Assembly (NCBI RefSeq): GCF_900104625.1
Contig: NZ_FNVZ01000005.1
Span: 1,364,001-1,428,000 of the forward strand
DNA: 64,000 nucleotides
Direction of reading: 5' to 3'
Source of the DNA: Leptotrichia massiliensis
Lineage (GTDB): Bacteria > Fusobacteriota > Fusobacteriia > Fusobacteriales > Leptotrichiaceae
Under the pieces are notes generated by a model, which saw only the letters and a program-made list of their open reading frames with translations, was not told the DNA's origin and ran no database searches. Position 1 is the first letter of the stretch, and each line of letters opens with the position of its first letter. Position numbers and translations under genes: made by a program. Shown piece by piece: positions 1-64,000 of this stretch.

Positions 1-331
1 TTATATAAGAATTATAAGCTTCCAGCTGTTCATTTGACAAAACTCTTGCAATTGCTCTGTATCTGTCTTCTTCTATTTTACCAATTTTAGCTTTTTTCCC
101 ATCAAACTGGACTAAATCCTTTTCTACTCTCTCAGCCTTTTTTTGATATTCATCAAATATTTTTGACAATTTTTTTTGCTGATTTTTAGTTGCATTTACG
201 ATTTTAAACAAATCATTTTTAGAAATTTTCACTGTATAAATTTTTTGATAGTAATCTTCATAGGAATAAGACAAAACACTTATTCCAAACACCAATACTG
301 ATAAAAGTGCTATTTTTTTTAATTTATTCAT
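1..331 (-). CDS. Secreted small coiled protein, 3' end cut by window edge
   Basis: An open frame begins with ATG at 331, preceded by GAAAGGATGAGA as ribosome site, and runs through position 1 without a stop, so about 110 residues are visible. The first 23 residues form a classical signal peptide (MNKLKKIALLSVLVFGISVL then SYS). The rest is charged and predicted helical, with an SNEQLEAY stretch near the visible end that recalls the LTxxQ motifs of Spy/CpxP-type periplasmic proteins; that link is weak. The gene starts only 28 bases downstream of the guaB stop with no terminator between, so it is probably the next gene of the guaB transcript. Function unknown. Confidence 0.6.
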   Translation of the reverse strand, partial: MNKLKKIALLSVLVFGISVLSYSYEDYYQKIYTVKISKNDLFKIVNATKNQQKKLSKIFDEYQKKAERVEKDLVQFDGKKAKIGKIEEDRYRAIARVLSNEQLEAYNSYI

Positions 332-359
332 TCTCATCCTTTCACAAATTCCTTTAATT

Positions 360-1835
360 TTAATTATTTGAATTATTATAATTAGGTGCTTCCTTCGTAA
401 TTATAACATCATGTGGGTGACTTTCCTTCAATCCTGCTCCTGTTATTTTTACAAATTTTCCATTTTCTTTTAAATCTTCAATTGTAGCTGTTCCGCAGTA
501 TCCCATTCCAGAACGAAGTCCACCGCAAATTTGATAAACTGTATCTTTTAATGCACCTTTATAAGGAACCATTGATTCGATTCCTTCTGGAACTAATTTT
601 TCTGTTGCCGCTTCAAGCTGAAAATATCTGTCGCTGCTTCCTCTCTTCATAGCCGCAAGTGAACCCATCCCTGCATAAGTCTTAAATTTTCTTCCATTAT
701 ATAAAATTTCTTCTCCTGGCGCTTCATCAGTTCCCGCAAGCATTCCTCCAAGCATAACACAGTCTGCTCCAGCCGCAATGGCTTTTACAACATCTCCAGA
801 TAATTTTATTCCACCATCGGCAATAAGTCCGATTCCTTTGTCTTTACAAACTTCCGCAATATTCATTACAGCCGAAATTTGTGGAACTCCAACTCCTGAC
901 ACAACTCTAGTTGTACAGATTGACCCTGGTCCAACTCCTACTTTCACTGCATTTATTCCTGCTTCTATCAAATCAAGCGCTGCTTCTGGAGTTACAATAT
1001 TTCCTCCGATAATGTCTAAATCAGGAAAAGCCGCTCTAATTTCTTTTATTTTGTTAATAACTCCTATTGAATGTCCATGTGCTGAATCAACAGCAATAAT
1101 ATCAACCCCAGCTTCTACTAAAGCTGCAACTCTTCTCACTGTATCAGTTCCAACTCCAACTCCTGCCCCAACTCTAAGTCTACCTTGCTCATCTTTTGCC
1201 GCATTAGGATAATTTATAACATTGTCAATATCTTTAATTGTAATTAATCCTTTTAATTTTGTACCTTCAACGATTGGCAATTTTTCAATTCTATTTTCTA
1301 AAAGAATTGATTTAGCACCTTCAAGAGTCGTCCCAACAGGTGCAGTTACCAAGTTATCTTTAGTCATAATATCTACAACTTTTAATGATAAATCTTCTCT
1401 ATATTTCAAGTCACGGTTGGTAATAATTCCTTTTAAATTACCGTCATTATCAACTACAGGAAGTCCCGAAACTTTATAATTTTTCATCAAGTCATTTGCA
1501 TCTTTTAAAATAGCATCTTCCTTCAATGTAATTGGATTTGTAATCATACCGCTTTCATATCTTTTTACCTTCGACACTTCTTCAGCCTGTCTTTCAATCG
1601 TCATATTTTTATGAATGAAGCCTATTCCACCTTCTCTTGCAAGTGCAATTGCAAGTTTTGATTCTGTAACAGTATCCATTGCTGCACTTAATATTGGAAT
1701 ATTTAACACCAATTTTTTAGTTAAATTAGTTTTTAAAGAGACTTCATGTGGTACTACACTTGATGCTTGTGGGATTAATAACACATCATCAAAAGTTAAT
1801 CCTTCAGAAATTACAATTTTATCTTTTTGACTCAT
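360..1835 (-). CDS. guaB: IMP dehydrogenase
   Basis: Oxidises IMP to XMP with NAD+, the committed step of GMP synthesis in the cytosol. The protein opens with the family start (LTFDDVLLIPQAS), contains a CBS-domain pair inserted at about residues 95-205, then the catalytic loop GPGSICTTR with the nucleophilic cysteine at about residue 300, and the mobile flap ending SHPHDVIITKEAPNY. The frame is open 12 codons further upstream, but the ATG at 1835 is chosen because GAGGAGG lies 8 bases before it and nothing suitable precedes the longer start. The length of 491 residues is normal. It is followed closely by the secreted-protein gene at 331. No purine riboswitch is visible in the leader. Confidence 0.97.
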   Translation of the reverse strand: MSQKDKIVISEGLTFDDVLLIPQASSVVPHEVSLKTNLTKKLVLNIPILSAAMDTVTESKLAIALAREGGIGFIHKNMTIERQAEEVSKVKRYESGMITNPITLKEDAILKDANDLMKNYKVSGLPVVDNDGNLKGIITNRDLKYREDLSLKVVDIMTKDNLVTAPVGTTLEGAKSILLENRIEKLPIVEGTKLKGLITIKDIDNVINYPNAAKDEQGRLRVGAGVGVGTDTVRRVAALVEAGVDIIAVDSAHGHSIGVINKIKEIRAAFPDLDIIGGNIVTPEAALDLIEAGINAVKVGVGPGSICTTRVVSGVGVPQISAVMNIAEVCKDKGIGLIADGGIKLSGDVVKAIAAGADCVMLGGMLAGTDEAPGEEILYNGRKFKTYAGMGSLAAMKRGSSDRYFQLEAATEKLVPEGIESMVPYKGALKDTVYQICGGLRSGMGYCGTATIEDLKENGKFVKITGAGLKESHPHDVIITKEAPNYNNSNN

Positions 1836-1948
1836 TTTAAATATCCTCCTCGTTTTATTTTTAATTTCCAAATTTGCAAATTTAGTAAATCAAGAGAAAA
1901 TTTTATGAAACTAGACTCTTCTGTATTACTTTTCTTGCCTTATTTTAA

Positions 1949-1957
1949 ATTATATCA
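1949..1957 (-). promoter_or_regulatory. Extended -10 promoter of guaB
   Basis: On the minus strand TGATATAAT matches an extended -10 element (TGnTATAAT). It lies about 115 bases upstream of the guaB start. The -35 region 17 bases upstream (TATCTT) is poor, as is common with extended -10 promoters. Confidence 0.5.
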
Positions 1958-2061
1958 TTTTATCACAAAACAAGATATAATTTCAATACTTTTTTTAAAA
2001 GATTTTTTTACAATTTTTCCAAACTTAAACTAAGTTTAATCATAATGTAATCTTTTATTTC

Positions 2062-2823
2062 CTACATATTGGGAGTTTCTGGTAATACCTGCCCACCATC
2101 TACAATTATTGTTTGACCTGTAATAAAACCAGCTTCTCGACTGGCCAAGAAAACTGCTGTGTATCCAATATCTTCAGGTTTTCCCAAAGTATATACTGGT
2201 ATTATATCCTTCATTTTTTTCATATATTCCTCTCCAGCCTCTATCAATCCATCTGTTAATATATTTCCTGGCTGAATAGCATTAACTGTAATTCCATATT
2301 TTGCATACTCCAATGCTGCACTTCGCATAAATCCCAACTGTGCGGCTTTACTAGCACCATAATGTGCCCATCCATAAAATCCTGTAATAGGCCCTGTAAT
2401 CGAAGAAGTCAGTATTACTCGCCCATAGCTTTGTTTTTTCATATATTTTAGTACTGCTTGTGCTACAAAAAAAGTTCCCTTTACATTTATATCTTGAACT
2501 TTATCCCAATCTTTTTCTGTCATATTTTCAATGCTTACTTGTGGAAAAATTCCCGCATTTGAACATAGGATGCTTAATTTGCCATATTTTTCGTAAATGC
2601 TTTGGACAACATACTGAACTTGTTCTTTATCTGTAACATCAAGATAATAAAATTCGTCATCCAGTTCACTTGCTGTTTCCTTACCTTTTTCTTTATCGAT
2701 ATCTCCTATAATGATTTTTGCTCTAGCTTGTTTCAATGCTTTTGCAATACCTTTTCCTATACCTTTTGCTCCGCCCGTGACAAGAGCAACTTCTCCAGCC
2801 AAATCAAACATTTCAATCAACAT
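2062..2823 (-). CDS. Short-chain dehydrogenase/reductase (SDR), glucose or 3-ketoacyl reductase type
   Basis: NAD(P)-dependent classical SDR of about 250 residues. The dinucleotide-binding motif TGGAKGIG sits near residue 20, the NAG motif (CSNAGIF) near 90, the catalytic serine in TSSITGP, and the YxxxK pair in HYGASKAA near residue 160. The substrate cannot be read from sequence; relatives include glucose, ribitol and 3-oxoacyl-ACP reductases. The start is uncertain: the ATG at 2823 directly abuts the AAGGAAGG ribosome site, while TTG at 2820 or ATG at 2811 (giving MFDLAGEVALVTGG, the usual family start) would be better spaced. It stands alone between guaB and the TPR genes, all on the same strand. 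Confidence 0.85.
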   Translation of the reverse strand: MLIEMFDLAGEVALVTGGAKGIGKGIAKALKQARAKIIIGDIDKEKGKETASELDDEFYYLDVTDKEQVQYVVQSIYEKYGKLSILCSNAGIFPQVSIENMTEKDWDKVQDINVKGTFFVAQAVLKYMKKQSYGRVILTSSITGPITGFYGWAHYGASKAAQLGFMRSAALEYAKYGITVNAIQPGNILTDGLIEAGEEYMKKMKDIIPVYTLGKPEDIGYTAVFLASREAGFITGQTIIVDGGQVLPETPNM

Positions 2824-2866
2824 CCTTCCTTGTTATATTTTTATTTTATATGTTTCATTTTTAAAT

Positions 2867-3883
2867 TTAATCTGCTTTTAAAGGGCTAAATTTTATAGTT
2901 TTATCGCCTGCTTTTCCACTTTTTATTTTATTATTTGCCTTCACAAGCTCTTCTGCCAATCTTAGTGCATTTAATTTTGAAATATATTCCTTATATTTTT
3001 CCTTATTCTTATTTTTTATCTCTTCTGTAAAATCAGCAAGCATACTGTAAATTTGAAATCTCAAATCATTATCATGTTGAGCCATAAAAATGTATGCTTC
3101 TTTAGAATATTCAAATGCTTCATCATACTTTTTCATTTGAATATAATTTAAAAATACAAGATACTGAGCATCCGCCTTATATCTGTATTTTGCTGATTCT
3201 GTAACATAAGAATAATCCAGTTTCTTCATTTTATCATATTTATCTATCGCCAATTTTGCATATTTTATTGAATTTGAATAATTTTCATTTTGAAAATCTA
3301 TTGCAGCTATCGAATAATATCCTTCTGGAAACTCTGGAAACAATGTTATCATTTTCTTAGCAAGCTCCACTTGCTCCTTTTCCATCCCTGCCTGTCCATA
3401 TTTTGCTACAAGATTAGTATAAGCCATCGGATTTTTAGGATTTGCCTTAATCGCATCCTTATAATATTCCATCGCAACTTTTATATTATCCGCCTCTTGC
3501 GCTAAATAATAATATGGCAAATAATTCTTTTTGTCTTCTTCTATCGCCTGCAAAAATAGTTTCTTTCTTTTGTCATAATCACTTTCTTCTTCGATTGCCT
3601 TAAATGTTGTTTCAATAGATTTTTTATTGATTCCGAGCTCAGTCAATTCCTTCATAGTTAAATCTATAACCTCTTTTTTCTCTTTTTTTTCCAAATCTAT
3701 CTCTTCAAATCTTTTTCTATCATTTTCACTAATTTCCTTGATCGTATCTTTTATAGTCATTTCACCAATGTTTTTGCCATCTTTATTTTCACTTTTTAAA
3801 GTGCTACTCCTCTGAACGCTCACTTTTGCGGAAAATCCATAGATGTTACATAAAATAAAACTCACCAATAAAATTTTTTTCAT
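2867..3883 (-). CDS. Secreted TPR-repeat protein
   Basis: A signal peptide (MKKILLVSFILCNIYGFSA) is followed by a charged region with repeated Glu/Lys and then, from about residue 95, helical repeats of TPR type (PYYYLAQEADNIKVAMEYYKDAI, NPMAYTNLVAKYGQAG and FPEGYYSIAAIDFQNENYSN are recognisable units), so it probably works as a protein-protein scaffold in the periplasm. ATG at 3883 is chosen over the TTG six bases upstream because AAGGAG lies 9 bases before it. It begins 18 bases after the upstream membrane/TPR gene and both follow pepT, so the three likely form one transcript. The specific role is unknown. Confidence 0.75.
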   Translation of the reverse strand: MKKILLVSFILCNIYGFSAKVSVQRSSTLKSENKDGKNIGEMTIKDTIKEISENDRKRFEEIDLEKKEKKEVIDLTMKELTELGINKKSIETTFKAIEEESDYDKRKKLFLQAIEEDKKNYLPYYYLAQEADNIKVAMEYYKDAIKANPKNPMAYTNLVAKYGQAGMEKEQVELAKKMITLFPEFPEGYYSIAAIDFQNENYSNSIKYAKLAIDKYDKMKKLDYSYVTESAKYRYKADAQYLVFLNYIQMKKYDEAFEYSKEAYIFMAQHDNDLRFQIYSMLADFTEEIKNKNKEKYKEYISKLNALRLAEELVKANNKIKSGKAGDKTIKFSPLKAD

Positions 3884-3901
3884 TCTCAATCACTCCTTCT
3901 A

Positions 3902-4414
3902 TTAACTTAGTTCCAAAATTTTCTCCTGTGCAATTTTACCCATATAAAGTTTATTCCCTTTTTCAGCCACTTCTTTATATAACTCTTTTGCTTTTTCAAA
4001 ATTTCCAATTTCTTCATATGTTTTAGCTAAATTGAACTTTATTATTGGCAACGTTAATCTAATTATTTTTATTTTATTTAAATACTTTAACGCTTTTTCT
4101 TTCTCGTTTAGCAGCCAATAACAAACTGATAAATTAATTCTGTTAAAATCTTTCATAATATTAATTTTAAAAATTTTGTACATTTTTTCTACTATTAAAA
4201 TATATTTTTTAGGATCTAATTTAACAAATAAATAATGATTTCCTATCAAAAGTAGTATTAAATACGGAAATAAATATATCATTATTATTACTGACAATAT
4301 CCATAATAAAAAATATACAAAATAAGACACTCTCAAAAATATATCCATGCTTAATTTATAAACTAATATAAAAATTATTTCATACAGATAAGTTTTTAAT
4401 GCCGCCTTTCGCAT
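3902..4414 (-). CDS. Small membrane protein with C-terminal TPR-like helices
   Basis: A 170-residue protein with two hydrophobic segments at about residues 10-30 and 32-58 and a soluble tail carrying TPR-type helices (CYWLLNEKEKALKYLNKI, then KFNLAKTYEEIGNFEKAKELY). It starts 4 bases after the pepT stop, with GGAG from the pepT 3' end as ribosome site, so translation is probably coupled to pepT. It may anchor or work with the secreted TPR protein encoded next. No family name is assigned. Confidence 0.65.
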   Translation of the reverse strand: MRKAALKTYLYEIIFILVYKLSMDIFLRVSYFVYFLLWILSVIIMIYLFPYLILLLIGNHYLFVKLDPKKYILIVEKMYKIFKINIMKDFNRINLSVCYWLLNEKEKALKYLNKIKIIRLTLPIIKFNLAKTYEEIGNFEKAKELYKEVAEKGNKLYMGKIAQEKILELS

Positions 4415-4418
4415 TTTT

Positions 4419-5660
4419 TTACTCTCCTTCAGCGTTCAATCTTACAATCTCCACAATTACATCAGTTGCTAGAATCATACTCTCAAGTGCTACAAATTCG
4501 TATTTCCCATGAAAATTTTCCCCACCTGCGAAAATATTTGGCGTAGGAAGTCCCATGAATGAGATTTTTGAGCCGTCTGTTCCTCCACGGATTGGCTTGA
4601 TTATTGGTTTTATTTCAAGGTTTTCCATTGCTTTTTTTGCTATTTCTACGATTTCCATGTGATTCTTTATGATTTCGCCCATGTTGTAATATTGATCCTT
4701 TATTTCAACTGTTGCTAATTCTTTTTTGTATTTTTCATTAATTTTTTTTGCAACATTTTCAGCAAATTTCTTTTTTTCTTCAAACTTCTGTCTGTCGTGA
4801 TCCCTTAAAATATATGATAATTCAGCGTCTTCACAATTTGCACGGATTTTTTCAAGAAAATAAAATCCTTCATATCCTTCTGTCTTTTCAGGCACTTCAT
4901 CTGCTGGGAAACTATTTATAATTTCTCCTGCTATTAAACTTGCATTTATCATTTTTCCTTTGGCTGTTCCTGGATGAACGCTTTTACCTTTTATTTTAAA
5001 TACAGCTCCAGCTGCATTAAAACTTTCGTATTCAAGTTCTCCCACTGGTCCACCATCTATTGTATAAGCAAAATCCGCTCCAAATTCATCCACATTAAAG
5101 TTATCTGCTCCACGCCCAATTTCCTCATCAGGCCCAAACGCTATTTTTACTGTTCCGTGTTTGATTTCTGGATGGTTAATCAGATATTTCATAGCCTCAA
5201 TAATTTCCACAACTCCAGCCTTATCATCAGCTCCCAGAAGTGTTGTTCCATCAGTAGTAATTACAGTTTTCCCAACATAATCCTTTAAATTAGGAAATTC
5301 GTCCACAGAAAGTACAATATTTTGCTCCCTATTCAAAACAATATCTTTCCCATCATAGTTTTCCACAATCTGTGGATTTACATTAACTGCATTAAAATCA
5401 GCAGTATCCATATGTGCAATAAATCCAATAGTTTTCACATCTTTATCAACATTACTTTTCAAAGTTGCATTAACAAAGCAATTTTCATTCACATATACAT
5501 CTTCCATTCCTATTTCTTCCAACTCTTTTACAAGCATTTTGGCAAACTCAATCTGTGTTGGTGTGGATGGGATGCTCTCATTTTTCTCATCGGACCTAGT
5601 CTCAATTTTAACATATTTCAAAAATCTCTCTTTAAGCGTTTCATATTTGTTTAAATCCAT
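4419..5660 (-). CDS. pepT: Peptidase T (tripeptide aminopeptidase)
   Basis: Cytosolic zinc aminopeptidase of the M20B family that releases the N-terminal residue from tripeptides, completing breakdown of imported peptides. The metal ligands are visible in order: HMDTAD near residue 80, LLGADDKAG near 145, EEIGRG near 180 and the DGGPVGELE segment near 205, with the late His in GGENFHGKYEF. The length (413 residues) matches the family. A TTGAAA/TAAAAT promoter lies just upstream. It heads a likely three-gene transcript with two TPR-type genes. An oligopeptide importer is encoded elsewhere in the window, consistent with peptide feeding. Confidence 0.97.
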   Translation of the reverse strand: MDLNKYETLKERFLKYVKIETRSDEKNESIPSTPTQIEFAKMLVKELEEIGMEDVYVNENCFVNATLKSNVDKDVKTIGFIAHMDTADFNAVNVNPQIVENYDGKDIVLNREQNIVLSVDEFPNLKDYVGKTVITTDGTTLLGADDKAGVVEIIEAMKYLINHPEIKHGTVKIAFGPDEEIGRGADNFNVDEFGADFAYTIDGGPVGELEYESFNAAGAVFKIKGKSVHPGTAKGKMINASLIAGEIINSFPADEVPEKTEGYEGFYFLEKIRANCEDAELSYILRDHDRQKFEEKKKFAENVAKKINEKYKKELATVEIKDQYYNMGEIIKNHMEIVEIAKKAMENLEIKPIIKPIRGGTDGSKISFMGLPTPNIFAGGENFHGKYEFVALESMILATDVIVEIVRLNAEGE

Positions 5661-5701
5661 TTACTTTCCCTACTTTCTTTATATTTTTTTACTTATAATT
5701 T

Positions 5702-5730
5702 ATTTTACAATTTTTTACATCTTTTTTCAA
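5702..5730 (-). promoter_or_regulatory. Promoter of pepT
   Basis: Minus-strand TTGAAA (5730-5725), 17-base spacer, TAAAAT (5707-5702), about 40 bases before the pepT start codon. Confidence 0.55.
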
Positions 5731-5864
5731 TGTTCTAGTTAAAGAATTTACGAATATATCTAATTTTTTTAATATTTATACTTATAATATTAAACAACCA
5801 GCTAAATTATCACTAACTTTTGATATTATTTTGCTAATTTCATTAACTTTATAATAAATAAAAA

Positions 5865-5900
5865 ACTCAAGTAATTATAAGTTAATACAATTTCTTGAGT
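5865..5900 (-). terminator. Weak intrinsic terminator after the DUF2628-like gene
   Basis: ACTCAAG and CTTGAGT form a 7-bp stem with a 22-base loop. On the minus strand the stem is followed by a run of T (TTTTTTATTTATT). It lies 25 bases past the stop at 5926. Confidence 0.5.
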
Positions 5901-5925
5901 CATATTTTTATTCTTTGTAATAATA

Positions 5926-6255
5926 TTATTCGTTGCTGCTAGTCATAATTACACCATTTGAAATCAATAGCTGTTTATCATTTTCGCTTGCTGGTTCCCA
6001 TCCTTTTTCAATTAGAGTTTTTGCATACATTCGATTATATTTTAATGCAATAAAAACACGGTATCCGATTATTGCAAGTCCAAAAGTAAAACTACCGATA
6101 ATTCCGGCTAAAAATCCAGTTATCAAAAACATAATCGCCTCCTCCTTATCACCTCTAAATAAAGGCACAAACCATCCAAAAAAAAATGTCGTCCATGAGA
6201 ATCCTAATTTTACTTCTTTTCTCAAACCATTATTTTCTACAATCGCTATTACCAT
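5926..6255 (-). CDS. DUF2628-like small membrane protein
   Basis: A 109-residue protein with the DUF2628-type signature FSWTTFFFGWFVPLFRGD, followed by two hydrophobic segments (residues 40-62) and a C-terminal part ending KTLIEKGWEPASENDK, the usual arrangement of this family (the end resembles the family motif for a glycine/tryptophan turn). Function unknown; probably in the inner membrane. The start at 6255 has GGAGG 8 bases upstream; the ATG at 6270 lies inside that ribosome site and is rejected. A TTGCAA/TATAAT promoter is just upstream and a hairpin downstream, so it is a single-gene unit. Confidence 0.7.
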   Translation of the reverse strand: MVIAIVENNGLRKEVKLGFSWTTFFFGWFVPLFRGDKEEAIMFLITGFLAGIIGSFTFGLAIIGYRVFIALKYNRMYAKTLIEKGWEPASENDKQLLISNGVIMTSSNE

Positions 6256-6289
6256 AAAAACAGCCTCCATTTTTTAGATTATTTTATTA

Positions 6290-6318
6290 ATTATATCTTA
6301 TTTTTATTAAAATTGCAA
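6290..6318 (-). promoter_or_regulatory. Promoter of the DUF2628-like gene
   Basis: Minus-strand TTGCAA (6318-6313), 17-base spacer, TATAAT (6295-6290), about 35 bases before the start codon. Confidence 0.6.
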
Positions 6319-6658
6319 TTTTTCATTAACTTCATTTATAGTTTTATTATAGTAGACCACTTACCATTTGAAAAATAGAAATATAATTATTTAATAATCT
6401 TGTAAAAAACAACTTTAGTTTCATAACTTTTTTTGTTTTGACTTTCACTATTTAAAAAGAAATATATTATAAAATGCGATAAAATAGTAAAAAGCTATAA
6501 ATTAATCTATTGTTTTTTATTCCCGAAAACTTAGTCAGCACATCATCCTGCATTGTCCCCGCCCACTTCGCTAATTGCCTCAATAGTAATTTCATTTCCA
6601 ATTTGCTTTTTAAATTCGTTTGTATAATTCCTTTACTTCTCTAAAATTAAAATTTTTA
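6319..6658. other. Intergenic stretch holding an alr relic
   Basis: Between two divergent small membrane-protein genes. Its right half contains the copy of the alr 3' end (6511-6584). The rest is AT-rich with no frame, tRNA or hairpin that I can support. Confidence 0.5.
6511..6584 (-). pseudogene. alr: Relic copy of the 3' end of alanine racemase
   Basis: This minus-strand segment reads RQLAKWAGTMQDDVLTKFSG followed by IK, almost the same as the last residues of the intact alr gene (RQVAKWAGTIQDDVLTKFSG then IKKQ). Over about 72 bases I count seven substitutions and one T missing from the T-run, so the two copies are about 90% identical (7503-7577 is the counterpart). Upstream of the match the frame is broken and there is no body of the gene. 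The natural stop is lost through the missing base. It points to a past duplication or replacement around the alr 3' end. Confidence 0.85.
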
Positions 6659-6687
6659 TTGCATTCACTAAAATTATATTATATAAT
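6659..6687 (+). promoter_or_regulatory. Promoter of the TM2-domain gene
   Basis: TTGCAT, 17-base spacer, perfect TATAAT (6682-6687), then AAAGGAGG and ATG at 6720. Confidence 0.6.
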
Positions 6688-6719
6688 TAATGCATAATTT
6701 ATTAAAGGAGGAATTTGTT

Positions 6720-7097
6720 ATGAATGATATTACTAATCCGCAATCAGATAGAATTAACCCTGATTTTGTACAACAATACATTATGGCGAATGCTAAATTT
6801 TTTCCAGAAGATTCAATAAATGAACTTAAAGCAAGATTATCTAAACTTTCACAAAATCAGTTCAACGCAATTCAAGGAATTCAATTAAAAGATCCTATGA
6901 TAATGCTACTTTTATCACTTTTTCTTGGTTCTTGGGGTATTGATAGATTTCTTCTAAAAGAAATTGGATTAGGTATAATAAAATTATTAACTGCTGGTGG
7001 ATGTGGTATTTGGACTATCGTTGACTGGTTTTTAGTTATGAATAGAACTAGAGAATTTAACTACAAATTAGTTTTTGACTCTTTACCTATCGGTTAA
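6720..7097 (+). CDS. TM2-domain membrane protein
   Basis: A 125-residue protein. The N-terminal 65 residues are polar and contain FVQQYIMANAKFFPEDSINE, possibly a short helical bundle. The C-terminal part is a TM2 domain (PF05154): a first helix with LLSLFLGSWGIDRFLL, a GxGIIKLLTAGGCGIWTIVDW second helix, and a short tail. The DRF motif between the helices is characteristic. The function of bacterial TM2 proteins is not established. ATG at 6720 is preceded by AAAGGAGG at 8 bases; the frame is open 10 codons further upstream but without a ribosome site. It is followed by a DUF2752-like gene, a pairing common for TM2 genes. Confidence 0.85.
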   Translation: MNDITNPQSDRINPDFVQQYIMANAKFFPEDSINELKARLSKLSQNQFNAIQGIQLKDPMIMLLLSLFLGSWGIDRFLLKEIGLGIIKLLTAGGCGIWTIVDWFLVMNRTREFNYKLVFDSLPIG

Positions 7098-7168
7098 TTT
7101 AACATGTAAATTTTTTAAGATTTAAAATATTTACATAATAAACTAATTTAATACAATTGGAAATCAAT

Positions 7169-7477
7169 ATGAAAAAATACTTTAACTTATTATTTAATTA
7201 TCATAAAAACAATCTTATTTTGTACATATCACTTGTATTTATAATTTCTATAAGATATTATTTTAAAATACCGTCACCATTTGGATTTGTTTTAAAACCA
7301 TTACATATCCATTATTGGAGTGAAGGCTTAACAACAGCATTTATACAATTGATAAAGGGCAATTTTTATCATGCTTATAAAATAAACCCTTTGATATTTA
7401 TTGTTGTGATAGTTATTTTTTTTCATATCTTTTTAGAGCCTATAATTTTTAAAAATTCAAAAACTAAAAAACAGTAA
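7169..7477 (+). CDS. DUF2752-like membrane protein, cysteines lost
   Basis: A 102-residue protein with two or three hydrophobic segments. The middle reads EGLTTAFIQLIKGNFYHAYK followed by INPL, which matches the DUF2752 core (CPxCGLTRA, a short helix with G, then NPL) except that both conserved cysteines are replaced (the equivalent stretch is HYWSEGLTTA). The neighbouring TM2 gene supports the assignment, since the two families often sit together. ATG at 7169 is used; an in-frame TTG at 7157 is less likely. The stop falls inside the bidirectional terminator shared with alr. The role is unknown, and the family link is from motif memory only. Confidence 0.55.
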   Translation: MKKYFNLLFNYHKNNLILYISLVFIISIRYYFKIPSPFGFVLKPLHIHYWSEGLTTAFIQLIKGNFYHAYKINPLIFIVVIVIFFHIFLEPIIFKNSKTKKQ

Positions 7478-7510
7478 AAAGATTTAAATAAAATCAATTT
7501 ACTGTTTTTT
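7466..7510. terminator. Bidirectional terminator between the DUF2752-like gene and alr
   Basis: A 13-bp stem (AAAAAACAGTAAA paired with TTTACTGTTTTTT) with a 19-base loop. T-runs occur on both strands, so it can end the plus-strand pair and the minus-strand alr transcript. It overlaps both stop codons. Confidence 0.75.
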
Positions 7511-8665
7511 TATTCCCGAAAACTTAGTCAGCACATCGTCCTGTATAGTCCCAGCCCACTTTGCCACTTGCCTCAATGTTATTTTTTCAGTAATTCCATT
7601 TTCAACATTTTTCTGACTCCCAATAATTACAACTTCATCATTTACTTCTACATTTTCTATGTCCGTTAAATCAATAAAAATCATATCCATACAAATTTCT
7701 CCAACAATTTTTGCCTTTTTACCATTTATTAAAACATATGCTCCTTCTGAATTTTCAATTTGCTTTTGAAATCCGTGTGCATAGCCTATTGATACAATGC
7801 CTATTTTAGAGTCTCTGTTTACAATGCCTTTACTTCCATAGGAAATTTTATCGTTTTTTTTCACATTTCTTATGTTTATAATTTGCGACTTTACTGTTAT
7901 AACGTCTAATAATCCCACATCATAAGATAAAGGCTCCATTCCATAAAGTGCCATTCCAATACGTGCGAAATCATAATTGTATTTTTCTCCGTATTTAAAA
8001 AGCAACGGACTTGCCTGCAAATGTTTGTACTGGTATTTTACATTATTTTTGTCAAATATCTTTAAAATATTTTCATATTTTTCAACTTGCTTTTCAGTTT
8101 CAATTTGATTTTCCGCATCTGAAATATGAGAAAAAATAGAGATTATTTCCAGTTTGTTATTTTTAGAATTTATTTTATATTTTTTTATTTTTTCAATTAA
8201 TTCCAAAATCTCATTTTCATTAAATCCAAGCCTGTTCATTCCACTGTTTACTTTTATATGTATTTTCAAAACTGTATTTTTGAAAAATTTATCCAAAATT
8301 TTTAAGTAATCAGATAATTGTGAAAAATTAAAAATTGTAAGTTCAACATTATTTTCTATCACATATTTCAAATTTTTAGGCTCAATGTAATTAAGAACCA
8401 TTATCTTTATTCTTTTATTTTTCAAAAAGTTTATTTTTTTTTCTTTTTCAAATTTTTTTAGAATTTCAAGAATTTTTATCGCTTCCTCAATATATGCCAC
8501 CGCAAAGTAATTACAGTTATTTTCTAGCAATATCGGAAAAATATTTTCAATTTCCAGCCCATAGGCATTGTCTTTAATTACACAAATGATATTTTTATTT
8601 ATAGAGCGTATTTTTTCCAAGTTCCTTTTTAGATTTTCCCTATTTATTTCCAAATTTACTAACAT
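7499..8665 (-). CDS. alr: Alanine racemase
   Basis: PLP enzyme interconverting L- and D-alanine for peptidoglycan. Fold-type III TIM barrel first: the PLP lysine is Lys31 in VIKDNAYG, where most racemases read VVKANAYGHG. The second domain carries the catalytic tyrosine region (YGSKGI, then GIVSIGYAHG). ARIGMALYGMEP is also typical. The length (388 residues) is normal. The C-terminal 25 codons are the segment duplicated as a relic at 6511-6584. It follows a small membrane-protein gene by 29 bases. The lysine context differs from the textbook motif but the other motifs leave little doubt. Confidence 0.94.
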   Translation of the reverse strand: MLVNLEINRENLKRNLEKIRSINKNIICVIKDNAYGLEIENIFPILLENNCNYFAVAYIEEAIKILEILKKFEKEKKINFLKNKRIKIMVLNYIEPKNLKYVIENNVELTIFNFSQLSDYLKILDKFFKNTVLKIHIKVNSGMNRLGFNENEILELIEKIKKYKINSKNNKLEIISIFSHISDAENQIETEKQVEKYENILKIFDKNNVKYQYKHLQASPLLFKYGEKYNYDFARIGMALYGMEPLSYDVGLLDVITVKSQIINIRNVKKNDKISYGSKGIVNRDSKIGIVSIGYAHGFQKQIENSEGAYVLINGKKAKIVGEICMDMIFIDLTDIENVEVNDEVVIIGSQKNVENGITEKITLRQVAKWAGTIQDDVLTKFSGIKKQ

Positions 8666-8694
8666 TTTTTATTTTTTCTCTCCTTAACAAATTC

Positions 8695-9216
8695 CTAAAC
8701 TGTTATTATTAATGGAGCCATTATTCCTAAAAGGATAACTAATCTCAAAAGCAGGATTTTACGATAAATTTTTTGATACTGTATTTCGGGTATTCCTTTT
8801 TCTTTTAGGAAAAATCCGATTGCTGTGATTTTATTAGAAGTGTCGCTTCTGCTGTAACGGTTTACATATGGTTCAAATAATATTTTTTCTTCATTCACTG
8901 TCAAATGTATTCTTGGTGTTCCCACATATTTATCCATGTATCCTGTCGTATTTTTACTATCCAATTTTTTTCCATTTAATGAAACCACCCCATTTTCAAC
9001 TTTTAACTTGTCAATTCTCAAAAAAATAAATAAAATCCAGACAACAATGGCAGCAACTGGCAAAAAAGCTGAAATTGTCCTTGCAACCGAAATTTTTTCC
9101 AGCAAAGTAAATGCTATTCCATAAACAATAGACAATATCGCCATTAATATCAGAATTTTATCCACTCCCTTATGAATTAATCCATTAAGTTCAATTTTTT
9201 CATTAGTAATTTCCAT
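8695..9216 (-). CDS. Membrane protein of unknown function
   Basis: A 173-residue protein with two hydrophobic helices near residues 20-45 and 50-68, a soluble domain (KVENGVVSLNGKKLDSKNTT and onward) that looks like a beta-rich PH-like fold, and a last hydrophobic segment at the C-terminus (LLRLVILLGIMAPLIITV). ATG at 9216 is chosen because GGGAG lies about 10 bases upstream; the frame is open 13 codons further. It lies between rdgB and alr on the same strand. I do not recognise a family. Confidence 0.6.
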   Translation of the reverse strand: MEITNEKIELNGLIHKGVDKILILMAILSIVYGIAFTLLEKISVARTISAFLPVAAIVVWILFIFLRIDKLKVENGVVSLNGKKLDSKNTTGYMDKYVGTPRIHLTVNEEKILFEPYVNRYSRSDTSNKITAIGFFLKEKGIPEIQYQKIYRKILLLRLVILLGIMAPLIITV

Positions 9217-9328
9217 AATAAACAGCTCCCTTCCAGCCTTTTTTTTATTTAACAAACAATACTAAAAACTGAAATCAAAATTTATAATTTACCTAAATCT
9301 ATTTTTTAGTCTGAAAAACAATTAATAT

Positions 9329-9922
9329 TTACTTTTCTTCCAGAAGTCCTGATGCAATAAGCTTTCTAAATGCTCTTGCCCGATGGCTCACACTTTTTCT
9401 TTCTTCGTCATCTGCTTCTCCAAATGATTTTCCTAGTTCATACGAATAAAAAATTGGATTGTAACCAAATCCATTGTTACCTCTTGCTTCAAACAAAATC
9501 TCTCCTTCTATTTCTCCACGGAATGAATGAATTTCCCCATTTGGAAAGGCAATACTTACAACAGATACAAAATGTGCTTTTCTATTTTCTTTCTTCACAT
9601 CCTTCAGAAGTTCCAGCATTTTTTGGTTCTTTTCGCTGTCAGTCGCATTTTCTCCCCCAAATCTCGCCGAATAAACTCCCGGTGCTCCATCCAAAGCATC
9701 TACACAAAGTCCTGAATCATCAGAAACTGTTATAATATTAGTATATTCTGCAATTTCCTTTGCTTTTTTCTGAGAGTTTTCCTCAAAAGTTTCTCCATCC
9801 TCCACAACATCAGGAATCTCTAATCCATCTAAAATTGTTACAACTTCCAAATCCATTCCCTCAGTCAATTTTTCAAAGTCTTTTATTTTCCCTTTGTTTT
9901 TCGTTGCTAATAATACTTTCAT
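9329..9922 (-). CDS. rdgB: XTP/dITP diphosphatase (RdgB/HAM1)
   Basis: House-cleaning pyrophosphatase that hydrolyses ITP, dITP and XTP to keep deaminated purines out of nucleic acids. The family markers are all present: ATKNKGK at residues 6-12, VSDDSGLCVDALDGAPGVYS near 70, FGYNPIF near 150, and SHRARAFRKL near the C-terminus. The length is 197 residues, as usual. Encoded downstream of plsC and upstream of the unknown membrane protein, all minus. Confidence 0.96.
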   Translation of the reverse strand: MKVLLATKNKGKIKDFEKLTEGMDLEVVTILDGLEIPDVVEDGETFEENSQKKAKEIAEYTNIITVSDDSGLCVDALDGAPGVYSARFGGENATDSEKNQKMLELLKDVKKENRKAHFVSVVSIAFPNGEIHSFRGEIEGEILFEARGNNGFGYNPIFYSYELGKSFGEADDEERKSVSHRARAFRKLIASGLLEEK

Positions 9923-10017
9923 CTCATCACTTTCCTTTTTGTATAAAATAACTTCTCCTAAATTTATTCCTAATTATTTAATCCTGTGCTTTTTTATAAA
10001 AATAAATCACAATAAAC

Positions 10018-10042
10018 AGGGGAGTATTAAATTATCCCCTGC
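10018..10042 (-). terminator. Intrinsic terminator of plsC
   Basis: CAGGGGA and TCCCCTG form a perfect 7-bp GC-rich stem with an 11-base loop directly after the plsC stop. On the minus strand it is followed by TTTATTG. Confidence 0.75.
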
Positions 10043-10786
10043 TTACAATTTATATTCTTCATAGTTATCTTTTATAATTTTATTTACAATGTTGTGAACT
10101 TCTTTTTTTTCTTCTCTTGACATAGTTTTCAAGTCTACTGGCTTATCAACAATAATTTTTATATCCTTGTTTGACGTTACCTTTAAACTTTTACGACTTT
10201 GCACTTCATAAGTTCCAACAATTGTAATTGGCAAAATTCTGGCATTTGTATCTGTTGCAAGTTTGAAACTTCCTTTTTTAAACTCACCTATTGTACCATC
10301 TTCGCTTCTGCTTCCTTCAGGAAAAATCACATAAGAATGCCCTTTTTTTATTTTACTTATAGCATCTTTCATATCCTTCATTCCTTGCCGTGCATTTTTT
10401 CTATCTAAAAATATACAATCAAAGGAACGCATCCAACGTCCGATTGCAGGCCATTTTTTCATTTCCTTCTTTGCTATAAATGAAAAGTCAAGTGGTAAAT
10501 ATCCAAGCAATACTGGAATATCAACATTACTTTGATGATTTGAAATTAATATAACTGCTTCGTTTGTGTCTCGTATTCTTTTTATTTCTTCCTCACTGCC
10601 ATTTTTGTAAATAACATTTACTTTGCTTCCAGCTCCCCAGATTAGATTTTTACCCCAGTTTTTGGCTACTTTGCACACGTATCTATATCTTTTTTCGCCT
10701 TTGTTGAATATTAAATACCATATATGAACAAAACTTCCATAAATAAAAGTTCCGACTAATACAAGATGGTAAAATATTGTTCTCAT
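10043..10786 (-). CDS. plsC: 1-acyl-sn-glycerol-3-phosphate acyltransferase
   Basis: Membrane-associated acyltransferase that makes phosphatidic acid from lysophosphatidic acid. The catalytic HX4D motif is HQSNVD at residues 84-89, followed by the substrate motif FPEGSRSEDG near 155. A single hydrophobic N-terminal segment serves as membrane anchor. GGGAGG lies upstream of ATG 10786. It begins 24 bases after recX and may be the last gene of the recA-recX transcript, ending at the strong hairpin at 10018-10042. Confidence 0.93.
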   Translation of the reverse strand: MRTIFYHLVLVGTFIYGSFVHIWYLIFNKGEKRYRYVCKVAKNWGKNLIWGAGSKVNVIYKNGSEEEIKRIRDTNEAVILISNHQSNVDIPVLLGYLPLDFSFIAKKEMKKWPAIGRWMRSFDCIFLDRKNARQGMKDMKDAISKIKKGHSYVIFPEGSRSEDGTIGEFKKGSFKLATDTNARILPITIVGTYEVQSRKSLKVTSNKDIKIIVDKPVDLKTMSREEKKEVHNIVNKIIKDNYEEYKL

Positions 10787-10810
10787 GTTCTTTTCCTCCC
10801 TTACTGCTTA

Positions 10811-11416
10811 TTAGTAATTTTCCTTGTGCTCTTTTAATTTTTTAAAGATTTTATCAAGAGAAAAACCTTGCCTTGCCAAATATTGTATAAGTTTCTGCTC
10901 TTCCTTCAGTTTCTTTTCATCCCGACTGTTGCTTGAATTGATTTTTCTACTATTTTTATCAATTAATTTTTTCAGTTTTACATCATCAATATTTTCTTCT
11001 TTTTCCTCATCCAAAGTCAAATACGCTTTTTCAACTGTACTTCTGTCAATTCCCTTTTGAAAAAGATTGTAAGAAATACGATTTTTTCCATAAGTTTTGC
11101 TTTCAATGTATGAAATCGCATAGTTTAGGTCATTCAGATACCCAAATTCCTCCAGCTTTTCTATTGCCTTTAAAACTGCGTTCTTATTCCAAAATTTTTC
11201 TTCCAGCTTTAACCGTACTTCCTTTTTTGTCCTGTCTTTTAATGAAATCAGAAAAATACCTTTTTCAAGAGAGGCTTCATACGAAATCTCATCATAAAAC
11301 CTCTCAATACTGTCATTTACCTTCAAATCATATTTTTGCCTAATAAGAGGACTTATATCCATAATTTCCTCAGTATCAAGATATATTTTATTACGATAAA
11401 TTTTATTAATCTTCAT
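10811..11416 (-). CDS. recX: RecX regulatory protein
   Basis: Small helical modulator that binds RecA filaments. The protein of about 201 residues has three-helix repeats typical of RecX ([20 protein letters not shown] followed by GYLNDLNYA; later [19 protein letters not shown]). ATG at 11416 is chosen; it overlaps the recA stop by 11 bases, so translation is coupled. The frame is open further inside recA but has no ribosome site. Next to recA, as in many bacteria. Confidence 0.9.
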
Positions 11417-12527
11417 TATTTTCCGCTTCTTCACTTTCAGCATTTTCAACTTCAACAGTTTCTACAATTTTTAATTGTTCTGTTTCCTGTTTTGGTCGAA
11501 TAGCATCAAGCACTTGCTTTTCAAGTCTTCCATATACTTCTTTGTTTTCCTTCAGCATATTTTCAACATTTACACGACCCTGTCCTAAACGTTCATCGCC
11601 ATAACTGAACCATGCTCCACTTTTTGAAGCAATTCCAAGATTAATCGCTGCATCAAGTACTTCCCCAATTTTAGAAATTCCAGTTCCATACATAACATTA
11701 AATTTAGCTTCTTTAAATGGTGGTGCAACCTTATTTTTTGTAACTTTTACTACAACTTCACTTCCAATAACGTCATCTCCCTGTTTAACAGAACCTACTC
11801 TTTTTACTTCCATTCTTACAGTTGAAAAGAATTTTAATGCACGTCCTCCCGAAGTCGTTGTCTGTACTCCTGGAACAAATGAGAATCCACCAATTTTTTC
11901 TCTTATTTGGTTAATAAAAATCATAACTGTATCAGATTTTGAAATATTTCCTGTCAATTTTCTAAGTGCTTTTGACATAAGTCTTGCTTGAAGTCCCATT
12001 TGCTGATCTCCCATTTCTCCTTCAATCTCAGCTTTTGGAACAAGTGCTGCAACCGAATCCACAACAATTACATCCATTGCCCCACTTCTTACAAGCATAT
12101 CTGATATTTCAAGTGCCTGTTCTCCAGTATCAGGTTGCGAAATTAACAATTCATCAATATTTACTCCGAGAGCCTTTGCATAAACTGGATCCAAAGCGTG
12201 TTCCGCATCAATAAATGCCACAGTTCCCCCAGCTTTTTGAGCTTCCGCAATAATATGAAGTGCAAGTGTTGTTTTCCCAGATGATTCTGCTCCATAAATT
12301 TCAACAATTCTTCCTCTTGGTACTCCACCAATCCCAAGTGCTATATCCAAATTCAAACTTCCTGTAGAAATAGCCCTAATATTCATTTTTTGATTTTCAC
12401 CAAGTTTCATTATAGCACCTTCACCATAATCCTTTTCAATTTGTTTCAGTGCCAAATTAAGCATTTTCTCTCTTTCGCTTAATCCTTTATCTTCTTTTTC
12501 TTTTTCTTCAGCTTTTTTTCTAGCCAT
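11406..12527 (-). CDS. recA: Recombinase RecA
   Basis: DNA-strand-exchange ATPase for homologous recombination. Walker A is GAESSGKTT, the catalytic glutamate lies in [14 protein letters not shown], Walker B in [10 protein letters not shown], loop L1 in [10 protein letters not shown] and L2 in [11 protein letters not shown]. The C-terminal tail is acidic ([13 protein letters not shown]), as in other RecA proteins. GGAGAGGG lies before ATG 12527. An extended -10 promoter is upstream, with no SOS (LexA) box that I can recognise. recX follows with overlap. Confidence 0.98.
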
Positions 12528-12565
12528 TATACCCTCTCCTTATTTGTTGTTATATTTCAAACATT

Positions 12566-12574
12566 ATTATATCA
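12566..12574 (-). promoter_or_regulatory. Extended -10 promoter of recA
   Basis: Minus-strand TGATATAAT, about 40 bases upstream of the start. The -35 region is not clear. No LexA-type inverted repeat overlaps it. Confidence 0.5.
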
Positions 12575-12788
12575 CAATTTGATTTCTTTTTATATATTTT
12601 ATTTTATATCTTTCACAATTTATTGAAAAATACTTGAAGTTTTACGAATTTTTATAAAAAAAATCAGTATATTTTATTATATAAAATTAAAATAATGGTT
12701 AAATGATATTAATTTTATAAAAAAAGTATTGAAATAATACTAAAAAAGTGATACAGTTGAGGTGAAAAAAAATATTTTAGGAGGCAAT

Positions 12789-15254
12789 ATGAAAATTGAT
12801 AAAGCTGAATTAAAGGGAAGTATTCTTAGGAAACTGAGAAGACAATATGGAAAAACCCTTGAGGAAGCCCATGAATTTGAATTATATTATGCAATTTCAA
12901 GGGCAGCTTTAGATTATGCGGTGGAAAAATGGTATAATACTAAAAAGACGTATGCTAAAAAACAGGTAAAACAAATATATTACTTCTCAGCAGAATTTCT
13001 AATGGGAAGATTTATGGGAAATAACCTGATTAATTTACAAATTAACGATATTATTAAGGAAACATTAAATGAATTAGGTATAGACATTAACAGAATTGAA
13101 GATCGTGAAATGGATGCAGGACTTGGAAACGGAGGACTTGGAAGGCTTGCCGCATGTTTTCTTGACTCACTTGCAACATTAAAATTACCAGGGCTTGGAT
13201 ATGGTCTTAGATATAAATATGGAATGTTCGAACAAAAAATTGAAAATGGATTCCAAATAGAATATCCAGATGACTGGACTAAATACGGAGACCCTTGGTC
13301 AATCAAAAGAATGGACAGAATTTTTGATGTAAAATTTGGTGGACAAATTGAAGTTCACCGTGATGAATTTGGAAAAGAATACTTTAAACGTGTAAATACT
13401 GAAACAGTTCACGCTGTAGCTTATGATGTACCAGTAATCGGTTATGGAAATGATACTGTAAACACATTAAGATTATGGGAAGCAAGATCACCTGAAGGAT
13501 TTGACCTAAAATTATTCAACGATCAAACTTATTTACAAGCGTCTGCAAAAGCAGTTCAAGCTGAAGATATTTCAAGAGTATTATATCCAAATGATACTGA
13601 AAAAGATGGAAAACAATTAAGATTAAAACAACAATTCTTCTTTACGTCTGCTTCATTGCAAGATATTATTAGAAGATATAAATCTGTATTTGGAAACGAT
13701 TTTTCTAAATTTGCAGACAAAGTTGCGATTCAGTTAAATGACACTCACCCAGTAGTTGCAATTCCTGAATTAATGAGAATTTTCTTGGATAAGGAAAAAT
13801 TAGGATGGGATGAATCTTGGAATATTTGTAAAAATGTATTTGCTTACACAAACCATACAATTTTATCAGAAGCATTGGAAAAATGGGATATTTCACTATT
13901 CCAGCCATTATTGCCAAGAGCTTACCAAATTATTGAAGAAATTAACAGAAGATTTATCGCAGAATTGCAGCAAAAATATCCAGGAGATTGGGAAAGAATC
14001 AACAAAATGTCAATCATTGGAAATGGACAAGTTAGAATGGCATGGCTTGCAATCGTAGGATCGCACAAAGTAAACGGAGTTGCAGCACTGCATACAGAAA
14101 TTCTTAAAAACAGTGAATTAAAAGAATGGAATGAATTATATCCTGAAAAATTCCTAAATAAGACAAATGGAATTACTCAAAGAAGATGGCTACTAAAAGC
14201 AAATCCTGAATTAGCAGCATTAATTACAGAGTTAATTGGAGACAAGTGGGTTACAAACTTATACGAACTTAAAAAATTGGAGCAATACTTAGATGATGAC
14301 AACATATTAAACAGAGTTTCTGAAATCAAATTGCATAATAAAGAAAAATTGGCTAAATATATAAAAGATACTACAGGAATTGAAGTAAATCCTCATTCTA
14401 TCTTTGATATTCAAGTTAAAAGACTGCACGAGTATAAAAGACAGCTGTTAAATGTACTTCATATTATGGACTTGTACAACAGATTAAAAGAAAATCCATA
14501 TTTGGATGTTGAACCAAGAACATTTATTTTTGGAGCAAAATCAGCTGCTGGATATAGACGTGCAAAAGGAATTATCAAATTAATCAATGCTGTTGCAGAA
14601 AAAGTAAACAACGACAGCGACATTAACGGAAAAATCAAAGTTGTATTCCTTGAAAACTATAGAGTTTCACTTGCAGAAAAAATATTCCCATCAGCAGATG
14701 TATCAGAACAAATATCTACAGCAAGTAAAGAAGCATCTGGAACTGGTAATATGAAATTTATGCTAAACGGTGCATTAACTCTTGGAACAATGGATGGAGC
14801 AAATGTGGAAATCGTTGAAGAAGTTGGACTTGATAATGCCTTTATCTTTGGACTTTCTGCACAGGAAGTTGAAAATTATCAAGCACATGGAGGGTATAAT
14901 CCATTTGACGAATATAACAGCGTAGAAGGACTTAAAAAAGTTGTGGATCAGTTAGGTGATGGAACTTATGACGATAACCATACAGGAATCTTCAGAGAAT
15001 TACAAAATTCATTATTATACGGAGTAGATGGTTCTCGTCCGGATGTATATTTCCTATTAAAAGATTTCGCATCATATAGAGAAGCACAAGATAGGCTTCA
15101 AAATGCCTTCAAAGATAAAAGAGAATGGACTAGAAAAGCTCTTAAAAATATTGCAAATGCAGGTAAATTCAGTTCAGACAGAACAATTGCCGAATATGCA
15201 AAAGAAATTTGGAATATTGAGCCAGTTGAAATTCAAGATTATATAGAAGATTAA
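12789..15254 (+). CDS. glgP: Glycogen/maltodextrin phosphorylase
   Basis: PLP-dependent phosphorolysis of alpha-1,4-glucans to glucose-1-phosphate. The protein of 821 residues covers the whole GT35 family: YFSAEFLMGR near residue 60, NGGLGRLAACFLDS near 115, NDTHP near 325, the PLP lysine in GTGNMKFMLNGALTLGT (late third) and TMDGANVEI. ATG at 12789 follows AGGAGG by 5 bases; the in-frame GTG at 12762 is rejected. Symbol glgP or malP cannot be separated from sequence. It is a single-gene unit, with an AGTATT/AATACT palindrome at 12726-12742 in its leader and a terminator after it. No glycogen-synthesis genes are adjacent. Confidence 0.95.
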   Translation: MKIDKAELKGSILRKLRRQYGKTLEEAHEFELYYAISRAALDYAVEKWYNTKKTYAKKQVKQIYYFSAEFLMGRFMGNNLINLQINDIIKETLNELGIDINRIEDREMDAGLGNGGLGRLAACFLDSLATLKLPGLGYGLRYKYGMFEQKIENGFQIEYPDDWTKYGDPWSIKRMDRIFDVKFGGQIEVHRDEFGKEYFKRVNTETVHAVAYDVPVIGYGNDTVNTLRLWEARSPEGFDLKLFNDQTYLQASAKAVQAEDISRVLYPNDTEKDGKQLRLKQQFFFTSASLQDIIRRYKSVFGNDFSKFADKVAIQLNDTHPVVAIPELMRIFLDKEKLGWDESWNICKNVFAYTNHTILSEALEKWDISLFQPLLPRAYQIIEEINRRFIAELQQKYPGDWERINKMSIIGNGQVRMAWLAIVGSHKVNGVAALHTEILKNSELKEWNELYPEKFLNKTNGITQRRWLLKANPELAALITELIGDKWVTNLYELKKLEQYLDDDNILNRVSEIKLHNKEKLAKYIKDTTGIEVNPHSIFDIQVKRLHEYKRQLLNVLHIMDLYNRLKENPYLDVEPRTFIFGAKSAAGYRRAKGIIKLINAVAEKVNNDSDINGKIKVVFLENYRVSLAEKIFPSADVSEQISTASKEASGTGNMKFMLNGALTLGTMDGANVEIVEEVGLDNAFIFGLSAQEVENYQAHGGYNPFDEYNSVEGLKKVVDQLGDGTYDDNHTGIFRELQNSLLYGVDGSRPDVYFLLKDFASYREAQDRLQNAFKDKREWTRKALKNIANAGKFSSDRTIAEYAKEIWNIEPVEIQDYIED

Positions 15255-15278
15255 TCTAAAAAATAAAATATGATTTAA

Positions 15279-15327
15279 TAAAAAAGGAGTTATTTTTAAT
15301 TAATTTTAGAAATGCCCCTTTTTTTAT
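15279..15327 (+). terminator. Intrinsic terminator of glgP
   Basis: AAAAAAGG upstream pairs with CCTTTTTT downstream of a loop of about 25 bases (one mismatch next to the loop), followed by T-rich sequence. Confidence 0.6.
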
Positions 15328-15447
15328 TTTCCTTGATTTTTCGAGTTTATTCTAGTATAATTTATACTAAGGTAGAAAAATATTTATTTATTGCTATAAT
15401 AAATAATTTAATTTCAAATATACTCTAAAGAAAAATTAAAAAAGCTG

Positions 15448-15456
15448 TGTTATAAT
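15448..15456 (+). promoter_or_regulatory. Extended -10 promoter of the pheA-tmk gene run
   Basis: TGTTATAAT matches TGnTATAAT, 40 bases upstream of the pheA start. There is no clear -35 and no T-box or other riboswitch in the short leader. Confidence 0.55.
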
Positions 15457-15495
15457 AAAAATAAATTATTTTTATAGAAGAAAAAGGTATGATGA

Positions 15496-16671
15496 ATGGA
15501 TATAAATAAAATTTTGGATTTAGGAGAAATTCGAGAAAGAATAGACAAACTGGATAAACAGCTTGTAGAATTACTTGAGGAAAGACTGTATATTGTACAG
15601 GAAGTGGCACAATTTAAAAAAAATACTGGAAAGAAAATTTTTGATGAGGAAAGGGAAAAGGAAGTTGTTAAAAAGAATCTGGAAAGAGTTAAAAATAAGG
15701 AGCTAAATCATTATATTGAACTTATTTTAAAAGATATTATGAATTCCAGCAAAGAGTACCAAAAGTTTAAAATTGGGATTTCTACTAAATATGTGAATGA
15801 TTTGGAATTGGAAAATAAAAAACTGGGATATACTGGAGTACCAGGTTCTTATGCTTACGAAGTGCTTATGAACTTGCTCAAAAATAACAAAAATTCAAAT
15901 TTTTCCAGTATTGAAGAAAATAAAAATATTTTTCATTTTAATTCACACAAGGATTTAGTAGAAGCTGTGCATACTAATCAAATTGATCTTGCAATATTGC
16001 CGATAGAAAATTCTATTGTTGGAGAAGTGCGGGACAGCATTGACTTGATAAATACAAAAAATATCCACATAATCGGAGAAGTCAGACATAAGATTTCACA
16101 CAACTTGCTTGGTGTAAAAGGAAGCAAAATCGAAGATATAAAGAATGTTTATTCTCACGAACAGGCTTTTATGCAATGTTCAGAATTTTTATCAAAGCAA
16201 GAGTGGCATCTTAATCGAATGACAAATACTGCAATTAGCGGAAAATATATTGAGTCAAAAAACCAAAAGGAAAACGCCTGTATTGCAAATATGAAAACAA
16301 AAGAAATGTACGATTTAGAACTATTGAAACAAAATATCAATAACGAAGAGGAAAATTATACAAGATTTTTTGTGATTTCAAATGAGAGCATTGTAATTGA
16401 CGGAAGTGATAAAATTAGCATTGTAACGAGTGCAAAGAATGAATCAGGGGCTTTGATAGAGTTACTGCAGATATTTTATAAATATGGGCTCAATATGGTA
16501 AATCTAAAATCACGTCCGAGAGTGAATAAACCTTGGGAATATTATTTTTATATCGATTTTGAAGGTAATATGGCTGACGAGAATGTAAAAATGGCACTTG
16601 AGGAAATGAGAGAAAAATCAAATTACTTACAAATTTTGGGAAATTACAAATTATATAATTTGAAAATATAA
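15496..16671 (+). CDS. pheA: Bifunctional chorismate mutase/prephenate dehydratase (P-protein)
   Basis: Converts chorismate to prephenate and then phenylpyruvate for phenylalanine. Domains in order: AroQ-type chorismate mutase (residues 10-90, with IRERIDKLDKQLVELLEERL), prephenate dehydratase (from GYTGVPGSYAYE near 112, through ILPIENSIVGEVRDSIDLI, to the NYTRFFVIS motif near 290), and an ACT domain (residues 300-391, KISIVTSAKNESGALIELLQ). The ACT domain predicts feedback inhibition by phenylalanine; the core ESRP-like motif reads KSRP. It heads a plus-strand run with aroE, aroK and aroQ. Confidence 0.95.
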   Translation: MDINKILDLGEIRERIDKLDKQLVELLEERLYIVQEVAQFKKNTGKKIFDEEREKEVVKKNLERVKNKELNHYIELILKDIMNSSKEYQKFKIGISTKYVNDLELENKKLGYTGVPGSYAYEVLMNLLKNNKNSNFSSIEENKNIFHFNSHKDLVEAVHTNQIDLAILPIENSIVGEVRDSIDLINTKNIHIIGEVRHKISHNLLGVKGSKIEDIKNVYSHEQAFMQCSEFLSKQEWHLNRMTNTAISGKYIESKNQKENACIANMKTKEMYDLELLKQNINNEEENYTRFFVISNESIVIDGSDKISIVTSAKNESGALIELLQIFYKYGLNMVNLKSRPRVNKPWEYYFYIDFEGNMADENVKMALEEMREKSNYLQILGNYKLYNLKI

Positions 16672-16782
16672 AAAAACGTAATAAATTAAGATTAAACGCA
16701 AAAGTTGTATTATTTGTTTCAAAATATGTGTTTATTTACATTTTTAGGTACAAGATTAATTTTGAAGGAGTCTGAGTGCGAA

Positions 16783-17499
16783 ATGAGATTGGATAAATTT
16801 TTGGCAAATTCAGGAATTGGAACAAGGAAAGAAGTCAAGGAAATACTGAAAAATAAGAAAATAAGTGTTAATGATGCTTTTGTAAAAGATGGAAAAATTC
16901 AGATTGATGAAGAAAAAGATATTGTAAAATATGAAGATAACATTATTTATTACAAGCCATTTGTCTACATTATGATGAATAAGCCCGCTGGAGTGATTTC
17001 CGCAACGGAAGACAATCATCACAAAACTGTTATTGGCTTATTAAACGATGAGTACAGAACTTATGATATTTTTCCAGTTGGACGGCTGGATATTGATACA
17101 GAAGGTCTGCTCTTACTTACAAATGATGGAATTTTGTCGCATAATTTACTTTCTCCAAAAAAGCATGTAGATAAAAAATATTATGTAAAAATTGCCAATC
17201 CTCTTACTGAAGAGGACATAAAAACGCTTGAAAATGGAATAAAATTAGAAGAAAATTTTATAACCAAAAACGCAAAAGTCAAAATAATTTGTAATAATAG
17301 TGAAAACAATGAATATTTGGCATATATAACAATTTCTGAAGGGAAGTTTCATCAGGTAAAGAGAATGTTTAAAGCTGTTAATAATGAAGTTCTTTATTTG
17401 AAACGGATGAAAATGGGAAATCTTTTGCTAGATGAAAATTTAAAATTGGGGGAATATCGGGAATTAACAGCAGAAGAATTGGATAGTTTGAAAGTTTAA
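16783..17499 (+). CDS. rsuA: 16S rRNA pseudouridine synthase (RsuA family)
   Basis: Modifies a uridine in small-subunit rRNA (U516 in E. coli). An S4 RNA-binding domain (MRLDKFLANSGIGTRKEVKE) is followed by the catalytic domain with PVGRLDIDTEGLLLLTNDG, where the aspartate is catalytic, and KFHQVKRMF near the end. ATG at 16783 gives the normal family start and follows AAGGAG by 12 bases. The frame is open 26 codons upstream, but those residues are not family-like. The exact uridine target is inferred; other RsuA/RluB/E/F members are close relatives. Confidence 0.88.
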   Translation: MRLDKFLANSGIGTRKEVKEILKNKKISVNDAFVKDGKIQIDEEKDIVKYEDNIIYYKPFVYIMMNKPAGVISATEDNHHKTVIGLLNDEYRTYDIFPVGRLDIDTEGLLLLTNDGILSHNLLSPKKHVDKKYYVKIANPLTEEDIKTLENGIKLEENFITKNAKVKIICNNSENNEYLAYITISEGKFHQVKRMFKAVNNEVLYLKRMKMGNLLLDENLKLGEYRELTAEELDSLKV

Positions 17500-17520
17500 T
17501 TATGTGGAAAAGAGGAAAAT

Positions 17521-18336
17521 ATGGAAAAATATGGATTATTAGGGGAAAAATTGGGACATAGTTATTCAAAAGAAATTCATGAAATCTTTTTTGAGCTGAC
17601 TGGGAAAAAGGCTATTTATAAAATGATTGAAAGGGAGATTGATGAAATTGAAGAATTACTGGAAAGTGTGAGAAATGGAGAATTTAATGGGATTAATGTT
17701 ACAATTCCGTATAAACTGGAAGTTATTAAATATTTGGATGAAGTATCAGAAACTGCTAAGAAGATTGGTGCAGTAAACACGATAACATTAAGGGATGGAA
17801 AATTGATTGGAGATAACTCTGATTACTTTGGATTTTTGAAAACGCTGGAATTAAATGACATTGATGTGAATGGTAAAAAAGTGCTTGTGCTTGGAACTGG
17901 AGGAGCTTCAAAAGCTATTTACGCTGGATTAATTGACAGTGGCGCAGAAAATGTTTATCTTGCTACAATTATTGAAAATGACCCATTTAAAACTAGAACA
18001 CAGGATAGATTAATTCATTATTCAACAATTTCATCATTACGGGATATTGAATTAATTGTAAACTGTACTCCAGTCGGAATGTATCCAGCTATTGACAATT
18101 GTCCTCTTGAGAAAAAAAATTTGATTAATACGAATGCAGTGGTAGACATTGTCTATAACCCAGAAGAAACTGTACTTATGAGAAAGTACAAGTTAAAGGG
18201 CATAAAAGTTGCAAATGGACTTACGATGCTTATTTCACAAGCAATAAAGTCTGAAGAAATTTGGCATAATGAAGAATATGGATCAGAAATTTTAAAAGAA
18301 ATTCATAAAAAATTATCAAAAAAATTATATAAATAA
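17521..18336 (+). CDS. aroE: Shikimate dehydrogenase
   Basis: Reduces 3-dehydroshikimate to shikimate with NADPH. Substrate site motifs: LGEKLGHSYSKEIHE at the N-terminus, NVTIPYKLEVI with the catalytic lysine near 65, GAVNTI, and DNSDYFGFL with the paired aspartate. The nucleotide site is LVLGTGGASKAI near 125. The length (271 residues) is normal. GAGGAAAAT precedes the start. It lies 21 bases after rsuA in the aromatic gene run. Confidence 0.96.
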   Translation: MEKYGLLGEKLGHSYSKEIHEIFFELTGKKAIYKMIEREIDEIEELLESVRNGEFNGINVTIPYKLEVIKYLDEVSETAKKIGAVNTITLRDGKLIGDNSDYFGFLKTLELNDIDVNGKKVLVLGTGGASKAIYAGLIDSGAENVYLATIIENDPFKTRTQDRLIHYSTISSLRDIELIVNCTPVGMYPAIDNCPLEKKNLINTNAVVDIVYNPEETVLMRKYKLKGIKVANGLTMLISQAIKSEEIWHNEEYGSEILKEIHKKLSKKLYK

Positions 18337-18364
18337 AAGAGAGTTTAGAAGAAAGGAAAATTTG

Positions 18365-19180
18365 ATGTTTAAAAAAATAATATTGGGAATATTAGTTCTT
18401 GCAAGTATTAGTTTTGCACGAACAAATAAGGAAATTATTGATGCAGGAAATGAAAGACAGAAAGTGATTTTTGATAAAAATTTTAATTCCTCCAAAGATA
18501 AGACGGCTGTTGCAAATTCAACTTATACAGAAGTAATGACAAATTTATATAATGAAAACCGTGCATATTTTGACAAGGAGTTTGCAAGACTTTCGGGAAA
18601 TCGACGTTCTAACTTTAGAACAATGTATGCATATTATAGCGATTATGTTTTGGAATATCGAAAATTTTTACAAAATGCATTTGGAGCCTTTTTAGCTGAT
18701 ACAGGAGAATTTCAGTCGTATGCCTACACTAATAATTACTTACTTTTGGAAACATTTAACTTAAATATGAATACTTATCTTGAAGCTGAAAAAGATCCAA
18801 AAACTGTAGATGAGAATATAAATGCAATTTATGATTATTTATACAGTGCAGGGGATAAAATTGATAAAGAAGAGTACAAAAAAATGGCATCTAGTAAAAT
18901 GCAGACAATTGTAGATGAAGAATACGACAAACTGGAAAGACTACTGGATGTAAGAGGAACTGAAGGAAAAGAAATGAAAAAGGCTGCAGCTGCTTCAAAA
19001 TCAAGCCTAAAAAAACTTAGAAAATTGTATAATAACTATGACAAATGGTTTGATGATTATATTAACACTTCTTCATTGTCGTATGGCAATAAGGAAAAAT
19101 TGAAAAAAATAGTAAAATTTGAAAATATATCAAATATTAAATTTATAATTCAATCAATTGAAAAAAAAGAAGAAAAATAA
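18365..19180 (+). CDS. Secreted helical protein of unknown function
   Basis: A signal peptide (MFKKIILGILVLASISFA) is followed by about 250 mostly helical, charged residues rich in Tyr, Asn and Lys, with no transmembrane segment. I do not recognise a family. ATG at 18365 is preceded by AAAGGAAAA; the TTG one codon upstream is less likely. It lies 28 bases after aroE and 38 bases before the next unknown gene, so it appears to be co-transcribed with aromatic biosynthesis although nothing in it suggests a metabolic role. Possibly a cell-envelope protein. Confidence 0.65.
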   Translation: MFKKIILGILVLASISFARTNKEIIDAGNERQKVIFDKNFNSSKDKTAVANSTYTEVMTNLYNENRAYFDKEFARLSGNRRSNFRTMYAYYSDYVLEYRKFLQNAFGAFLADTGEFQSYAYTNNYLLLETFNLNMNTYLEAEKDPKTVDENINAIYDYLYSAGDKIDKEEYKKMASSKMQTIVDEEYDKLERLLDVRGTEGKEMKKAAAASKSSLKKLRKLYNNYDKWFDDYINTSSLSYGNKEKLKKIVKFENISNIKFIIQSIEKKEEK

Positions 19181-19218
19181 ATTAATAAATAAAAAGTTAA
19201 AAATCGGAAGGAGCCAAA

Positions 19219-20088
19219 ATGAGTGAAAAAAACTTTAACAACAATGAAGATGTTAAAAATGTAAGTGAGGAAAAAGATGAGAAAGTTTATACTTTAGAAA
19301 ATCCAATAGAGGAAGAAAACAAAATCTTGAAGGATCGAAAATACATAAACTTAGCTGATAAAACTAAACATCTTGACTTATCTGTTTATAATGAACTTGA
19401 CGATTTTGCTGCGGAAGTGCTAAATTCAGATAATTTTTTGAAATACGTAGAAGCTAGAAGAGAATATTTATTCGAGCCTGAAGAAACTGTAAAAAAATAT
19501 TTTGGTGAAGAATTTCTGAGTGATGAAAACAGTGAAAATAAAATTGCTACTTTTTCAGACTTTTATTACCAATATTTAATAAAATATTCTGACAGCTATT
19601 TTTACAAATTTATGGCAAAAGGCTATACTGAAGGATTTAGAAACTTACTTATAAAAAAAGGTATAAATCCTGATGATTTAAATATAAATTGGGAAAGTAT
19701 CCGTTCAAAAGAGCTGGAATATGATGAATCTCTTGTTGATATTTTGTACTCAATTGTAAATTATGAGCTAGAACACCGTGGACATATCATCTTTGGAATA
19801 AATATGGGTTATGAGTCAACATTGTATTTCATCGTTCCTGAAAAAGCATTTTTCAGAATAGACAATGAACCACAATTATTTACAATTTTTGATATTGGAT
19901 TTTTGGAAACAATTTATAATGAAGTTTACGAAGTTGTTGGAAATCTAGGTACAGAAAATGTAAGAATTGGAGATTTTTTGGAAAAACGTGGAAATGAATA
20001 TTATACTTTATTTTCAGATACAAGTAAAAATGTTATAATTGAAAATATTGATGAAAATGACGAATCGAAAGTGAAAATAATTTTGTAA
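19219..20088 (+). CDS. Cytosolic acidic protein of unknown function
   Basis: A 289-residue acidic protein without signal peptide. The first 50 residues are low-complexity (Asn, Glu, Lys). The middle is helical (from about residue 95, DFYYQYLIKYSDSYFYKFMA). The C-terminal third has a segment, VNYELEHRGHIIFGINMGYE followed by STLYFIVPEKAFF, that faintly recalls DUF6630-type proteins; I would not assign it. AAGGAG precedes ATG 19219. It sits between the secreted helical gene and the DUF4250 gene in the same run. Confidence 0.6.
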   Translation: MSEKNFNNNEDVKNVSEEKDEKVYTLENPIEEENKILKDRKYINLADKTKHLDLSVYNELDDFAAEVLNSDNFLKYVEARREYLFEPEETVKKYFGEEFLSDENSENKIATFSDFYYQYLIKYSDSYFYKFMAKGYTEGFRNLLIKKGINPDDLNINWESIRSKELEYDESLVDILYSIVNYELEHRGHIIFGINMGYESTLYFIVPEKAFFRIDNEPQLFTIFDIGFLETIYNEVYEVVGNLGTENVRIGDFLEKRGNEYYTLFSDTSKNVIIENIDENDESKVKIIL

Positions 20089-20111
20089 AATTATAAAAAT
20101 TAGGAGAAAAA

Positions 20112-20300
20112 ATGATAAATTTTGAGACACAAGATATAATGCTGCTTTATAGCCTTATAAATATGAAATTACGAGATGAATTTTTAGATTTGAATGATTT
20201 GATAAATTATTACGGCGTTGATAAAGATTGGCTTCTAAACAAATTTAGTGAAGCTGGTTATGAGTATGTAGAAAGCGAAAATCAGTTTAAAAGAATGTAA
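20112..20300 (+). CDS. DUF4250 family protein
   Basis: A 62-residue protein matching the DUF4250 pattern from memory: a start with DIMLLYSLINMKLRDEFLDL, then an acidic helix (DLINYYGVDKDWLLNKFSEA) and the ending GYEYVESENQFKRM. It looks like a small helix-turn-helix-like fold, but no function is known. The start follows TTAGGAG by about 6 bases, and it lies 23 bases after the preceding gene and 39 before aroK. Confidence 0.8.
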   Translation: MINFETQDIMLLYSLINMKLRDEFLDLNDLINYYGVDKDWLLNKFSEAGYEYVESENQFKRM

Positions 20301-20339
20301 TTTTGAAAACAAAAAACATAAAGAAAAGGTAAGTAGTTT

Positions 20340-20834
20340 ATGAAAAATATTGTATTAATTGGAATGCCTGCCTGCGGAAAAAGTACAATTGGATATTGGC
20401 TATCCAAAAAAATTGGTTATCCACTTTTGGATACAGATAAATATTTGGAAGAAAAGGAAAATCGTATTATTTCAGACATTTTCTCAAATGAGGGGGAAGA
20501 ATATTTTCGAAATCTTGAAACTAAATATTTGAAGGAATTATCGGAAAAAGAAGGTCTTATAATTTCAACAGGCGGTGGAGCCGTTAAAAAGAAAGAAAAT
20601 ATTGATATTTTGAAAAAAAATGGAATTGTAATATTTCTAAATAGGGAAATTAATGATATTTCTAAAGAAAACCATAAACATCGCCCTCTTTTACAAGATA
20701 TTAATAATATTCAGAAATTATACGATGAAAGAATAGACTTGTATAAAAAATATTCGGATATTATTATAAAAAATAATGATGATATGAGTATAATTGTTGA
20801 TAGAATAATTACTGCTTTAAGAGGAAAACTTTAA
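20340..20834 (+). CDS. aroK: Shikimate kinase
   Basis: Phosphorylates shikimate at O3 with ATP. Walker A is GMPACGKST at residues 8-16; the shikimate-binding DTDKYLE follows near 33 and the conserved FRNLETKYL and STGGGAV motifs near 58 and 78; the lid carries the HKHRPLL arginine. The length of 164 residues is typical. It lies in the run with aroE and aroQ, so three consecutive-pathway enzymes (AroQ, AroE, AroK) are encoded together; aroA, aroB and aroC are not in the window. Confidence 0.95.
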   Translation: MKNIVLIGMPACGKSTIGYWLSKKIGYPLLDTDKYLEEKENRIISDIFSNEGEEYFRNLETKYLKELSEKEGLIISTGGGAVKKKENIDILKKNGIVIFLNREINDISKENHKHRPLLQDINNIQKLYDERIDLYKKYSDIIIKNNDDMSIIVDRIITALRGKL

Positions 20835-20862
20835 AATAAAAAATAAGGATGGCAAATAAAAA

Positions 20863-21303
20863 ATGAAAAAAATAATGATTATAAATGGTCCTAACTTAAA
20901 CTTTTTGGGAATTAGAGAAAAGGATATTTATGGAAATGATGATTATGAAAGTATTTGCAGCTATATAAAAGATAAATTTTCTGATAAAAAAGTAAGAATA
21001 GATATTTTGCAATCAAATTCTGAAGGAAAAATTATTGATTTTTTACAGTCAGCATATTTCAGAAACTTTGATGGAATTGTAATAAATCCTGGAGCTTATA
21101 CTCATTACAGCTATGCAATTTTTGATGCAATAAAATCAATATTAATTCCAACTGTAGAAGTACATTTAAGTAATATTCACGAAAGAGAAGCTTTTAGAAA
21201 AACTTCAGTTACAGCACCTGCTTGTATTGCCCAGATTTATGGTAAAGGTAAGGAAGGATATGTAGAAGCTGTGGAATTGCTAATAAATGAAAAAACTAAA
21301 TGA
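20863..21303 (+). CDS. aroQ: Type II 3-dehydroquinate dehydratase
   Basis: Dehydrates 3-dehydroquinate to 3-dehydroshikimate; a dodecameric flavodoxin-like enzyme. Motifs: IINGPNLNFLGIREKDIYG with catalytic Tyr23, QSNSEGKIIDFLQ, NPGAYTHYSYAI, and EVHLSNIHEREAFR with the catalytic histidine near 101. The length is 146 residues. It begins 28 bases after aroK. Confidence 0.96.
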   Translation: MKKIMIINGPNLNFLGIREKDIYGNDDYESICSYIKDKFSDKKVRIDILQSNSEGKIIDFLQSAYFRNFDGIVINPGAYTHYSYAIFDAIKSILIPTVEVHLSNIHEREAFRKTSVTAPACIAQIYGKGKEGYVEAVELLINEKTK

Positions 21304-21345
21304 TTAATTTAAATAAAAAAATATATCTTTAAGGAGATTCCAAAA

Positions 21346-21780
21346 ATGGAAGAAAATAATAAAAGTGTAGAAATATGCAGAACAGCATTAAAAATGGCGA
21401 TTTCTTCAAGAGATGAAGAAAAAAAATTAATGCAAGACTACAGAAAAATTGGGATAAAAACTGCTGCTGTAAATGTTGGTGGTGCAATGCCTCAGTCTCG
21501 TTTTAAATTTATTGAAAGTGCATTAATAGCAGCAAAACGAAATAATCTGATTCAGGATGTGCATGCTCACGATGGTGCAGTAATTGGTGCAATGCGAGAG
21601 GCAATGAGTCAAATTGAAGCGATTATAAATGGGCTTAGTGTCGGCGGGAAAATTGGACTGGCAAGAGAAGGGGAACATCTGGCTGTAGCAATATTTTTGA
21701 GTGTAGGAATATTACAGTTTAATGAAGTAATAACTTCTGTTGCTCATCGTTCTGTTTCAATACTAGACAATGAAAAATAA
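21346..21780 (+). CDS. HutP family RNA-binding regulator
   Basis: A 144-residue protein whose layout matches HutP, the histidine- and Mg-dependent antiterminator of Bacillus: ALKMAISSRDEEKKLMQDY at the start, SALIAAKRNNLIQ near 65, a HAHDGAVIGAMREAM helix, and the C-terminal EGEHLAVAIFLSVGILQFNE followed by VITSVAHRSV. The metal/histidine ligands of Bacillus HutP do not align exactly, so ligand and target may differ. No hut genes are near; it lies 42 bases after aroQ. It may be an antiterminator for this run or another locus; that is inference. Confidence 0.7.
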   Translation: MEENNKSVEICRTALKMAISSRDEEKKLMQDYRKIGIKTAAVNVGGAMPQSRFKFIESALIAAKRNNLIQDVHAHDGAVIGAMREAMSQIEAIINGLSVGGKIGLAREGEHLAVAIFLSVGILQFNEVITSVAHRSVSILDNEK

Positions 21781-21831
21781 AATTTATAAAATAAAAATAC
21801 AGTTAAATATAAATAAACAAGGAAATTAAAA

Positions 21832-22509
21832 ATGGGAAAATTAATAATTATTGAAGGTACAGATGGAAGTGGAAAACAAACACAAACAGAATTACTATGC
21901 AAGAAATTAAAAGAAATAAAAGGTGAAAATAATGTAAAAAAAATATCCTTTCCAAATTATGAAAGCAGGGCCTCTGAACCAGTAAAAATGTATCTTGCAG
22001 GTGAATTTGGAAAAACGGCTGAAAGTGTGAATGCTTACGCGGCTTCCGTGCTTTATTCAGTTGATAGATTCGCTTCGTTTAAGACAGAATGGGAAGAATT
22101 TTACAATAATGGTGGAATTGTAATTAGTGATAGATACACTATTTCAAATATGATTCATCAAATTCCGAAAATTCTAGAAAAATCTGAACGTGAAAAATAT
22201 TTGGATTGGTTAATAGATTTGGAATGGAGTAAAATTCAAATACCAAAACCAGATATTGTATTTTTTCTAGACATTCCTTTTGAATTTAGTCAAAAACTTA
22301 TGAAAGATAGAGAAAATAAAATAACTGGTGAAAAAGAGAAAGATATTCATGAAAAGGACAAAAATTATTTGAAAAATGCATATAAAGTTGCTAAAGATTT
22401 ATCAGAAAAATACTGCTGGAATGTAATTTCATGTGTTAATAAAGACAATTTGAGAACAATAGAAGATATAAATGATGAAATGCTGGAAGTAGTATTGAAA
22501 AATATATAA
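21832..22509 (+). CDS. tmk: Thymidylate kinase-like nucleoside monophosphate kinase
   Basis: P-loop kinase of the dTMP kinase family, 225 residues. Walker A is EGTDGSGKQT at residues 7-16; the DR motif is SDRYTISNMIHQ near residue 100; FFLDIPFEFSQKLMKDRENK is the lid/arginine region. The expected product phosphorylates dTMP to dTDP. The sequence between DRY and the lid (KYLDWLIDLEW, then KIQIPKPD) is as in other members. It is the last gene of the plus-strand run, ending 100 bases before a strong terminator. Confidence 0.85.
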   Translation: MGKLIIIEGTDGSGKQTQTELLCKKLKEIKGENNVKKISFPNYESRASEPVKMYLAGEFGKTAESVNAYAASVLYSVDRFASFKTEWEEFYNNGGIVISDRYTISNMIHQIPKILEKSEREKYLDWLIDLEWSKIQIPKPDIVFFLDIPFEFSQKLMKDRENKITGEKEKDIHEKDKNYLKNAYKVAKDLSEKYCWNVISCVNKDNLRTIEDINDEMLEVVLKNI

Positions 22510-22607
22510 TTTTGATTTTATTTACACATTGTTTTAACCTATCTCTAAACCACAATAAAACATCTCAAAATCAAACCAAATTTTAAATTTTTATATTATA
22601 TTTTCAA

Positions 22608-22645
22608 GTAAGGGCATAGTTATTATCATGCCCTTACATTTTTTA
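22608..22645 (+). terminator. Strong intrinsic terminator of the aro gene run
   Basis: GTAAGGGCAT (22608-22617) and ATGCCCTTAC (22628-22637) form a perfect 10-bp stem with a 10-base loop, followed by ATTTTTTATT. Confidence 0.9.
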
Positions 22646-22704
22646 TTATTTATTTTATTTTTATTTATAAAAGAAAATAAAGTTATATAAAATCCTGTAA
22701 AAAA

Positions 22705-24486
22705 CTATCTCATTGGAGTAATAGCCGTTAATTCCCACTTATGAATGCCCTCATCTTTTTTTGATGAATCATATCCAATATAAACATTTTTTAATCTTTT
22801 ATTTACTGGATAAAGTTTATATCTGTACATTAATGGAACTTCTACGGCTTGTCCAATATAGTATTTTTGCCAGTTTTTGTATGCTTCTACTTTATAATTT
22901 GGAACTGTTAATGATTTTTCTCCTAATATTTCACCTATTAGCCTGTCATTTTCTTCTGATGCAAAACGAGAAAAGTTAAGCTGGGATTTTCTTCCTGCTG
23001 ATCCAGTTGGATCTAGACTTGTTCCAACTCCCCAAGCTCCAAAGAATACATCTATATCTTTAGAATCTCCTTGCACTTTTTCATAAAAATTCTGGAAAGC
23101 TAGCAATCTTCCTGATGTAAGAACTGCTTTTATTCCTATTTTTTTCCAGCTTTGAATGTAGTTTTGAGCAAGTGGTTCTGCTACATCGCCTCCTGCCATA
23201 AATGCCATCTTTATTTCAAAGGGCTTTCCATTTTTATCTTCACGGATTCCATCTCCATTTACATCCTTGTATCCCGCTTCATCCAGCAGCTGTTTTGCTT
23301 TTTCAGGATTATACGGATAACCTTTCAAGTCCTTTGGAAAATATTTCTTAAAAACAGGAGGAATTGATGAAGTTGCTTCCTGTCTTAACCCAAAATAAAA
23401 TGCCTGTGCTATTTCCTCAACATTTATCGCATACACAAGAGCTTGACGTAATCTTAAATCCGACATCTTGGCATTTGGATCTGTCACATTTTCTCCTTTT
23501 GCTTTGTCATAATGCCCCAATTTAAAGGCCAAATACGAATAATACAAATCCTGTTGTCCTAATGTTTCTATATTTTTAAAATCTTTATAATTATTGTAAA
23601 GAGAATCAGGCATGCTCATTACAAAATCATATTTCCCAGCTTTTAATGCCGCCACTATAGATTGTGAATTTACTACTTGCACTATTGCCTTTTCAATTTT
23701 TGGCTTTCCTTTGTAATAATAAGGATTTGCTGTAAATTCTAGACTTTCTCCACGTGAAACTTTTGTTAAATTATATGGTCCCAATGTTACTGGTTTCATT
23801 CTAATTTTATCCGATGAAATCAATTCTTTTATTGGAATTCCTTTCAAATAGTGTTTTGGTAGTGCATTTCCAACCAGTCCGTTTGCAACTGTATAAATAC
23901 TTTGTCCCAGCTGCAAAAATGAAATTTCCACTGTTTTATCATCTATTTTTTTTATACCTGAAATATTTGGGGCTTTCCCATCGTGATATTCCTTCATTCC
24001 AACAATCTTTTGACTTTCTTCAGTATATCGAACTCCTGTATAATCTTTATGTCCTACAATTTCATAGGGAAAAATAATGTCATCAGCAGTCAGAGGCTGT
24101 CCATCAGACCACTTCACACCATCTTTTATTTTTATTGTAGCTTTTTTATTTTTTGCATCAACTGTAAGAGTAGTCACTCCTGTATCTGTTATTTCAAAAT
24201 TTTCATCCACTTCAAATATACCCGAGCTTAAAAACATTGAGATAATCTCACCATCGTAACCATCAGAATAAAATGTTTCATTAAAAACTCCAACCAACGG
24301 ATCATCCTTTACTAACGCCACTTGTAAAGTCCCACCTTCTATCGCAGGCTCATTATTTGAGGTTTTTTCTGGAAACAATGATAAATTCAGTTTTGCACCT
24401 GGCATTTCGCTTCTCTTTTTACCTGGATTACACGAAACTACAAATATTAATACAAGAAACGTGATTATTAATTTCCATTTTTTCAT
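22705..24486 (-). CDS. Oligopeptide ABC transporter substrate-binding lipoprotein
   Basis: SBP_bac_5 family binding protein of 593 residues that captures peptides outside the inner membrane and hands them to the permease. The lipoprotein signal is MKKWKLIITFLVLIFVVSC with Cys19 as lipidation site. Typical internal motifs are KWSDGQPLTADDIIF near 130 and PYNPEKAKQLLDEAGY near 395. It is the last gene of the minus-strand order oppF-oppB-oppC-oppA, 20 bases after the OppC gene. Peptide specificity cannot be told; a nickel or dipeptide ligand is possible but less likely at this length. Confidence 0.9.
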   Translation of the reverse strand: MKKWKLIITFLVLIFVVSCNPGKKRSEMPGAKLNLSLFPEKTSNNEPAIEGGTLQVALVKDDPLVGVFNETFYSDGYDGEIISMFLSSGIFEVDENFEITDTGVTTLTVDAKNKKATIKIKDGVKWSDGQPLTADDIIFPYEIVGHKDYTGVRYTEESQKIVGMKEYHDGKAPNISGIKKIDDKTVEISFLQLGQSIYTVANGLVGNALPKHYLKGIPIKELISSDKIRMKPVTLGPYNLTKVSRGESLEFTANPYYYKGKPKIEKAIVQVVNSQSIVAALKAGKYDFVMSMPDSLYNNYKDFKNIETLGQQDLYYSYLAFKLGHYDKAKGENVTDPNAKMSDLRLRQALVYAINVEEIAQAFYFGLRQEATSSIPPVFKKYFPKDLKGYPYNPEKAKQLLDEAGYKDVNGDGIREDKNGKPFEIKMAFMAGGDVAEPLAQNYIQSWKKIGIKAVLTSGRLLAFQNFYEKVQGDSKDIDVFFGAWGVGTSLDPTGSAGRKSQLNFSRFASEENDRLIGEILGEKSLTVPNYKVEAYKNWQKYYIGQAVEVPLMYRYKLYPVNKRLKNVYIGYDSSKKDEGIHKWELTAITPMR

Positions 24487-24506
24487 ACTGTTCTCCTTTT
24501 TTAGTT

Positions 24507-25439
24507 TTATCCTCTTCTCTGTTTTGCGTCAGCCGCTCTGTTTAAAGCCTGTCCGACATAATTAATACATAGCATCATAATTAAAATCAATATTGACGCT
24601 GGAAGCCAAATCCATAATTTTGTTGACAATACTTCCGGATCTGCTGCATAACCAACCAAAGTCCCAAGGCTCGGAGTAGAAAGCGGTAATCCAAAGCCAA
24701 GAAAACTAAGCCCTGTTTCAATTCCAATATTTCCAGCAAATCCTAATGTCAATTCCACAATTATAATTGAACTCAAGTTAGGCAATATTTCCCTGAAGAT
24801 TATCGTAAAATCCTTTGTCCCCATAGTCTTTGAAGCCAAAATATAATCTTTCTGACTTTCAGCAAGTGCCTTACTTCTAATCAGCCTTGCTGCTCCAACC
24901 CAGTAAAATGCACTCATTATCAGCACAAAAGTTGCTATAGTGTACTTTGGAACAATAGTAACAAACACAATAATGATCATAAGTGTAGACAAAATCGTAA
25001 TAAAATCGATAACTCTCATAATTACATTATCCACCCATTTTCCATAATATCCTGCAATCAAACCAAAAAATATCCCAATTCCTGATGTCAAAATTGTTAT
25101 TGTAAAACCAATAATAATCGAGTTTCTAGCACCTAGTATCAGTTGCCCCAATATTGAACGCCCACCAGAATCAGAACCTAGCCAAAATCCCTCTTTCATA
25201 GGAATAGCATATTTATCCAGAAGGCTTATTTTCATAATTTCCTCCTGATTTGCAAAAAGCGATCCAATAAAAATTATTCCAAAAAGAATTACAAGAATAA
25301 TAAGCGAAGCAAGTGCCAATTTATCTTTTAAAATCTCCCTCACAATAACACTAATTCCAGTCGGCTTGCTGCTTTTCTTAATTTCATCAAAATTTTCTGC
25401 TTTTTCATTATTTTTCTTTAAAATTTCATTATTAGACAT
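24507..25439 (-). CDS. Oligopeptide ABC transporter permease, OppC/DppC type
   Basis: Inner-membrane permease of 310 residues. A polar N-terminal region (about 35 residues) precedes the first membrane helix (LALASLIILVILFGIIFIGS), then a periplasmic domain with GSDSGGRSILGQLILGARNS, five further helices, and the EAA coupling motif near 200 (ASKTMGTKDFTIIFREILPN). The C-terminal end is that of OppC (NYVGQALNRAADAKQRRG resembles the usual GDxLRDxLDP region only loosely). It lies 12 bases after the OppB gene. Confidence 0.92.
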   Translation of the reverse strand: MSNNEILKKNNEKAENFDEIKKSSKPTGISVIVREILKDKLALASLIILVILFGIIFIGSLFANQEEIMKISLLDKYAIPMKEGFWLGSDSGGRSILGQLILGARNSIIIGFTITILTSGIGIFFGLIAGYYGKWVDNVIMRVIDFITILSTLMIIIVFVTIVPKYTIATFVLIMSAFYWVGAARLIRSKALAESQKDYILASKTMGTKDFTIIFREILPNLSSIIIVELTLGFAGNIGIETGLSFLGFGLPLSTPSLGTLVGYAADPEVLSTKLWIWLPASILILIMMLCINYVGQALNRAADAKQRRG

Positions 25440-25450
25440 TTTTTCACCAC

Positions 25451-26413
25451 CTACTCTATTCTAATTCTAGGATCAACAATGCTAAGAATAATATCTGAAA
25501 GCAAACTTCCAAGCAATGTTAAAAATCCAAACAGCAGTATTAATGCTGTTACAACGCTGTAATCTCGTGTTATAATTGAATTTACAAACAGTCCTCCCAT
25601 TCCAGGATAACTGAATATTTTTTCAATAAAAATCGAACCTCCCAGAAGCCCTGTTATCGAATAACCAAAAAACGCCGCAATTGGTAAAATCGAATTTCTA
25701 AAAATGTGTCTTGAATAAACTTTATTTTTAGGTACTCCTTTACTTTTCGCCGTTTTCACATAATCCAGATTCTTAGCGTCAATTACTTCATTTCTCAAAT
25801 ACTGCACAATCCAAGTTGTTCCCAGCAATGCATACGTAATTGCAGGCAATATAATGTGATAAATCCTGTCCAAAATATGCCCAAAAGTGCCCGTACTAAG
25901 TCCAGCTGTCACCGATCCAGTTGTTGGAAACCATCCAAGCGTATATCCAAAAAACCAAATCATTATAAGCGAAAGCACAAAAGTCGGAATCGCATAGCTT
26001 ACATAATTATAAAATGTGACAAATTTATCAAGAAATGAGTTCTGATAACGTCCAGCAAGTATTCCAAGCGGTATTGCAATACAATATGTCAAAATAAGGC
26101 TAAGCAACGACAAAATAAATGTGTTTACTGCCCGTTCTCCAATAAGCGTCTTTACAGGAACATTATAAGTGTAGCTCATTCCCAAATTTCCAGAAACGGC
26201 ATTTTTTAGCCATCTTACATACTGAATATGCCAAGGATCCAGCAACCCTGCCTTTCTTCGCAATTCTTCAAGTGCTGTAGGATCAGTCTGTGGTGTAATC
26301 AGTCCTGTAAACGGATCTCCCGGCATAAGCTTTGCCAAAATAAAGATTAATAGGCTAAGTATAAATAGTTGCGGTATCATAACCAAAATTCTTCGTAAAA
26401 CTGTTTTCCACAT
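25451..26413 (-). CDS. Oligopeptide ABC transporter permease, OppB/DppB type
   Basis: Inner-membrane permease of 320 residues. It begins with the OppB signature (LRRILVMIPQLFILSLLIFI, then PGDPFTGL), has six helices, and the EAA motif (TAKSKGVPKNKVYSRHIFRN) near residue 230, ending SDIILSIVDPRIRIE. It starts 4 bases after oppF, and OppC follows after 12 bases. Together the two permeases form the pore. Confidence 0.93.
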   Translation of the reverse strand: MWKTVLRRILVMIPQLFILSLLIFILAKLMPGDPFTGLITPQTDPTALEELRRKAGLLDPWHIQYVRWLKNAVSGNLGMSYTYNVPVKTLIGERAVNTFILSLLSLILTYCIAIPLGILAGRYQNSFLDKFVTFYNYVSYAIPTFVLSLIMIWFFGYTLGWFPTTGSVTAGLSTGTFGHILDRIYHIILPAITYALLGTTWIVQYLRNEVIDAKNLDYVKTAKSKGVPKNKVYSRHIFRNSILPIAAFFGYSITGLLGGSIFIEKIFSYPGMGGLFVNSIITRDYSVVTALILLFGFLTLLGSLLSDIILSIVDPRIRIE

Positions 26414-26416
26414 TAA

Positions 26417-27379
26417 TTATTTTCCCCCTTTTCCGTTATTTTGCATTATTTCATCTTTAATAGCGACAAAATGGGTATCTGTTAATTTTTTTAAATCAAA
26501 TACACGCCCATTTTCATCATAATATTTTTTTTCATTTTTCAAATATTCCTTTTCAATTTCTAATCGTCTTTTTTTATTTTCTAGCCTTTTTTCAGGATGT
26601 ACTTCTGGAATTGCAGCAATTAGCCGTTTTGTGTAAAAATGTTCAGGATTTTTATAAATATCATTTTTTATCCCAGTTTCCACAAATCTTCCACGATACA
26701 TTATAAACATATAATCGCACATATGCTTTACAACTCCCAGATCGTGAGAAATAAAAAGATAACTTAGCCCAAACTGCTCCTGAATGTCCTTCATATAATT
26801 CAAAACTTGTGCCTGAACCGATAAATCAAGTGCTGACACAGGCTCATCTGCTATAATCAATTTAGGCTTAGTTGCAACAGCCCGTGCAATTCCCAGCCTC
26901 TGTCTCTGTCCTCCAGAAAATTCATGTGGATATTTATAAATATCTTCTCTATTAATCCCTACAATTTCCAGCAGTTCTGACACCTTCCTCTTTTCCTCAT
27001 CTGAAGTCAAATTCTCAAAATTTCTCAAAGGCTCAGAAATCAAGTCAATCACTCTCTTCTTAGGGTTTAAGCTAGACAGCGAATCTTGAAAAATCATCTG
27101 CACGTTTCTATTGTATTCACTCCTTCTATTCCGAAACTTCCTATCAATTTCCTTACCTTCGTAAATTATCTTTCCACTTTTTATCTTCTCAAGCCCAATT
27201 ATCGCTTTTCCAATCGTAGACTTTCCAGACCCCGACTCCCCCACAAGTCCATAAGTCTTCCCTTCTTCAATAGTCAAACTGACACCATCCACAGCATACA
27301 CATGGTCAATTACCTTATTGAAAAAGCCCCCACGAATAGGATAATGAACCTTCAAGTCTTTCACTTCAATAAAACTCAT
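26417..27379 (-). CDS. Oligopeptide ABC transporter ATPase, OppF type
   Basis: ATP-hydrolysing subunit of 320 residues. Walker A GESGSGKST near residue 50, the Q-loop in MIFQDSLSSLNP, the signature FSGGQRQRLGIARA near 155, Walker B LIIADEPVSALD, and the H-loop SHDLGVV. The C-terminal extension contains the oligopeptide-transport domain (AIPEVHPEKR). It is separated from the OppD gene by 478 bases, unlike most opp operons where the two ATPases are adjacent. Confidence 0.93.
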   Translation of the reverse strand: MSFIEVKDLKVHYPIRGGFFNKVIDHVYAVDGVSLTIEEGKTYGLVGESGSGKSTIGKAIIGLEKIKSGKIIYEGKEIDRKFRNRRSEYNRNVQMIFQDSLSSLNPKKRVIDLISEPLRNFENLTSDEEKRKVSELLEIVGINREDIYKYPHEFSGGQRQRLGIARAVATKPKLIIADEPVSALDLSVQAQVLNYMKDIQEQFGLSYLFISHDLGVVKHMCDYMFIMYRGRFVETGIKNDIYKNPEHFYTKRLIAAIPEVHPEKRLENKKRRLEIEKEYLKNEKKYYDENGRVFDLKKLTDTHFVAIKDEIMQNNGKGGK

Positions 27380-27857
27380 ATTTTTGTTTATTCCTTCCTT
27401 CCAAAATATTCAATAACTCAAATTCTAAATTAAAACTATAATTTCTCATTTTGATTTTAATTTATTTTAATTAATAATTATTTTATCTATAATTTTTATT
27501 TTTATAAAGCAAGGGAAATCAATCACCATTTCCCTTTATTTCATAATAATAGTTATTTTAGCATAGTTTCTATTTTCTAATGGGATTTAGTATTAAATTA
27601 CTTTGTTTAATAATAGTTCTTACTATTTTTAATATGTTTTTTTCTTTTTTCGCAGGATTGCTCATTGCCGCAAATCCTGCACCTATGGCTAGACTACGAC
27701 TTTTATTTGCCCAACTCCGAAACTCCTCCTTATAGTCGTCAAACAGTCGTAGTTGAACAAATAAAAGCTCCGTCGATTTATTATTTGTTGAAAAATTTTA
27801 TACTAAATTTACTATTTAAGAGATGAAAATATAAATTAATCTTTCCAATAGATTGAT
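27380..27857. other. Long non-coding gap splitting the opp cluster
   Basis: The gap between the two ATPase genes has no intact gene. It contains a hairpin at 27511-27536 (AAGGGAAAT with ATTTCCCTT), a palindromic element at about 27650-27800, and the terminator after oppD. On the minus strand the element includes a 64-codon open stretch without a start codon (see findings). Confidence 0.7.
27650..27800. repeat. Palindromic intergenic element with relic reading frame
   Basis: Nested inverted repeats: GCAGGATT with AATCCTGC (about 27654-27683), ACTACGAC with GTCGTAGT, and imperfect arms of the form CTTTTATTTGyyCAACTmCG. On the minus strand the same DNA reads open from after a TAA near 27803 to a TAG, with residues such as YKEEFRSWANKSRSLAIGAG and AAMSNPAKKEKNILKI. 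GC content is visibly higher than the surroundings. It looks like a dispersed element, but only one copy is seen here. Confidence 0.45.
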
Positions 27858-27859
27858 TT
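27833..27859 (-). terminator. Terminator-like hairpin at the end of oppD
   Basis: AAATCAATC and GATTAATTT form a 9-bp stem (one G-T pair) with a 9-base loop starting at the oppD stop, followed by TATATTTTC on the minus strand. The T-run is weak. Confidence 0.5.
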
Positions 27860-28850
27860 ATTTTTCAAAATGAAAATTTTTCCAGCAAGTACATCTCACA
27901 AAATGCTCTTTTTCCACTTCATGCAATGTCGGATTTTTTTCGTGTTCACTTTCCTTTATCCATGGAATTCTTTGAGAAAAACGACAACCTGTTCTCTCTA
28001 ATTTGGTTAGCGATGGAACAATTCCTTGAATTACGTGTAATTTTTCTGTTTCTGTGTCAAGTTGCGGAATTGAATTTAGCAGAGATCTTGTGTAGGGATG
28101 TTTTGGATTATTGAACAAATCATTTACGTTTGCGATTTCTACAATTTCTCCAGCATACATTACTGCCACTCTGTCCGCCATTTCGGCAACGACACCCAAA
28201 TCATGTGTAATCAGTATAATCCCAGCATTTATTTCACTTTGCAAAGTTTTTAATAAATCCAGTATTTGTGCCTGTATTGTAACGTCCAATGCTGTTGTCG
28301 GCTCATCGGCTATAATAATTTCGGGCTTGCAGGAAAGTGCTATTGCGATCATTACTCTTTGACGCATTCCTCCAGATAATTCGTGCGGAAATTGCCTTGC
28401 TACACGTTTTGGATTTTTTATTCCTACATTCTCTAGTAATTCCAGCATTCTGGCTTCTCTTTCTGTTTTGGACAATTTTGTATGATAAATCATTCCTTCA
28501 TCAATTTGTTCTCCTATTCTCATAAGTGGATTTAAAGCTGATAGAGGATCCTGAAATATCATCCCAATTTTATTTCCTCTAATTTTATTGTATTGTTCTT
28601 CATCAATTTCTACCAAGTTTTTCCCTTCAAAATTGATTTCCCCTGTCAATTTTGTGTTAATCGGATTATGCAGTCCAATAATAGAAGTTGCAAGCGTACT
28701 TTTTCCACATCCTGACTCCCCCACTATCGCAAGTATCTCATTTCTTCTAAGTTCCAGCGAAATATTATCCACAGCGGGAAAATATTCATCTTTTATCCGA
28801 AAACTTGTAACAAGATTATTAATTTTTATCAATGTTTCAGTTTGCTCCAT
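27858..28850 (-). CDS. Oligopeptide ABC transporter ATPase, OppD type
   Basis: ATPase subunit of 330 residues. Walker A GESGCGKST, Q-loop MIFQDPLSALNP, signature LSGGMRQRVMIA, Walker B IIADEPTTALD, and H-loop THDLGVVAE, with the C-terminal peptide-transport extension (HPYTRSLLNSIPQLD) and a late CRFSQR/CTCW cysteine cluster that in this family can bind an iron-sulfur centre. ATG at 28850 follows AAGGAG by 7 bases; the 27 codons upstream in frame are not family-like. It has its own upstream extended -10 (TGCTACAAT, 28910-28918) and a terminator-like hairpin downstream, so it may be transcribed apart from oppFBCA. Confidence 0.93.
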   Translation of the reverse strand: MEQTETLIKINNLVTSFRIKDEYFPAVDNISLELRRNEILAIVGESGCGKSTLATSIIGLHNPINTKLTGEINFEGKNLVEIDEEQYNKIRGNKIGMIFQDPLSALNPLMRIGEQIDEGMIYHTKLSKTEREARMLELLENVGIKNPKRVARQFPHELSGGMRQRVMIAIALSCKPEIIIADEPTTALDVTIQAQILDLLKTLQSEINAGIILITHDLGVVAEMADRVAVMYAGEIVEIANVNDLFNNPKHPYTRSLLNSIPQLDTETEKLHVIQGIVPSLTKLERTGCRFSQRIPWIKESEHEKNPTLHEVEKEHFVRCTCWKNFHFEK

Positions 28851-28989
28851 ACTTTTCTCCTTATGTAAAATTTTAATTAAAAAATTTATGTTTTTATAAT
28901 ATTGATAACATTGTAGCACAGATTTAAACATTTTACCTTATAATTTCCAAAAAATTCACATAATAATTTTTACGATCATAAAAAATAAA

Positions 28990-29016
28990 ACCACAGCTAA
29001 CTGTAATAACTGTGAT
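28990..29016 (-). terminator. Terminator of the tRNA-Leu pair
   Basis: Minus-strand ATCACAG and CTGTGGT form a 7-bp stem (with one G-T pair), followed by TTTATTTTTTATG. It lies about 20 bases downstream of the CCA end of the second tRNA. Confidence 0.6.
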
Positions 29017-29036
29017 TTTTTTAATATATTTATTAG

Positions 29037-29121
29037 TGGTGCGAGTGACGGGAGTCGAACCCGTACGGCTACTGCCACTACCCTCTGAAAATAGCATGTC
29101 TACCAATTTCATCACACTCGC
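29037..29121 (-). tRNA. tRNA-Leu (anticodon CAG)
   Basis: An 85-base class II tRNA with CCA encoded. Acceptor GCGAGTG pairs with CACTCGC; the anticodon stem CTATT/GGTAG encloses the loop TTCAGAG, giving anticodon CAG (reads CUG). A long variable arm precedes the T-arm with GGTTCGACTCCC. It is the second gene of a tRNA pair driven by the promoter at 29371-29399. A 60-codon frame crossing it on the same strand is not a gene. Confidence 0.95.
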
Positions 29122-29228
29122 AGTATTTCTATTTTATAATTAACTTAATAAAAAATTATTGAAAAAAATATCAACCTTTAGAAGTGCTGATATTACTGAA
29201 CTAACCCACTGTTTTGTGTGGGGTTTTA

Positions 29229-29312
29229 TGGTGCGAATGATGGGACTTGAACCCATACGGCTACTGCCACTACCCCCTCAAGATAGCGTGTCTACCATTC
29301 CACCACACTCGC
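29229..29312 (-). tRNA. tRNA-Leu (anticodon GAG)
   Basis: An 84-base class II tRNA with CCA encoded. Acceptor GCGAGTG pairs with CATTCGC (one G-T pair); the anticodon stem CTATC/GGTAG encloses TTGAGGG, giving anticodon GAG (reads CUC/CUU). Its body is nearly the same as the tRNA-Leu(CAG) gene 107 bases downstream, suggesting duplication followed by a change of anticodon. Confidence 0.95.
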
Positions 29313-29370
29313 ATAATTTTATTTCATCTTATAGATAAAAAATTAATTTACTTTTTCAACAACCAAATTT

Positions 29371-29399
29371 ATTATACATAGAAATTTCTAAATTGTCAA
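29371..29399 (-). promoter_or_regulatory. Consensus promoter of the tRNA-Leu pair
   Basis: Minus-strand TTGACA (29399-29394), 17-base spacer, TATAAT (29376-29371): a perfect consensus promoter about 60 bases before the first tRNA. Confidence 0.85.
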
Positions 29400-29414
29400 T
29401 CAGAAAAAATAAAC

Positions 29415-29434
29415 AATTAATTAATTAATTAATT
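29415..29434. repeat. (AATT)5 tetranucleotide repeat abutting the fruK promoter
   Basis: Five uninterrupted AATT units run directly into the TTGACA -35 box of the fruKA promoter. Confidence 0.9.
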
Positions 29435-29462
29435 TGACATTTTAAGTCTCAAATGATATAAA
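29434..29462 (+). promoter_or_regulatory. Promoter of fruK-fruA
   Basis: TTGACA (29434-29439), 17-base spacer, TATAAA (29457-29462), then AAGGAGG and ATG at 29501. The AATT repeat occupies the UP-element position. Confidence 0.85.
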
Positions 29463-29500
29463 TAAATGGGAAATAATGTTTAATTTTAAGGAGGAAAATT

Positions 29501-30418
29501 ATGATTTACACATTGACATTGAATCCAGCATTGGATTATGACATGTATCTGAAAAATGACTTACAGGCTGAACATCTGAATCTTGCACATGAAGTCAATT
29601 ACAGAGCTGGTGGAAAAGGAATTAATGTTTCAAAAGTATTGAAAAATCTGGATGTGGAATCTACAGCAATCGGCTTTGTGGCTGGATTTGTTGGAGATTT
29701 TATTATTAGAGATTTGCAAAAAGATAACATTAAATCTGAATTTGTGGAACTTGAAGGAAATACTAGAATTAATGTAAAAGTTAATGGTAACGACAAGGAA
29801 ACCGAACTTACAGGAGTTTCACCAGAAATTACATCTGAAAAATTGCAGGAACTAACTAGCAAAATTTCTGATTTGAAAGATGGAGATATTCTTGTACTTT
29901 CAGGAAGCATCCCTGCTTCAGTTAGCAGTAAAATTTACAAAGAATTATCGGAAAATATAAAAGCCAATGTGGAAATTGTTCTTGACACAAGAGGAAACTT
30001 ACTGCAGGATAACATTCACAACAACCTTTTTGTAAAACCAAACATTCATGAACTAAGGGAAATGTTTAACGAAAAATTGGAAACAAAAGCTGAAATTGTG
30101 GAAAAATGTAAATTCTTTTTGGACAAAGGTGTAAAAAATGTTATTCTTTCCAGAGGTGGCGAAGGTGCATTACTTGTAAACAAAGACTTTGTACTGGAAG
30201 CATCTGTTCCAAAAGGACAGTTAATTAACTCAATCGGAGCGGGAGACTCTATGGTTGCAGGATTTATTGCTGGATTTGTAAAAGGGCTTTCTCCAGAAGA
30301 TTCATTTAGGCTGGCAGTTGCTTCGGGAAGTGCAACAGCTTATTCATATGGACTTGCAGAAAAAGATTTAGTAAATAAATTATACAGCGAAATTGAAATT
30401 ACAAAAGAAACTTTCTAA
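29501..30418 (+). CDS. fruK: 1-phosphofructokinase
   Basis: Phosphorylates fructose-1-phosphate, the product of the fructose PTS, to fructose-1,6-bisphosphate. PfkB-family features: MIYTLTLNPALDYDMYL at the start, GGKGINVSKVL near 38, DTRGNLL near 165, and the anion-hole/catalytic SIGAGDSMVAGFIAGF near 248. The length is 305 residues. It is the first gene of a two-gene operon with the fructose PTS transporter; no fruR regulator gene is adjacent. Confidence 0.95.
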   Translation: MIYTLTLNPALDYDMYLKNDLQAEHLNLAHEVNYRAGGKGINVSKVLKNLDVESTAIGFVAGFVGDFIIRDLQKDNIKSEFVELEGNTRINVKVNGNDKETELTGVSPEITSEKLQELTSKISDLKDGDILVLSGSIPASVSSKIYKELSENIKANVEIVLDTRGNLLQDNIHNNLFVKPNIHELREMFNEKLETKAEIVEKCKFFLDKGVKNVILSRGGEGALLVNKDFVLEASVPKGQLINSIGAGDSMVAGFIAGFVKGLSPEDSFRLAVASGSATAYSYGLAEKDLVNKLYSEIEITKETF

Positions 30419-30451
30419 AATAAACTTAAATCAATAAAAATCAAATTTCAA

Positions 30452-30504
30452 TTTGAGTAAAATAATGATGATTTTTGAATCGAATTTTAAAGTGGTTTTA
30501 TTAT
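30452..30504 (+). repeat. Dispersed intergenic repeat, copy A
   Basis: About three quarters identical (41 of 54 aligned positions by eye) to 45454-45507, in the same orientation, with shared blocks TTTGAGTAAAATA and TTTTAAAG. It occupies the fruK-fruA spacer. Confidence 0.5.
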
Positions 30505-30543
30505 GTTAAATGCAAAAATAAATTTAATAAGGATGGTATAAAT

Positions 30544-32496
30544 ATGAAAATATCAGATTTACTGATTAAAGATAGAATAAATCTGGATGTAAAATCTACA
30601 AATAAAGTAGACATTATAAAGGAACTTGCAACATTGCATGAAAAAACAGGTGTCTTAAATGACTATGACGGCTATGTGAAGGCATTGATGGCAAGAGAAG
30701 ATCAAAGTTCAACTGGAATTGGGGAAGGAATCGCGATTCCGCATGCGAAAACAGAATTTGTAAAAGAACCTGCACTTGCTATGGGAAGAAAGCCAGAAGG
30801 AATCGACTATGATTCATTGGACGGGGAGCCTGCGACACTGTTCTTCATGATTGCAGCTCCAGATGGTGCGAATAACACTCATATTGAAACACTTGCAAGA
30901 TTATCACAATTATTATTAGATGATGATTTTAAAGCGGCACTAGAAAATGCAAAAACTGCTGACGAAGTATTGGATATTATTAACAAGGCTGAAGCAGAAA
31001 AATTTGCAGAGGAAGAAAAGAAAGAAGCAGCACCTGCACAGACTTCATCAGATGAAAACGCTCCTTACATAATCGCGGCAACAGCCTGTCCAACAGGAAT
31101 TGCCCACACTTATATGGCGGCAGAAGCACTTAAAAAAGCAGCTGATGAAATGGGAGTAAACATAAAAGTTGAAACAAATGGTGCTGACGGTAGAAAAAAT
31201 GTCTTAACTGATGAAGATATTCAAAAAGCGACTGGTGTAATTTTAGCGATTAACAGAAATATTGAAGTTAACAGATTTGACGGTAAACCATTAATTCAAG
31301 TGGAGGCAAAGGAAGGTATTAACAACGCAAAAGCATTAATTCAGCAAGTTTTAGATGGAAAAGCCCCTATTTTCCATGCAAGCGGTTCTTCTACAGCTTC
31401 TTCTGAAGAATCTTCGTCTGAGAAAAAAGGACTTTACAAACACTTATTAAGCGGAGTTTCTTATATGCTTCCATTAGTAATAAGTGGAGGAATATTGATT
31501 GCATTGGCATTCTTGGTTGATACTTTGGCAGGAAAAGGAAATGCAGAAAGTCTTGCTAAATCTGTAAATACTGATGACCCTAGACAGATTTACGGTTCAA
31601 TTACAACATTAGCATATATACTGAAAGTTCAAATTGGAGGCGTTGCATTTGATTTATTTATACCTGTTCTAGGAGGATATATAGCATACAGCATAAGTGA
31701 AAGAGCAGGGCTTACAGCAGGATTAGTTGCAGGAGCAATGGCAAAAGCTGGAGGTTCAGGTTTCTTAGGAGCGTTAGCTGGAGGTTTCTTAGCTGGTTAT
31801 GTAGTTAAATTTTTAGTAAAAGCATTAGCAAACTTGCCAAAATCATTAAATGGATTAAAAATGATCTTGTTTTATCCTGTTTTATCTGTTTTAATGACAG
31901 GTTTAGGTATGGTTTTAGTATTAAATCCGATAGTTTCAATAATAAATACAGGATTAAATAACTGGCTTACTTCAATGAGTGGAGCAAGTGCAGCATTGCT
32001 AGGATTGATTTTAGGTGGAATGATGGCAATAGATATGGGAGGGCCTGTAAATAAAGCAGCTTATGTATTTGGTGTAGGTTCTCTGGCAGCAACATTGTCT
32101 TCTGGAGGAAGTATTCCAATGGCAGCAGTTATGGCTGGAGGAATGGTGCCACCTATCGCAATTGCATTAGCATCGACATTATTTAAAAATAAATTTACTG
32201 AGCAGGAAAGAGAAGCTGGACTGTCAAATTATGTAATGGGATTATCATTTATTACAGAAGGTGCGATTCCTTATGCGGCGGCAGATCCGAAAACAATTAT
32301 TCCAGCAAGTGTTGTAGGTTCAGCAATTGCAGGAGGATTAACAGGTTTATTCAACATAAAAATACCTGCCCCACATGGTGGAATTTTAGTAATGGTATTA
32401 AGCAATAACTTCTTATTGTACTTAGTAGCAGTTATTATTGGAAGTATCGTTTCAGCTCTTATATTAGGAGCATTAAAGCCTGTTATAAAAGACTAG
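30544..32496 (+). CDS. fruA: PTS fructose transporter EIIABC
   Basis: Imports fructose and phosphorylates it to fructose-1-phosphate. Domains in order: EIIA (residues 1-145, phospho-His in IGEGIAIPHAKTEF), EIIB (about 175-275, phospho-Cys in ATACPTGIAHTYMAAEAL), a flexible Ser-rich linker, and membrane EIIC (about 305-650, ending SALILGALKPVIKD). ATG at 30544 is chosen because it follows AAGGATGG and starts the EIIA domain (MKISDLLIKDRINLD); the upstream 23 codons in frame are AT-rich spacer. A terminator follows. Confidence 0.95.
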   Translation: MKISDLLIKDRINLDVKSTNKVDIIKELATLHEKTGVLNDYDGYVKALMAREDQSSTGIGEGIAIPHAKTEFVKEPALAMGRKPEGIDYDSLDGEPATLFFMIAAPDGANNTHIETLARLSQLLLDDDFKAALENAKTADEVLDIINKAEAEKFAEEEKKEAAPAQTSSDENAPYIIAATACPTGIAHTYMAAEALKKAADEMGVNIKVETNGADGRKNVLTDEDIQKATGVILAINRNIEVNRFDGKPLIQVEAKEGINNAKALIQQVLDGKAPIFHASGSSTASSEESSSEKKGLYKHLLSGVSYMLPLVISGGILIALAFLVDTLAGKGNAESLAKSVNTDDPRQIYGSITTLAYILKVQIGGVAFDLFIPVLGGYIAYSISERAGLTAGLVAGAMAKAGGSGFLGALAGGFLAGYVVKFLVKALANLPKSLNGLKMILFYPVLSVLMTGLGMVLVLNPIVSIINTGLNNWLTSMSGASAALLGLILGGMMAIDMGGPVNKAAYVFGVGSLAATLSSGGSIPMAAVMAGGMVPPIAIALASTLFKNKFTEQEREAGLSNYVMGLSFITEGAIPYAAADPKTIIPASVVGSAIAGGLTGLFNIKIPAPHGGILVMVLSNNFLLYLVAVIIGSIVSALILGALKPVIKD

Positions 32497-32530
32497 AATT
32501 TAAATATATTTTATAGCAAATAAATAACAA

Positions 32531-32575
32531 AAAACCGTCTTATTTGATTAATTCATTTAAAACGGTTTTTCTATT
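32531..32575 (+). terminator. Intrinsic terminator of fruKA
   Basis: AAAACCGT upstream and ACGGTTTT downstream pair with further broken pairs in the loop arms, followed by TCTATTTT. Confidence 0.7.
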
Positions 32576-32593
32576 TTAAGTAATAATAATTTT

Positions 32594-32633
32594 AAAACTA
32601 ATCTTAATACCAAATGTTCCGACGGATTAGTTT
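32594..32633 (-). terminator. Possible terminator of the TPR/Sel1 gene
   Basis: Minus-strand AAACTAATC and GATTAGTTT form a 9-bp stem with a 22-base loop, followed by TAAAATTATTATT. The T-run is poor. Confidence 0.35.
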
Positions 32634-32672
32634 ATGGTAGACTCTGTTTAAAAAGTAAAAATTATATTTTAA

Positions 32673-34007
32673 TTATTTGAAAATATTAGATTTTCTTTTT
32701 TTCTCATTTTCAAATAACATCTTTATCGTATTCGTATTTTCCTCTTCATAATTTATTTCCAGAACTTCCTTAATTTCATTTCCAAAATAAATCATTTTTG
32801 CCTTATTCATTATTGCCTTTGTCAGTTCAAAAATATTATTCTGTGTCAAAATCTTCTCTGATACCTCAAAACTTTCCAGACTGTTTAAGTGTGAATCAAA
32901 TGCCATTTCAATCATTGCTCGTGCATATCCTAAATCTGCAGAGCTTTTTAAATATTTAAAATAGTTATTCTGTAAATTTGTTTCTGTTTCAGAAAATTTT
33001 TGACTTTGCAGTTTTGAAAGTTTATAGAAAGATTTATAATTGTCATTTTTTGAAGATATTTCGTACCATTTTATCGCATCGTAAAGATTGTTTTCGTGTT
33101 CACTGTACTTTCCAAGCTGATAAGATGTTTCTGATCGTATTTGTTTCAGAAAATTATTTTTAAAAATCCTTTTTAGTTTTTCATATTTATCAAATTCTGC
33201 AAATTTTCCATAATATTTAGCCAGTTCTACATTCCCATATTCACTATATTCAATTGATTTTTTATAAAATTTTTCTGCTTTTTCTATTTCCCCTAATTTC
33301 TCAAGATTTTTAGCGTTTTCCACAAACTTTATATATTCCCTGCTCTTTTCATCTCCAAGCATACATTCAACATTGTATAAAATTTCTTTTGTTAAATACA
33401 AAATTTGGCTTTCATTCAGCAGTTTATTCTGAATTTCCTTTATTTTTTCAGCATCATTTCTCCAAAAATAATATTTGGCAAATTCATACAGATTTTTAGC
33501 ACTCTCGCCGTATTGCAGCAAATAATAAAAATATCCATCTATTGCCCAGAAATTCTGTTCTCTAATGGCAAAATAAAATAGCTTCATAACAGACTCCTCA
33601 GAAAAATTAAAACTGGTAACATACCAGTTTCTAGCCAAGTTTATATTTCCGCTCTTTTCCTCTAACAGACCTAGATAATATCCAGCCTTTACAATCCCAT
33701 TTTCAAAAGCAATATACAAATTGCTCTCTGCCTTGCTCAAATCCCTCTCACAAAAATAATAATACTTCCCAAGCTCATAATACCCCATCCGATGAAGCCC
33801 CTTCATCTCTTCCAAAACACTTCTCGCCCTTTTAAATTCTCCCTTTTTTATAAAATCATTAACTTTTTTAACATTCTGATTGTACTCAAATACATTCTCC
33901 TCTTCATTTACCACACTTTTGGTCTTTTTTTCCAATTCCTCCAAAGTCCGAATATTCACAAAAATATTTCCAAGTCTTTGATTTATCCCCTTTAAATAAT
34001 TTTTCAT
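32673..34007 (-). CDS. TPR/Sel1-like repeat protein
   Basis: A 444-residue cytosolic protein without signal peptide, made of about ten helical repeats of TPR/Sel1 type (YYELGKYYYFCERDLSKAES, KAGYYLGLLEEKSGNINLAR, SYQLGKYSEHENNLYDAIKW, ARAMIEMAFDSHL). Such proteins are protein-binding scaffolds. The N-terminal 65 residues are charged coiled coil. The function is not predictable. No neighbours on the same strand are close, so it is a single-gene unit. Confidence 0.7.
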   Translation of the reverse strand: MKNYLKGINQRLGNIFVNIRTLEELEKKTKSVVNEEENVFEYNQNVKKVNDFIKKGEFKRARSVLEEMKGLHRMGYYELGKYYYFCERDLSKAESNLYIAFENGIVKAGYYLGLLEEKSGNINLARNWYVTSFNFSEESVMKLFYFAIREQNFWAIDGYFYYLLQYGESAKNLYEFAKYYFWRNDAEKIKEIQNKLLNESQILYLTKEILYNVECMLGDEKSREYIKFVENAKNLEKLGEIEKAEKFYKKSIEYSEYGNVELAKYYGKFAEFDKYEKLKRIFKNNFLKQIRSETSYQLGKYSEHENNLYDAIKWYEISSKNDNYKSFYKLSKLQSQKFSETETNLQNNYFKYLKSSADLGYARAMIEMAFDSHLNSLESFEVSEKILTQNNIFELTKAIMNKAKMIYFGNEIKEVLEINYEEENTNTIKMLFENEKKRKSNIFK

Positions 34008-34390
34008 TTCTTTATTTTCCTCATTTTTTATTTACTAATTTTTTTGTTATTATATCATATTTTAAAAAAATTTATTCATTAAATATTCAAGTAAATAGTC
34101 TTTATTTGCAAGTTTTATTTTAAGTTTTTTTAGTTAATTGTTTTTTCTTAAATCTTACTTTTTTCAATTTATTTTAAGTGAAGGAAATAAGTGGCTTTCC
34201 CTTGCATCTCCTTACTTCCTGAATTTCAATTTTAGTTTAGTTGGTTTAATTAAAACAAAAATAAAGTAAAATTTCGTCAAGCAGGGTTCTAAGTCCATGG
34301 CGTCTGATACTCTTACATTAAAAGAAATTAGAAAATATAAAACAAAAAATATTCATTAATCAAAAAATTTAAAATAAAACCTAGAAAAAA
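34008..34390. other. Non-coding gap with an imperfect hairpin and a relic-like stretch
   Basis: Between a TPR gene and the DUF454 gene. GGAAATAAG (34183-34191) and CTTACTTCC (34211-34219) form a 9-bp stem with one G-T pair. At 34275-34325 a GC-richer stretch (CAGGGTTCTAAGTCCATGG) sits in AT-rich DNA and contains a 20-codon ATG frame with no ribosome site. No gene is supported. Confidence 0.5.
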
Positions 34391-34750
34391 TTATTTCATT
34401 GTTTTTATTTTAAAAATAAAATAGTAATATTTAAAAACTTCCAGCAAAACAAATGTACCTCTTACATAAGGATTATTAAATTTAATTATTGGAAATAGCA
34501 TCATTCCGCTTGAAAAAAGTAATATTCCTATTTTGGCCTTTAAACTCATACTTCTGTTTTTTTGAAAGTCTTCCAGATGGTTTTTATACAGCTTTGTTGA
34601 TTTGAACCATCTGTCAAATCGCCTTGAGCCTTTTGCAAAGCAGAAGCTAGCTAACAATAAAAATGGCACTGTAGGCAATCCTGGCAAAAAAGCTCCTATA
34701 AATCCTAATCCTGTTGCAATTAATCCTATAATTATATATATTATTTTCAT
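34391..34750 (-). CDS. DUF454 (YbaN-like) inner-membrane protein
   Basis: A 119-residue protein: MKIIYIIIGLIATGLGFIGA followed by FLPGLPTVPFLLLASFCFA is the DUF454 signature, then RRFDRWFKSTKLYKNHLEDF, and one or two more helices near the end. ATG at 34750 follows GGGGA; the ORF upstream overlaps the flavodoxin gene and is rejected. It starts 28 bases after the flavodoxin stop, so it is likely the last gene of the haem operon. DUF454 proteins are often next to haem-uptake genes, but their role is not known. Confidence 0.85.
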   Translation of the reverse strand: MKIIYIIIGLIATGLGFIGAFLPGLPTVPFLLLASFCFAKGSRRFDRWFKSTKLYKNHLEDFQKNRSMSLKAKIGILLFSSGMMLFPIIKFNNPYVRGTFVLLEVFKYYYFIFKIKTMK

Positions 34751-34778
34751 AATTTGTCCCCTTTTTTTATTCTTAATT

Positions 34779-35294
34779 CTACAATCCTTCAAATATTCTC
34801 TTAGCATTTTCAATATCCTTTTCGTCTGGATGTTTTGCCGCTTCTGCCCATCTGGCTTCTCTTTCTGGAGTAACTGCAAAAGGCCCTGCTATACCTTGTT
34901 TTGTCATTTCTCGAAATTTATTTATTAAATTGGGATCAATCGCCCCTTGACATACAAATATTTTTTCTACAATGTTTCCATTTTTTTCCAGCAATTCTCT
35001 AACCTTTTGTACGCATTTTTTGGCTCTGTCTGTTTCGGGATTTCCGCCCATTGTTAGAAAAAGTCCAAGTTTTTTATTTTTTAGATTAGTCAAAAACTCT
35101 TTGGATTTTTCATCAATCTCGCCTTTGTCAATCCAGCCACCAATAATAATTTTCTCAAATTCATTCATATTTACAGTGTTTATTTCGTTTACATCCACTA
35201 TTTTTTTATCTGAATCCTTTAAGGCTGAAAAAATGGCATCAGCTATTTTTCTTGTGTTTCCTGTTGATGTGGAAAAGACTACTAGACTTGACAT
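34779..35294 (-). CDS. Flavodoxin family protein, HmuF/BilS-like (tetrapyrrole reductase candidate)
   Basis: A 171-residue flavodoxin. The FMN phosphate loop is FSTSTGNTRKIADAI at residues 8-22. Further conserved blocks are IIGGWIDKG, GLFLTMGGNPETDRAKKC, VCQGAIDPNLINKFRE, and the C-terminal TPEREARWAEAAKHPDEKD, a tail I associate with haem-linked flavodoxins (HmuF of Fusobacterium, which reduces anaerobilin) and with BilS. It follows the HutW-type radical SAM gene with a 56-base overlap, fitting the step after haem ring opening. ATG 35294 has AGGAGG at 8 bases. The haem role is from context and family memory. Confidence 0.8.
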   Translation of the reverse strand: MSSLVVFSTSTGNTRKIADAIFSALKDSDKKIVDVNEINTVNMNEFEKIIIGGWIDKGEIDEKSKEFLTNLKNKKLGLFLTMGGNPETDRAKKCVQKVRELLEKNGNIVEKIFVCQGAIDPNLINKFREMTKQGIAGPFAVTPEREARWAEAAKHPDEKDIENAKRIFEGL

Positions 35295-36603
35295 CCTTTG
35301 CACCTCCTAAACATTTTTTTAATATTGTTGCACTTATGTTGTTTCCCCAGAAAATTCCTTCTGGCATGAGCTCTGTGTGAGTTTCATGAATTTTCAAGTA
35401 TCCTTTTTTTTCAAAATTTTCAAAAATCTTATAAATTTCATTAAACATTTCATCGGAAACATATTCTTTTAATTTGTCAAAATAAACTTTCGGATACTGT
35501 AAAAGTCCACTTATTCGTTTCATCTTCATTTCATTTTCATCTGAAGAAATCGCATAAAATGCCTTGTCCTGACTTAATCTAAAAATTTCAAAATTATCAA
35601 TTTTCCCGCCTGCACCTACTCCAATCGGCAGAATATCCTTCCCTTGATGTGTATTTCTTATATATCTATACTCATCCCTTCCTTTTCTGACAATTTTTGT
35701 ATGCTCCATCACTTCATATTCTCCGCTTTCAAGCATGCTTTTAAGAAAAGCGTCATGCAGTTCAAAGTCTTTTTCCAGTTCATAATTCAGCTCCAGCGTG
35801 TTATTTCGTATATCCTTAGACATTTGAGAGCCTTCGTAAATCATAAGCGAATAAAAACTTGTGCTGTCAATTTTGAGCTCCTTCACGATTCTCGCATCTT
35901 CCAGCACTTCCTCAACTGTTTCATCGGGATAATTGTAAATTATATCAGTACAAACCATTCCACTAAAACTCTCTTTAAGATTTCTCAATCTTTTTACCGT
36001 TTCCTCCTTTGAAAAAGTCCTGTTCAGAATATTCCTTCCTCTATCAGAAAAAGTTTGAATTCCAACACTTAGCCGATTTACTCCGCCTTTTTCCAGAATT
36101 TTTATTTTCTTTGGATTCAAGTTATGCAATGTTGTTTCAAATGTAAATTCACAGTCGTCTGTTAACGTAAAGTTATCATTTATAGCCTTTAAAATTCGTT
36201 CCAGCTGATGTTCCTTATAAATAGTCGGCGTTCCACCGCCAAAGAAAATTACATTTATTTTTTTGCTTTTCATATAAGGTGTTTTTCCGTATTTTTCAAA
36301 TTCTGAAACAAGAAAATTTGTGTAATCTTCCAAATCATTATCAATCTGCTTTCGGTTCAAATTGCAAAATGAACAGATTTTATCGCAGTATGGAGTATGG
36401 ACATAAATTGTTCCAAGTTCATTTTCCGCAGGTTTCTGCATTCTTTCCAGCAGTTCTGCTTCTGTTCCAAATTTCTTATTTTTCCTGAAATAATCCGATA
36501 CAATTCCCGCCGAATCATTATGTGACTTAAATCTTTTTGGGAAAATTCCCTGTTCCTCCAAATTTGGCTCTGAAATTTTACCTTTTTGCATTTCCTTAGG
36601 CAT
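35239..36603 (-). CDS. hutW: Radical SAM haem-degrading enzyme, HutW/ChuW/HmuW type
   Basis: HemN-like radical SAM protein of 454 residues. The Fe4S4 ligands are Cys73, Cys77 and Cys80 (YCDKICSFC), followed by FFGGGTPTIYKEHQLERIL, NRLSVGIQTFSDRGRNILNR and DIIYNYPDETVEEV. ChuW of E. coli O157 and HmuW of Fusobacterium methylate haem and open the ring without oxygen, giving an anaerobilin and releasing iron. Position within haem-uptake genes separates it from coproporphyrinogen oxidase HemN. It starts 7 bases after the HutZ stop and overlaps the flavodoxin. The start could also be ATG 36591. Confidence 0.9.
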   Translation of the reverse strand: MPKEMQKGKISEPNLEEQGIFPKRFKSHNDSAGIVSDYFRKNKKFGTEAELLERMQKPAENELGTIYVHTPYCDKICSFCNLNRKQIDNDLEDYTNFLVSEFEKYGKTPYMKSKKINVIFFGGGTPTIYKEHQLERILKAINDNFTLTDDCEFTFETTLHNLNPKKIKILEKGGVNRLSVGIQTFSDRGRNILNRTFSKEETVKRLRNLKESFSGMVCTDIIYNYPDETVEEVLEDARIVKELKIDSTSFYSLMIYEGSQMSKDIRNNTLELNYELEKDFELHDAFLKSMLESGEYEVMEHTKIVRKGRDEYRYIRNTHQGKDILPIGVGAGGKIDNFEIFRLSQDKAFYAISSDENEMKMKRISGLLQYPKVYFDKLKEYVSDEMFNEIYKIFENFEKKGYLKIHETHTELMPEGIFWGNNISATILKKCLGGAKDVKSSSLFHINRKHKKNS

Positions 36604-36609
36604 TTCTTT

Positions 36610-37389
36610 TCAGTTGTTTTCAGACGCTCCCAACATAACTTCCACAACTCTTCTATCCTTTGTAATGTCAAAAGCCTGTCTAGGTCCTTTCACATATCTT
36701 CCGCTTACCAATTTTGCCCTTACCAAGTGAAAAACTGGCACATTTCTAGTCATTTGTATTGAAAAGTCATTTTTCTGAAATTTGTCCAAAATTTCGTTAT
36801 AGTAATCATTTTTTTCTAAAAACTGAATTTCTACATTGTATGTAACTCTTTGTCTCATTGATGGAACCATTGCCTGTCCTTCATCCTGAATAAACAGCAA
36901 ACTTGCTTTCCCATTTTTCTTAAAATTTTCAAAATAGACTTCTGTTTGATTAATATACATATAACTGTCCCCATGATACTTAAAAAATGGTGCATAACTT
37001 GCATTCGGCTCTCCTTCTTCTGATACAGTTCCAATTATAACCGATTTAAAGTTTCCAATAAAATCACTTATTTCCATTTTCATTTTTTCCTCTTCCTGGT
37101 GCCCCTTGTCCTTGTAATGTTCGGGTCCAGGCACATTCAAAGCTTTTCTCGCAATTTTTGCCATCTTTATCATTTCCAGATGGATTCCTTTAAAATCAAT
37201 TTTTTTCGTAAATTTAATCCGAACTCTCTCATTGCCGTTCACAAGCAAAGTCATCCCCTCTTCATTCACATCAATCAACTTTGCTTCCTTCACATCTTCT
37301 CTCTTGCAAAAATGCCTTACATACAAAGGCAAAACATCCCCATGATCATTGTTCATGTGATCCAAAATTCTTTCTATGCTTATATCCAT
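36610..37389 (-). CDS. hutZ: HugZ/HutZ-family haem utilisation protein
   Basis: A 259-residue protein: an N-terminal DUF2470-type part (DHMNNDHGDVLPLYVRHF, then KIDFKGIHLEMIKMAKIARK) and a C-terminal pyridoxamine-phosphate-oxidase-like split barrel (IGTVSEEGEPNASYAPFF; GKASLLFIQDEGQA), ending with the GRYVKGPRQAF loop that corresponds to the haem-binding tail of HugZ. Relatives bind haem and some degrade it with oxygen. ATG 37389 follows AAGGAG by 7 bases. It lies between the ABC importer genes and hutW. In an anaerobe it could be a haem carrier for HutW; that is inference. Confidence 0.85.
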   Translation of the reverse strand: MDISIERILDHMNNDHGDVLPLYVRHFCKREDVKEAKLIDVNEEGMTLLVNGNERVRIKFTKKIDFKGIHLEMIKMAKIARKALNVPGPEHYKDKGHQEEEKMKMEISDFIGNFKSVIIGTVSEEGEPNASYAPFFKYHGDSYMYINQTEVYFENFKKNGKASLLFIQDEGQAMVPSMRQRVTYNVEIQFLEKNDYYNEILDKFQKNDFSIQMTRNVPVFHLVRAKLVSGRYVKGPRQAFDITKDRRVVEVMLGASENN

Positions 37390-37434
37390 TTTTTCACTCC
37401 TTCTATTTTGATTTAACAAATTTTCCTCAAAGTA

Positions 37435-38298
37435 TTACTTTGTAACTGCTTTTGCAATTTCTTCAATCTGATCAATAGTTCTTGGCGAACCTCTTAAAAT
37501 TTGTGATGAATTTACAACAATAAATTTGCTGTTTTTTATTGCATTCACATTTTTTAACTGTGGATTTGTAGCCACAATTTGAGATGGATTTGGTAATAAT
37601 GTAATTATCATGTCTGGATTTTCCTTTATTATAAATTCAGGCGTTACAATTGGATTTCTCCCCTTCTGATTTTCTGCGATATTCTTAATATTCAACAATT
37701 TCATTATATCATTTGGTAAATTATCGTTTCCAAATACCATAAGCGGTGAAGCTGACATAACAAACAGCCCTTTTTTATTGATCGTTGCCATCTTTTTAAT
37801 TTCTTCCAGCTTTACTCTTTTTTCAGCAATTATTTTATTTGCTTCATTTTCTTTCCCCAGCATTTTTGCTACTTCCATAAAATTGGTAAATATTTCTTCT
37901 ATCGAATTTGCCTGAATTCTTTTTGCTTCAATGTTATTTGATTTAAGCCCATTATTAAGGTTGTCATCTGTAAGAGCTGACGTTATAACCAAATCAGGCT
38001 TTAAGGTAATTATTCTTTCAAGCGACGGCTTTATAAAAGTTCCCACACTCTCAAGTTTTGCGACCTTTTCTTCAGGCCATACCTTTGAACGCTCCAAATT
38101 AGCAACTCCCACGATTTTATCTTCTGCTCCAAGCATATAAATCATTTCAACAGTCGCAGGATCCAGCACAACAATCCTATTATATTTTTTATTTTCCCCC
38201 TTTTTAGCATTTTCATCATTTTTCTTTGCACAAGAAATTATAAACATTGAAATAATCAGCAATGCCAAATAAAAAGAATTTCTTATTATTTTTTTCAT
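37435..38298 (-). CDS. hmuT: Haem/iron-complex ABC transporter substrate-binding lipoprotein
   Basis: A periplasmic binding protein of 287 residues. The lipoprotein signal ends IISC with Cys23. Two lobes of the TroA-like cluster are visible (RIVVLDPATVEMIYMLGAED near 45; ERIITLKPDLVITS near 95; PEFIIKENPDMIITLLPNPS near 215). The ligand is taken as haem because of the neighbours; a siderophore or cobalamin is possible. It lies 18 bases after hmuV. Confidence 0.85.
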   Translation of the reverse strand: MKKIIRNSFYLALLIISMFIISCAKKNDENAKKGENKKYNRIVVLDPATVEMIYMLGAEDKIVGVANLERSKVWPEEKVAKLESVGTFIKPSLERIITLKPDLVITSALTDDNLNNGLKSNNIEAKRIQANSIEEIFTNFMEVAKMLGKENEANKIIAEKRVKLEEIKKMATINKKGLFVMSASPLMVFGNDNLPNDIMKLLNIKNIAENQKGRNPIVTPEFIIKENPDMIITLLPNPSQIVATNPQLKNVNAIKNSKFIVVNSSQILRGSPRTIDQIEEIAKAVTK

Positions 38299-38316
38299 TT
38301 TTCCAATCCTTTCCTA

Positions 38317-39117
38317 TTAAATTTTTTTAGGTATTACATACAAAAATCCGCTATTTTCCACAATTTCACATTCAAATCCATAAATTTCAGAAAAAATCTC
38401 CTTTTTGTAAAGCTCCTTTGGACTCCCTGAATATGCAATTTTTCCATCTTTTAAAAACATCACATTATCACAATACATTGAAGCCAGATTCAAATCATGT
38501 AAAACCATAACAGCTGTAATCTTTTTCTCCTTCACAAAATCCGATGTAAGCTTCATAATTTCAAGAGCATAATTCATATCCAATGCAGAAGTCGGCTCAT
38601 CCAGTAAAATAATCCTCGTTTCCTGCACCAATGCCCTTGCCAGCAGAACACGCTGAAATTCTCCACCCGAAAGTGAAAAAATCGATCTGTCCCTAAATTT
38701 TTCAAGTCGCAACTTTTCCAAAATCTCATTTACCTTCCGCTCATCTTCCTTATCAAAACCAATCCACTTATTCTTAATATGTGGCGTACGTCCCATATAA
38801 ATCATTTCGATTACACTTATCGGCATATTCAAAGCCGACTTTTGAGGAACAAAACTTATTATTTTTGCCATTTCCTTAGAACTATACAAACTGATATTTT
38901 TATCAGAAATCTCAATATTCCCAGTTTCTATCGGAAAATATTTCAAAATCATTTTCAAAAGTGTCGATTTCCCACTCCCATTTGCACCAAGAATCCCAAC
39001 AAATTCACCTTTTTTTATATTTATATTTAATCCATCAATTATCTTTTTTTGGGAATTATCATAGCTAAAACTTACATTTTTTATCGAAATTTCTGAATTA
39101 TTATTTCCACTACTCAT
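38317..39117 (-). CDS. hmuV: Haem/iron-complex ABC transporter ATPase
   Basis: ABC ATPase of 266 residues of the FepC/HmuV type. Walker A GANGSGKST near residue 40, Q-loop in ISFVPQKSALN, signature LSGGEFQRVLLARAL, Walker B RIILLDEPTSALD, H-loop LHDLNLASMYC, and the switch ending GSPKELY. ATG at 39117 follows AAGGTGG; it overlaps the permease stop by one base pair region, so translation is coupled. The GTG at 39126 is less likely. Confidence 0.92.
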   Translation of the reverse strand: MSSGNNNSEISIKNVSFSYDNSQKKIIDGLNINIKKGEFVGILGANGSGKSTLLKMILKYFPIETGNIEISDKNISLYSSKEMAKIISFVPQKSALNMPISVIEMIYMGRTPHIKNKWIGFDKEDERKVNEILEKLRLEKFRDRSIFSLSGGEFQRVLLARALVQETRIILLDEPTSALDMNYALEIMKLTSDFVKEKKITAVMVLHDLNLASMYCDNVMFLKDGKIAYSGSPKELYKKEIFSEIYGFECEIVENSGFLYVIPKKI

Positions 39118-39118
39118 C

Positions 39119-40147
39119 CTATCCACCTTTTTTCCTTCTTATCGCCAAATATAGAAAAAATGGTGCTCCAAAAAATGAAGTTACCACTCCTATCGGAATT
39201 TCTGTTGGTGCTAAAATTGTACGTCCAATCGTATCACAAATCAGCAAAAACAGTCCTCCACCCAATGTTGCTAAAGGAAGCAGCCTAGTATTACTTCCAC
39301 TTTTTAGTATAAGCCTTACCGTATGCGGTGCAATAAGCCCAACAAATCCTATCATTCCAGTAAATGCCACAGAAAATCCGACAATCAGTGCCGAAACAAT
39401 CAATAAATTTTTTTTCAGCCCATCAACGTTCACTCCAAGCGAATGTGCCTCTTCATCCCCACTCATCAGCAAATCCATCTCATATCTTTTTAAATAAAAA
39501 TAAACGACAGAAACTACAAGCGGTATCATAAGAACTCCAATTTTCAACCAAGAAGCACTTCCCATATATCCCATCATCCACGTTACTATTCTAAAGGAAT
39601 CCTGCCCAATCAGATACATACTGAACGACGTAAATGCCCCTAAAAAAGACGAAATCGCAATCCCAACAATTAAAAGTACAGCCACATCCGTCCTAGTCCT
39701 GCTTCTCGAAATCCTAAAAATTATCAACGCCACGATAACCGATACAATAAATCCACAAATTCCATACATAACATCAGGAAAATTAAGGACATACGCAATA
39801 ACCGCTCCAAGCGTAGCACTAGCCGAAATACCAATTATATAAGGATCCGCCAACGGATTCTGAAAAACCGACTGCACAACCGCCCCTGAACTAGCCAGCA
39901 ACATTCCTATCAGCACCGCCATAATAATTCTCGGCAACCTCACATTAAATATTATCGATTTTATAGATTCATCCCTCATTTTCCCGCCTAAAAAACTTCT
40001 AAATATATCTTTTGCCGAAATATTCACAGTTCCTATTTTCAAAGACAAAAATGCCACTATAATTATAAAAATTGTTATTCCAGAATACATTTTCCACATA
40101 TTACTATCACGCTTTTTATATTTTACTTTTCTACTTTCAATTTCCAT
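39119..40147 (-). CDS. hmuU: Haem/iron-complex ABC transporter permease (FecCD family)
   Basis: Inner-membrane permease of 342 residues with about ten helices. FecCD landmarks: RLPRIIMAVLIGMLLASSGA near 70, QNPLADPYIIGISASATLGA near 100, GFVGLIAPHTVRLILKSG near 275 and TIGRTILAPTEIPIGVVTSF near the end. AAGGAAT precedes the start. First gene of the compact hmuU-hmuV-hmuT-hutZ-hutW-flavodoxin-DUF454 series. Confidence 0.93.
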   Translation of the reverse strand: MEIESRKVKYKKRDSNMWKMYSGITIFIIIVAFLSLKIGTVNISAKDIFRSFLGGKMRDESIKSIIFNVRLPRIIMAVLIGMLLASSGAVVQSVFQNPLADPYIIGISASATLGAVIAYVLNFPDVMYGICGFIVSVIVALIIFRISRSRTRTDVAVLLIVGIAISSFLGAFTSFSMYLIGQDSFRIVTWMMGYMGSASWLKIGVLMIPLVVSVVYFYLKRYEMDLLMSGDEEAHSLGVNVDGLKKNLLIVSALIVGFSVAFTGMIGFVGLIAPHTVRLILKSGSNTRLLPLATLGGGLFLLICDTIGRTILAPTEIPIGVVTSFFGAPFFLYLAIRRKKGG

Positions 40148-40259
40148 CTTTTATTCCTTATCTACATTTATTAATATTTTTTCTTAATTTACATTAATCT
40201 TTTTTTATTTAAGACTATTAATTCCATTTTTTTACAATCTTGCTTAAGGATTTTTTATT

Positions 40260-40620
40260 AAAATAACTGTTGTAATTAAACTAAAATCGTCGTGATTTTT
40301 TTGAAATGAAAACGACTAAACACATTTATGTGTTTCTTTCGCCAGAACCTTCATAGTAAATATATTTTATAGAGTTGTTCTAATCTTTATTTACAAAAGT
40401 GAGCATCAGCGAGTTTAGTTTTCATAGTAATTCAGGTTTATCCAAACAATAAATGTTTAGACTACTTTCCCAAATAAAATTTGGGAATATTTCAAAAAAA
40501 TGCTTAGACAAGCTGGGATTAGTGCGTAGCACTTTCGCCAAAATCTTCAGATGTTATAATTTAAAGAAATTGAAATAACTAATATCGCGAAATAAAAGGA
40601 GATGGCGATTGATCCCCTTT
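40260..40620. repeat. Palindrome-rich intergenic element, about 360 bases
   Basis: The 627-base gap between the TonB receptor gene and hmuU is non-coding. Three short palindromes are visible: CACATTTATGTG (40321-40332), CCCAAAT/ATTTGGG around AAA (40469-40485), and GTGC/GCAC around GTA (40522-40532). On the minus strand two similar modules (GAAGATTTTGGCGAAAG and GAAGGTTCTGGCGAAAG) occur about 210 bases apart, the first opening a 42-codon frame without a start. It looks like a composite dispersed repeat; 40148-40259 and 40621-40774 hold nothing I can support. Confidence 0.45.
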
Positions 40621-40774
40621 ACACATAAAAAAAGAAAAAATATAAAAATTATTGAAAAAATATTTATTAACAACTGTATCTTATAAAAATTAACAATTTT
40701 ATTTATTTATAAAATACAGCCAAACAACTTTATAACGATTGCTTGACTGCCACTTTCCATATTTAAAATTATTT

Positions 40775-42766
40775 TTAGAAGTTGTAACTTACACCAACAT
40801 AATATGTTCTTTCAGCTTCAGGAATGTAACTATTTCCGTTTTTATATTTATAGTATTTTTTGTCAAATACATTTTTAACTCCTGCTTGTACACCTAACCC
40901 TGTTCTATGAGCATAATTTACCCCTAAATCTGTTGTAGAATAACCTTTTATTTTTTCATAATTATCATCCACAGAGTTTGAGAAATAATTAAGGTCAGCT
41001 GTTAGGTTTAATCCTTTCAAGATTTCATAATTTGCTCCTAAAGTTGCTTTTGTTTTTGATACATAAGGAATTTTTTTATTTTTGTCTGTACCTTTGCTAA
41101 TTTTAGCATCCACATAAGAAACTGATTCATTTACTCTAAATGATCCAAAATATTGTTCTGCAAACAACTCTACTCCTTTTCTTTCTGTTTCCTGCAAGTT
41201 TTTATATGTCCAACTTACTCCATGTCCCACCATATTTATAAGAATTTCATCATTTTTCTTAGTGTAAAATCCTGTCAGGCTCACAAACGATGGTCCAATC
41301 ATATCTTTAATACCGATTTCATAAGTATCATATTTTTCAGATTTTAAATTATTTAATACATATCCATATCTTGATGATTTATCTACCATTTCTGTTGGAC
41401 TTGGTGATCTGTAGCCTCTTTCATATTTTGCATAAATATTTCCTGTGTCAGAATATTTAAAGTTTAATCCTGCTTCGTAAGCACTGTTGTTCTTTTTAGA
41501 TTTTATATCTATAATATTTATTCTATCATTTCTATAAATAGAATAATCTGCATGCTCGTATCTATAACCTAATATACCATCCAATTTGCTTGTGAATAAA
41601 TGTCTATCTTGCAAAAATATTGAATGTGTATTTTTTTGTAAATTAATATCTGTATCTGATATTGTAGCTAATTTTCTACTTCCCATATACAAATCGTGAA
41701 CAGCACTTCTACTTGAGTTATTTTTTATATATCCATATCCAAAAATTACTTCTCCTAAGTTATAGTTGTATTTTCCTTTTAAATCAATTCCATTTTTTTT
41801 GTCTTTAAAAAATCCATCTATTTTATAAGTTGTTCCTCTATCCATAGGTGCTTTTTGGTCATAGTTTCTAATTGTTTTTTGATTATATCCTAATAACGAG
41901 AAAGTCAAATTATCGGTAGGTTTGATTTCATAGTTTAAGCTATATTCTGTTCTATCTAAATCAGATTCTGTCAAAGTTGTTCCTGCCTGTTTTCTATCTT
42001 TATTTAATTGGGCTTTAGTTATGCCGTTAGATTCTTTTGATTCTTCCTTGTATCTTGTGGCTTTAAATCTTAATGTCTGATTATCACTTATATTATATGT
42101 AAATCCACCTCTTAGATTTTCGCCATCTCTTTTATCTCCACGTCTATACCCATTTCCATTAATATTTTCGTATTCTAAATCTAACAAGAAATTATCCGCA
42201 AATTTTATGCTTGTCCCAAATCCAAATTTATTTGTATCGAATGAACTGTTTTGATAATAAACTTTATTTTTTACAGCTTCTTCCTGTCCTTTTTTTGTAA
42301 TGATGTTAATTACTCCACCAGCAGTTCCTCCGCCATAAAGCACAGTTCCTCCACCGTTAATAATTTCTATTTTCTGAATATCTTCCACTGAAACCGAATT
42401 TAGAGGTAGAATCGCATGTGACATATCAAGTATGTTTAAAGGCGAACCATCCACAAGAACTTTTACATTTTTAGCAGCTCCTTGAACTCCTTGCCCTCTT
42501 ACATCCACAATATATCCAAACTCATTATTAACAAAATTTATACCTGGTGTACGTTTCAATATCTCTTCTATAGTGTTATACCCTTTATCGTGTATATCTT
42601 GAGCCGTTACAATTGTAGTATTCTTAATTTGATTGCTCTGCACATCATCAAATCCCGTGACTGTTACTACCGATTCTTCCAATTTTACATTAAATGTGTC
42701 ATTATCATCTCCAAATGCCATCATTCCAACTACAATAAGACTTAAAATTGCTAATTTTTTTAACAT
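40775..42766 (-). CDS. TonB-dependent outer-membrane receptor, probably for haem
   Basis: A 663-residue outer-membrane barrel. A signal peptide (MLKKLAILSLIVVGMMAFG) is followed by the TonB box region (ESVVTVTGF), the plug (residues 40-160, with ILKRTPGINF, DVRGQGVQ, and GGGTVLYGGGTAGGVINIIT) and 22-strand-type barrel repeats with alternating aromatic residues, ending in YYVGVSYNF, where the C-terminal Phe is recognised by the barrel assembly machinery. The haem ligand is inferred from the adjacent hmu genes; I see no clear FRAP/NPNL haem motif. GAGGAGG precedes the start. Own promoter with a palindrome across its -10. Confidence 0.9.
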   Translation of the reverse strand: MLKKLAILSLIVVGMMAFGDDNDTFNVKLEESVVTVTGFDDVQSNQIKNTTIVTAQDIHDKGYNTIEEILKRTPGINFVNNEFGYIVDVRGQGVQGAAKNVKVLVDGSPLNILDMSHAILPLNSVSVEDIQKIEIINGGGTVLYGGGTAGGVINIITKKGQEEAVKNKVYYQNSSFDTNKFGFGTSIKFADNFLLDLEYENINGNGYRRGDKRDGENLRGGFTYNISDNQTLRFKATRYKEESKESNGITKAQLNKDRKQAGTTLTESDLDRTEYSLNYEIKPTDNLTFSLLGYNQKTIRNYDQKAPMDRGTTYKIDGFFKDKKNGIDLKGKYNYNLGEVIFGYGYIKNNSSRSAVHDLYMGSRKLATISDTDINLQKNTHSIFLQDRHLFTSKLDGILGYRYEHADYSIYRNDRINIIDIKSKKNNSAYEAGLNFKYSDTGNIYAKYERGYRSPSPTEMVDKSSRYGYVLNNLKSEKYDTYEIGIKDMIGPSFVSLTGFYTKKNDEILINMVGHGVSWTYKNLQETERKGVELFAEQYFGSFRVNESVSYVDAKISKGTDKNKKIPYVSKTKATLGANYEILKGLNLTADLNYFSNSVDDNYEKIKGYSTTDLGVNYAHRTGLGVQAGVKNVFDKKYYKYKNGNSYIPEAERTYYVGVSYNF

Positions 42767-42842
42767 GTTTTCCTCCTCATTCCTGTGTATTAAATTCTTT
42801 AATTTTAGTTAATTTTTTCTCCAAAAATACTTTGATTATAAA

Positions 42843-42863
42843 AATATTTTACTACAAAATATT
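42843..42863. promoter_or_regulatory. Candidate operator between the TonB receptor and flavin reductase genes
   Basis: AATATTTT and AAAATATT are perfect 8-bp inverted arms separated by 5 bases. The palindrome covers the -10 box and spacer of the TonB-receptor promoter. It does not match a standard Fur box. The regulator is unknown; iron or haem control is inference. Confidence 0.5.
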
Positions 42864-42874
42864 ATTTGTGTCAA
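42846..42874 (-). promoter_or_regulatory. Promoter of the TonB receptor gene
   Basis: Minus-strand TTGACA (42874-42869), 17-base spacer, TAAAAT (42851-42846), about 80 bases before the start. Confidence 0.75.
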
Positions 42875-42876
42875 TA

Positions 42877-42904
42877 TTTACTTTTTAAAAAAATATGTTA
42901 TAAT
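42877..42904 (+). promoter_or_regulatory. Promoter of the flavin reductase-like gene
   Basis: TTTACT (42877-42882), 16-base spacer ending TGT, then TATAAT (42899-42904), an extended -10. It is back to back with the receptor promoter. Confidence 0.7.
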
Positions 42905-42949
42905 AAAAATACCTTAAAAATCTATAAAAAAATTACGGAGGTGTTAGAA

Positions 42950-43453
42950 ATGGGATTTCACGAAATAAAAATTCAGGATTTTAATTTAAATCCATTCACA
43001 AGTACAGGTAAAGACTGGAGTCTTGTCACGGCGGGAGATGAGAATGGGATAAATACAATGACTGTCACGTGGGGAATGATGGGCTATCTTTGGCGAGGTC
43101 CTGTTATTTCAGTTTATATAAGACCTACAAGATATACTAAAAAATTTGTAGACGAGCAAAATTGTTTTTCTTTAAGTTTTTTTAATGGTTATAAAAAGGA
43201 ACTTCACGTACTTGGACTCAAATCAGGAAGAGATGTAGACAAAATTGCAGAAGTTGGATTTAATCCAATATTCTTAGATGGTGTTCCTGCATTTGAAGAA
43301 GCAAAATTAGTTATTGTAGCTGAAAAATTATATATAGATGATATAAAACCTGAAAACTTCATAGATAAGAGCATACCTGAAAAACTATACACAAAGGAAG
43401 ATCCTCATATAGTTTATACAGGAAGAGTAAAGAAAATATACGTAAAAGACTGA
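42950..43453 (+). CDS. Flavin reductase-like FMN-binding protein
   Basis: A 167-residue protein of the flavin-reductase-like split-barrel family: GKDWSLVTAGDENGINTMTV followed by TWGMMGYLWRGPVISVYIRP, then RYTKKFVDEQNCFSLSFF and a GLKSGRDVDKIAEVGF block. Such proteins bind FMN and reduce flavins or small acceptors with NAD(P)H. ATG at 42950 follows GGAGGTG. The gene is divergent from the haem receptor and shares its control region, so it may supply electrons to the haem pathway or its flavodoxin; that is inference. A terminator follows. Confidence 0.85.
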   Translation: MGFHEIKIQDFNLNPFTSTGKDWSLVTAGDENGINTMTVTWGMMGYLWRGPVISVYIRPTRYTKKFVDEQNCFSLSFFNGYKKELHVLGLKSGRDVDKIAEVGFNPIFLDGVPAFEEAKLVIVAEKLYIDDIKPENFIDKSIPEKLYTKEDPHIVYTGRVKKIYVKD

Positions 43454-43483
43454 TTTTTATTATCTGCATAAATAATTACAATT

Positions 43484-43515
43484 AAAGGGAAACTCTTAAA
43501 TTGAGTCCCTTTTTT
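43484..43515 (+). terminator. Terminator of the flavin reductase-like gene
   Basis: AAAGGG plus ACTC pairs with GAGT plus CCCTTT around a 2-base bulge, loop of 7, followed by a T-run. Confidence 0.7.
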
Positions 43516-43570
43516 ATTAAAAGAAATTTCTTAGAAATGTTGTGAGATAATACATATGTTGAAAGAAATC

Positions 43571-43611
43571 AAAAAAGTATCCGAATGATATTGTCAAACA
43601 GATACTTTTTT
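43571..43611. terminator. Bidirectional terminator before the DUF438 gene end
   Basis: AAAAAAGTATC and GATACTTTTTT form an 11-bp stem with T-runs on both strands, just past the minus-strand stop at 43638. Confidence 0.75.
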
Positions 43612-43637
43612 CTATCTATCTTTAATAAATTTTAAAA

Positions 43638-45236
43638 TTATTTATTCTCTTCCTCATCAATTTTAGCCTCAATCATCATAATCAAATAATCAAGTTCCAA
43701 TTCCCCACGCATTGCAATCATTTGAAGAGTCGCTATTTTAGACATCATCATATACTGAATAGGATCTAAAAGTTTTTTGTATTCTGGAGAAATTAATGGC
43801 ATATATTCCCTGATATAAGGATATTTTTTAACAATATCTCCTATTACAGTTTTTCCAGTCAAATTATACTTGCTTGTAAATACTTCTCCTGTTTCTTCTT
43901 TTTTCTCATCTTTGCCTTTATTTTCCCATGTTACAAGTCTTCTTTCCCCTGTTAGACTTCTAATTTTCGTAACATCCTGCATCATTTCTAGAACACCTTT
44001 AAAGACACCGTTTTCATCTCTTACAGCAACATAATAGATGTAAATAAATTTACCACGCATTTCCAGCCAGAAGTCAATCTCATCCTGTTCCCCTTTTCTA
44101 AAAGCGTCTATTATTTCAAGTACGGAACTGACGCTTTCTCTTGGATGGCAGTTTTTAACATCACGCCCAATAACTCCTGCACTTCTTGGGAAAACCCTAT
44201 GTTTAGTATCCGTATAGAATTTCACAATTTCATTTTCATCCACAAAAGACAAGTCCACAGGCATATGCTGAAAAATAAGATTAATCTGTTCAAGCGTTAA
44301 TTTCCCCTGCTTCACATCAAAAACTTCATTTTCACTATTTTGGCTTCCCATATTATATTTTGCCATAAGACTTGCAAGGTCATTCATAAAATTTCCAGCA
44401 TTTTGATTATTCTGAACATCAGTTTCTGATTTTACAGTTTCCTCTTTTATAGACTGATTACTATTGTTATCTTGTTTTTCTATGTTTTCAGGATAAAATC
44501 CAGTTGGTTTATCAATCAGGAAATATCCAATTTCATCATCTCCTGCACGCATTTGCTTAAATTCTTCTTCACTAATCATTTTCATCGAAGTTGGAAAAAG
44601 CACTTCTTCTTCCTTATGCATAATATCAAGCGTCAATTCCCATACATTTTCCTGTTTTTCCAAAAATTCTTCAATTTTGTCATTTTCAAGTAATTTATAT
44701 GCTTCACTTATGCTATCTCTCACGTTATTATCAAAGCTCCACATTATTCTTGATGGACGATCAAACCCTTTTTTCTCTAATATTGAAAATAATTGATGCT
44801 GTTTTCTTGCAAGATGGGTAGGATTAAATTGAGATAATTTTTCATAAAGTTCAAGCCATCTGTTCTTTATAAACTTTTTCCCAAACTCTTCTTTCATTTC
44901 CGCAATCAGCTTTCTAGCCGCTTCATTTTCCAAAATATACGTATTTATTGGATGCCCCTCAGGCAAGTTAAATTCATCCTTCACAATAATATCCTCAAAA
45001 AGTCCCAAAACATCATTCATCTTGTCATGAACCGTATTGTCATCAAAGCCAAGTTCTTTAATTTTTTGCTCTGAATAAGCAAATTCGCTTGCAGTCATTT
45101 TGTCAAAATTCTCTTTTATTAATTTTTTAGTAGTCTCAAAATCAGTCTTCCCTTCAATATAATCTTTTTTTATTTGAGTCATTTTCTCAATTTTCTCAAG
45201 ATCTAATTTTAGATAATTTTTCATATCCTGTGCCAT
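43638..45236 (-). CDS. DUF438, hemerythrin-like and PAS domain protein
   Basis: A 532-residue cytosolic protein. An N-terminal DUF438 domain (about residues 1-75) is followed by a hemerythrin-like domain (about 85-215; histidine ligands in FNPTHLARKQHQLF and the HxxxE of DIMHKEEEVLFP) and, after an Asn/Gln-rich linker, a PAS domain (about 310-430; MPVDLSFVDENEIVKFYTDT, then RVFPRSAGVIGRDVKNCHP). Relatives are thought to sense oxygen, nitric oxide or redox state through the di-iron site and the PAS cofactor. ATG 45236 follows AAGGTGG. It is a single-gene unit. Confidence 0.88.
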   Translation of the reverse strand: MAQDMKNYLKLDLEKIEKMTQIKKDYIEGKTDFETTKKLIKENFDKMTASEFAYSEQKIKELGFDDNTVHDKMNDVLGLFEDIIVKDEFNLPEGHPINTYILENEAARKLIAEMKEEFGKKFIKNRWLELYEKLSQFNPTHLARKQHQLFSILEKKGFDRPSRIMWSFDNNVRDSISEAYKLLENDKIEEFLEKQENVWELTLDIMHKEEEVLFPTSMKMISEEEFKQMRAGDDEIGYFLIDKPTGFYPENIEKQDNNSNQSIKEETVKSETDVQNNQNAGNFMNDLASLMAKYNMGSQNSENEVFDVKQGKLTLEQINLIFQHMPVDLSFVDENEIVKFYTDTKHRVFPRSAGVIGRDVKNCHPRESVSSVLEIIDAFRKGEQDEIDFWLEMRGKFIYIYYVAVRDENGVFKGVLEMMQDVTKIRSLTGERRLVTWENKGKDEKKEETGEVFTSKYNLTGKTVIGDIVKKYPYIREYMPLISPEYKKLLDPIQYMMMSKIATLQMIAMRGELELDYLIMMIEAKIDEEENK

Positions 45237-45562
45237 AATAACCACCTTCTATTTTTTATAATCTTTTTTCAGCCAAATAAAACTTCTTTGTTAAAATTTT
45301 AAAACCAAATTTTATATTAATATGCACTAATAACATTTTATGCCAAATTTTTAAATTATAGCTATTTTTCTCAATTCTTAGAAATATTTAATTTTGTTAA
45401 TTTATACTCAAACCTATTTAAAATTAAACTACTAAAATTATATAGATTTAGGGTTTGAGTAAAATAGTCATAGCCTTTTGAGTTTAGTTTTAAAGCAGTT
45501 TTACTATAACATAAAAAAGTTCAATTATATTTTGATTCTCAAACCTATTTTAACATATTTTC
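45237..45562. other. AT-rich gap with the second copy of a dispersed repeat
   Basis: No gene is supported. CTCAAACCTATTTTAA-like sequence occurs twice (about 45409 and 45536) on either side of the repeat at 45454-45507, giving short direct flanks. Confidence 0.4.
45454..45507 (+). repeat. Dispersed intergenic repeat, copy B
   Basis: Partner of 30452-30504; see there for identity. Shares TTTGAGTAAAATA, TTTTGA and TTTTAAAG blocks in the same order. Confidence 0.5.
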
Positions 45563-45594
45563 ATAAAAAAAAGTGTGATAAACAACACACTTTT
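45563..45594 (-). terminator. Terminator of the MetE-like gene
   Basis: Minus-strand AAAAGTGTG and CACACTTTT form a perfect 9-bp stem with an 8-base loop, followed by a run of T. Confidence 0.85.
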
Positions 45595-45616
45595 AGAAAT
45601 ATAAATCAAATTATTA

Positions 45617-46762
45617 TTAATTTTCTCCCCATACTTCATCTGAAATTTCCTTAATAAATCTAAGTTTTGCCCATTGCTCTTCTTCTGTAAGCCTATTTCC
45701 TTCCTCTGTTGAAGCAAATCCACACTGTGGACTCAAATAAAGCCTGTCGAGTGGCACATATTTTGAAGCCTCTTTTATACGTGCAATTACACTTTCCTTT
45801 TCCTCCAATGTTGGATTTTTAGAAGTTATTAATCCCAAAACAACTTTTTTATCTCCAGAAACTTTTGCAAGCGATTCAAAAGTACCTGCTCTTTCTGTAT
45901 CAAATTCCAAATAATAGGCATTTACATCTTCTTTCCCAAAAAGCTCATCTGCAATTTTATCGTATCCGCCTTTCCCAAACCAGGTAGAAGCATAATTTCC
46001 ACGGCAAACATGCGTATTAATTACCAAATTTTCTGGATTATTTTGAAATACCCTGTTATTTATATTTAGAAATTTTTCTGCAAATTCTTGCCTGATAATT
46101 TCTTTATCCCTATCACTTTTTTCAATAAATGAAGCAATAAAGTCATCGTCTACAAGACAACCCCAAGTACAGTCATCAATTTGCAAAGTTCTAAGTCCTT
46201 CGTTATACAAGTCATTTATAACAGTTTTGTAGGCACTGACAATATCGTCTTCCAATCCTATAAAATCAGGATAAACTTTAAGAAGTGCGGCCACATGCTT
46301 ATCTTCCCTTACTAATTCTGCATAAAATTGTGCTGGAGCAGGTATCGTAAATCTAGCTTCCACACCTTTTTTATCTTTTACTAAATCTCGCAAAAATGTA
46401 TAATGTTTCACAAACGGATGATTTTCCCCACCAATTTTTCCAGTAACAATCGCAGTATCATCACGAGTAACAACACCATTAAATTCATAACCTTTATCAG
46501 CATGCACATGCCCAATTCCATTGAATCCCCAGAAAAAGTCCAAATGCCAGTAACTTCGTCTAAATTCCCCATCTGTAACACTTGTATATCCTAATTCAAT
46601 TTGCTTATCCACAATTTTTCTAATTTCTTCATCCTCAACTTTTTCCAATTCTTTCTTGTCAATTTTTCCCTTTTCAAAATCATTTCTAGCTTTCTTCAGT
46701 TTCTCAGTTCTCAAAAAACTTCCTACAGTATCGTGTCTATGAGGTGCATTTATTGTACACAT
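45617..46762 (-). CDS. MetE-like methyltransferase (YxjG/YxjH type)
   Basis: A 381-residue protein corresponding to the C-terminal catalytic half of cobalamin-independent methionine synthase. Zinc ligands: His and Cys in THVCRGNY, Glu in YLEFDTERAG, and Cys in SPQCGFAS. The start has HRHDTVGSFLR, usual for the YxjG group. The methyl donor may be a folate or another methyl compound; the homocysteine role is inferred. It lies downstream of a LysR gene, with its own consensus-like promoter, and ends at a strong terminator. Confidence 0.9.
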   Translation of the reverse strand: MCTINAPHRHDTVGSFLRTEKLKKARNDFEKGKIDKKELEKVEDEEIRKIVDKQIELGYTSVTDGEFRRSYWHLDFFWGFNGIGHVHADKGYEFNGVVTRDDTAIVTGKIGGENHPFVKHYTFLRDLVKDKKGVEARFTIPAPAQFYAELVREDKHVAALLKVYPDFIGLEDDIVSAYKTVINDLYNEGLRTLQIDDCTWGCLVDDDFIASFIEKSDRDKEIIRQEFAEKFLNINNRVFQNNPENLVINTHVCRGNYASTWFGKGGYDKIADELFGKEDVNAYYLEFDTERAGTFESLAKVSGDKKVVLGLITSKNPTLEEKESVIARIKEASKYVPLDRLYLSPQCGFASTEEGNRLTEEEQWAKLRFIKEISDEVWGEN

Positions 46763-46800
46763 ATTATCAACTCCCTTATTTGTTATTATTTTATGAAGTT

Positions 46801-46829
46801 ATTATATACAAATATATGCTTTCTGTAAA
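46801..46829 (-). promoter_or_regulatory. Promoter of the MetE-like gene
   Basis: Minus-strand TTTACA (46829-46824), 17-base spacer, TATAAT (46806-46801), about 40 bases before the start. Confidence 0.75.
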
Positions 46830-46884
46830 ATACATTTATTTTTTAGTTTATTATAACTTTTATTTATGCCAATGTTCTTTAATC

Positions 46885-47799
46885 TTATGGAATTTCTGTA
46901 TATTTCAAATGTTCCTTCAAAGCCTCCACATAAACTTTCCCATAAACACTTAGTTCAATATTTTTCTGCATTATAATTCCAACTTTCATATATTCATCCA
47001 CTTCCAGCGGTTTTGCGATAATATTTTCTCCATTTAGCTCTTTACTAATTATTCCTGTACTTACCGTGTATCCGTTAAGCCCAACTGCCAAATTAAATAA
47101 AGTTGCTCTATCACGTACCTTTATATTCTTATCCCTGTCAAGTGTACTCAATATTTCTTCTGAAAAATAAAAAGAATTATAATCTCCTTGCTCAAATGAT
47201 AAATATGGATATTCCTTCAAATCTTCAAGACTAATGCTTTCCTTTTTTGCTAAAGGATGATTAAAACTAATGAAAACATGTGGCTTTGCAGTAAATAGCT
47301 CAATAAATTTCAAGTTATTTCTTTTTATCATTTTTTCAATTACAGTTTTATTTGCTCCTGAAGTGTATAAAATTCCAATTTCACTTTTTCTCTTGCTTAC
47401 ATCTTCAATAATTTCATTAGTTTGTGTTTCCCTAAGTGTAAAATCATACTTATTTTCGCCAAATTTCTTAATCACATCTACAAAAGCATTTACTGCAAAC
47501 GAGTAGTGCTGAGTTGATACCGAAAATCTACGAGTTATCTTATTTCCTTTTTTATATTCTTCTTCCAACAAATCCATCTGTTCCAAAACTTGTCTAGCAT
47601 ACCCCAGAAATCTATCTCCTTCAAGTGAAACAATTACTCCTTTATTTGTCCTGTTAAAAATCCTTATATTCATCTCATCTTCCAGCTCTTTTATTGCTTT
47701 CGTCAATGCCGGCTGTGAAACAAACAGCTCTTTTGCAGCATCACTTAATGTCCCTTTTTCAGCGACTGTTACTACATATTTTAGTTGCTGTAATGTCAT
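46885..47799 (-). CDS. LysR-family transcriptional regulator
   Basis: A 304-residue regulator. The N-terminal winged helix-turn-helix is canonical (MTLQQLKYVVTVAEKGTLSD followed by AAKELFVSQPALTKAIKELE), followed by a linker helix and a periplasmic-binding-like effector domain from about residue 90. The neighbour downstream on the same strand is the MetE-like gene, which has its own promoter, so this regulator may control it in response to methionine or homocysteine (as MetR does); that is inference. Confidence 0.93.
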   Translation of the reverse strand: MTLQQLKYVVTVAEKGTLSDAAKELFVSQPALTKAIKELEDEMNIRIFNRTNKGVIVSLEGDRFLGYARQVLEQMDLLEEEYKKGNKITRRFSVSTQHYSFAVNAFVDVIKKFGENKYDFTLRETQTNEIIEDVSKRKSEIGILYTSGANKTVIEKMIKRNNLKFIELFTAKPHVFISFNHPLAKKESISLEDLKEYPYLSFEQGDYNSFYFSEEILSTLDRDKNIKVRDRATLFNLAVGLNGYTVSTGIISKELNGENIIAKPLEVDEYMKVGIIMQKNIELSVYGKVYVEALKEHLKYTEIP

Positions 47800-47984
47800 T
47801 TCCTTCTCCCTATTTTATTCACATAATCTTCTTAATATTTCTCCTGCATCTTCTATATTTATTATGTATAACCAATACTATTTCCCGTTTAAAGTTTCAA
47901 ATCTTGAATTAAATAATCTTTATACATATTTATCAAAAGCAAGTTGTTATTTTTACATACTTTCTATGTTTAATTGGTTAAATA

Positions 47985-48009
47985 AAAAGACACCTATAAA
48001 AGTGTCTTT
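47985..48009 (-). terminator. Terminator of rpsP
   Basis: Minus-strand AAAGACAC and GTGTCTTT form an 8-bp stem followed by TTATTTAACC, 10 bases past the stop. Confidence 0.8.
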
Positions 48010-48019
48010 CTATAAATAA

Positions 48020-48289
48020 CTATTTTTTCTTAGTTTCTTGAAATTTTTCCCAGATTCCTGCTTTTGTCAAAATGCTTTTAACAGTTTCAGTTGGTTGTGC
48101 TCCATTTGATAAGTATCTTAAGATTTCTTCCTCTTTTAATACTACTTGTTTTCCTTCTTCAGCAAGTGGATTGAATGTTCCTAAGTAAGCAACTGCTTTT
48201 CCATCTCTTCTTGATAAAGCTTCCATAGCTGCTATTCTATAAAAAGGAACTTTCTTTCTTCCTAATCTAGTTAATCTTAATTTTAACAT
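48020..48289 (-). CDS. rpsP: 30S ribosomal protein S16
   Basis: An 89-residue ribosomal protein (MLKLRLTRLGRKKVPFYRIA at the start, RRDGKAVAYLGTFNP in the middle), which binds 16S rRNA early in 30S assembly. GGAGG precedes the start. It is a single-gene unit with a perfect promoter upstream and a terminator downstream, not grouped with rimM, trmD and rplS as in many bacteria. Confidence 0.98.
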   Translation of the reverse strand: MLKLRLTRLGRKKVPFYRIAAMEALSRRDGKAVAYLGTFNPLAEEGKQVVLKEEEILRYLSNGAQPTETVKSILTKAGIWEKFQETKKK

Positions 48290-48347
48290 TAAATTTTACC
48301 TCCATTTATTTAATAACTTGAAAATTTATTATTTTAAGTATGTTATG

Positions 48348-48376
48348 ATTATACTAAAATTTTTAAAAATTGTCAA
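48348..48376 (-). promoter_or_regulatory. Consensus promoter of rpsP
   Basis: Minus-strand TTGACA (48376-48371), 17-base spacer, TATAAT (48353-48348). Confidence 0.85.
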
Positions 48377-48455
48377 GTATTTTTTCTTTACATAAAAAAC
48401 AAATTATAAATTTAAATATATTTTTCAAAAATTTCTTAAATTCATATTTTGATAT

Positions 48456-49874
48456 TTATTTTTTTAAATATTTTTCATACATTTTGGTAGCAGATGCCAA
48501 TTTTACTTTTATATCTTGTAAATCCATACTTTTAAATATTTCAAATTTTATTTCTCCTATTTCTTCAAGTTCTTCTTCAATTTCATTATCTGTCGGCATT
48601 ATAAAAGCATTTTCTTTCATTTTTAAACCATTCTCTTGGATAAAATTCTTATATGCAAGTTCATATAAATATTGTTTAGATACATCTTGTACTCCAGGAT
48701 AGCCCCTTAATTCCTCTTCTGTAAACATAATATTGTAATATTTCGCATCATAAATGGAAATGCTTTTATCTTCTTGATTGTATACAACTAAATCAGGGAT
48801 TAAAGTCTTATCAGATTTATGTTTCTTTTCAGAATTGATAACACTCCATTCAGGTTTAGCTATTATTTCCTTCAAAGTTTTGTTTTCAGTATGATTTGTT
48901 GTTCCTAATCCTAAATCCTTTAGTTTTCTATCTAGGGAATTTTCCAGAACAACAGCACATACCTTTTCCCATACTAAATTGAAACTGGTTGTTCCAATAA
49001 ACTTTATTTCTTCATCTTCATTTGAATTTTCAGATTCCAATAGATAATTCTTCATCATATTTAACTGTTTCTGCTTTTTATCAACAAACTGTCTGCTCAT
49101 TTCCTGATTCAATTTTTCTTGAATATAATCCTTATCTCCAAAATAGTCAATTTCATCATCTGAAATATTTATAGGTTCATAATCGAGAATATCAAATATT
49201 TCCTTAATTTTATTGTAGCTTTCTGTTATTATGCAACGATGTAATCTCCTAAGAATTTCTTCTTCATTTGTTTCTTTATTTACAGAAAAAACATCCAAAT
49301 AGAATGGGACATTATTTACAAAATAAGCACCTTTTTCATTTATAGTTTTCTCCCAGAGAATTTCTCCTTCTCCATTTTCTTCTATTATTGTTTTTTCATT
49401 ACTATAAAGTCCATTAATGTGATAATCATCATACAAATCTATTGCTAAAGCCAGCAAGTTATAATTTTTATTTTCTTTGTCATTTGATAAGGATTGTTTC
49501 TGCTCCTTGCTTTCATATTTTCTCATAACTTCTATTAACTGCTTTATTATCTTATTATCCCTATCAAAATTTTCATCAAATTCCTTAATATATTTTGGAT
49601 AAATAATCAGACAGATATCCTTTACAGTAATTATACCAACAAATTTAAATTTATACTTGTCTCCCTCAAATTCTTTTTCTAAATTTTTAAAAGATTCTCC
49701 ATTATTTAATTCTTCTAATTCAACTTCAGATAAGTTCTTAGAAATTTTTCTGACAATATTCTTATATGCTAATATTTTTAAAACTTCTCTAGTTTTATCT
49801 TCAGTAAGATTAAATATAGATTGTAATTTAGAAATATCATATAATTTTAATTCCTGAATTTTTTTTACTTTCAT
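48456..49874 (-). CDS. LlaJI-family restriction endonuclease (McrC-like subunit)
   Basis: A 472-residue protein of the LlaJI nuclease family. The C-terminal third holds a PD-(D/E)xK core: IPDLVV, then SIYDAKYY with the Asp-x-Lys pair, followed by GVQDVSKQYLYELAY. Upstream are charged helical domains likely to contact the GTPase. In LlaJI of Lactococcus this subunit (R2) needs the McrB-like R1 subunit for cleavage. It starts 11 bases after the R1 stop and is the last gene of the four-gene operon. The recognition site cannot be read from sequence. Confidence 0.9.
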   Translation of the reverse strand: MKVKKIQELKLYDISKLQSIFNLTEDKTREVLKILAYKNIVRKISKNLSEVELEELNNGESFKNLEKEFEGDKYKFKFVGIITVKDICLIIYPKYIKEFDENFDRDNKIIKQLIEVMRKYESKEQKQSLSNDKENKNYNLLALAIDLYDDYHINGLYSNEKTIIEENGEGEILWEKTINEKGAYFVNNVPFYLDVFSVNKETNEEEILRRLHRCIITESYNKIKEIFDILDYEPINISDDEIDYFGDKDYIQEKLNQEMSRQFVDKKQKQLNMMKNYLLESENSNEDEEIKFIGTTSFNLVWEKVCAVVLENSLDRKLKDLGLGTTNHTENKTLKEIIAKPEWSVINSEKKHKSDKTLIPDLVVYNQEDKSISIYDAKYYNIMFTEEELRGYPGVQDVSKQYLYELAYKNFIQENGLKMKENAFIMPTDNEIEEELEEIGEIKFEIFKSMDLQDIKVKLASATKMYEKYLKK

Positions 49875-49885
49875 CTAAACTACCT

Positions 49886-51601
49886 CTATTCATCAATAGA
49901 TTCAGTGTTTTCAGTTATTTCAGTTTCATTTTCTTGAATTTTTTCTTCTTCTTTTGTTCCTCTAATTATTTCTTCTCCTACTTCTATTGGTGTTTTATCA
50001 GGCAATTCAACTTTATCATTGAATATTTCTTCACAATTTTCATCAAAAGCTTCGCATAACTTAGAATAAGTTTCCCATTTTCCTTCTTTAAAAATTCTCT
50101 TTCTATGCTGTCTTCCAGCATCTTCATAAAGATACATCAGAACTTTATTTTTTATAGCATTAGTTATTTTATCAATATCTTTACTAGCCAATATTGATTT
50201 TGAAATAAAGTAGGGTCCTATTAATTTATCCTCTGAAACATGACATTTGGATAAAATTTCATTTATTTTTATTCTAAAATCATTCCAGTTGGATAATTCT
50301 TTTCCATTAGCTCTAAATTTGTAATCATCAAATTCAGATTTACCACTTTCATCTTTACTTTTATTATAAGCATCATCAATTCCAGTATATTCAAATTCCC
50401 ATCTTCGTTTAAAAGCTGTGTCTAACGGCATAACTCCTTGATCAGCACTGTTCATTGTTGCCCATATATAAAAGTTTGGAGGTAATGTGATTTTATCCAG
50501 TTTTTCTCCTAAATACCTTTTTTCATTTTCTGTTAAGTTATTTTTATCAAACTCTTCTTCTAAATATAGTTTTAAATCTTCAGAAACAGCTATTCCATAC
50601 TCACTTTCACCATTACCATTTCTATCTAATAACTGAAAAAAGTCACCAAAAACTGCTGCTGTATTTGCCCTGTTTATTTCTTCAATTATTAATAAATAGT
50701 TTGTAACAGGATTTTTGATTGCTTTAATTAATAAACGTAATAGTACACCAGGTATATATTTATACATTATAGTTTCTTTTCCATTTTCCAATTTAACAGG
50801 AAATGGCTTGAATGTTCCTATAAAATTTCCATACATATAGTTTGGATGGAATGTAACTCTTTCATAATTATTTCCAAAATATTTTTTTGCATCTTCATTC
50901 AATAAATAACTTTTTCCAGTTCCAGGAGCACCAAAGAATATTCTTTGGTGGGGTTTGTTAATATTCTTTGTCAAATTTATATTTTCTAAATCATTAAAAC
51001 AAAAATTTTCTTTTGAAATAAATGTCATATCAGTCTTTTTTTTATTGTCTTTTATTTTAAAAAGATTATGTTTATCAATAAAAGACATGCCATCATTATT
51101 TTTAATTACAAATACATCATATTGAAGTTTATTAGAATATTTTAAAACTACTAAAAAATCATTGGTTTTTATTGATTTTCTATATTCTATAAATTCTTTT
51201 GAATCATGTGACAGCATTGAAAGTTGAACTTGATCACCTTTGTTTCTTGGATAAATACAAACATTTATTTCTAGAAAATCTTTATTATTAAAATCAATAT
51301 TATTGATATCAGAAAAGTAATTATAATTTTTCTGATAAATTTTCATAGGAGCTTTCAAAACAAAAAAATTCTTCATTTCTTTATTATTAAGTTCTATAAA
51401 TTCTTTTGAATATATATAAGGAAACATTTCCATTGATTCTCCTGTTATTGCAATATGAGTTTGTTTTCCTTTCTCTCCTAGTATATTGCTACCACTTAAT
51501 TGTTTTACTAAAAGAGAGTCATAATCAGTTTCTTTAATTTCAATACCATTTTGATTCAAAAGAAAATCCTTTATACTTTTAAATACATCACTAAAACTCA
51601 T
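49886..51601 (-). CDS. McrB-like AAA+ GTPase subunit of restriction system
   Basis: A 571-residue motor subunit. The N-terminal 215 residues resemble the MrcB-type DNA-binding region (FLVVLKYSNKLQYDVFVI). The AAA+ core follows: Walker A GAPGTGKS at residues 224-231, Walker B LLIIEEINRANTAAVFGDFF, and the McrB signature ATMNSADQGVMPLDTAFKRR, where McrB itself has MNTADRS. It should use GTP to move or loop DNA and activate the nuclease. It starts exactly at the base before the stop of the second methyltransferase, so the two are translationally coupled. Equivalent to R1.LlaJI. Confidence 0.9.
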   Translation of the reverse strand: MSFSDVFKSIKDFLLNQNGIEIKETDYDSLLVKQLSGSNILGEKGKQTHIAITGESMEMFPYIYSKEFIELNNKEMKNFFVLKAPMKIYQKNYNYFSDINNIDFNNKDFLEINVCIYPRNKGDQVQLSMLSHDSKEFIEYRKSIKTNDFLVVLKYSNKLQYDVFVIKNNDGMSFIDKHNLFKIKDNKKKTDMTFISKENFCFNDLENINLTKNINKPHQRIFFGAPGTGKSYLLNEDAKKYFGNNYERVTFHPNYMYGNFIGTFKPFPVKLENGKETIMYKYIPGVLLRLLIKAIKNPVTNYLLIIEEINRANTAAVFGDFFQLLDRNGNGESEYGIAVSEDLKLYLEEEFDKNNLTENEKRYLGEKLDKITLPPNFYIWATMNSADQGVMPLDTAFKRRWEFEYTGIDDAYNKSKDESGKSEFDDYKFRANGKELSNWNDFRIKINEILSKCHVSEDKLIGPYFISKSILASKDIDKITNAIKNKVLMYLYEDAGRQHRKRIFKEGKWETYSKLCEAFDENCEEIFNDKVELPDKTPIEVGEEIIRGTKEEEKIQENETEITENTESIDE

Positions 51602-53035
51602 CTAAATCTCCTCCTTTAAATATTTTTTTAAAACCCTAGCTATTTTTCTTCCTAATAAAGGAGGCACTGAATTGCCTATTTGCATATAAGTTTTTGTAAA
51701 CGTTCCTTTAAAAACATAGTCATCAGGATACGACTGTACTCTTGCAGCTTCCCTTGGAGTAAGACCTCTAGCTTGTGTTGGATGGATATACATATTACAA
51801 TCAAATTTCATATGAGCTGTTATTGTTTTGCAAATATTATCGTAAATAAGTTTATAATATTTATCTTTAAAAATATGACTTCTATTTTGATAAGGCATTA
51901 TATCTGCTATTTTAGAATCATCTGATTTATCTCCTTGATTTAATCTTGAAAAAATCTCTATATCTCTATCGTTATTGTATCTAGCTTGATGATTAAATGT
52001 TACAATAGACTTTAATTCATTTAAATTAATAGAACTAAGGTAATCATTGTTATTGAAATTTTTATTTTTTATTACAATTCCACCAGTTTTTTCAGAAATA
52101 ATATTTGTTTTATTTTTTAATCGCGAAGCTTCCAAAATTTTTAAATCAGATATAGCCTCTCGTAATGTTATAGTTTTATAAATTCTACTCTTCTCTATTT
52201 TTTCAAAAATCTTATTATTTTCAATATTGATTCTATTGCCAATAAATATTAGTCGTTCTCTATTTTGCGGAATTCCAAAATCTTTAGCATTTAATATTTT
52301 ATAAACAACTTTATATCCGATATTCTCAAAATCTTCAACAACTTGATTCGCTACTTTTAACATACCTTTTACATTTTCCATAACAAAAAATTTAGGTTTC
52401 ACTTGTCTAACAACATTTACATAAGATTTATATAATTCATTTCTAGGATCATCAATGACTCTTTGCTGATTTGCTATGCTAAAACCTTGACAAGGAGGAC
52501 CCCCTATAACAACACTTACTTCTTTATTACTTAAAAAATTTAAAATATTGTGTTCAATTTCTTTAATATCAACAAGTTTGATATATTCACTATTTGTGTT
52601 TGGATGATTAAATAAATAAGTTTCAATACAAGCTTTTTCAAAATCACAAGCAAAATTAACATTATATCCTTCTTGAACAAACCCAAGTGAAAGTCCACCT
52701 GCTCCACAGAATAAATCAATAAAATTATTTTTTTTTCTCTCTTTTTTTCTTTCTAAATTACAAAAACTATTAAAATATTTTTTTACTAAATTATAATGAT
52801 CTTTGTTTTCTAAATCAAGAGTTCCAAATAATTTTTTAAATTGATTATCTTCTTCTAAAAAATTAATGTATTCTTTTGAACGATTGTTTAAATAAACATC
52901 TTCCGACTCTTGACAAAGCAAAGAGATATTTTCTTTTTCTTTCTTCTCAGAATATTTCATTTTATATTCTTGATTTATAATTTTTAAAATTTCTTTTAAT
53001 TCGATATAATCACTCTTATAATTTATTTTAAACAT
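51602..53035 (-). CDS. DNA (cytosine-5-)-methyltransferase, second of the pair
   Basis: A 477-residue m5C methyltransferase with an N-terminal extension of about 104 residues. Motifs: I (FIDLFCGAGGLSLGF, near 105), IV (GGPPCQGFS, catalytic Cys182), VI (FVMENVKGM), VIII (QNRERLIF), and X (QIGNSVPPLLGRK). The target-recognition region is around residues 330-430. It overlaps the upstream methyltransferase by 8 bases. A pair of methyltransferases is what an asymmetric recognition site requires, as in LlaJI. Confidence 0.92.
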   Translation of the reverse strand: MFKINYKSDYIELKEILKIINQEYKMKYSEKKEKENISLLCQESEDVYLNNRSKEYINFLEEDNQFKKLFGTLDLENKDHYNLVKKYFNSFCNLERKKERKKNNFIDLFCGAGGLSLGFVQEGYNVNFACDFEKACIETYLFNHPNTNSEYIKLVDIKEIEHNILNFLSNKEVSVVIGGPPCQGFSIANQQRVIDDPRNELYKSYVNVVRQVKPKFFVMENVKGMLKVANQVVEDFENIGYKVVYKILNAKDFGIPQNRERLIFIGNRINIENNKIFEKIEKSRIYKTITLREAISDLKILEASRLKNKTNIISEKTGGIVIKNKNFNNNDYLSSINLNELKSIVTFNHQARYNNDRDIEIFSRLNQGDKSDDSKIADIMPYQNRSHIFKDKYYKLIYDNICKTITAHMKFDCNMYIHPTQARGLTPREAARVQSYPDDYVFKGTFTKTYMQIGNSVPPLLGRKIARVLKKYLKEEI

Positions 53036-53942
53036 CTATCGCCTCCTTAATAGAAAGAGCAACTTTTTCAGCAACTGTAACTGTAACTGCATTTCCAAAT
53101 TGTCTATATGCTTGAGTATCAGAAACAATAATTTCAAAGTTTTCAGGAAATCCTTGAAGCCTTGCTGCTTCTCTTGGAGTTAATCTTCTAATCCTACCGT
53201 TATCTGTGATATAGTTATCTTGTGAAGCACGATGCATCTTATGCATTGTTGAACATAAAGGTCTAGCAATTTTTAAATCAATTTCAGTTTTTGCTTTATA
53301 ATTTTTTGTTCCCGAAGAAAGAATAGTGGGAATTATTTTTTCTGATAAAAAATACTTTTCATCTACATTTTTTTCTAATAAATCTTGCATTGTTTTATCT
53401 AATTTTACTTCTTTTGGAAATTCAAAATTTATCTCTTTATCTAAGAAACATACTATAAAAACTCTGTTTCTTATTTGTGGAATACCATAGTCAGCAGTAT
53501 TTAAGACTTTATAAAAAATATTATATCCCAAGCCTTCAAGTGATTTTTTTATAATTTTAAAAGTATTTCCCTTATCATGAGTAAGTAACCTTTTTACATT
53601 TTCAAGTACAATAACTTTAGGAAGATTACCTCTTTGTTTTTGATTTCTAATAATTTCTAATATTCTAAAAAAAAGTGTTCCTCTTGTGTCTCCAAAACCT
53701 AATTCTGAACCCATTATACTAAAAGGTTGACACGGAAATCCACCGATTATAACCTCTGTTAATGGTATGGAATTTAAATCGATTTCAGTTATATCTCCGA
53801 GAACAACATGTTCTCCTACATTTTTTTTATAAGATTCGACTGCAAACTTATCAGAATCATTAGCCCAAACTATATCAAAACCAACATTTTTAAAACCTAA
53901 ATCTAATCCCCCAGCACCACAAAAAAGTGATATTGTTTTCAT
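53028..53942 (-). CDS. DNA (cytosine-5-)-methyltransferase, first of the pair
   Basis: A 304-residue m5C methyltransferase. Motifs: I (FCGAGGLDLGF, at residue 7), IV (GGFPCQPFS, catalytic Cys71), VI (VLENVKRLL), VIII (QIRNRVF), IX (RRLTPREAARLQGFP) and X (QFGNAVTVTVAEK). Protects host DNA from the partner nuclease. It is the first gene of the operon and follows AAAGGAAG. No C (controller) protein gene is adjacent. Confidence 0.94.
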   Translation of the reverse strand: MKTISLFCGAGGLDLGFKNVGFDIVWANDSDKFAVESYKKNVGEHVVLGDITEIDLNSIPLTEVIIGGFPCQPFSIMGSELGFGDTRGTLFFRILEIIRNQKQRGNLPKVIVLENVKRLLTHDKGNTFKIIKKSLEGLGYNIFYKVLNTADYGIPQIRNRVFIVCFLDKEINFEFPKEVKLDKTMQDLLEKNVDEKYFLSEKIIPTILSSGTKNYKAKTEIDLKIARPLCSTMHKMHRASQDNYITDNGRIRRLTPREAARLQGFPENFEIIVSDTQAYRQFGNAVTVTVAEKVALSIKEAIDV

Positions 53943-54005
53943 TGATACTTCCTTTCACACATTCTGTCGCAAAACTTAAAAAATTTTAGCAATATGTCAG
54001 TTGTA

Positions 54006-54055
54006 ATATTTTTAGTCTTTATTGTTTATAATGCAAAACTATTCGCTAAAAATAT
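54006..54055. promoter_or_regulatory. Inverted repeat upstream of the restriction-modification operon
   Basis: ATATTTTTAG (54006-54015) and CTAAAAATAT (54046-54055) are perfect 10-bp arms with a 30-base spacer. A minus-strand TATAAA (54030-54025) sits between the arms as a possible -10. A regulatory role is inferred. Confidence 0.35.
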
Positions 54056-54087
54056 CATAATTAATTTTTTTATACATATATTTTAAA

Positions 54088-54114
54088 AACCTTACATTTA
54101 TTTTATGTAAGGTT
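54088..54114 (-). terminator. Terminator of the pdh-lplA operon
   Basis: Minus-strand AACCTTACAT and ATGTAAGGTT form a perfect 10-bp stem with a 7-base loop, followed by TTTAAAATATATG. Confidence 0.8.
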
Positions 54115-54187
54115 ATCAAATTATTATAATACTTTATTTTAATTTAGTATATCATTTTATACTAAATTTATCAATTAAAATTTCTGT

Positions 54188-55180
54188 TTATTCCACAATA
54201 ACTTCCACAACTTCATCCACCGTAAACCTAGAAAAATATTCACCAATATCAACTGTTTCCAATTTTTCTTTCACAGCTTCCCTTGTATATTTAGTATCTT
54301 TCAATAAATTCTCAATTTCACTCAAATCTTCATTTTTACCAAAGAAATCTCCATAGAATTTGATATTTTTAATTCTAGAGTTTTCTACTGTGGCAAAAAT
54401 TTGGATTTTACCATTTTCAAATCTCTTTCCTCTAGTTATATTAAATTCTGGCGACTCTCCGTAATTCCATTCCCAGCTTCTCTTAATTTCAGCTCTCTTG
54501 GAAATGTAATCCAGCTCTTCTTGGCTAAAAACATACTCTTTCATATCTGGATACTGTTTTTTCATATATTCCATTATTTTTTCACCAAATTCGTTTACTG
54601 TGATTGGCTGTTTCAAATGAGGAAGTATGTTTGTAACACGGCTTCTTACTGATTTTACGCCTTTTGACTCAATTTTATCCTTTGAAACTTTCAGTGCATT
54701 TCCCAGTTCTCCAAAATTTACATCAAATAATAGACAACCATGGTGCATTACACGCCCTTTTATATATGCTTGAGCATTTCCACAAAATTTCTGTCCATCT
54801 ATTTCTAAGTCATTTCTACCTGTAAATTCGGCTTTTACGCCCAATTCTGCCAAAGTTTCTATAATTGGCTTTGAAAATTCCTTAAAGTTAAAGCCTTCCT
54901 TGTCTTCTTGCTTATTGGAAATTATCGTATAGTTTAGATTGTTTAAATCGTGGTAAACTGCACCTCCGCCAGAAATTCTACGGACAACATGGATTCCTTT
55001 TTCACGAGTATATTCTGTATTTATCTCTTCAATTGTGTTCTGATATTTGCCAACAACAATTGTCGGTTCATTTATCCAAAGCAAAAATATTTCATCAATA
55101 TCACGTAACTGCTTAAAGCAGTACTCTTCCAAAGCAATGTTAAATGCTGGATCATTGGAATTATTAATATAATATTTCAT
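54188..55180 (-). CDS. lplA: Lipoate-protein ligase A
   Basis: Salvages free lipoate and attaches it to the lipoyl domain of dehydrogenases. The protein of 330 residues has the family motifs WINEPTIVVGKYQNT near 40, RRISGGGAVYHDLNNLNYT near 70 with the adenylate-binding glycines, and DLEIDGQKFCGNAQAY near 125. ATG 55180 is used; the in-frame TTG at 55189 is poorly placed. It is the last gene of the dehydrogenase operon, 38 bases after lpdA, so its target is probably the single lipoyl domain on E3. Confidence 0.94.
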   Translation of the reverse strand: MKYYINNSNDPAFNIALEEYCFKQLRDIDEIFLLWINEPTIVVGKYQNTIEEINTEYTREKGIHVVRRISGGGAVYHDLNNLNYTIISNKQEDKEGFNFKEFSKPIIETLAELGVKAEFTGRNDLEIDGQKFCGNAQAYIKGRVMHHGCLLFDVNFGELGNALKVSKDKIESKGVKSVRSRVTNILPHLKQPITVNEFGEKIMEYMKKQYPDMKEYVFSQEELDYISKRAEIKRSWEWNYGESPEFNITRGKRFENGKIQIFATVENSRIKNIKFYGDFFGKNEDLSEIENLLKDTKYTREAVKEKLETVDIGEYFSRFTVDEVVEVIVE

Positions 55181-55218
55181 ATTTTGCAAATTCCTTTCAA
55201 AATTTATTTTTTACCTTT

Positions 55219-56949
55219 TTATTTTCTCTTTTTAGGTAAATGAATTGCTTCATCAAGTGCGTCTGCACATGCTTCAAATACAGCTTCTGAATAAGTTGGG
55301 TGTGCGTAAATTGTCTTGATTACTTCGTCAACTGTAATTTCCATTGCCATAAGTCCTGATGCCTCGTTAATCATTTCTGCCGCTGAAGGTCCTACAATAT
55401 GCACTCCTAAAATTTCTCCATATTTCTTATCTGTAATAACTTTTGCAAATCCTGCTGTTTCTCCAGATGCCAATGCCCTTCCATTTGCTGCAAATTGGAA
55501 TTTACCAACTTTAATATCATATTTTTCTCTTGCCTCATCTTCTGTTAATCCAACCATTGCCACTTCCGGCACTGTGTAGATTGCCGATGGAGTTGTTTCA
55601 AGTCTGATTTCTCTATGGTTTCCTTGAACCGCATTTTCAGCTGCAACTTCTCCCATTCTAAATGCTGCATGAGCAAGCATCTTAATTCCATTTATATCTC
55701 CAGGTGCATAAATTCCTAATATACTTGTTTCCATATATTTATCAACTTTGATTCGACCTTTTTCCATTTCCAGTTCAAGCTCTCCAACAGCTTCCAAGTC
55801 AGGTACTCTTCCTATTGACAATAGCGCTTTTTCAGCAACGATGTCATCGTGTCCATCAACTTTAATTGTTAAGTTATGTCCATCATCTACAATTTCCTTA
55901 ATTTGTGTAGAAGTCAATATTTTCATTCCTTTTTTCTCAAGTTCTTTTCTAAGCACAGCTGATGATTCCCTGTCTACTCCTGGCACAATTCTATCCATCA
56001 TTTCTACAACTGTAACTTCACTTCCAAATGATAAGAATACTTGTCCAAGTTCGATTCCAACAACTCCTCCACCAATTACAGTAAGTGATTTAGGTATTTG
56101 CTGTAAATCTAAAATATCATCACTTGTAAGCACTTTATTGCTTTCAATTCCAGGAATATTTATTTTACTAACTTTTGATCCACCAGCCAAAATAATTTTA
56201 TCAGTTCGTAAAACAGTTTCACCATTTACAACGACATCTTTATCCTTGTTGATTTTCCCGATTCCATTATACATTTTAATTTCATTACTCTTTAGAAGTC
56301 CTCTTACACCATTTGTTAATGTTTTAACAATTTCATTTTTCAACTGCACAACTTTTGGCATGTCAATTGTGTATTTTTCACTTTCCAAAATAATTCCTCT
56401 TTTACTTGCCATTTCGATACCTTCGATAATTTCAGCATTTTTAAGGAATGTTTTTGTAGGAATACATCCTTTGTTCAGGCAAGTTCCACCAAATTCACTT
56501 TTTTCCACAACTGCCACTTTTGCACCAAGTTGAGCTGCACGGATTGCCGCTACATATCCAGCAGGTCCTCCACCAATTACAACAATATCAAATTCATCTT
56601 CTGCTTTTTCTTTTTTAGGTTCACTAGCCGCAGCCGCTTTTTCTGGTGCTGGTTGAGAAGCTGTATTTTCTGGTGCTGAATTTGCTGAACCTGCTTCTGG
56701 AGCCACTTCTCCTTCTGCACCGATATATCCGATAATTTCAGTAACAGGTACTGTTTCTCCATCTCCTTTTACTATTTTTATCAAGTATCCTGATTCTTCT
56801 GCTTCCAGTTCCATACTTGTCTTATCTGTCATTATTTCAAGTAAAATTTCCCCTGCTTCTACTTTTTCCCCTTCTTTTTTATTCCATTTTATAATCTGCC
56901 CTTCCGTCATATCAATTCCGGCTTTAGGCATTATCACTTCAGTAGCCAT
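55219..56949 (-). CDS. lpdA: Dihydrolipoamide dehydrogenase with N-terminal lipoyl domain (E3)
   Basis: A flavoprotein of 576 residues that reoxidises dihydrolipoamide with NAD+. The N-terminal 75 residues form a lipoyl domain with the lipoylation site Lys43 in EIMTDKTSMEL, joined by an Ala/Pro-rich linker (about 80-112) to the E3 core: FAD motif VVIGGGPAGYVAAIRAAQLG, redox-active GGTCLNKGCIP, NAD motif TVIGGGVVGIELGQVFLSFG and the C-terminal AHPTYSEAVFE with the active-site histidine. This lipoyl domain is the only one in the operon. The long antisense frame over it (55748-56533) is a shadow. Confidence 0.96.
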   Translation of the reverse strand: MATEVIMPKAGIDMTEGQIIKWNKKEGEKVEAGEILLEIMTDKTSMELEAEESGYLIKIVKGDGETVPVTEIIGYIGAEGEVAPEAGSANSAPENTASQPAPEKAAAASEPKKEKAEDEFDIVVIGGGPAGYVAAIRAAQLGAKVAVVEKSEFGGTCLNKGCIPTKTFLKNAEIIEGIEMASKRGIILESEKYTIDMPKVVQLKNEIVKTLTNGVRGLLKSNEIKMYNGIGKINKDKDVVVNGETVLRTDKIILAGGSKVSKINIPGIESNKVLTSDDILDLQQIPKSLTVIGGGVVGIELGQVFLSFGSEVTVVEMMDRIVPGVDRESSAVLRKELEKKGMKILTSTQIKEIVDDGHNLTIKVDGHDDIVAEKALLSIGRVPDLEAVGELELEMEKGRIKVDKYMETSILGIYAPGDINGIKMLAHAAFRMGEVAAENAVQGNHREIRLETTPSAIYTVPEVAMVGLTEDEAREKYDIKVGKFQFAANGRALASGETAGFAKVITDKKYGEILGVHIVGPSAAEMINEASGLMAMEITVDEVIKTIYAHPTYSEAVFEACADALDEAIHLPKKRK

Positions 56950-57033
56950 TTAATTTCACTCCTTATACTAAAATAATTTTACGTTTTTTATTTTCTAATT
57001 CCATAAGTTCCACTTTAATTTTTTTATGTTAAA

Positions 57034-58068
57034 CTAAATTAACAAAGCGATTGGATTTTCCAAAGCATTTTTCAAGTCTTGCATAAATTTAGCTCCCGCA
57101 AGTCCATCTACCACTCTGTGATCAATTGTAAGTGTTAAAGTCATCATTGGACGAACTGTAATTTCGCCATTTACAACAACAGGCTTTTCAACTGTAGAAG
57201 AAACTCCCAAGATTGCTGAATTTGGCTGATTTATTATTGGATTAAAGCTTTGCACTCCAAACATTCCAAGATTACTGATTGTAAATGTACTTCCACTTTG
57301 TTCATCAGGCGTCAACTTCATATCTAATGCTTTTTTCACTATCTTCTTAGATTCAACAACTAATTCGCTAAGTGTCATTTTATCTGCACCTTTTACAACA
57401 GGTACAAGAAGTCCACCATCAAATCCTACTGCAATCGCTAAGTTTACATAATTATGCAGAATAATTTGTGTTCCGTCTTCCGATAGACTTGAATTTACAA
57501 ATTTGTGCTTCAATAAAGTCTTGATTACTGCAAACGAAATAATATCTGTTATTGTTATTTTTTTACCTGTACTTTCCAAGATTGTATCCAATATTTTTTT
57601 TCTAAGTGCAATAGTTTCCGTCATGTCAATTTCATAATTAAGTGCAAATGTAGGTGCAGTCAGGTAACTTTCTGTCATACGTTTTGAAATAACTTTTCTC
57701 ATTGCCGTCATTGGCACGATTTCTATATCCTGCTGTGCAACTGCTTTTTCTTCTGCAACAACAGCCTTTTCATGTCTTGCCAAGTCTTCTGTTTCCTGTG
57801 GCTTAGCAATCAATTTCAAAATATCATCCCGCATTATTTTCCCATTATGCCCTGTTCCAACAACATTTTCAAGTTCAATGTTATGATCTAATGCTATTTT
57901 TCTAGCAAGGGGCGATATTCTTACGTGCTTTTCAAATTTAAATGTTTCCACATCTTCCTTATGAACACGTCCATTTGCTCCACTGCCTTTTACAAGAAAA
58001 AGATCAAGTCCCATCTGCTGTGCTAATTTACGTGCCGCAGGAGTGGCTCTTAACTCATTATTTTCCAT
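57034..58068 (-). CDS. Dihydrolipoamide acetyltransferase (E2) with two subunit-binding domains and no lipoyl domain
   Basis: The E2 core of the complex, 344 residues. Two peripheral subunit-binding domains come first: residues about 6-43 (RATPAARKLAQQMGLDLFLV) and about 49-87 (RISPLARKIALDHNIELENV), then a linker and the catalytic domain (from about 115), ending with DHRVVDGLAGAKF, where His317 is the catalytic histidine. No lipoyl domain is present, although E2 proteins normally start with one or more. GAAAGGAAA precedes the start and only 38 bases separate it from E1 beta, so no upstream part is missing. It probably works with the lipoyl domain on E3. Confidence 0.9.
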   Translation of the reverse strand: MENNELRATPAARKLAQQMGLDLFLVKGSGANGRVHKEDVETFKFEKHVRISPLARKIALDHNIELENVVGTGHNGKIMRDDILKLIAKPQETEDLARHEKAVVAEEKAVAQQDIEIVPMTAMRKVISKRMTESYLTAPTFALNYEIDMTETIALRKKILDTILESTGKKITITDIISFAVIKTLLKHKFVNSSLSEDGTQIILHNYVNLAIAVGFDGGLLVPVVKGADKMTLSELVVESKKIVKKALDMKLTPDEQSGSTFTISNLGMFGVQSFNPIINQPNSAILGVSSTVEKPVVVNGEITVRPMMTLTLTIDHRVVDGLAGAKFMQDLKNALENPIALLI

Positions 58069-58106
58069 AGCTTTTTCCTTTCTTTTTTATATTATTTTTA
58101 CTATCT

Positions 58107-59099
58107 TTACTGTTTATTTTTTACTTTTCTAATTGCTTCTACAATTTTTTCCACGCTTGGAACCATTGCTGTTTCAAGAGCGTGATTATAAGGTATCGGT
58201 ACATCTTCTCCAGCTAACCTCACAATTGGATGATCCAAATAGTCAAATGTGTCACTTTCTGAAATAATTGCAGAGATTTCTCCAATAAATCCACTTGTTT
58301 TGTGAGCATCATTTACTAAAATTACTCTTCCTGTTTTTTTAACAGAATTCAAAATAATTTCCTTGTCTAGCGGAATCAATGTTCTAGGATCCACCACTTC
58401 TACGCTAATCCCTTCACTTTCTGCAATTTCCGCCGCCTTCATTACTCTTTCCAGCATTCTTCCATAAGTTACAATTGTAATATCTTTTCCTTCTTTTTTA
58501 ATTTCTCCTTTTCCTAGCGGAATAATAAATTCAGGATCTGTAGGAACTTCACCTTTCATATTGTATTGTGCTTTATATTCAAGGAAAATTACTGGGTTAT
58601 TATCACGAATTGCTGATTTTAAAAGCCCTTTTACATCTGCAGGTGTCCCCGGTGCAACAACTTTTACTCCTGGAATGTGAGTAAACCAAGACTCAAGTGA
58701 CTGTGAATGCTGTGCTGCCGATCCAACTCCAGAACCTGCCGCACATCTGAAAGTTACAGGCACTTGCCCTTTTCCACCAAACATATATCTAGTTTTTGCC
58801 GCCTGATTTATAATGTTATCCATCATATAAACAATAAAATCCATGAATGTTACATCAACTATTGGACGAAGCCCTGTCATTGCCGCACCAATCGCAGCTC
58901 CAGAAATTGCAGATTCTGAAATTGGCATATCTTTTATTCTTTCTGGTCCAAATTCTTCCAGCATTCCAACCGATGTTCCAAAATCTCCTCCAAAAATTCC
59001 TACATCTTCTCCCATTAAAAATACATTTTCATCTTTTCTCATCTCTTCCGACATTGCTGTAATAATTGCCTCTTTTACAGACATCAACTTTGTTTCCAT
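58107..59099 (-). CDS. 2-oxoacid (pyruvate or acetoin) dehydrogenase E1 beta subunit
   Basis: A 330-residue transketolase-type subunit. Landmarks are MSVKEAIITAMSEEMRKDEN followed by VFLMGEDVGIFGGDFGTS at the start with the ThDP-binding glutamate, the CAAGSGVGSAAQHSQSLESW block near 125, and the C-terminal transketolase domain (VVDPRTLIPLDKEIILNSVK). It pairs with the alpha subunit encoded 14 bases upstream. The substrate may be pyruvate or acetoin; both families share these features. Confidence 0.93.
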   Translation of the reverse strand: METKLMSVKEAIITAMSEEMRKDENVFLMGEDVGIFGGDFGTSVGMLEEFGPERIKDMPISESAISGAAIGAAMTGLRPIVDVTFMDFIVYMMDNIINQAAKTRYMFGGKGQVPVTFRCAAGSGVGSAAQHSQSLESWFTHIPGVKVVAPGTPADVKGLLKSAIRDNNPVIFLEYKAQYNMKGEVPTDPEFIIPLGKGEIKKEGKDITIVTYGRMLERVMKAAEIAESEGISVEVVDPRTLIPLDKEIILNSVKKTGRVILVNDAHKTSGFIGEISAIISESDTFDYLDHPIVRLAGEDVPIPYNHALETAMVPSVEKIVEAIRKVKNKQ

Positions 59100-59113
59100 C
59101 TTTATCTCCTTTT

Positions 59114-60079
59114 CTAATTTGCAAATATATCTTCAAATGCAGATTCCAAAGTAGGTTCTGGACTATTTTTCGCAAATTCCACTGCATCTTCAATCTGTTT
59201 TTTCGATTTTTGTTCAAGTTCTACTAATTCTTCCTCTGTTGCAATATTATTTTCAAGCAAGTAATTTCTAAATTTTAAGTTAGGATCTTTTAACTTCCAT
59301 CCGTCAACTTCCTCTTTTGTTCTATATTTTCCTGGATCTGAACTAGAATGTCCAAACCATCTGTAAGTTATGCTTTCAATGAAGACTGGTCCTTTTCCTT
59401 CTCTTACATGCTCCACAGCCTTTTCAAACGTTTCATATACTGACAGAACATCATTTCCATCTTCAATAAAATATCCTGGCATTCCATAAGCCGCAGCCCT
59501 TTTATACAAATGTTCCACTTTTGTAACTTTATTAATTGACGTACTGATTCCATAACCGTTATTAATTGAATAAAATATAACAGGAACATTCCATACTGAT
59601 GCCAAATTCATAGCCTCATGAAAACTTCCTTCATTTGTGGCTCCATCTCCAAAGAAACAAACTACAATTTTTCCAGTATTTTTTACTTTTTGAGTATAAG
59701 CCGCACCAACTGCCATTCCGTGTCCACCACCAACAATTCCATTTGCTCCCAAGTTTCCACTTTCTAAATCGGCAATGTGCATTGAACCACCTTTACCTTT
59801 ACAAGTTCCAGTGGCCTTTCCCATAATTTCAGCCATCATCCCATTCAAGTCAATCCCTTTAGCGATAACCTGCCCATGTCCTCTATGATTAGATGTTATC
59901 AAATCATCAGCATTCAATGCCGCAATAGCACCAACATTCGCCGCTTCTTCTCCTACTGACAAATGTGTCATTCCAGGCACCATTCCTCTTTTTACAAGCT
60001 GATTTACCTTCAAATCAAAATTTCTTATACTGAGCATTCGTTCATAAATATTCAGCAATTTACCTTTTGACAATTCCAT
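59114..60079 (-). CDS. 2-oxoacid (pyruvate or acetoin) dehydrogenase E1 alpha subunit
   Basis: A 321-residue thiamine-diphosphate subunit. Landmarks: HLSVGEEAANVGAIAAL near 45, HRGHGQVIAKG near 75, GGSMHIADLESGNLGANGIV near 110, and the ThDP/Mg motif GDGATNEGSFHEAMNLASVW near 155. ATG 60079 is chosen because GGAGG lies 6 bases upstream; the ATGs at 60088 and 60097 lack that. First gene of E1 alpha-E1 beta-E2-E3-lplA. Supplies acetyl-CoA and NADH. Confidence 0.93.
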   Translation of the reverse strand: MELSKGKLLNIYERMLSIRNFDLKVNQLVKRGMVPGMTHLSVGEEAANVGAIAALNADDLITSNHRGHGQVIAKGIDLNGMMAEIMGKATGTCKGKGGSMHIADLESGNLGANGIVGGGHGMAVGAAYTQKVKNTGKIVVCFFGDGATNEGSFHEAMNLASVWNVPVIFYSINNGYGISTSINKVTKVEHLYKRAAAYGMPGYFIEDGNDVLSVYETFEKAVEHVREGKGPVFIESITYRWFGHSSSDPGKYRTKEEVDGWKLKDPNLKFRNYLLENNIATEEELVELEQKSKKQIEDAVEFAKNSPEPTLESAFEDIFAN

Positions 60080-60158
60080 AATTCCCTCCATTTGCATATT
60101 TTAATTTAATTTTTTCATTTTAGTAAGTAATATTTTGTTTTTCAAAATTTCCTTTTTA

Positions 60159-60187
60159 ATTTTATCATAATTTTGTAACCATTACAA
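60159..60187 (-). promoter_or_regulatory. Promoter and candidate operator of the dehydrogenase operon
   Basis: Minus-strand TTGTAA (60187-60182), 17-base spacer, TAAAAT (60164-60159). The -35 box is one half of a perfect palindrome, TTGTAA-TGG-TTACAA (60187-60173), so a regulator could block it. A second palindrome, CAAATATTTG, lies at 60188-60197. Confidence 0.6.
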
Positions 60188-60253
60188 CAAATATTTGCAA
60201 GTTAAAAAAATATCTTGCATACAATTTTTAACAATAAAAAATATAAAATTTCC

Positions 60254-60282
60254 TTTACATTTTCTAATTTTTCTATTATACT
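60254..60282 (+). promoter_or_regulatory. Promoter of the DIP1984-family gene
   Basis: TTTACA (60254-60259), 17-base spacer, TATACT (60277-60282), 37 bases before the start. Confidence 0.65.
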
Positions 60283-60319
60283 TTAAGTACTAAAAAATTA
60301 AAAATCGGAGGTGTATAGA

Positions 60320-60778
60320 TTGAAAATTGCTGAAGCTCTTATTTTACGTGCAGATATTCAAAAAAGAATTGCACAATTAAAAACAAGACTTAACAATAAT
60401 GCTAAAGTTCAGGAACACGAAGAACCTACTGAAAATCCTCAACATTTATTAACTGAATTAGACAGCTTAATTTCTCAATTAAATGATTTAATAATAAAAA
60501 TAAACAAAACAAATACTCTTTCAAAGATTGATGGAATTTCATTAGTCGAATTAATTGCAAAAAAGGACACACTTTCACAAAAAGCAGGAATCCTGCGTGA
60601 ATTTATAGAAATTGCAAGCCAAAAGATAAATCTTTATTCGACAACGGAAATAAAAGTTTTTAGTACAATCAATGTTCCAGCACAGCAGAAGCAGCTGGAT
60701 AAATTGTCTAAGGAAATTCGTGAAACTGATACAAAATTACAGCAGGCAAACTGGACTATTGATTTGATTGAAGAATAA
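60320..60778 (+). CDS. DIP1984 family (septicolysin-like) protein
   Basis: A 152-residue helical protein. It starts LKIAEALILRADIQKRIAQL and continues with EHEEPTENPQHLLTELDSLI and KINKTNT, the conserved layout of DIP1984/septicolysin proteins, ending LDKLSKEIRETDTKLQQANW. Coiled coil is expected; the biochemical role is not established, and the name septicolysin should not be taken as proof of haemolysis. TTG at 60320 is chosen because CGGAGG lies 8 bases upstream; the GTG at 60311 is inside the spacing. Its promoter is back to back with that of the dehydrogenase operon. Confidence 0.85.
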   Translation: MKIAEALILRADIQKRIAQLKTRLNNNAKVQEHEEPTENPQHLLTELDSLISQLNDLIIKINKTNTLSKIDGISLVELIAKKDTLSQKAGILREFIEIASQKINLYSTTEIKVFSTINVPAQQKQLDKLSKEIRETDTKLQQANWTIDLIEE

Positions 60779-61029
60779 AAAAATATAATTTAAATAAATT
60801 TTAGGTGTAGATATTATTAAGGTGAACATAAACCTTTGGATATTAGGGAAAAAATATCTTACAAGATGAAGTAGTGCGGGGAAATTACAAGAATTATAAT
60901 TAATCCCAGTATTGTTACATTTGTACAAATTACTGTAAATTTTACTACCGTATGTTAATTGATAATATTGAGGTTGGGTTGCGGGATTTATTTTAGTTAT
61001 ACAAAAAATATATAAGGAGAGAAAAATTT
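60779..61029 (+). promoter_or_regulatory. Structured 5' leader of the SstT-like gene
   Basis: A 251-base gap with several possible RNA helices: AAGGT/ACCTT (about 60821-60838), ATCTT/AAGAT, GGG/CCC enclosing an AT-rich arm, TTACA/TGTAA, and GTAGT/ACTAC that would close a multibranch structure (about 60870-60952). It does not match the conserved motifs of riboswitches I know (lysine, glycine, T-box, SAM). A leader function is suggested by position only. Confidence 0.35.
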
Positions 61030-62211
61030 ATGAAAAAAATCGGGCTTGTGCCACGTTTAATTATCGCAATAACGCTTGGTATAGTACTGGGGTTAGTTTT
61101 ACCAAGTCCTGTTATTAGGATTTTTGTGACTTTTTCGTCGCTATTTAGCAAGTATTTATCTTTTGTTATTCCGTTTATGATAATCGGATTTGTTGTGACA
61201 GGAATTTCAGATTTACGTCAAGGAGCAGGAAAATTGCTGGGAATTACTACATTGATAGCTTATGTTTCCACAATTGTGGCAGGAAGTTTATCTTATCTTA
61301 TGGCAACTAATATTTTTCCAAAAATTCTTAATTTTACCTCTTTTGCAGCAATAGAACATCCTGAGAAAAATCTTTTAACAGCTTATTTCGAAATTCCTCT
61401 CGCACCAATGTTTGATGTAACTTCAGCAATCGTTTTTGCCTTTATAATGGGGCTTTCAATAAGCTGGCTTAGAAATAATGGTGAAGGACAAACTACCTAC
61501 AACCTTTTTCGTGAGTTTTCAAAAATAATCACAAAATTACTGAGCACATCGGTTATTCCTCTACTTCCAGTCTACATTTTTGGAACATTTATGAACATGA
61601 CTTACAGCGGACAAATGTTTACAACGCTTTCTATTTTCTTAAAAGTTTTTGTTTGTGTGATAATTCTTCACATTTTATATATTTCAGCTTTATTTGTATT
61701 CGCTGGAGCACTTTCAGGAAAAAATCCATTTACTTGTATGAAAAATCAGATTCCTGGCTATTTTACAGCACTTGGAACACAATCTTCAGCAGCAACAATC
61801 CCAATAAATTTGGAATGTGCAAAACGAAACGGAACATCGCCTGAAATACGTGAATTTGTAGTGCCATTATGTGCCACAATCCATTTAGCAGGAAGTATCA
61901 TTACAATAACAAGCTGTGTTGTTACCGTTCTTATGATGAACAATATGGCTTACGATGTAACAAAAGTTTTCCCATTTATCCTAGTTCTAGGAGTTGCAAT
62001 GGTAGCCGCACCTGGAGCACCTGGAGGAGCAATAATGTCAGCACTTCCATTTCTAGGAATGGTTGGAATTGCCGCAAACAGTCCTTTAGCTTCACTTCTA
62101 ATTGCTCTTTACATAACACAGGACAGCTTTGGAACAGCGGCAAATGTATCTGGGGATAATGCAATAGCTATTATAGTTGACTGGATTTATCATAAATTTA
62201 TAAAAAAATAA
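61030..62211 (+). CDS. sstT: Serine/threonine or dicarboxylate:cation symporter (SstT-like)
   Basis: Inner-membrane transporter of 393 residues of the DAACS family. It begins RLIIAITLGIVLGLVLP, has about eight helices, and carries the substrate/cation motifs: a Ser-rich hairpin (GTQSSAATIPINLECAKRNG near 260) and GVAMVAAPGAPGGAIMSALP near 330, followed by DSFGTAANVSGDNAIA with the NxxxD. Length and motifs fit SstT better than GltP. AAGGAG precedes the start. Likely imports serine/threonine with sodium; the substrate is not certain. Confidence 0.88.
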   Translation: MKKIGLVPRLIIAITLGIVLGLVLPSPVIRIFVTFSSLFSKYLSFVIPFMIIGFVVTGISDLRQGAGKLLGITTLIAYVSTIVAGSLSYLMATNIFPKILNFTSFAAIEHPEKNLLTAYFEIPLAPMFDVTSAIVFAFIMGLSISWLRNNGEGQTTYNLFREFSKIITKLLSTSVIPLLPVYIFGTFMNMTYSGQMFTTLSIFLKVFVCVIILHILYISALFVFAGALSGKNPFTCMKNQIPGYFTALGTQSSAATIPINLECAKRNGTSPEIREFVVPLCATIHLAGSIITITSCVVTVLMMNNMAYDVTKVFPFILVLGVAMVAAPGAPGGAIMSALPFLGMVGIAANSPLASLLIALYITQDSFGTAANVSGDNAIAIIVDWIYHKFIKK

Positions 62212-62222
62212 AAATTATATGA

Positions 62223-62250
62223 TTGAAAAATAAAAAATTTGTGCTATAAT
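62223..62250 (+). promoter_or_regulatory. Extended -10 promoter after sstT
   Basis: TTGAAA (62223-62228), 16-base spacer ending TGC, then TATAAT (62245-62250). Nearly consensus; there is no start codon for 140 bases downstream. Confidence 0.7.
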
Positions 62251-62256
62251 TAGCAA

Positions 62257-62332
62257 AATAATTGAATTCGTCCATATCAGACTAAACAGGGAGAAAAATA
62301 CTCTTATCTATTATTGATTGGGGTATTTTTTT
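62257..62332 (+). ncRNA. Candidate small RNA or attenuated leader ending in a terminator
   Basis: From the predicted start near 62257, about 75 bases run to a terminator: AAAAATACTC (62294-62303) pairs with GGGGTATTTTT (62320-62330), loop 16, then a T-run. It may be a small RNA or an attenuator controlling the membrane-protein gene at 62494. ATCAGA near its start can pair with TCTGAT downstream of the terminator, as an antiterminator might. No family is recognised. Confidence 0.45.
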
Positions 62333-62493
62333 ATGTTATAATATTTTTTGAGGTTCGCCTCCTCAAGATTGTATCTGATCTTTAGCAAACAGATGACAAA
62401 TTACCATTTTATACCTCCAAAAATCTGCAGGAGACTACAACCTGAAGGTTTTTCCATGACAATAAAATTTTTGAAAGGAATACACTATACTCA
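62333..62493 (+). other. Second structured leader with short upstream frame
   Basis: A second extended -10 (TGTTATAAT, 62334-62342) follows the terminator. Then GAGG/CCTC around TTCG (62351-62362), AAGAT/ATCTT, CAGAT/ATCTG and AACC/GGTT hairpins occur. An ATG at 62392 opens a 34-codon frame whose TGA overlaps the ATG of the next gene (ATGA), the arrangement of a translated leader peptide, but no clear ribosome site precedes it. Confidence 0.35.
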
Positions 62494-62979
62494 ATGAACA
62501 AACTTATACAGAATTTTAATTATAAATTTAAACAAATCCTATTTGGATTGTTAGGTGCAATTCTATTTTCGTTGATAGGAATTATAATATATTACATCGC
62601 TTTTTATTTTAATAAAAATTTTATTTCCTTGATTTTTAGCATTTCCATTCCAATCGCATCTTATATTGGATATATGTTTTTTTCAAACAAAATAAATGGA
62701 TTCAATAGATTTGAAGCTGATGATTTCTCTTTTTTTGATGCCTTTTCATTATTTATCGTTACATTTTCAATAGTTTATATAATAAATACTTTTGATGTCA
62801 CAAATATGCTTTACAAGGAATATCGTAGCGAATTTAACTATTTTCAGCTTTTTGCAAAATGTTTTCCAAGACTAGTTGATTTAGAATGGGTAAGTTTTAG
62901 AGTTGTTGTGAGTGAAATATTTGTTATGCTTTTTACTCTTTCAAATTATTTTCGTGGCGGTTTTTTCTTTATTCCATAA
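62494..62979 (+). CDS. Four-helix membrane protein of unknown function
   Basis: A 161-residue protein with hydrophobic segments at about residues 13-36, 42-60, 80-98 and 138-155. The loop between helices 2 and 3 is acidic and aromatic (RFEADDFSFFDAF). I do not recognise a family. GAAAGGAAT precedes ATG 62494 at a long spacing. The long structured leader upstream suggests regulated expression. Confidence 0.6.
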   Translation: MNKLIQNFNYKFKQILFGLLGAILFSLIGIIIYYIAFYFNKNFISLIFSISIPIASYIGYMFFSNKINGFNRFEADDFSFFDAFSLFIVTFSIVYIINTFDVTNMLYKEYRSEFNYFQLFAKCFPRLVDLEWVSFRVVVSEIFVMLFTLSNYFRGGFFFIP

Positions 62980-63178
62980 TTATATTACTTCTAATAAACT
63001 GGAATCAGATAATAAAAATGAAAAAATATATATAAGTAACTGAAAAATTTTCAAGCTGAATAAAAATATTTTATAAAAACCAAATAATTTTTAAAATTCT
63101 CATAATTCTTTAATGATAATATGATAATATTGAATTAACAAAGGAAAAGAGAAAAAATAATGAAAAGAGGTTTTTAAA

Positions 63179-64000
63179 ATGAAAAAAAGATTTTTTTTAG
63201 TTGGAATTTTTACAATGCTTCTTTTATGCTGTGGTTTTTTGAATGCGGCTGTGAAAAAAAGAGACTCTGTTAGCACTAATTTGAATGGAACTTCATGGAA
63301 ATTGACAGAAATCAAGAAAAATGGACGGAATTCCCGTATTCCAGAAAAAGCAAATGTTACTATTAATTTCTTAAAATATAATATCAACGGATTTGGAGGA
63401 ACTAACGGATATTCAGGAAGTTATAAATTAAACAGTAATTCTACTCTTTCTGCCACAGTAAGTTCAACTTTAACAGGAGGTGCTCAAGATCTAATGAATC
63501 TCGAACAGGATTTCTTTGATATTCTGCAATCCAACCCTGTGATTAAATACAACAAGGATACTTTAACTTTAACTAACAAGCGAGAGATTTGGACTTTTAA
63601 AAATCCTGATACAGTTAATCAAACAGACAACGATTCACTTCCTCTTTCAAATTTAAATGAAACTTCATGGAAGTTAACTCAAATTAAGAAAAATAGATTT
63701 AATTCTTATATTTCAGAAAATACAAGTGTTACTATTAATTTTTCAAAAAATAAGATTAATGGATTTGGTGGAATCAATGAATATTCAGGAAATTATAAAA
63801 TTAACAGAAATTCTACTCTTTCTGCCACAGTAACTTCAACTTTGATGGGAGGTTCTCTAGATTTAATGAATCTCGAACAGGATTTCTTTGATATTCTGCA
63901 ATCCAACCCTGTGATTAAATACAACAAGGATACTTTAACTTTAACTAACAAGACTGGCGATATTTGGACTTTTAAAAAGTCAAATACAGTTAATCAGAAT
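63179..64000 (+). CDS. Secreted tandem META-domain protein, cut by window edge
   Basis: An open frame of 274 codons runs from ATG 63179 to the window end without a stop. A signal sequence (MKKRFFLVGIFTMLLLCCGF) is followed by two META (DUF306/HslJ-like) domains: residues about 38-140 (LNGTSWKLTEIKKN, INGFGGTNGYSGSYKLNS) and about 162-270 (LNETSWKLTQIKKN, INGFGGINEYSGNYKINR). HslJ-type domains occur in outer-membrane or secreted proteins linked to novobiocin or stress tolerance. The Cys-Cys in the signal could be a lipidation site. A block of 88 bases is identical between the two repeats (see findings). More repeats may follow. Confidence 0.8.
   Translation, partial: MKKRFFLVGIFTMLLLCCGFLNAAVKKRDSVSTNLNGTSWKLTEIKKNGRNSRIPEKANVTINFLKYNINGFGGTNGYSGSYKLNSNSTLSATVSSTLTGGAQDLMNLEQDFFDILQSNPVIKYNKDTLTLTNKREIWTFKNPDTVNQTDNDSLPLSNLNETSWKLTQIKKNRFNSYISENTSVTINFSKNKINGFGGINEYSGNYKINRNSTLSATVTSTLMGGSLDLMNLEQDFFDILQSNPVIKYNKDTLTLTNKTGDIWTFKKSNTVNQN

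Follow-up and report, generated by a model that had tools for sequence, protein, structure and literature searches.

Gene content of the locus and the alr-like relic

The window, a stretch of 64,000 nucleotides from the Leptotrichia massiliensis genome (2,537,566 bases in 5 contigs), carries the gene order pepT - hyp114 - relic - TM2 - DUF2752 - alr - hyp186 - rdgB - plsC - recX - recA, in which pepT, rdgB, plsC, recX and recA are named by reading of their ORFs and TM2, DUF2752 and alr by Pfam. The left neighbour of the relic, hyp114 (5926-6270, minus strand), is an ORF of 114 aa with no Pfam match at E 0.1; it adjoins alr in the relatives G009 and G010, whose proteins are 94.7% and 92.7% identical to it, and is 72% identical to that of G008. 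The TM2-domain membrane protein gene (6720-7097, plus strand; PF05154, E 9.3e-16) encodes a protein with 83% amino acid identity in G001 and 46% in G008. The DUF2752 membrane protein gene (7157-7477, plus strand, alternative start ATG at 7169; PF10825, E 3.7e-6) has a Pfam match of 27.4 bits against a cut-off of 27, and its identity reaches 94% in G003, 84% in G001 and 80% in G008. The intact alanine racemase gene alr (7499-8665, minus strand; PF01168 and PF00842) is of the G006/G008/G011 type according to its tree, and hyp186 (8695-9255, minus strand), an ORF of 186 aa, is closest to that of G006, with 98% nucleotide identity. A TM2 promoter proposed by eye (TTGCAT-17-TATAAT at 6659-6687) was discarded, its first hexamer being too poor for the promoter scan. 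That scan found 8 promoter-like sites where shuffled sequence gave a mean of 10, and no promoter is assigned to TM2.

The first-pass annotation had described a repeat of about 72 bases of the alr 3' end, with the TM2 and DUF2752 genes lying between the copies on the opposite strand. Pfam matches both genes, and the repeat is real: positions 6513-6592 match 7506-7585 on the same strand, ungapped, at 88% over 80 nt. Its extent was incompletely described, as up to two more alr-like pieces follow in order. The second, 6594-6626, is 85% identical to 7751-7783, agreeing with alr at 28 of 33 positions, a level equalled by none of 2000 dinucleotide shuffles and by none of 98 control stretches of the window. 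The third, 6623-6639 (17 nt, 88% identical to 7820-7836), may instead be part of the region ahead of TM2, since 10 of its letters recur at that place in G001. As read from these alignments, the relic (6513-6639, minus strand, with the 13 nt of 6627-6639 possibly belonging to the DNA upstream of TM2) is thus what is left of a longer 3' fragment of an alanine racemase allele, drawn from about 280 nt of the gene, or about 340 nt counting the third piece. Its internal gaps relative to alr are about 11 and 153 nt, plus 40 nt if the third piece counts, and it terminates between 6626 and 6639. Alignments place a spacer and a decayed copy of the alr hairpin at 6470-6512, resembling the alr downstream flank of G009 and G010; the relic's version of this hairpin (6479-6522, minus strand) folds at -1.4 kcal/mol with z -0.01, no better than shuffles. 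Among 60 genomes, the window's included, a second short C-terminal alr match was found besides the window's genome only in G013, where its coordinates suggest a single gene divided over two contigs, of which this match would be one part; more decayed relics could escape this search by alr match.

By alignment, alr-like text gives way to the DNA upstream of TM2 in a seam at 6626-6640: a single gapped BLAST match to G009 covers the window from 1 to 6638, and the TM2-side match to G001 begins at 6626. The short sequence CCTTTACTTC is shared by alr and, in G001, the DNA ahead of TM2. Matches as short as this one are commonplace, 65 of 100 control stretches sharing at least 10 nt with alr, so that CCTTTACTTC is not significant by itself as microhomology; the G001 DNA upstream of TM2 also has a longer, 11-nt match at another place in alr.

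The convergent DUF2752 and alr genes meet at a hairpin (7466-7515) that folds on both strands, at -16.4 kcal/mol on the minus strand and -13.9 on the plus strand (z -6.10 and -5.54), and within which the DUF2752 stop codon falls. From its predicted structure and position it may serve as a shared terminator of both genes; a terminator consensus scan of 6400-7600 listed nothing, the hairpin included. Its exact pattern occurs once in each of 7 of the 13 genomes of the genus; six of these, among them the window's genome, have it adjoining alr. In the seventh, G003, the pattern is found at another locus, next to a copy of DUF2752, and the genome's own alr carries a variant hairpin that the pattern missed. 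The joint of DUF2752, hairpin and alr seen in the window recurs in G008.

The G003 copy of DUF2752 (L054, about 5.0-5.4 kb, minus strand) is 96% identical to window positions 7169-7514 over 346 nt, through the hairpin. By reading, transposase-like ORFs flank it and a CAP-like ORF lies upstream of it. A 58-nt stretch ahead of it is similar (81%) to the end of the G008 TM2 gene.

Variable content of the pepT-alr spacer among relatives

The spacer between pepT and alr differs widely among the same-genus relatives. TM2 is present in two of the 12 (G001 and G008) and DUF2752 in three (the same two and G003). In G008 the pair directly adjoins alr without a recognisable repeat; in G001 an ORF of 217 aa separates DUF2752 from alr, and a CAP-like ORF (by reading) stands ahead of TM2. 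G006 and G011 have a different ORF, of 240 aa, in this place, and the spacer measures 176 nt in G002, 472 nt in G003 and 532 nt in G004. Over the 10 genomes measured, the window's included, gene content varies between the same conserved neighbours, pepT and alr, with spacers of 176-2577 nt and several kinds of content; pepT was not found in the fetched stretches of G005, G007 and G012. A G001-like TM2 together with a G006-like alr occurs in none of the 12 relatives. Beyond the genus, DUF2752 was found in other genera of the family (G017, G024 and G029), each time beside a TM2-like ORF by reading; overall it is present in 7 of 33 genomes, in 5 above the curated cut-off.

The single-copy, uninserted locus that the first-pass annotation proposed to look for in related strains exists: G009 and G010 (2 of 12) have pepT-hyp114-alr with neither TM2 nor DUF2752. 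A full alr duplicate at the position of the relic, which it had named as the contrary outcome, was seen in none of the 12; the second alr match in each is a far-away paralogue of about 32% identity.

Two dispersed repeats were also recorded in the window. One of about 420 nt (40253-40673), with no ORF of 80 aa and no Rfam match, has 20 further copies (E no higher than 1e-100) in 8 of the 13 genomes of the genus, and one copy (G006:C1:878689-879108) sits, by its coordinates, inside the G006 pepT-alr spacer. The other, of about 220 nt (27558-27783), with no ORF of at least 80 aa and no Rfam match at gathering score, has matches in at least 11 of the 13 genomes.

Ancestry changes around the relic

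On the two sides of the relic the window resembles different relatives. Its identity per 200 nt to G009 is 94-98% over 5601-6400, and that to G006, G008 and G011 is 90.5-99% over 7401-9600. At diagnostic sites, defined as those where G006, G008 and G011 share one letter and G009 and G010 another, the window has the G009/G010 letter at 10 and the G006/G008/G011 letter at 1 of the 11 sites in 5601-6512, against 4 and 39 of the 43 sites in 7475-8665. Fisher's test of this switch gives p 4e-7, an optimistic value, given the linkage among sites and the choice of intervals with the profile already in view. Around the relic itself (6301-6600, relic included) the sites lean 3:1 towards G006/G008/G011. 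The G009-like tract appears to be short, since the sites over 1-6470 as a whole are mixed (37:42, G006/G008/G011 letter first) and the pepT tree gives the window no resolved placement, G006 being nearest. To the right the sites stand at 11:3 in rdgB and 23:16 beyond it, and they mark no sharp right border.

The trees of alr and hyp186 point in the same direction. In the alr tree the window groups with G006, G008 and G011 (support 98/97), and a grouping with G009/G010 is rejected (p-AU 0.003); in the hyp186 tree it joins G006 at 94/90 (not starred), and the G009/G010 grouping is again rejected (p-AU 0.017). The rdgB tree gives no resolved placement of the window. Background similarity did not separate resident from donor: other parts of the genome are a mosaic too, and six relatives stand at about equal similarity (87.6-89.1%) at an independent 13-kb locus. 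The identities, sites and trees show that ancestry changes around the relic, but the roles of resident and donor given below are putative. Elsewhere in the window, 45597-52000 is 98% identical to G006 over 6.4 kb, against 88% at the second locus, and is likely another recombined tract.

The relic's own letters are less decisive. Across 120 aligned nt its identity is 88.3% with its own alr, 89.2% with that of G008, 87.5% with that of G006 and 86.7% with those of G009, G010 and G011 alike, and 8 sites are unique to it. Over this length, tree tests reject neither a grouping with its own alr (p 0.33) nor one with G009/G010 (p 0.31); the best tree places it with its own alr, G006, G008 and G011 (79/97, not starred).

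Origin of the relic and comparison with known recombination systems

The reading that we favour, and consider somewhat more probable than the sum of doubts against it, is that incoming DNA with TM2, DUF2752 and alr recombined by homology at one end, while its other end was joined illegitimately within an older alr, whose 3' end was left stranded. DNA of a related Leptotrichia, carrying TM2-DUF2752-hairpin-alr-hyp186, would have entered the chromosome and recombined homologously on the right, somewhere within hyp186-rdgB-plsC. On the left the junction would be an illegitimate one within the old alr, near codon 277-295, with CCTTTACTTC as its possible site. The incoming intact alr would have taken over from the 5' part of the old gene, whose surviving 3' part, the present relic, would have been left beyond TM2 and then have lost about 160-200 nt through small deletions. 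This account builds on what is directly observed, namely the pieces of the relic, the shift in ancestry around it and the relatives lacking the pair; a single event, its direction, the use of microhomology and uptake by transformation are the parts that we infer. Uptake appears possible from the gene complement, as the genome encodes the ComEC and DprA families, though these say little on the matter, being widespread also in controls (10 and 11 of 14 genomes, respectively). The insertion proposed by the first-pass annotation is upheld in its core, by the pair-free locus of G009 and G010 and by the lack of a second alr near the relic position; the attachment-like use of the alr 3' end that came with it is not.

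The letters of the relic count mildly against the simplest version of such a replacement and keep alive a single crossover of the Campbell type, in which circular DNA with TM2-DUF2752 and a 3' piece of alr would have entered a resident G006-type alr and duplicated its 3' end. The same order, hyp114-relic-TM2-DUF2752-alr, with the relic cut at the alr/TM2 joint, would result, and the relic's lean to the G006/G008 side (unstarred) would agree with it. However, the change of ancestry between hyp114 and alr-hyp186 would then require a separate cause, although the genome is a mosaic, and among the ORFs of at least 60 aa between the copies, TM2 and DUF2752 only, nothing marks a plasmid or phage. We regard this crossover as unlikely, with a chance still worth keeping in mind. 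A tandem duplication of the whole alr, with TM2 and DUF2752 gained between the copies and the outer copy left to decay, is a fuller form of the decayed tandem duplication raised in the first-pass annotation and is disfavoured here. Relic pieces that stand in order with deletions between them do resemble a decaying gene, but two copies of alr at the locus are found in none of the 12 same-genus relatives, and the relic matches its own alr (88.3%) no better than it matches the G008 gene (89.2%), which makes the duplication distinctly improbable.

The remaining suggestion of the first-pass annotation, a site-specific integrative element with the alr 3' end as its attachment site, draws on the presence of a gene 3' end as a direct repeat around cargo. 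The ORFs of at least 60 aa between the copies include no integrase or recombinase. Rather than a short core, the alr-like text represents 280-340 nt of the gene, with 12% divergence; nor are these short near-identical direct repeats, with 88% over 80 nt and a second alr piece that lies 1157 nt away from the part of alr it matches. Moreover, G008 has the pair without a recognisable repeat, and alr and hyp186, past the junction, change ancestry too. This reading was rejected on three grounds, namely that no recombinase ORF lies between the copies, that the alr-like text is long and that ancestry changes beyond the junction, and we hold it to be very improbable. It is tempting to ask, in addition, whether the alr terminator hairpin and the alr 3' end provide a recurrent docking homology for the swapping of small convergent cargo genes among Leptotrichia species. 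In G003 a DUF2752 copy with an alr-type hairpin has moved elsewhere, between transposase-like ORFs, and is cited for this reading, which is speculative and in our estimate has little probability.

The feature is real, and most likely a recombination scar of a kind already known. If this is right, it is a readable scar showing that a genome can gain accessory genes at the same time as one of its core genes gives way to the allele of a relative, and its use lies mainly in the correct interpretation of partial gene copies like this relic, which might otherwise be taken for attachment sites.

Homology-facilitated illegitimate recombination (HFIR) of transforming DNA is reported in Streptococcus pneumoniae, Acinetobacter baylyi and Pseudomonas stutzeri, with 3-10 bp of microhomology and about 1 kb gained and lost (PMC3240628). 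The window's event would be alike in pairing a homologous junction with an illegitimate one that carries short shared text, and in a gain of about 1 kb; it differs in that it is inferred from a natural genome and that its shared text is not significant alone. On the presumed homologous side, the ancestry of alr and hyp186 differs from that of the hyp114 stretch, the right crossover having no located position; on the other, CCTTTACTTC is common to alr and the DNA upstream of TM2, matches that long being frequent. The pepT-alr spacer as a whole behaves much as the hotspots without recognised mobile elements presented in PMC5635113, like which it holds variable cargo between conserved pepT and alr, with no recognised mobile-element genes in the window, and like which it is flanked by a gene, alr, that changes ancestry. 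In contrast to those hotspots, one junction in the window lies inside the flanking gene and has left a remnant of it behind.
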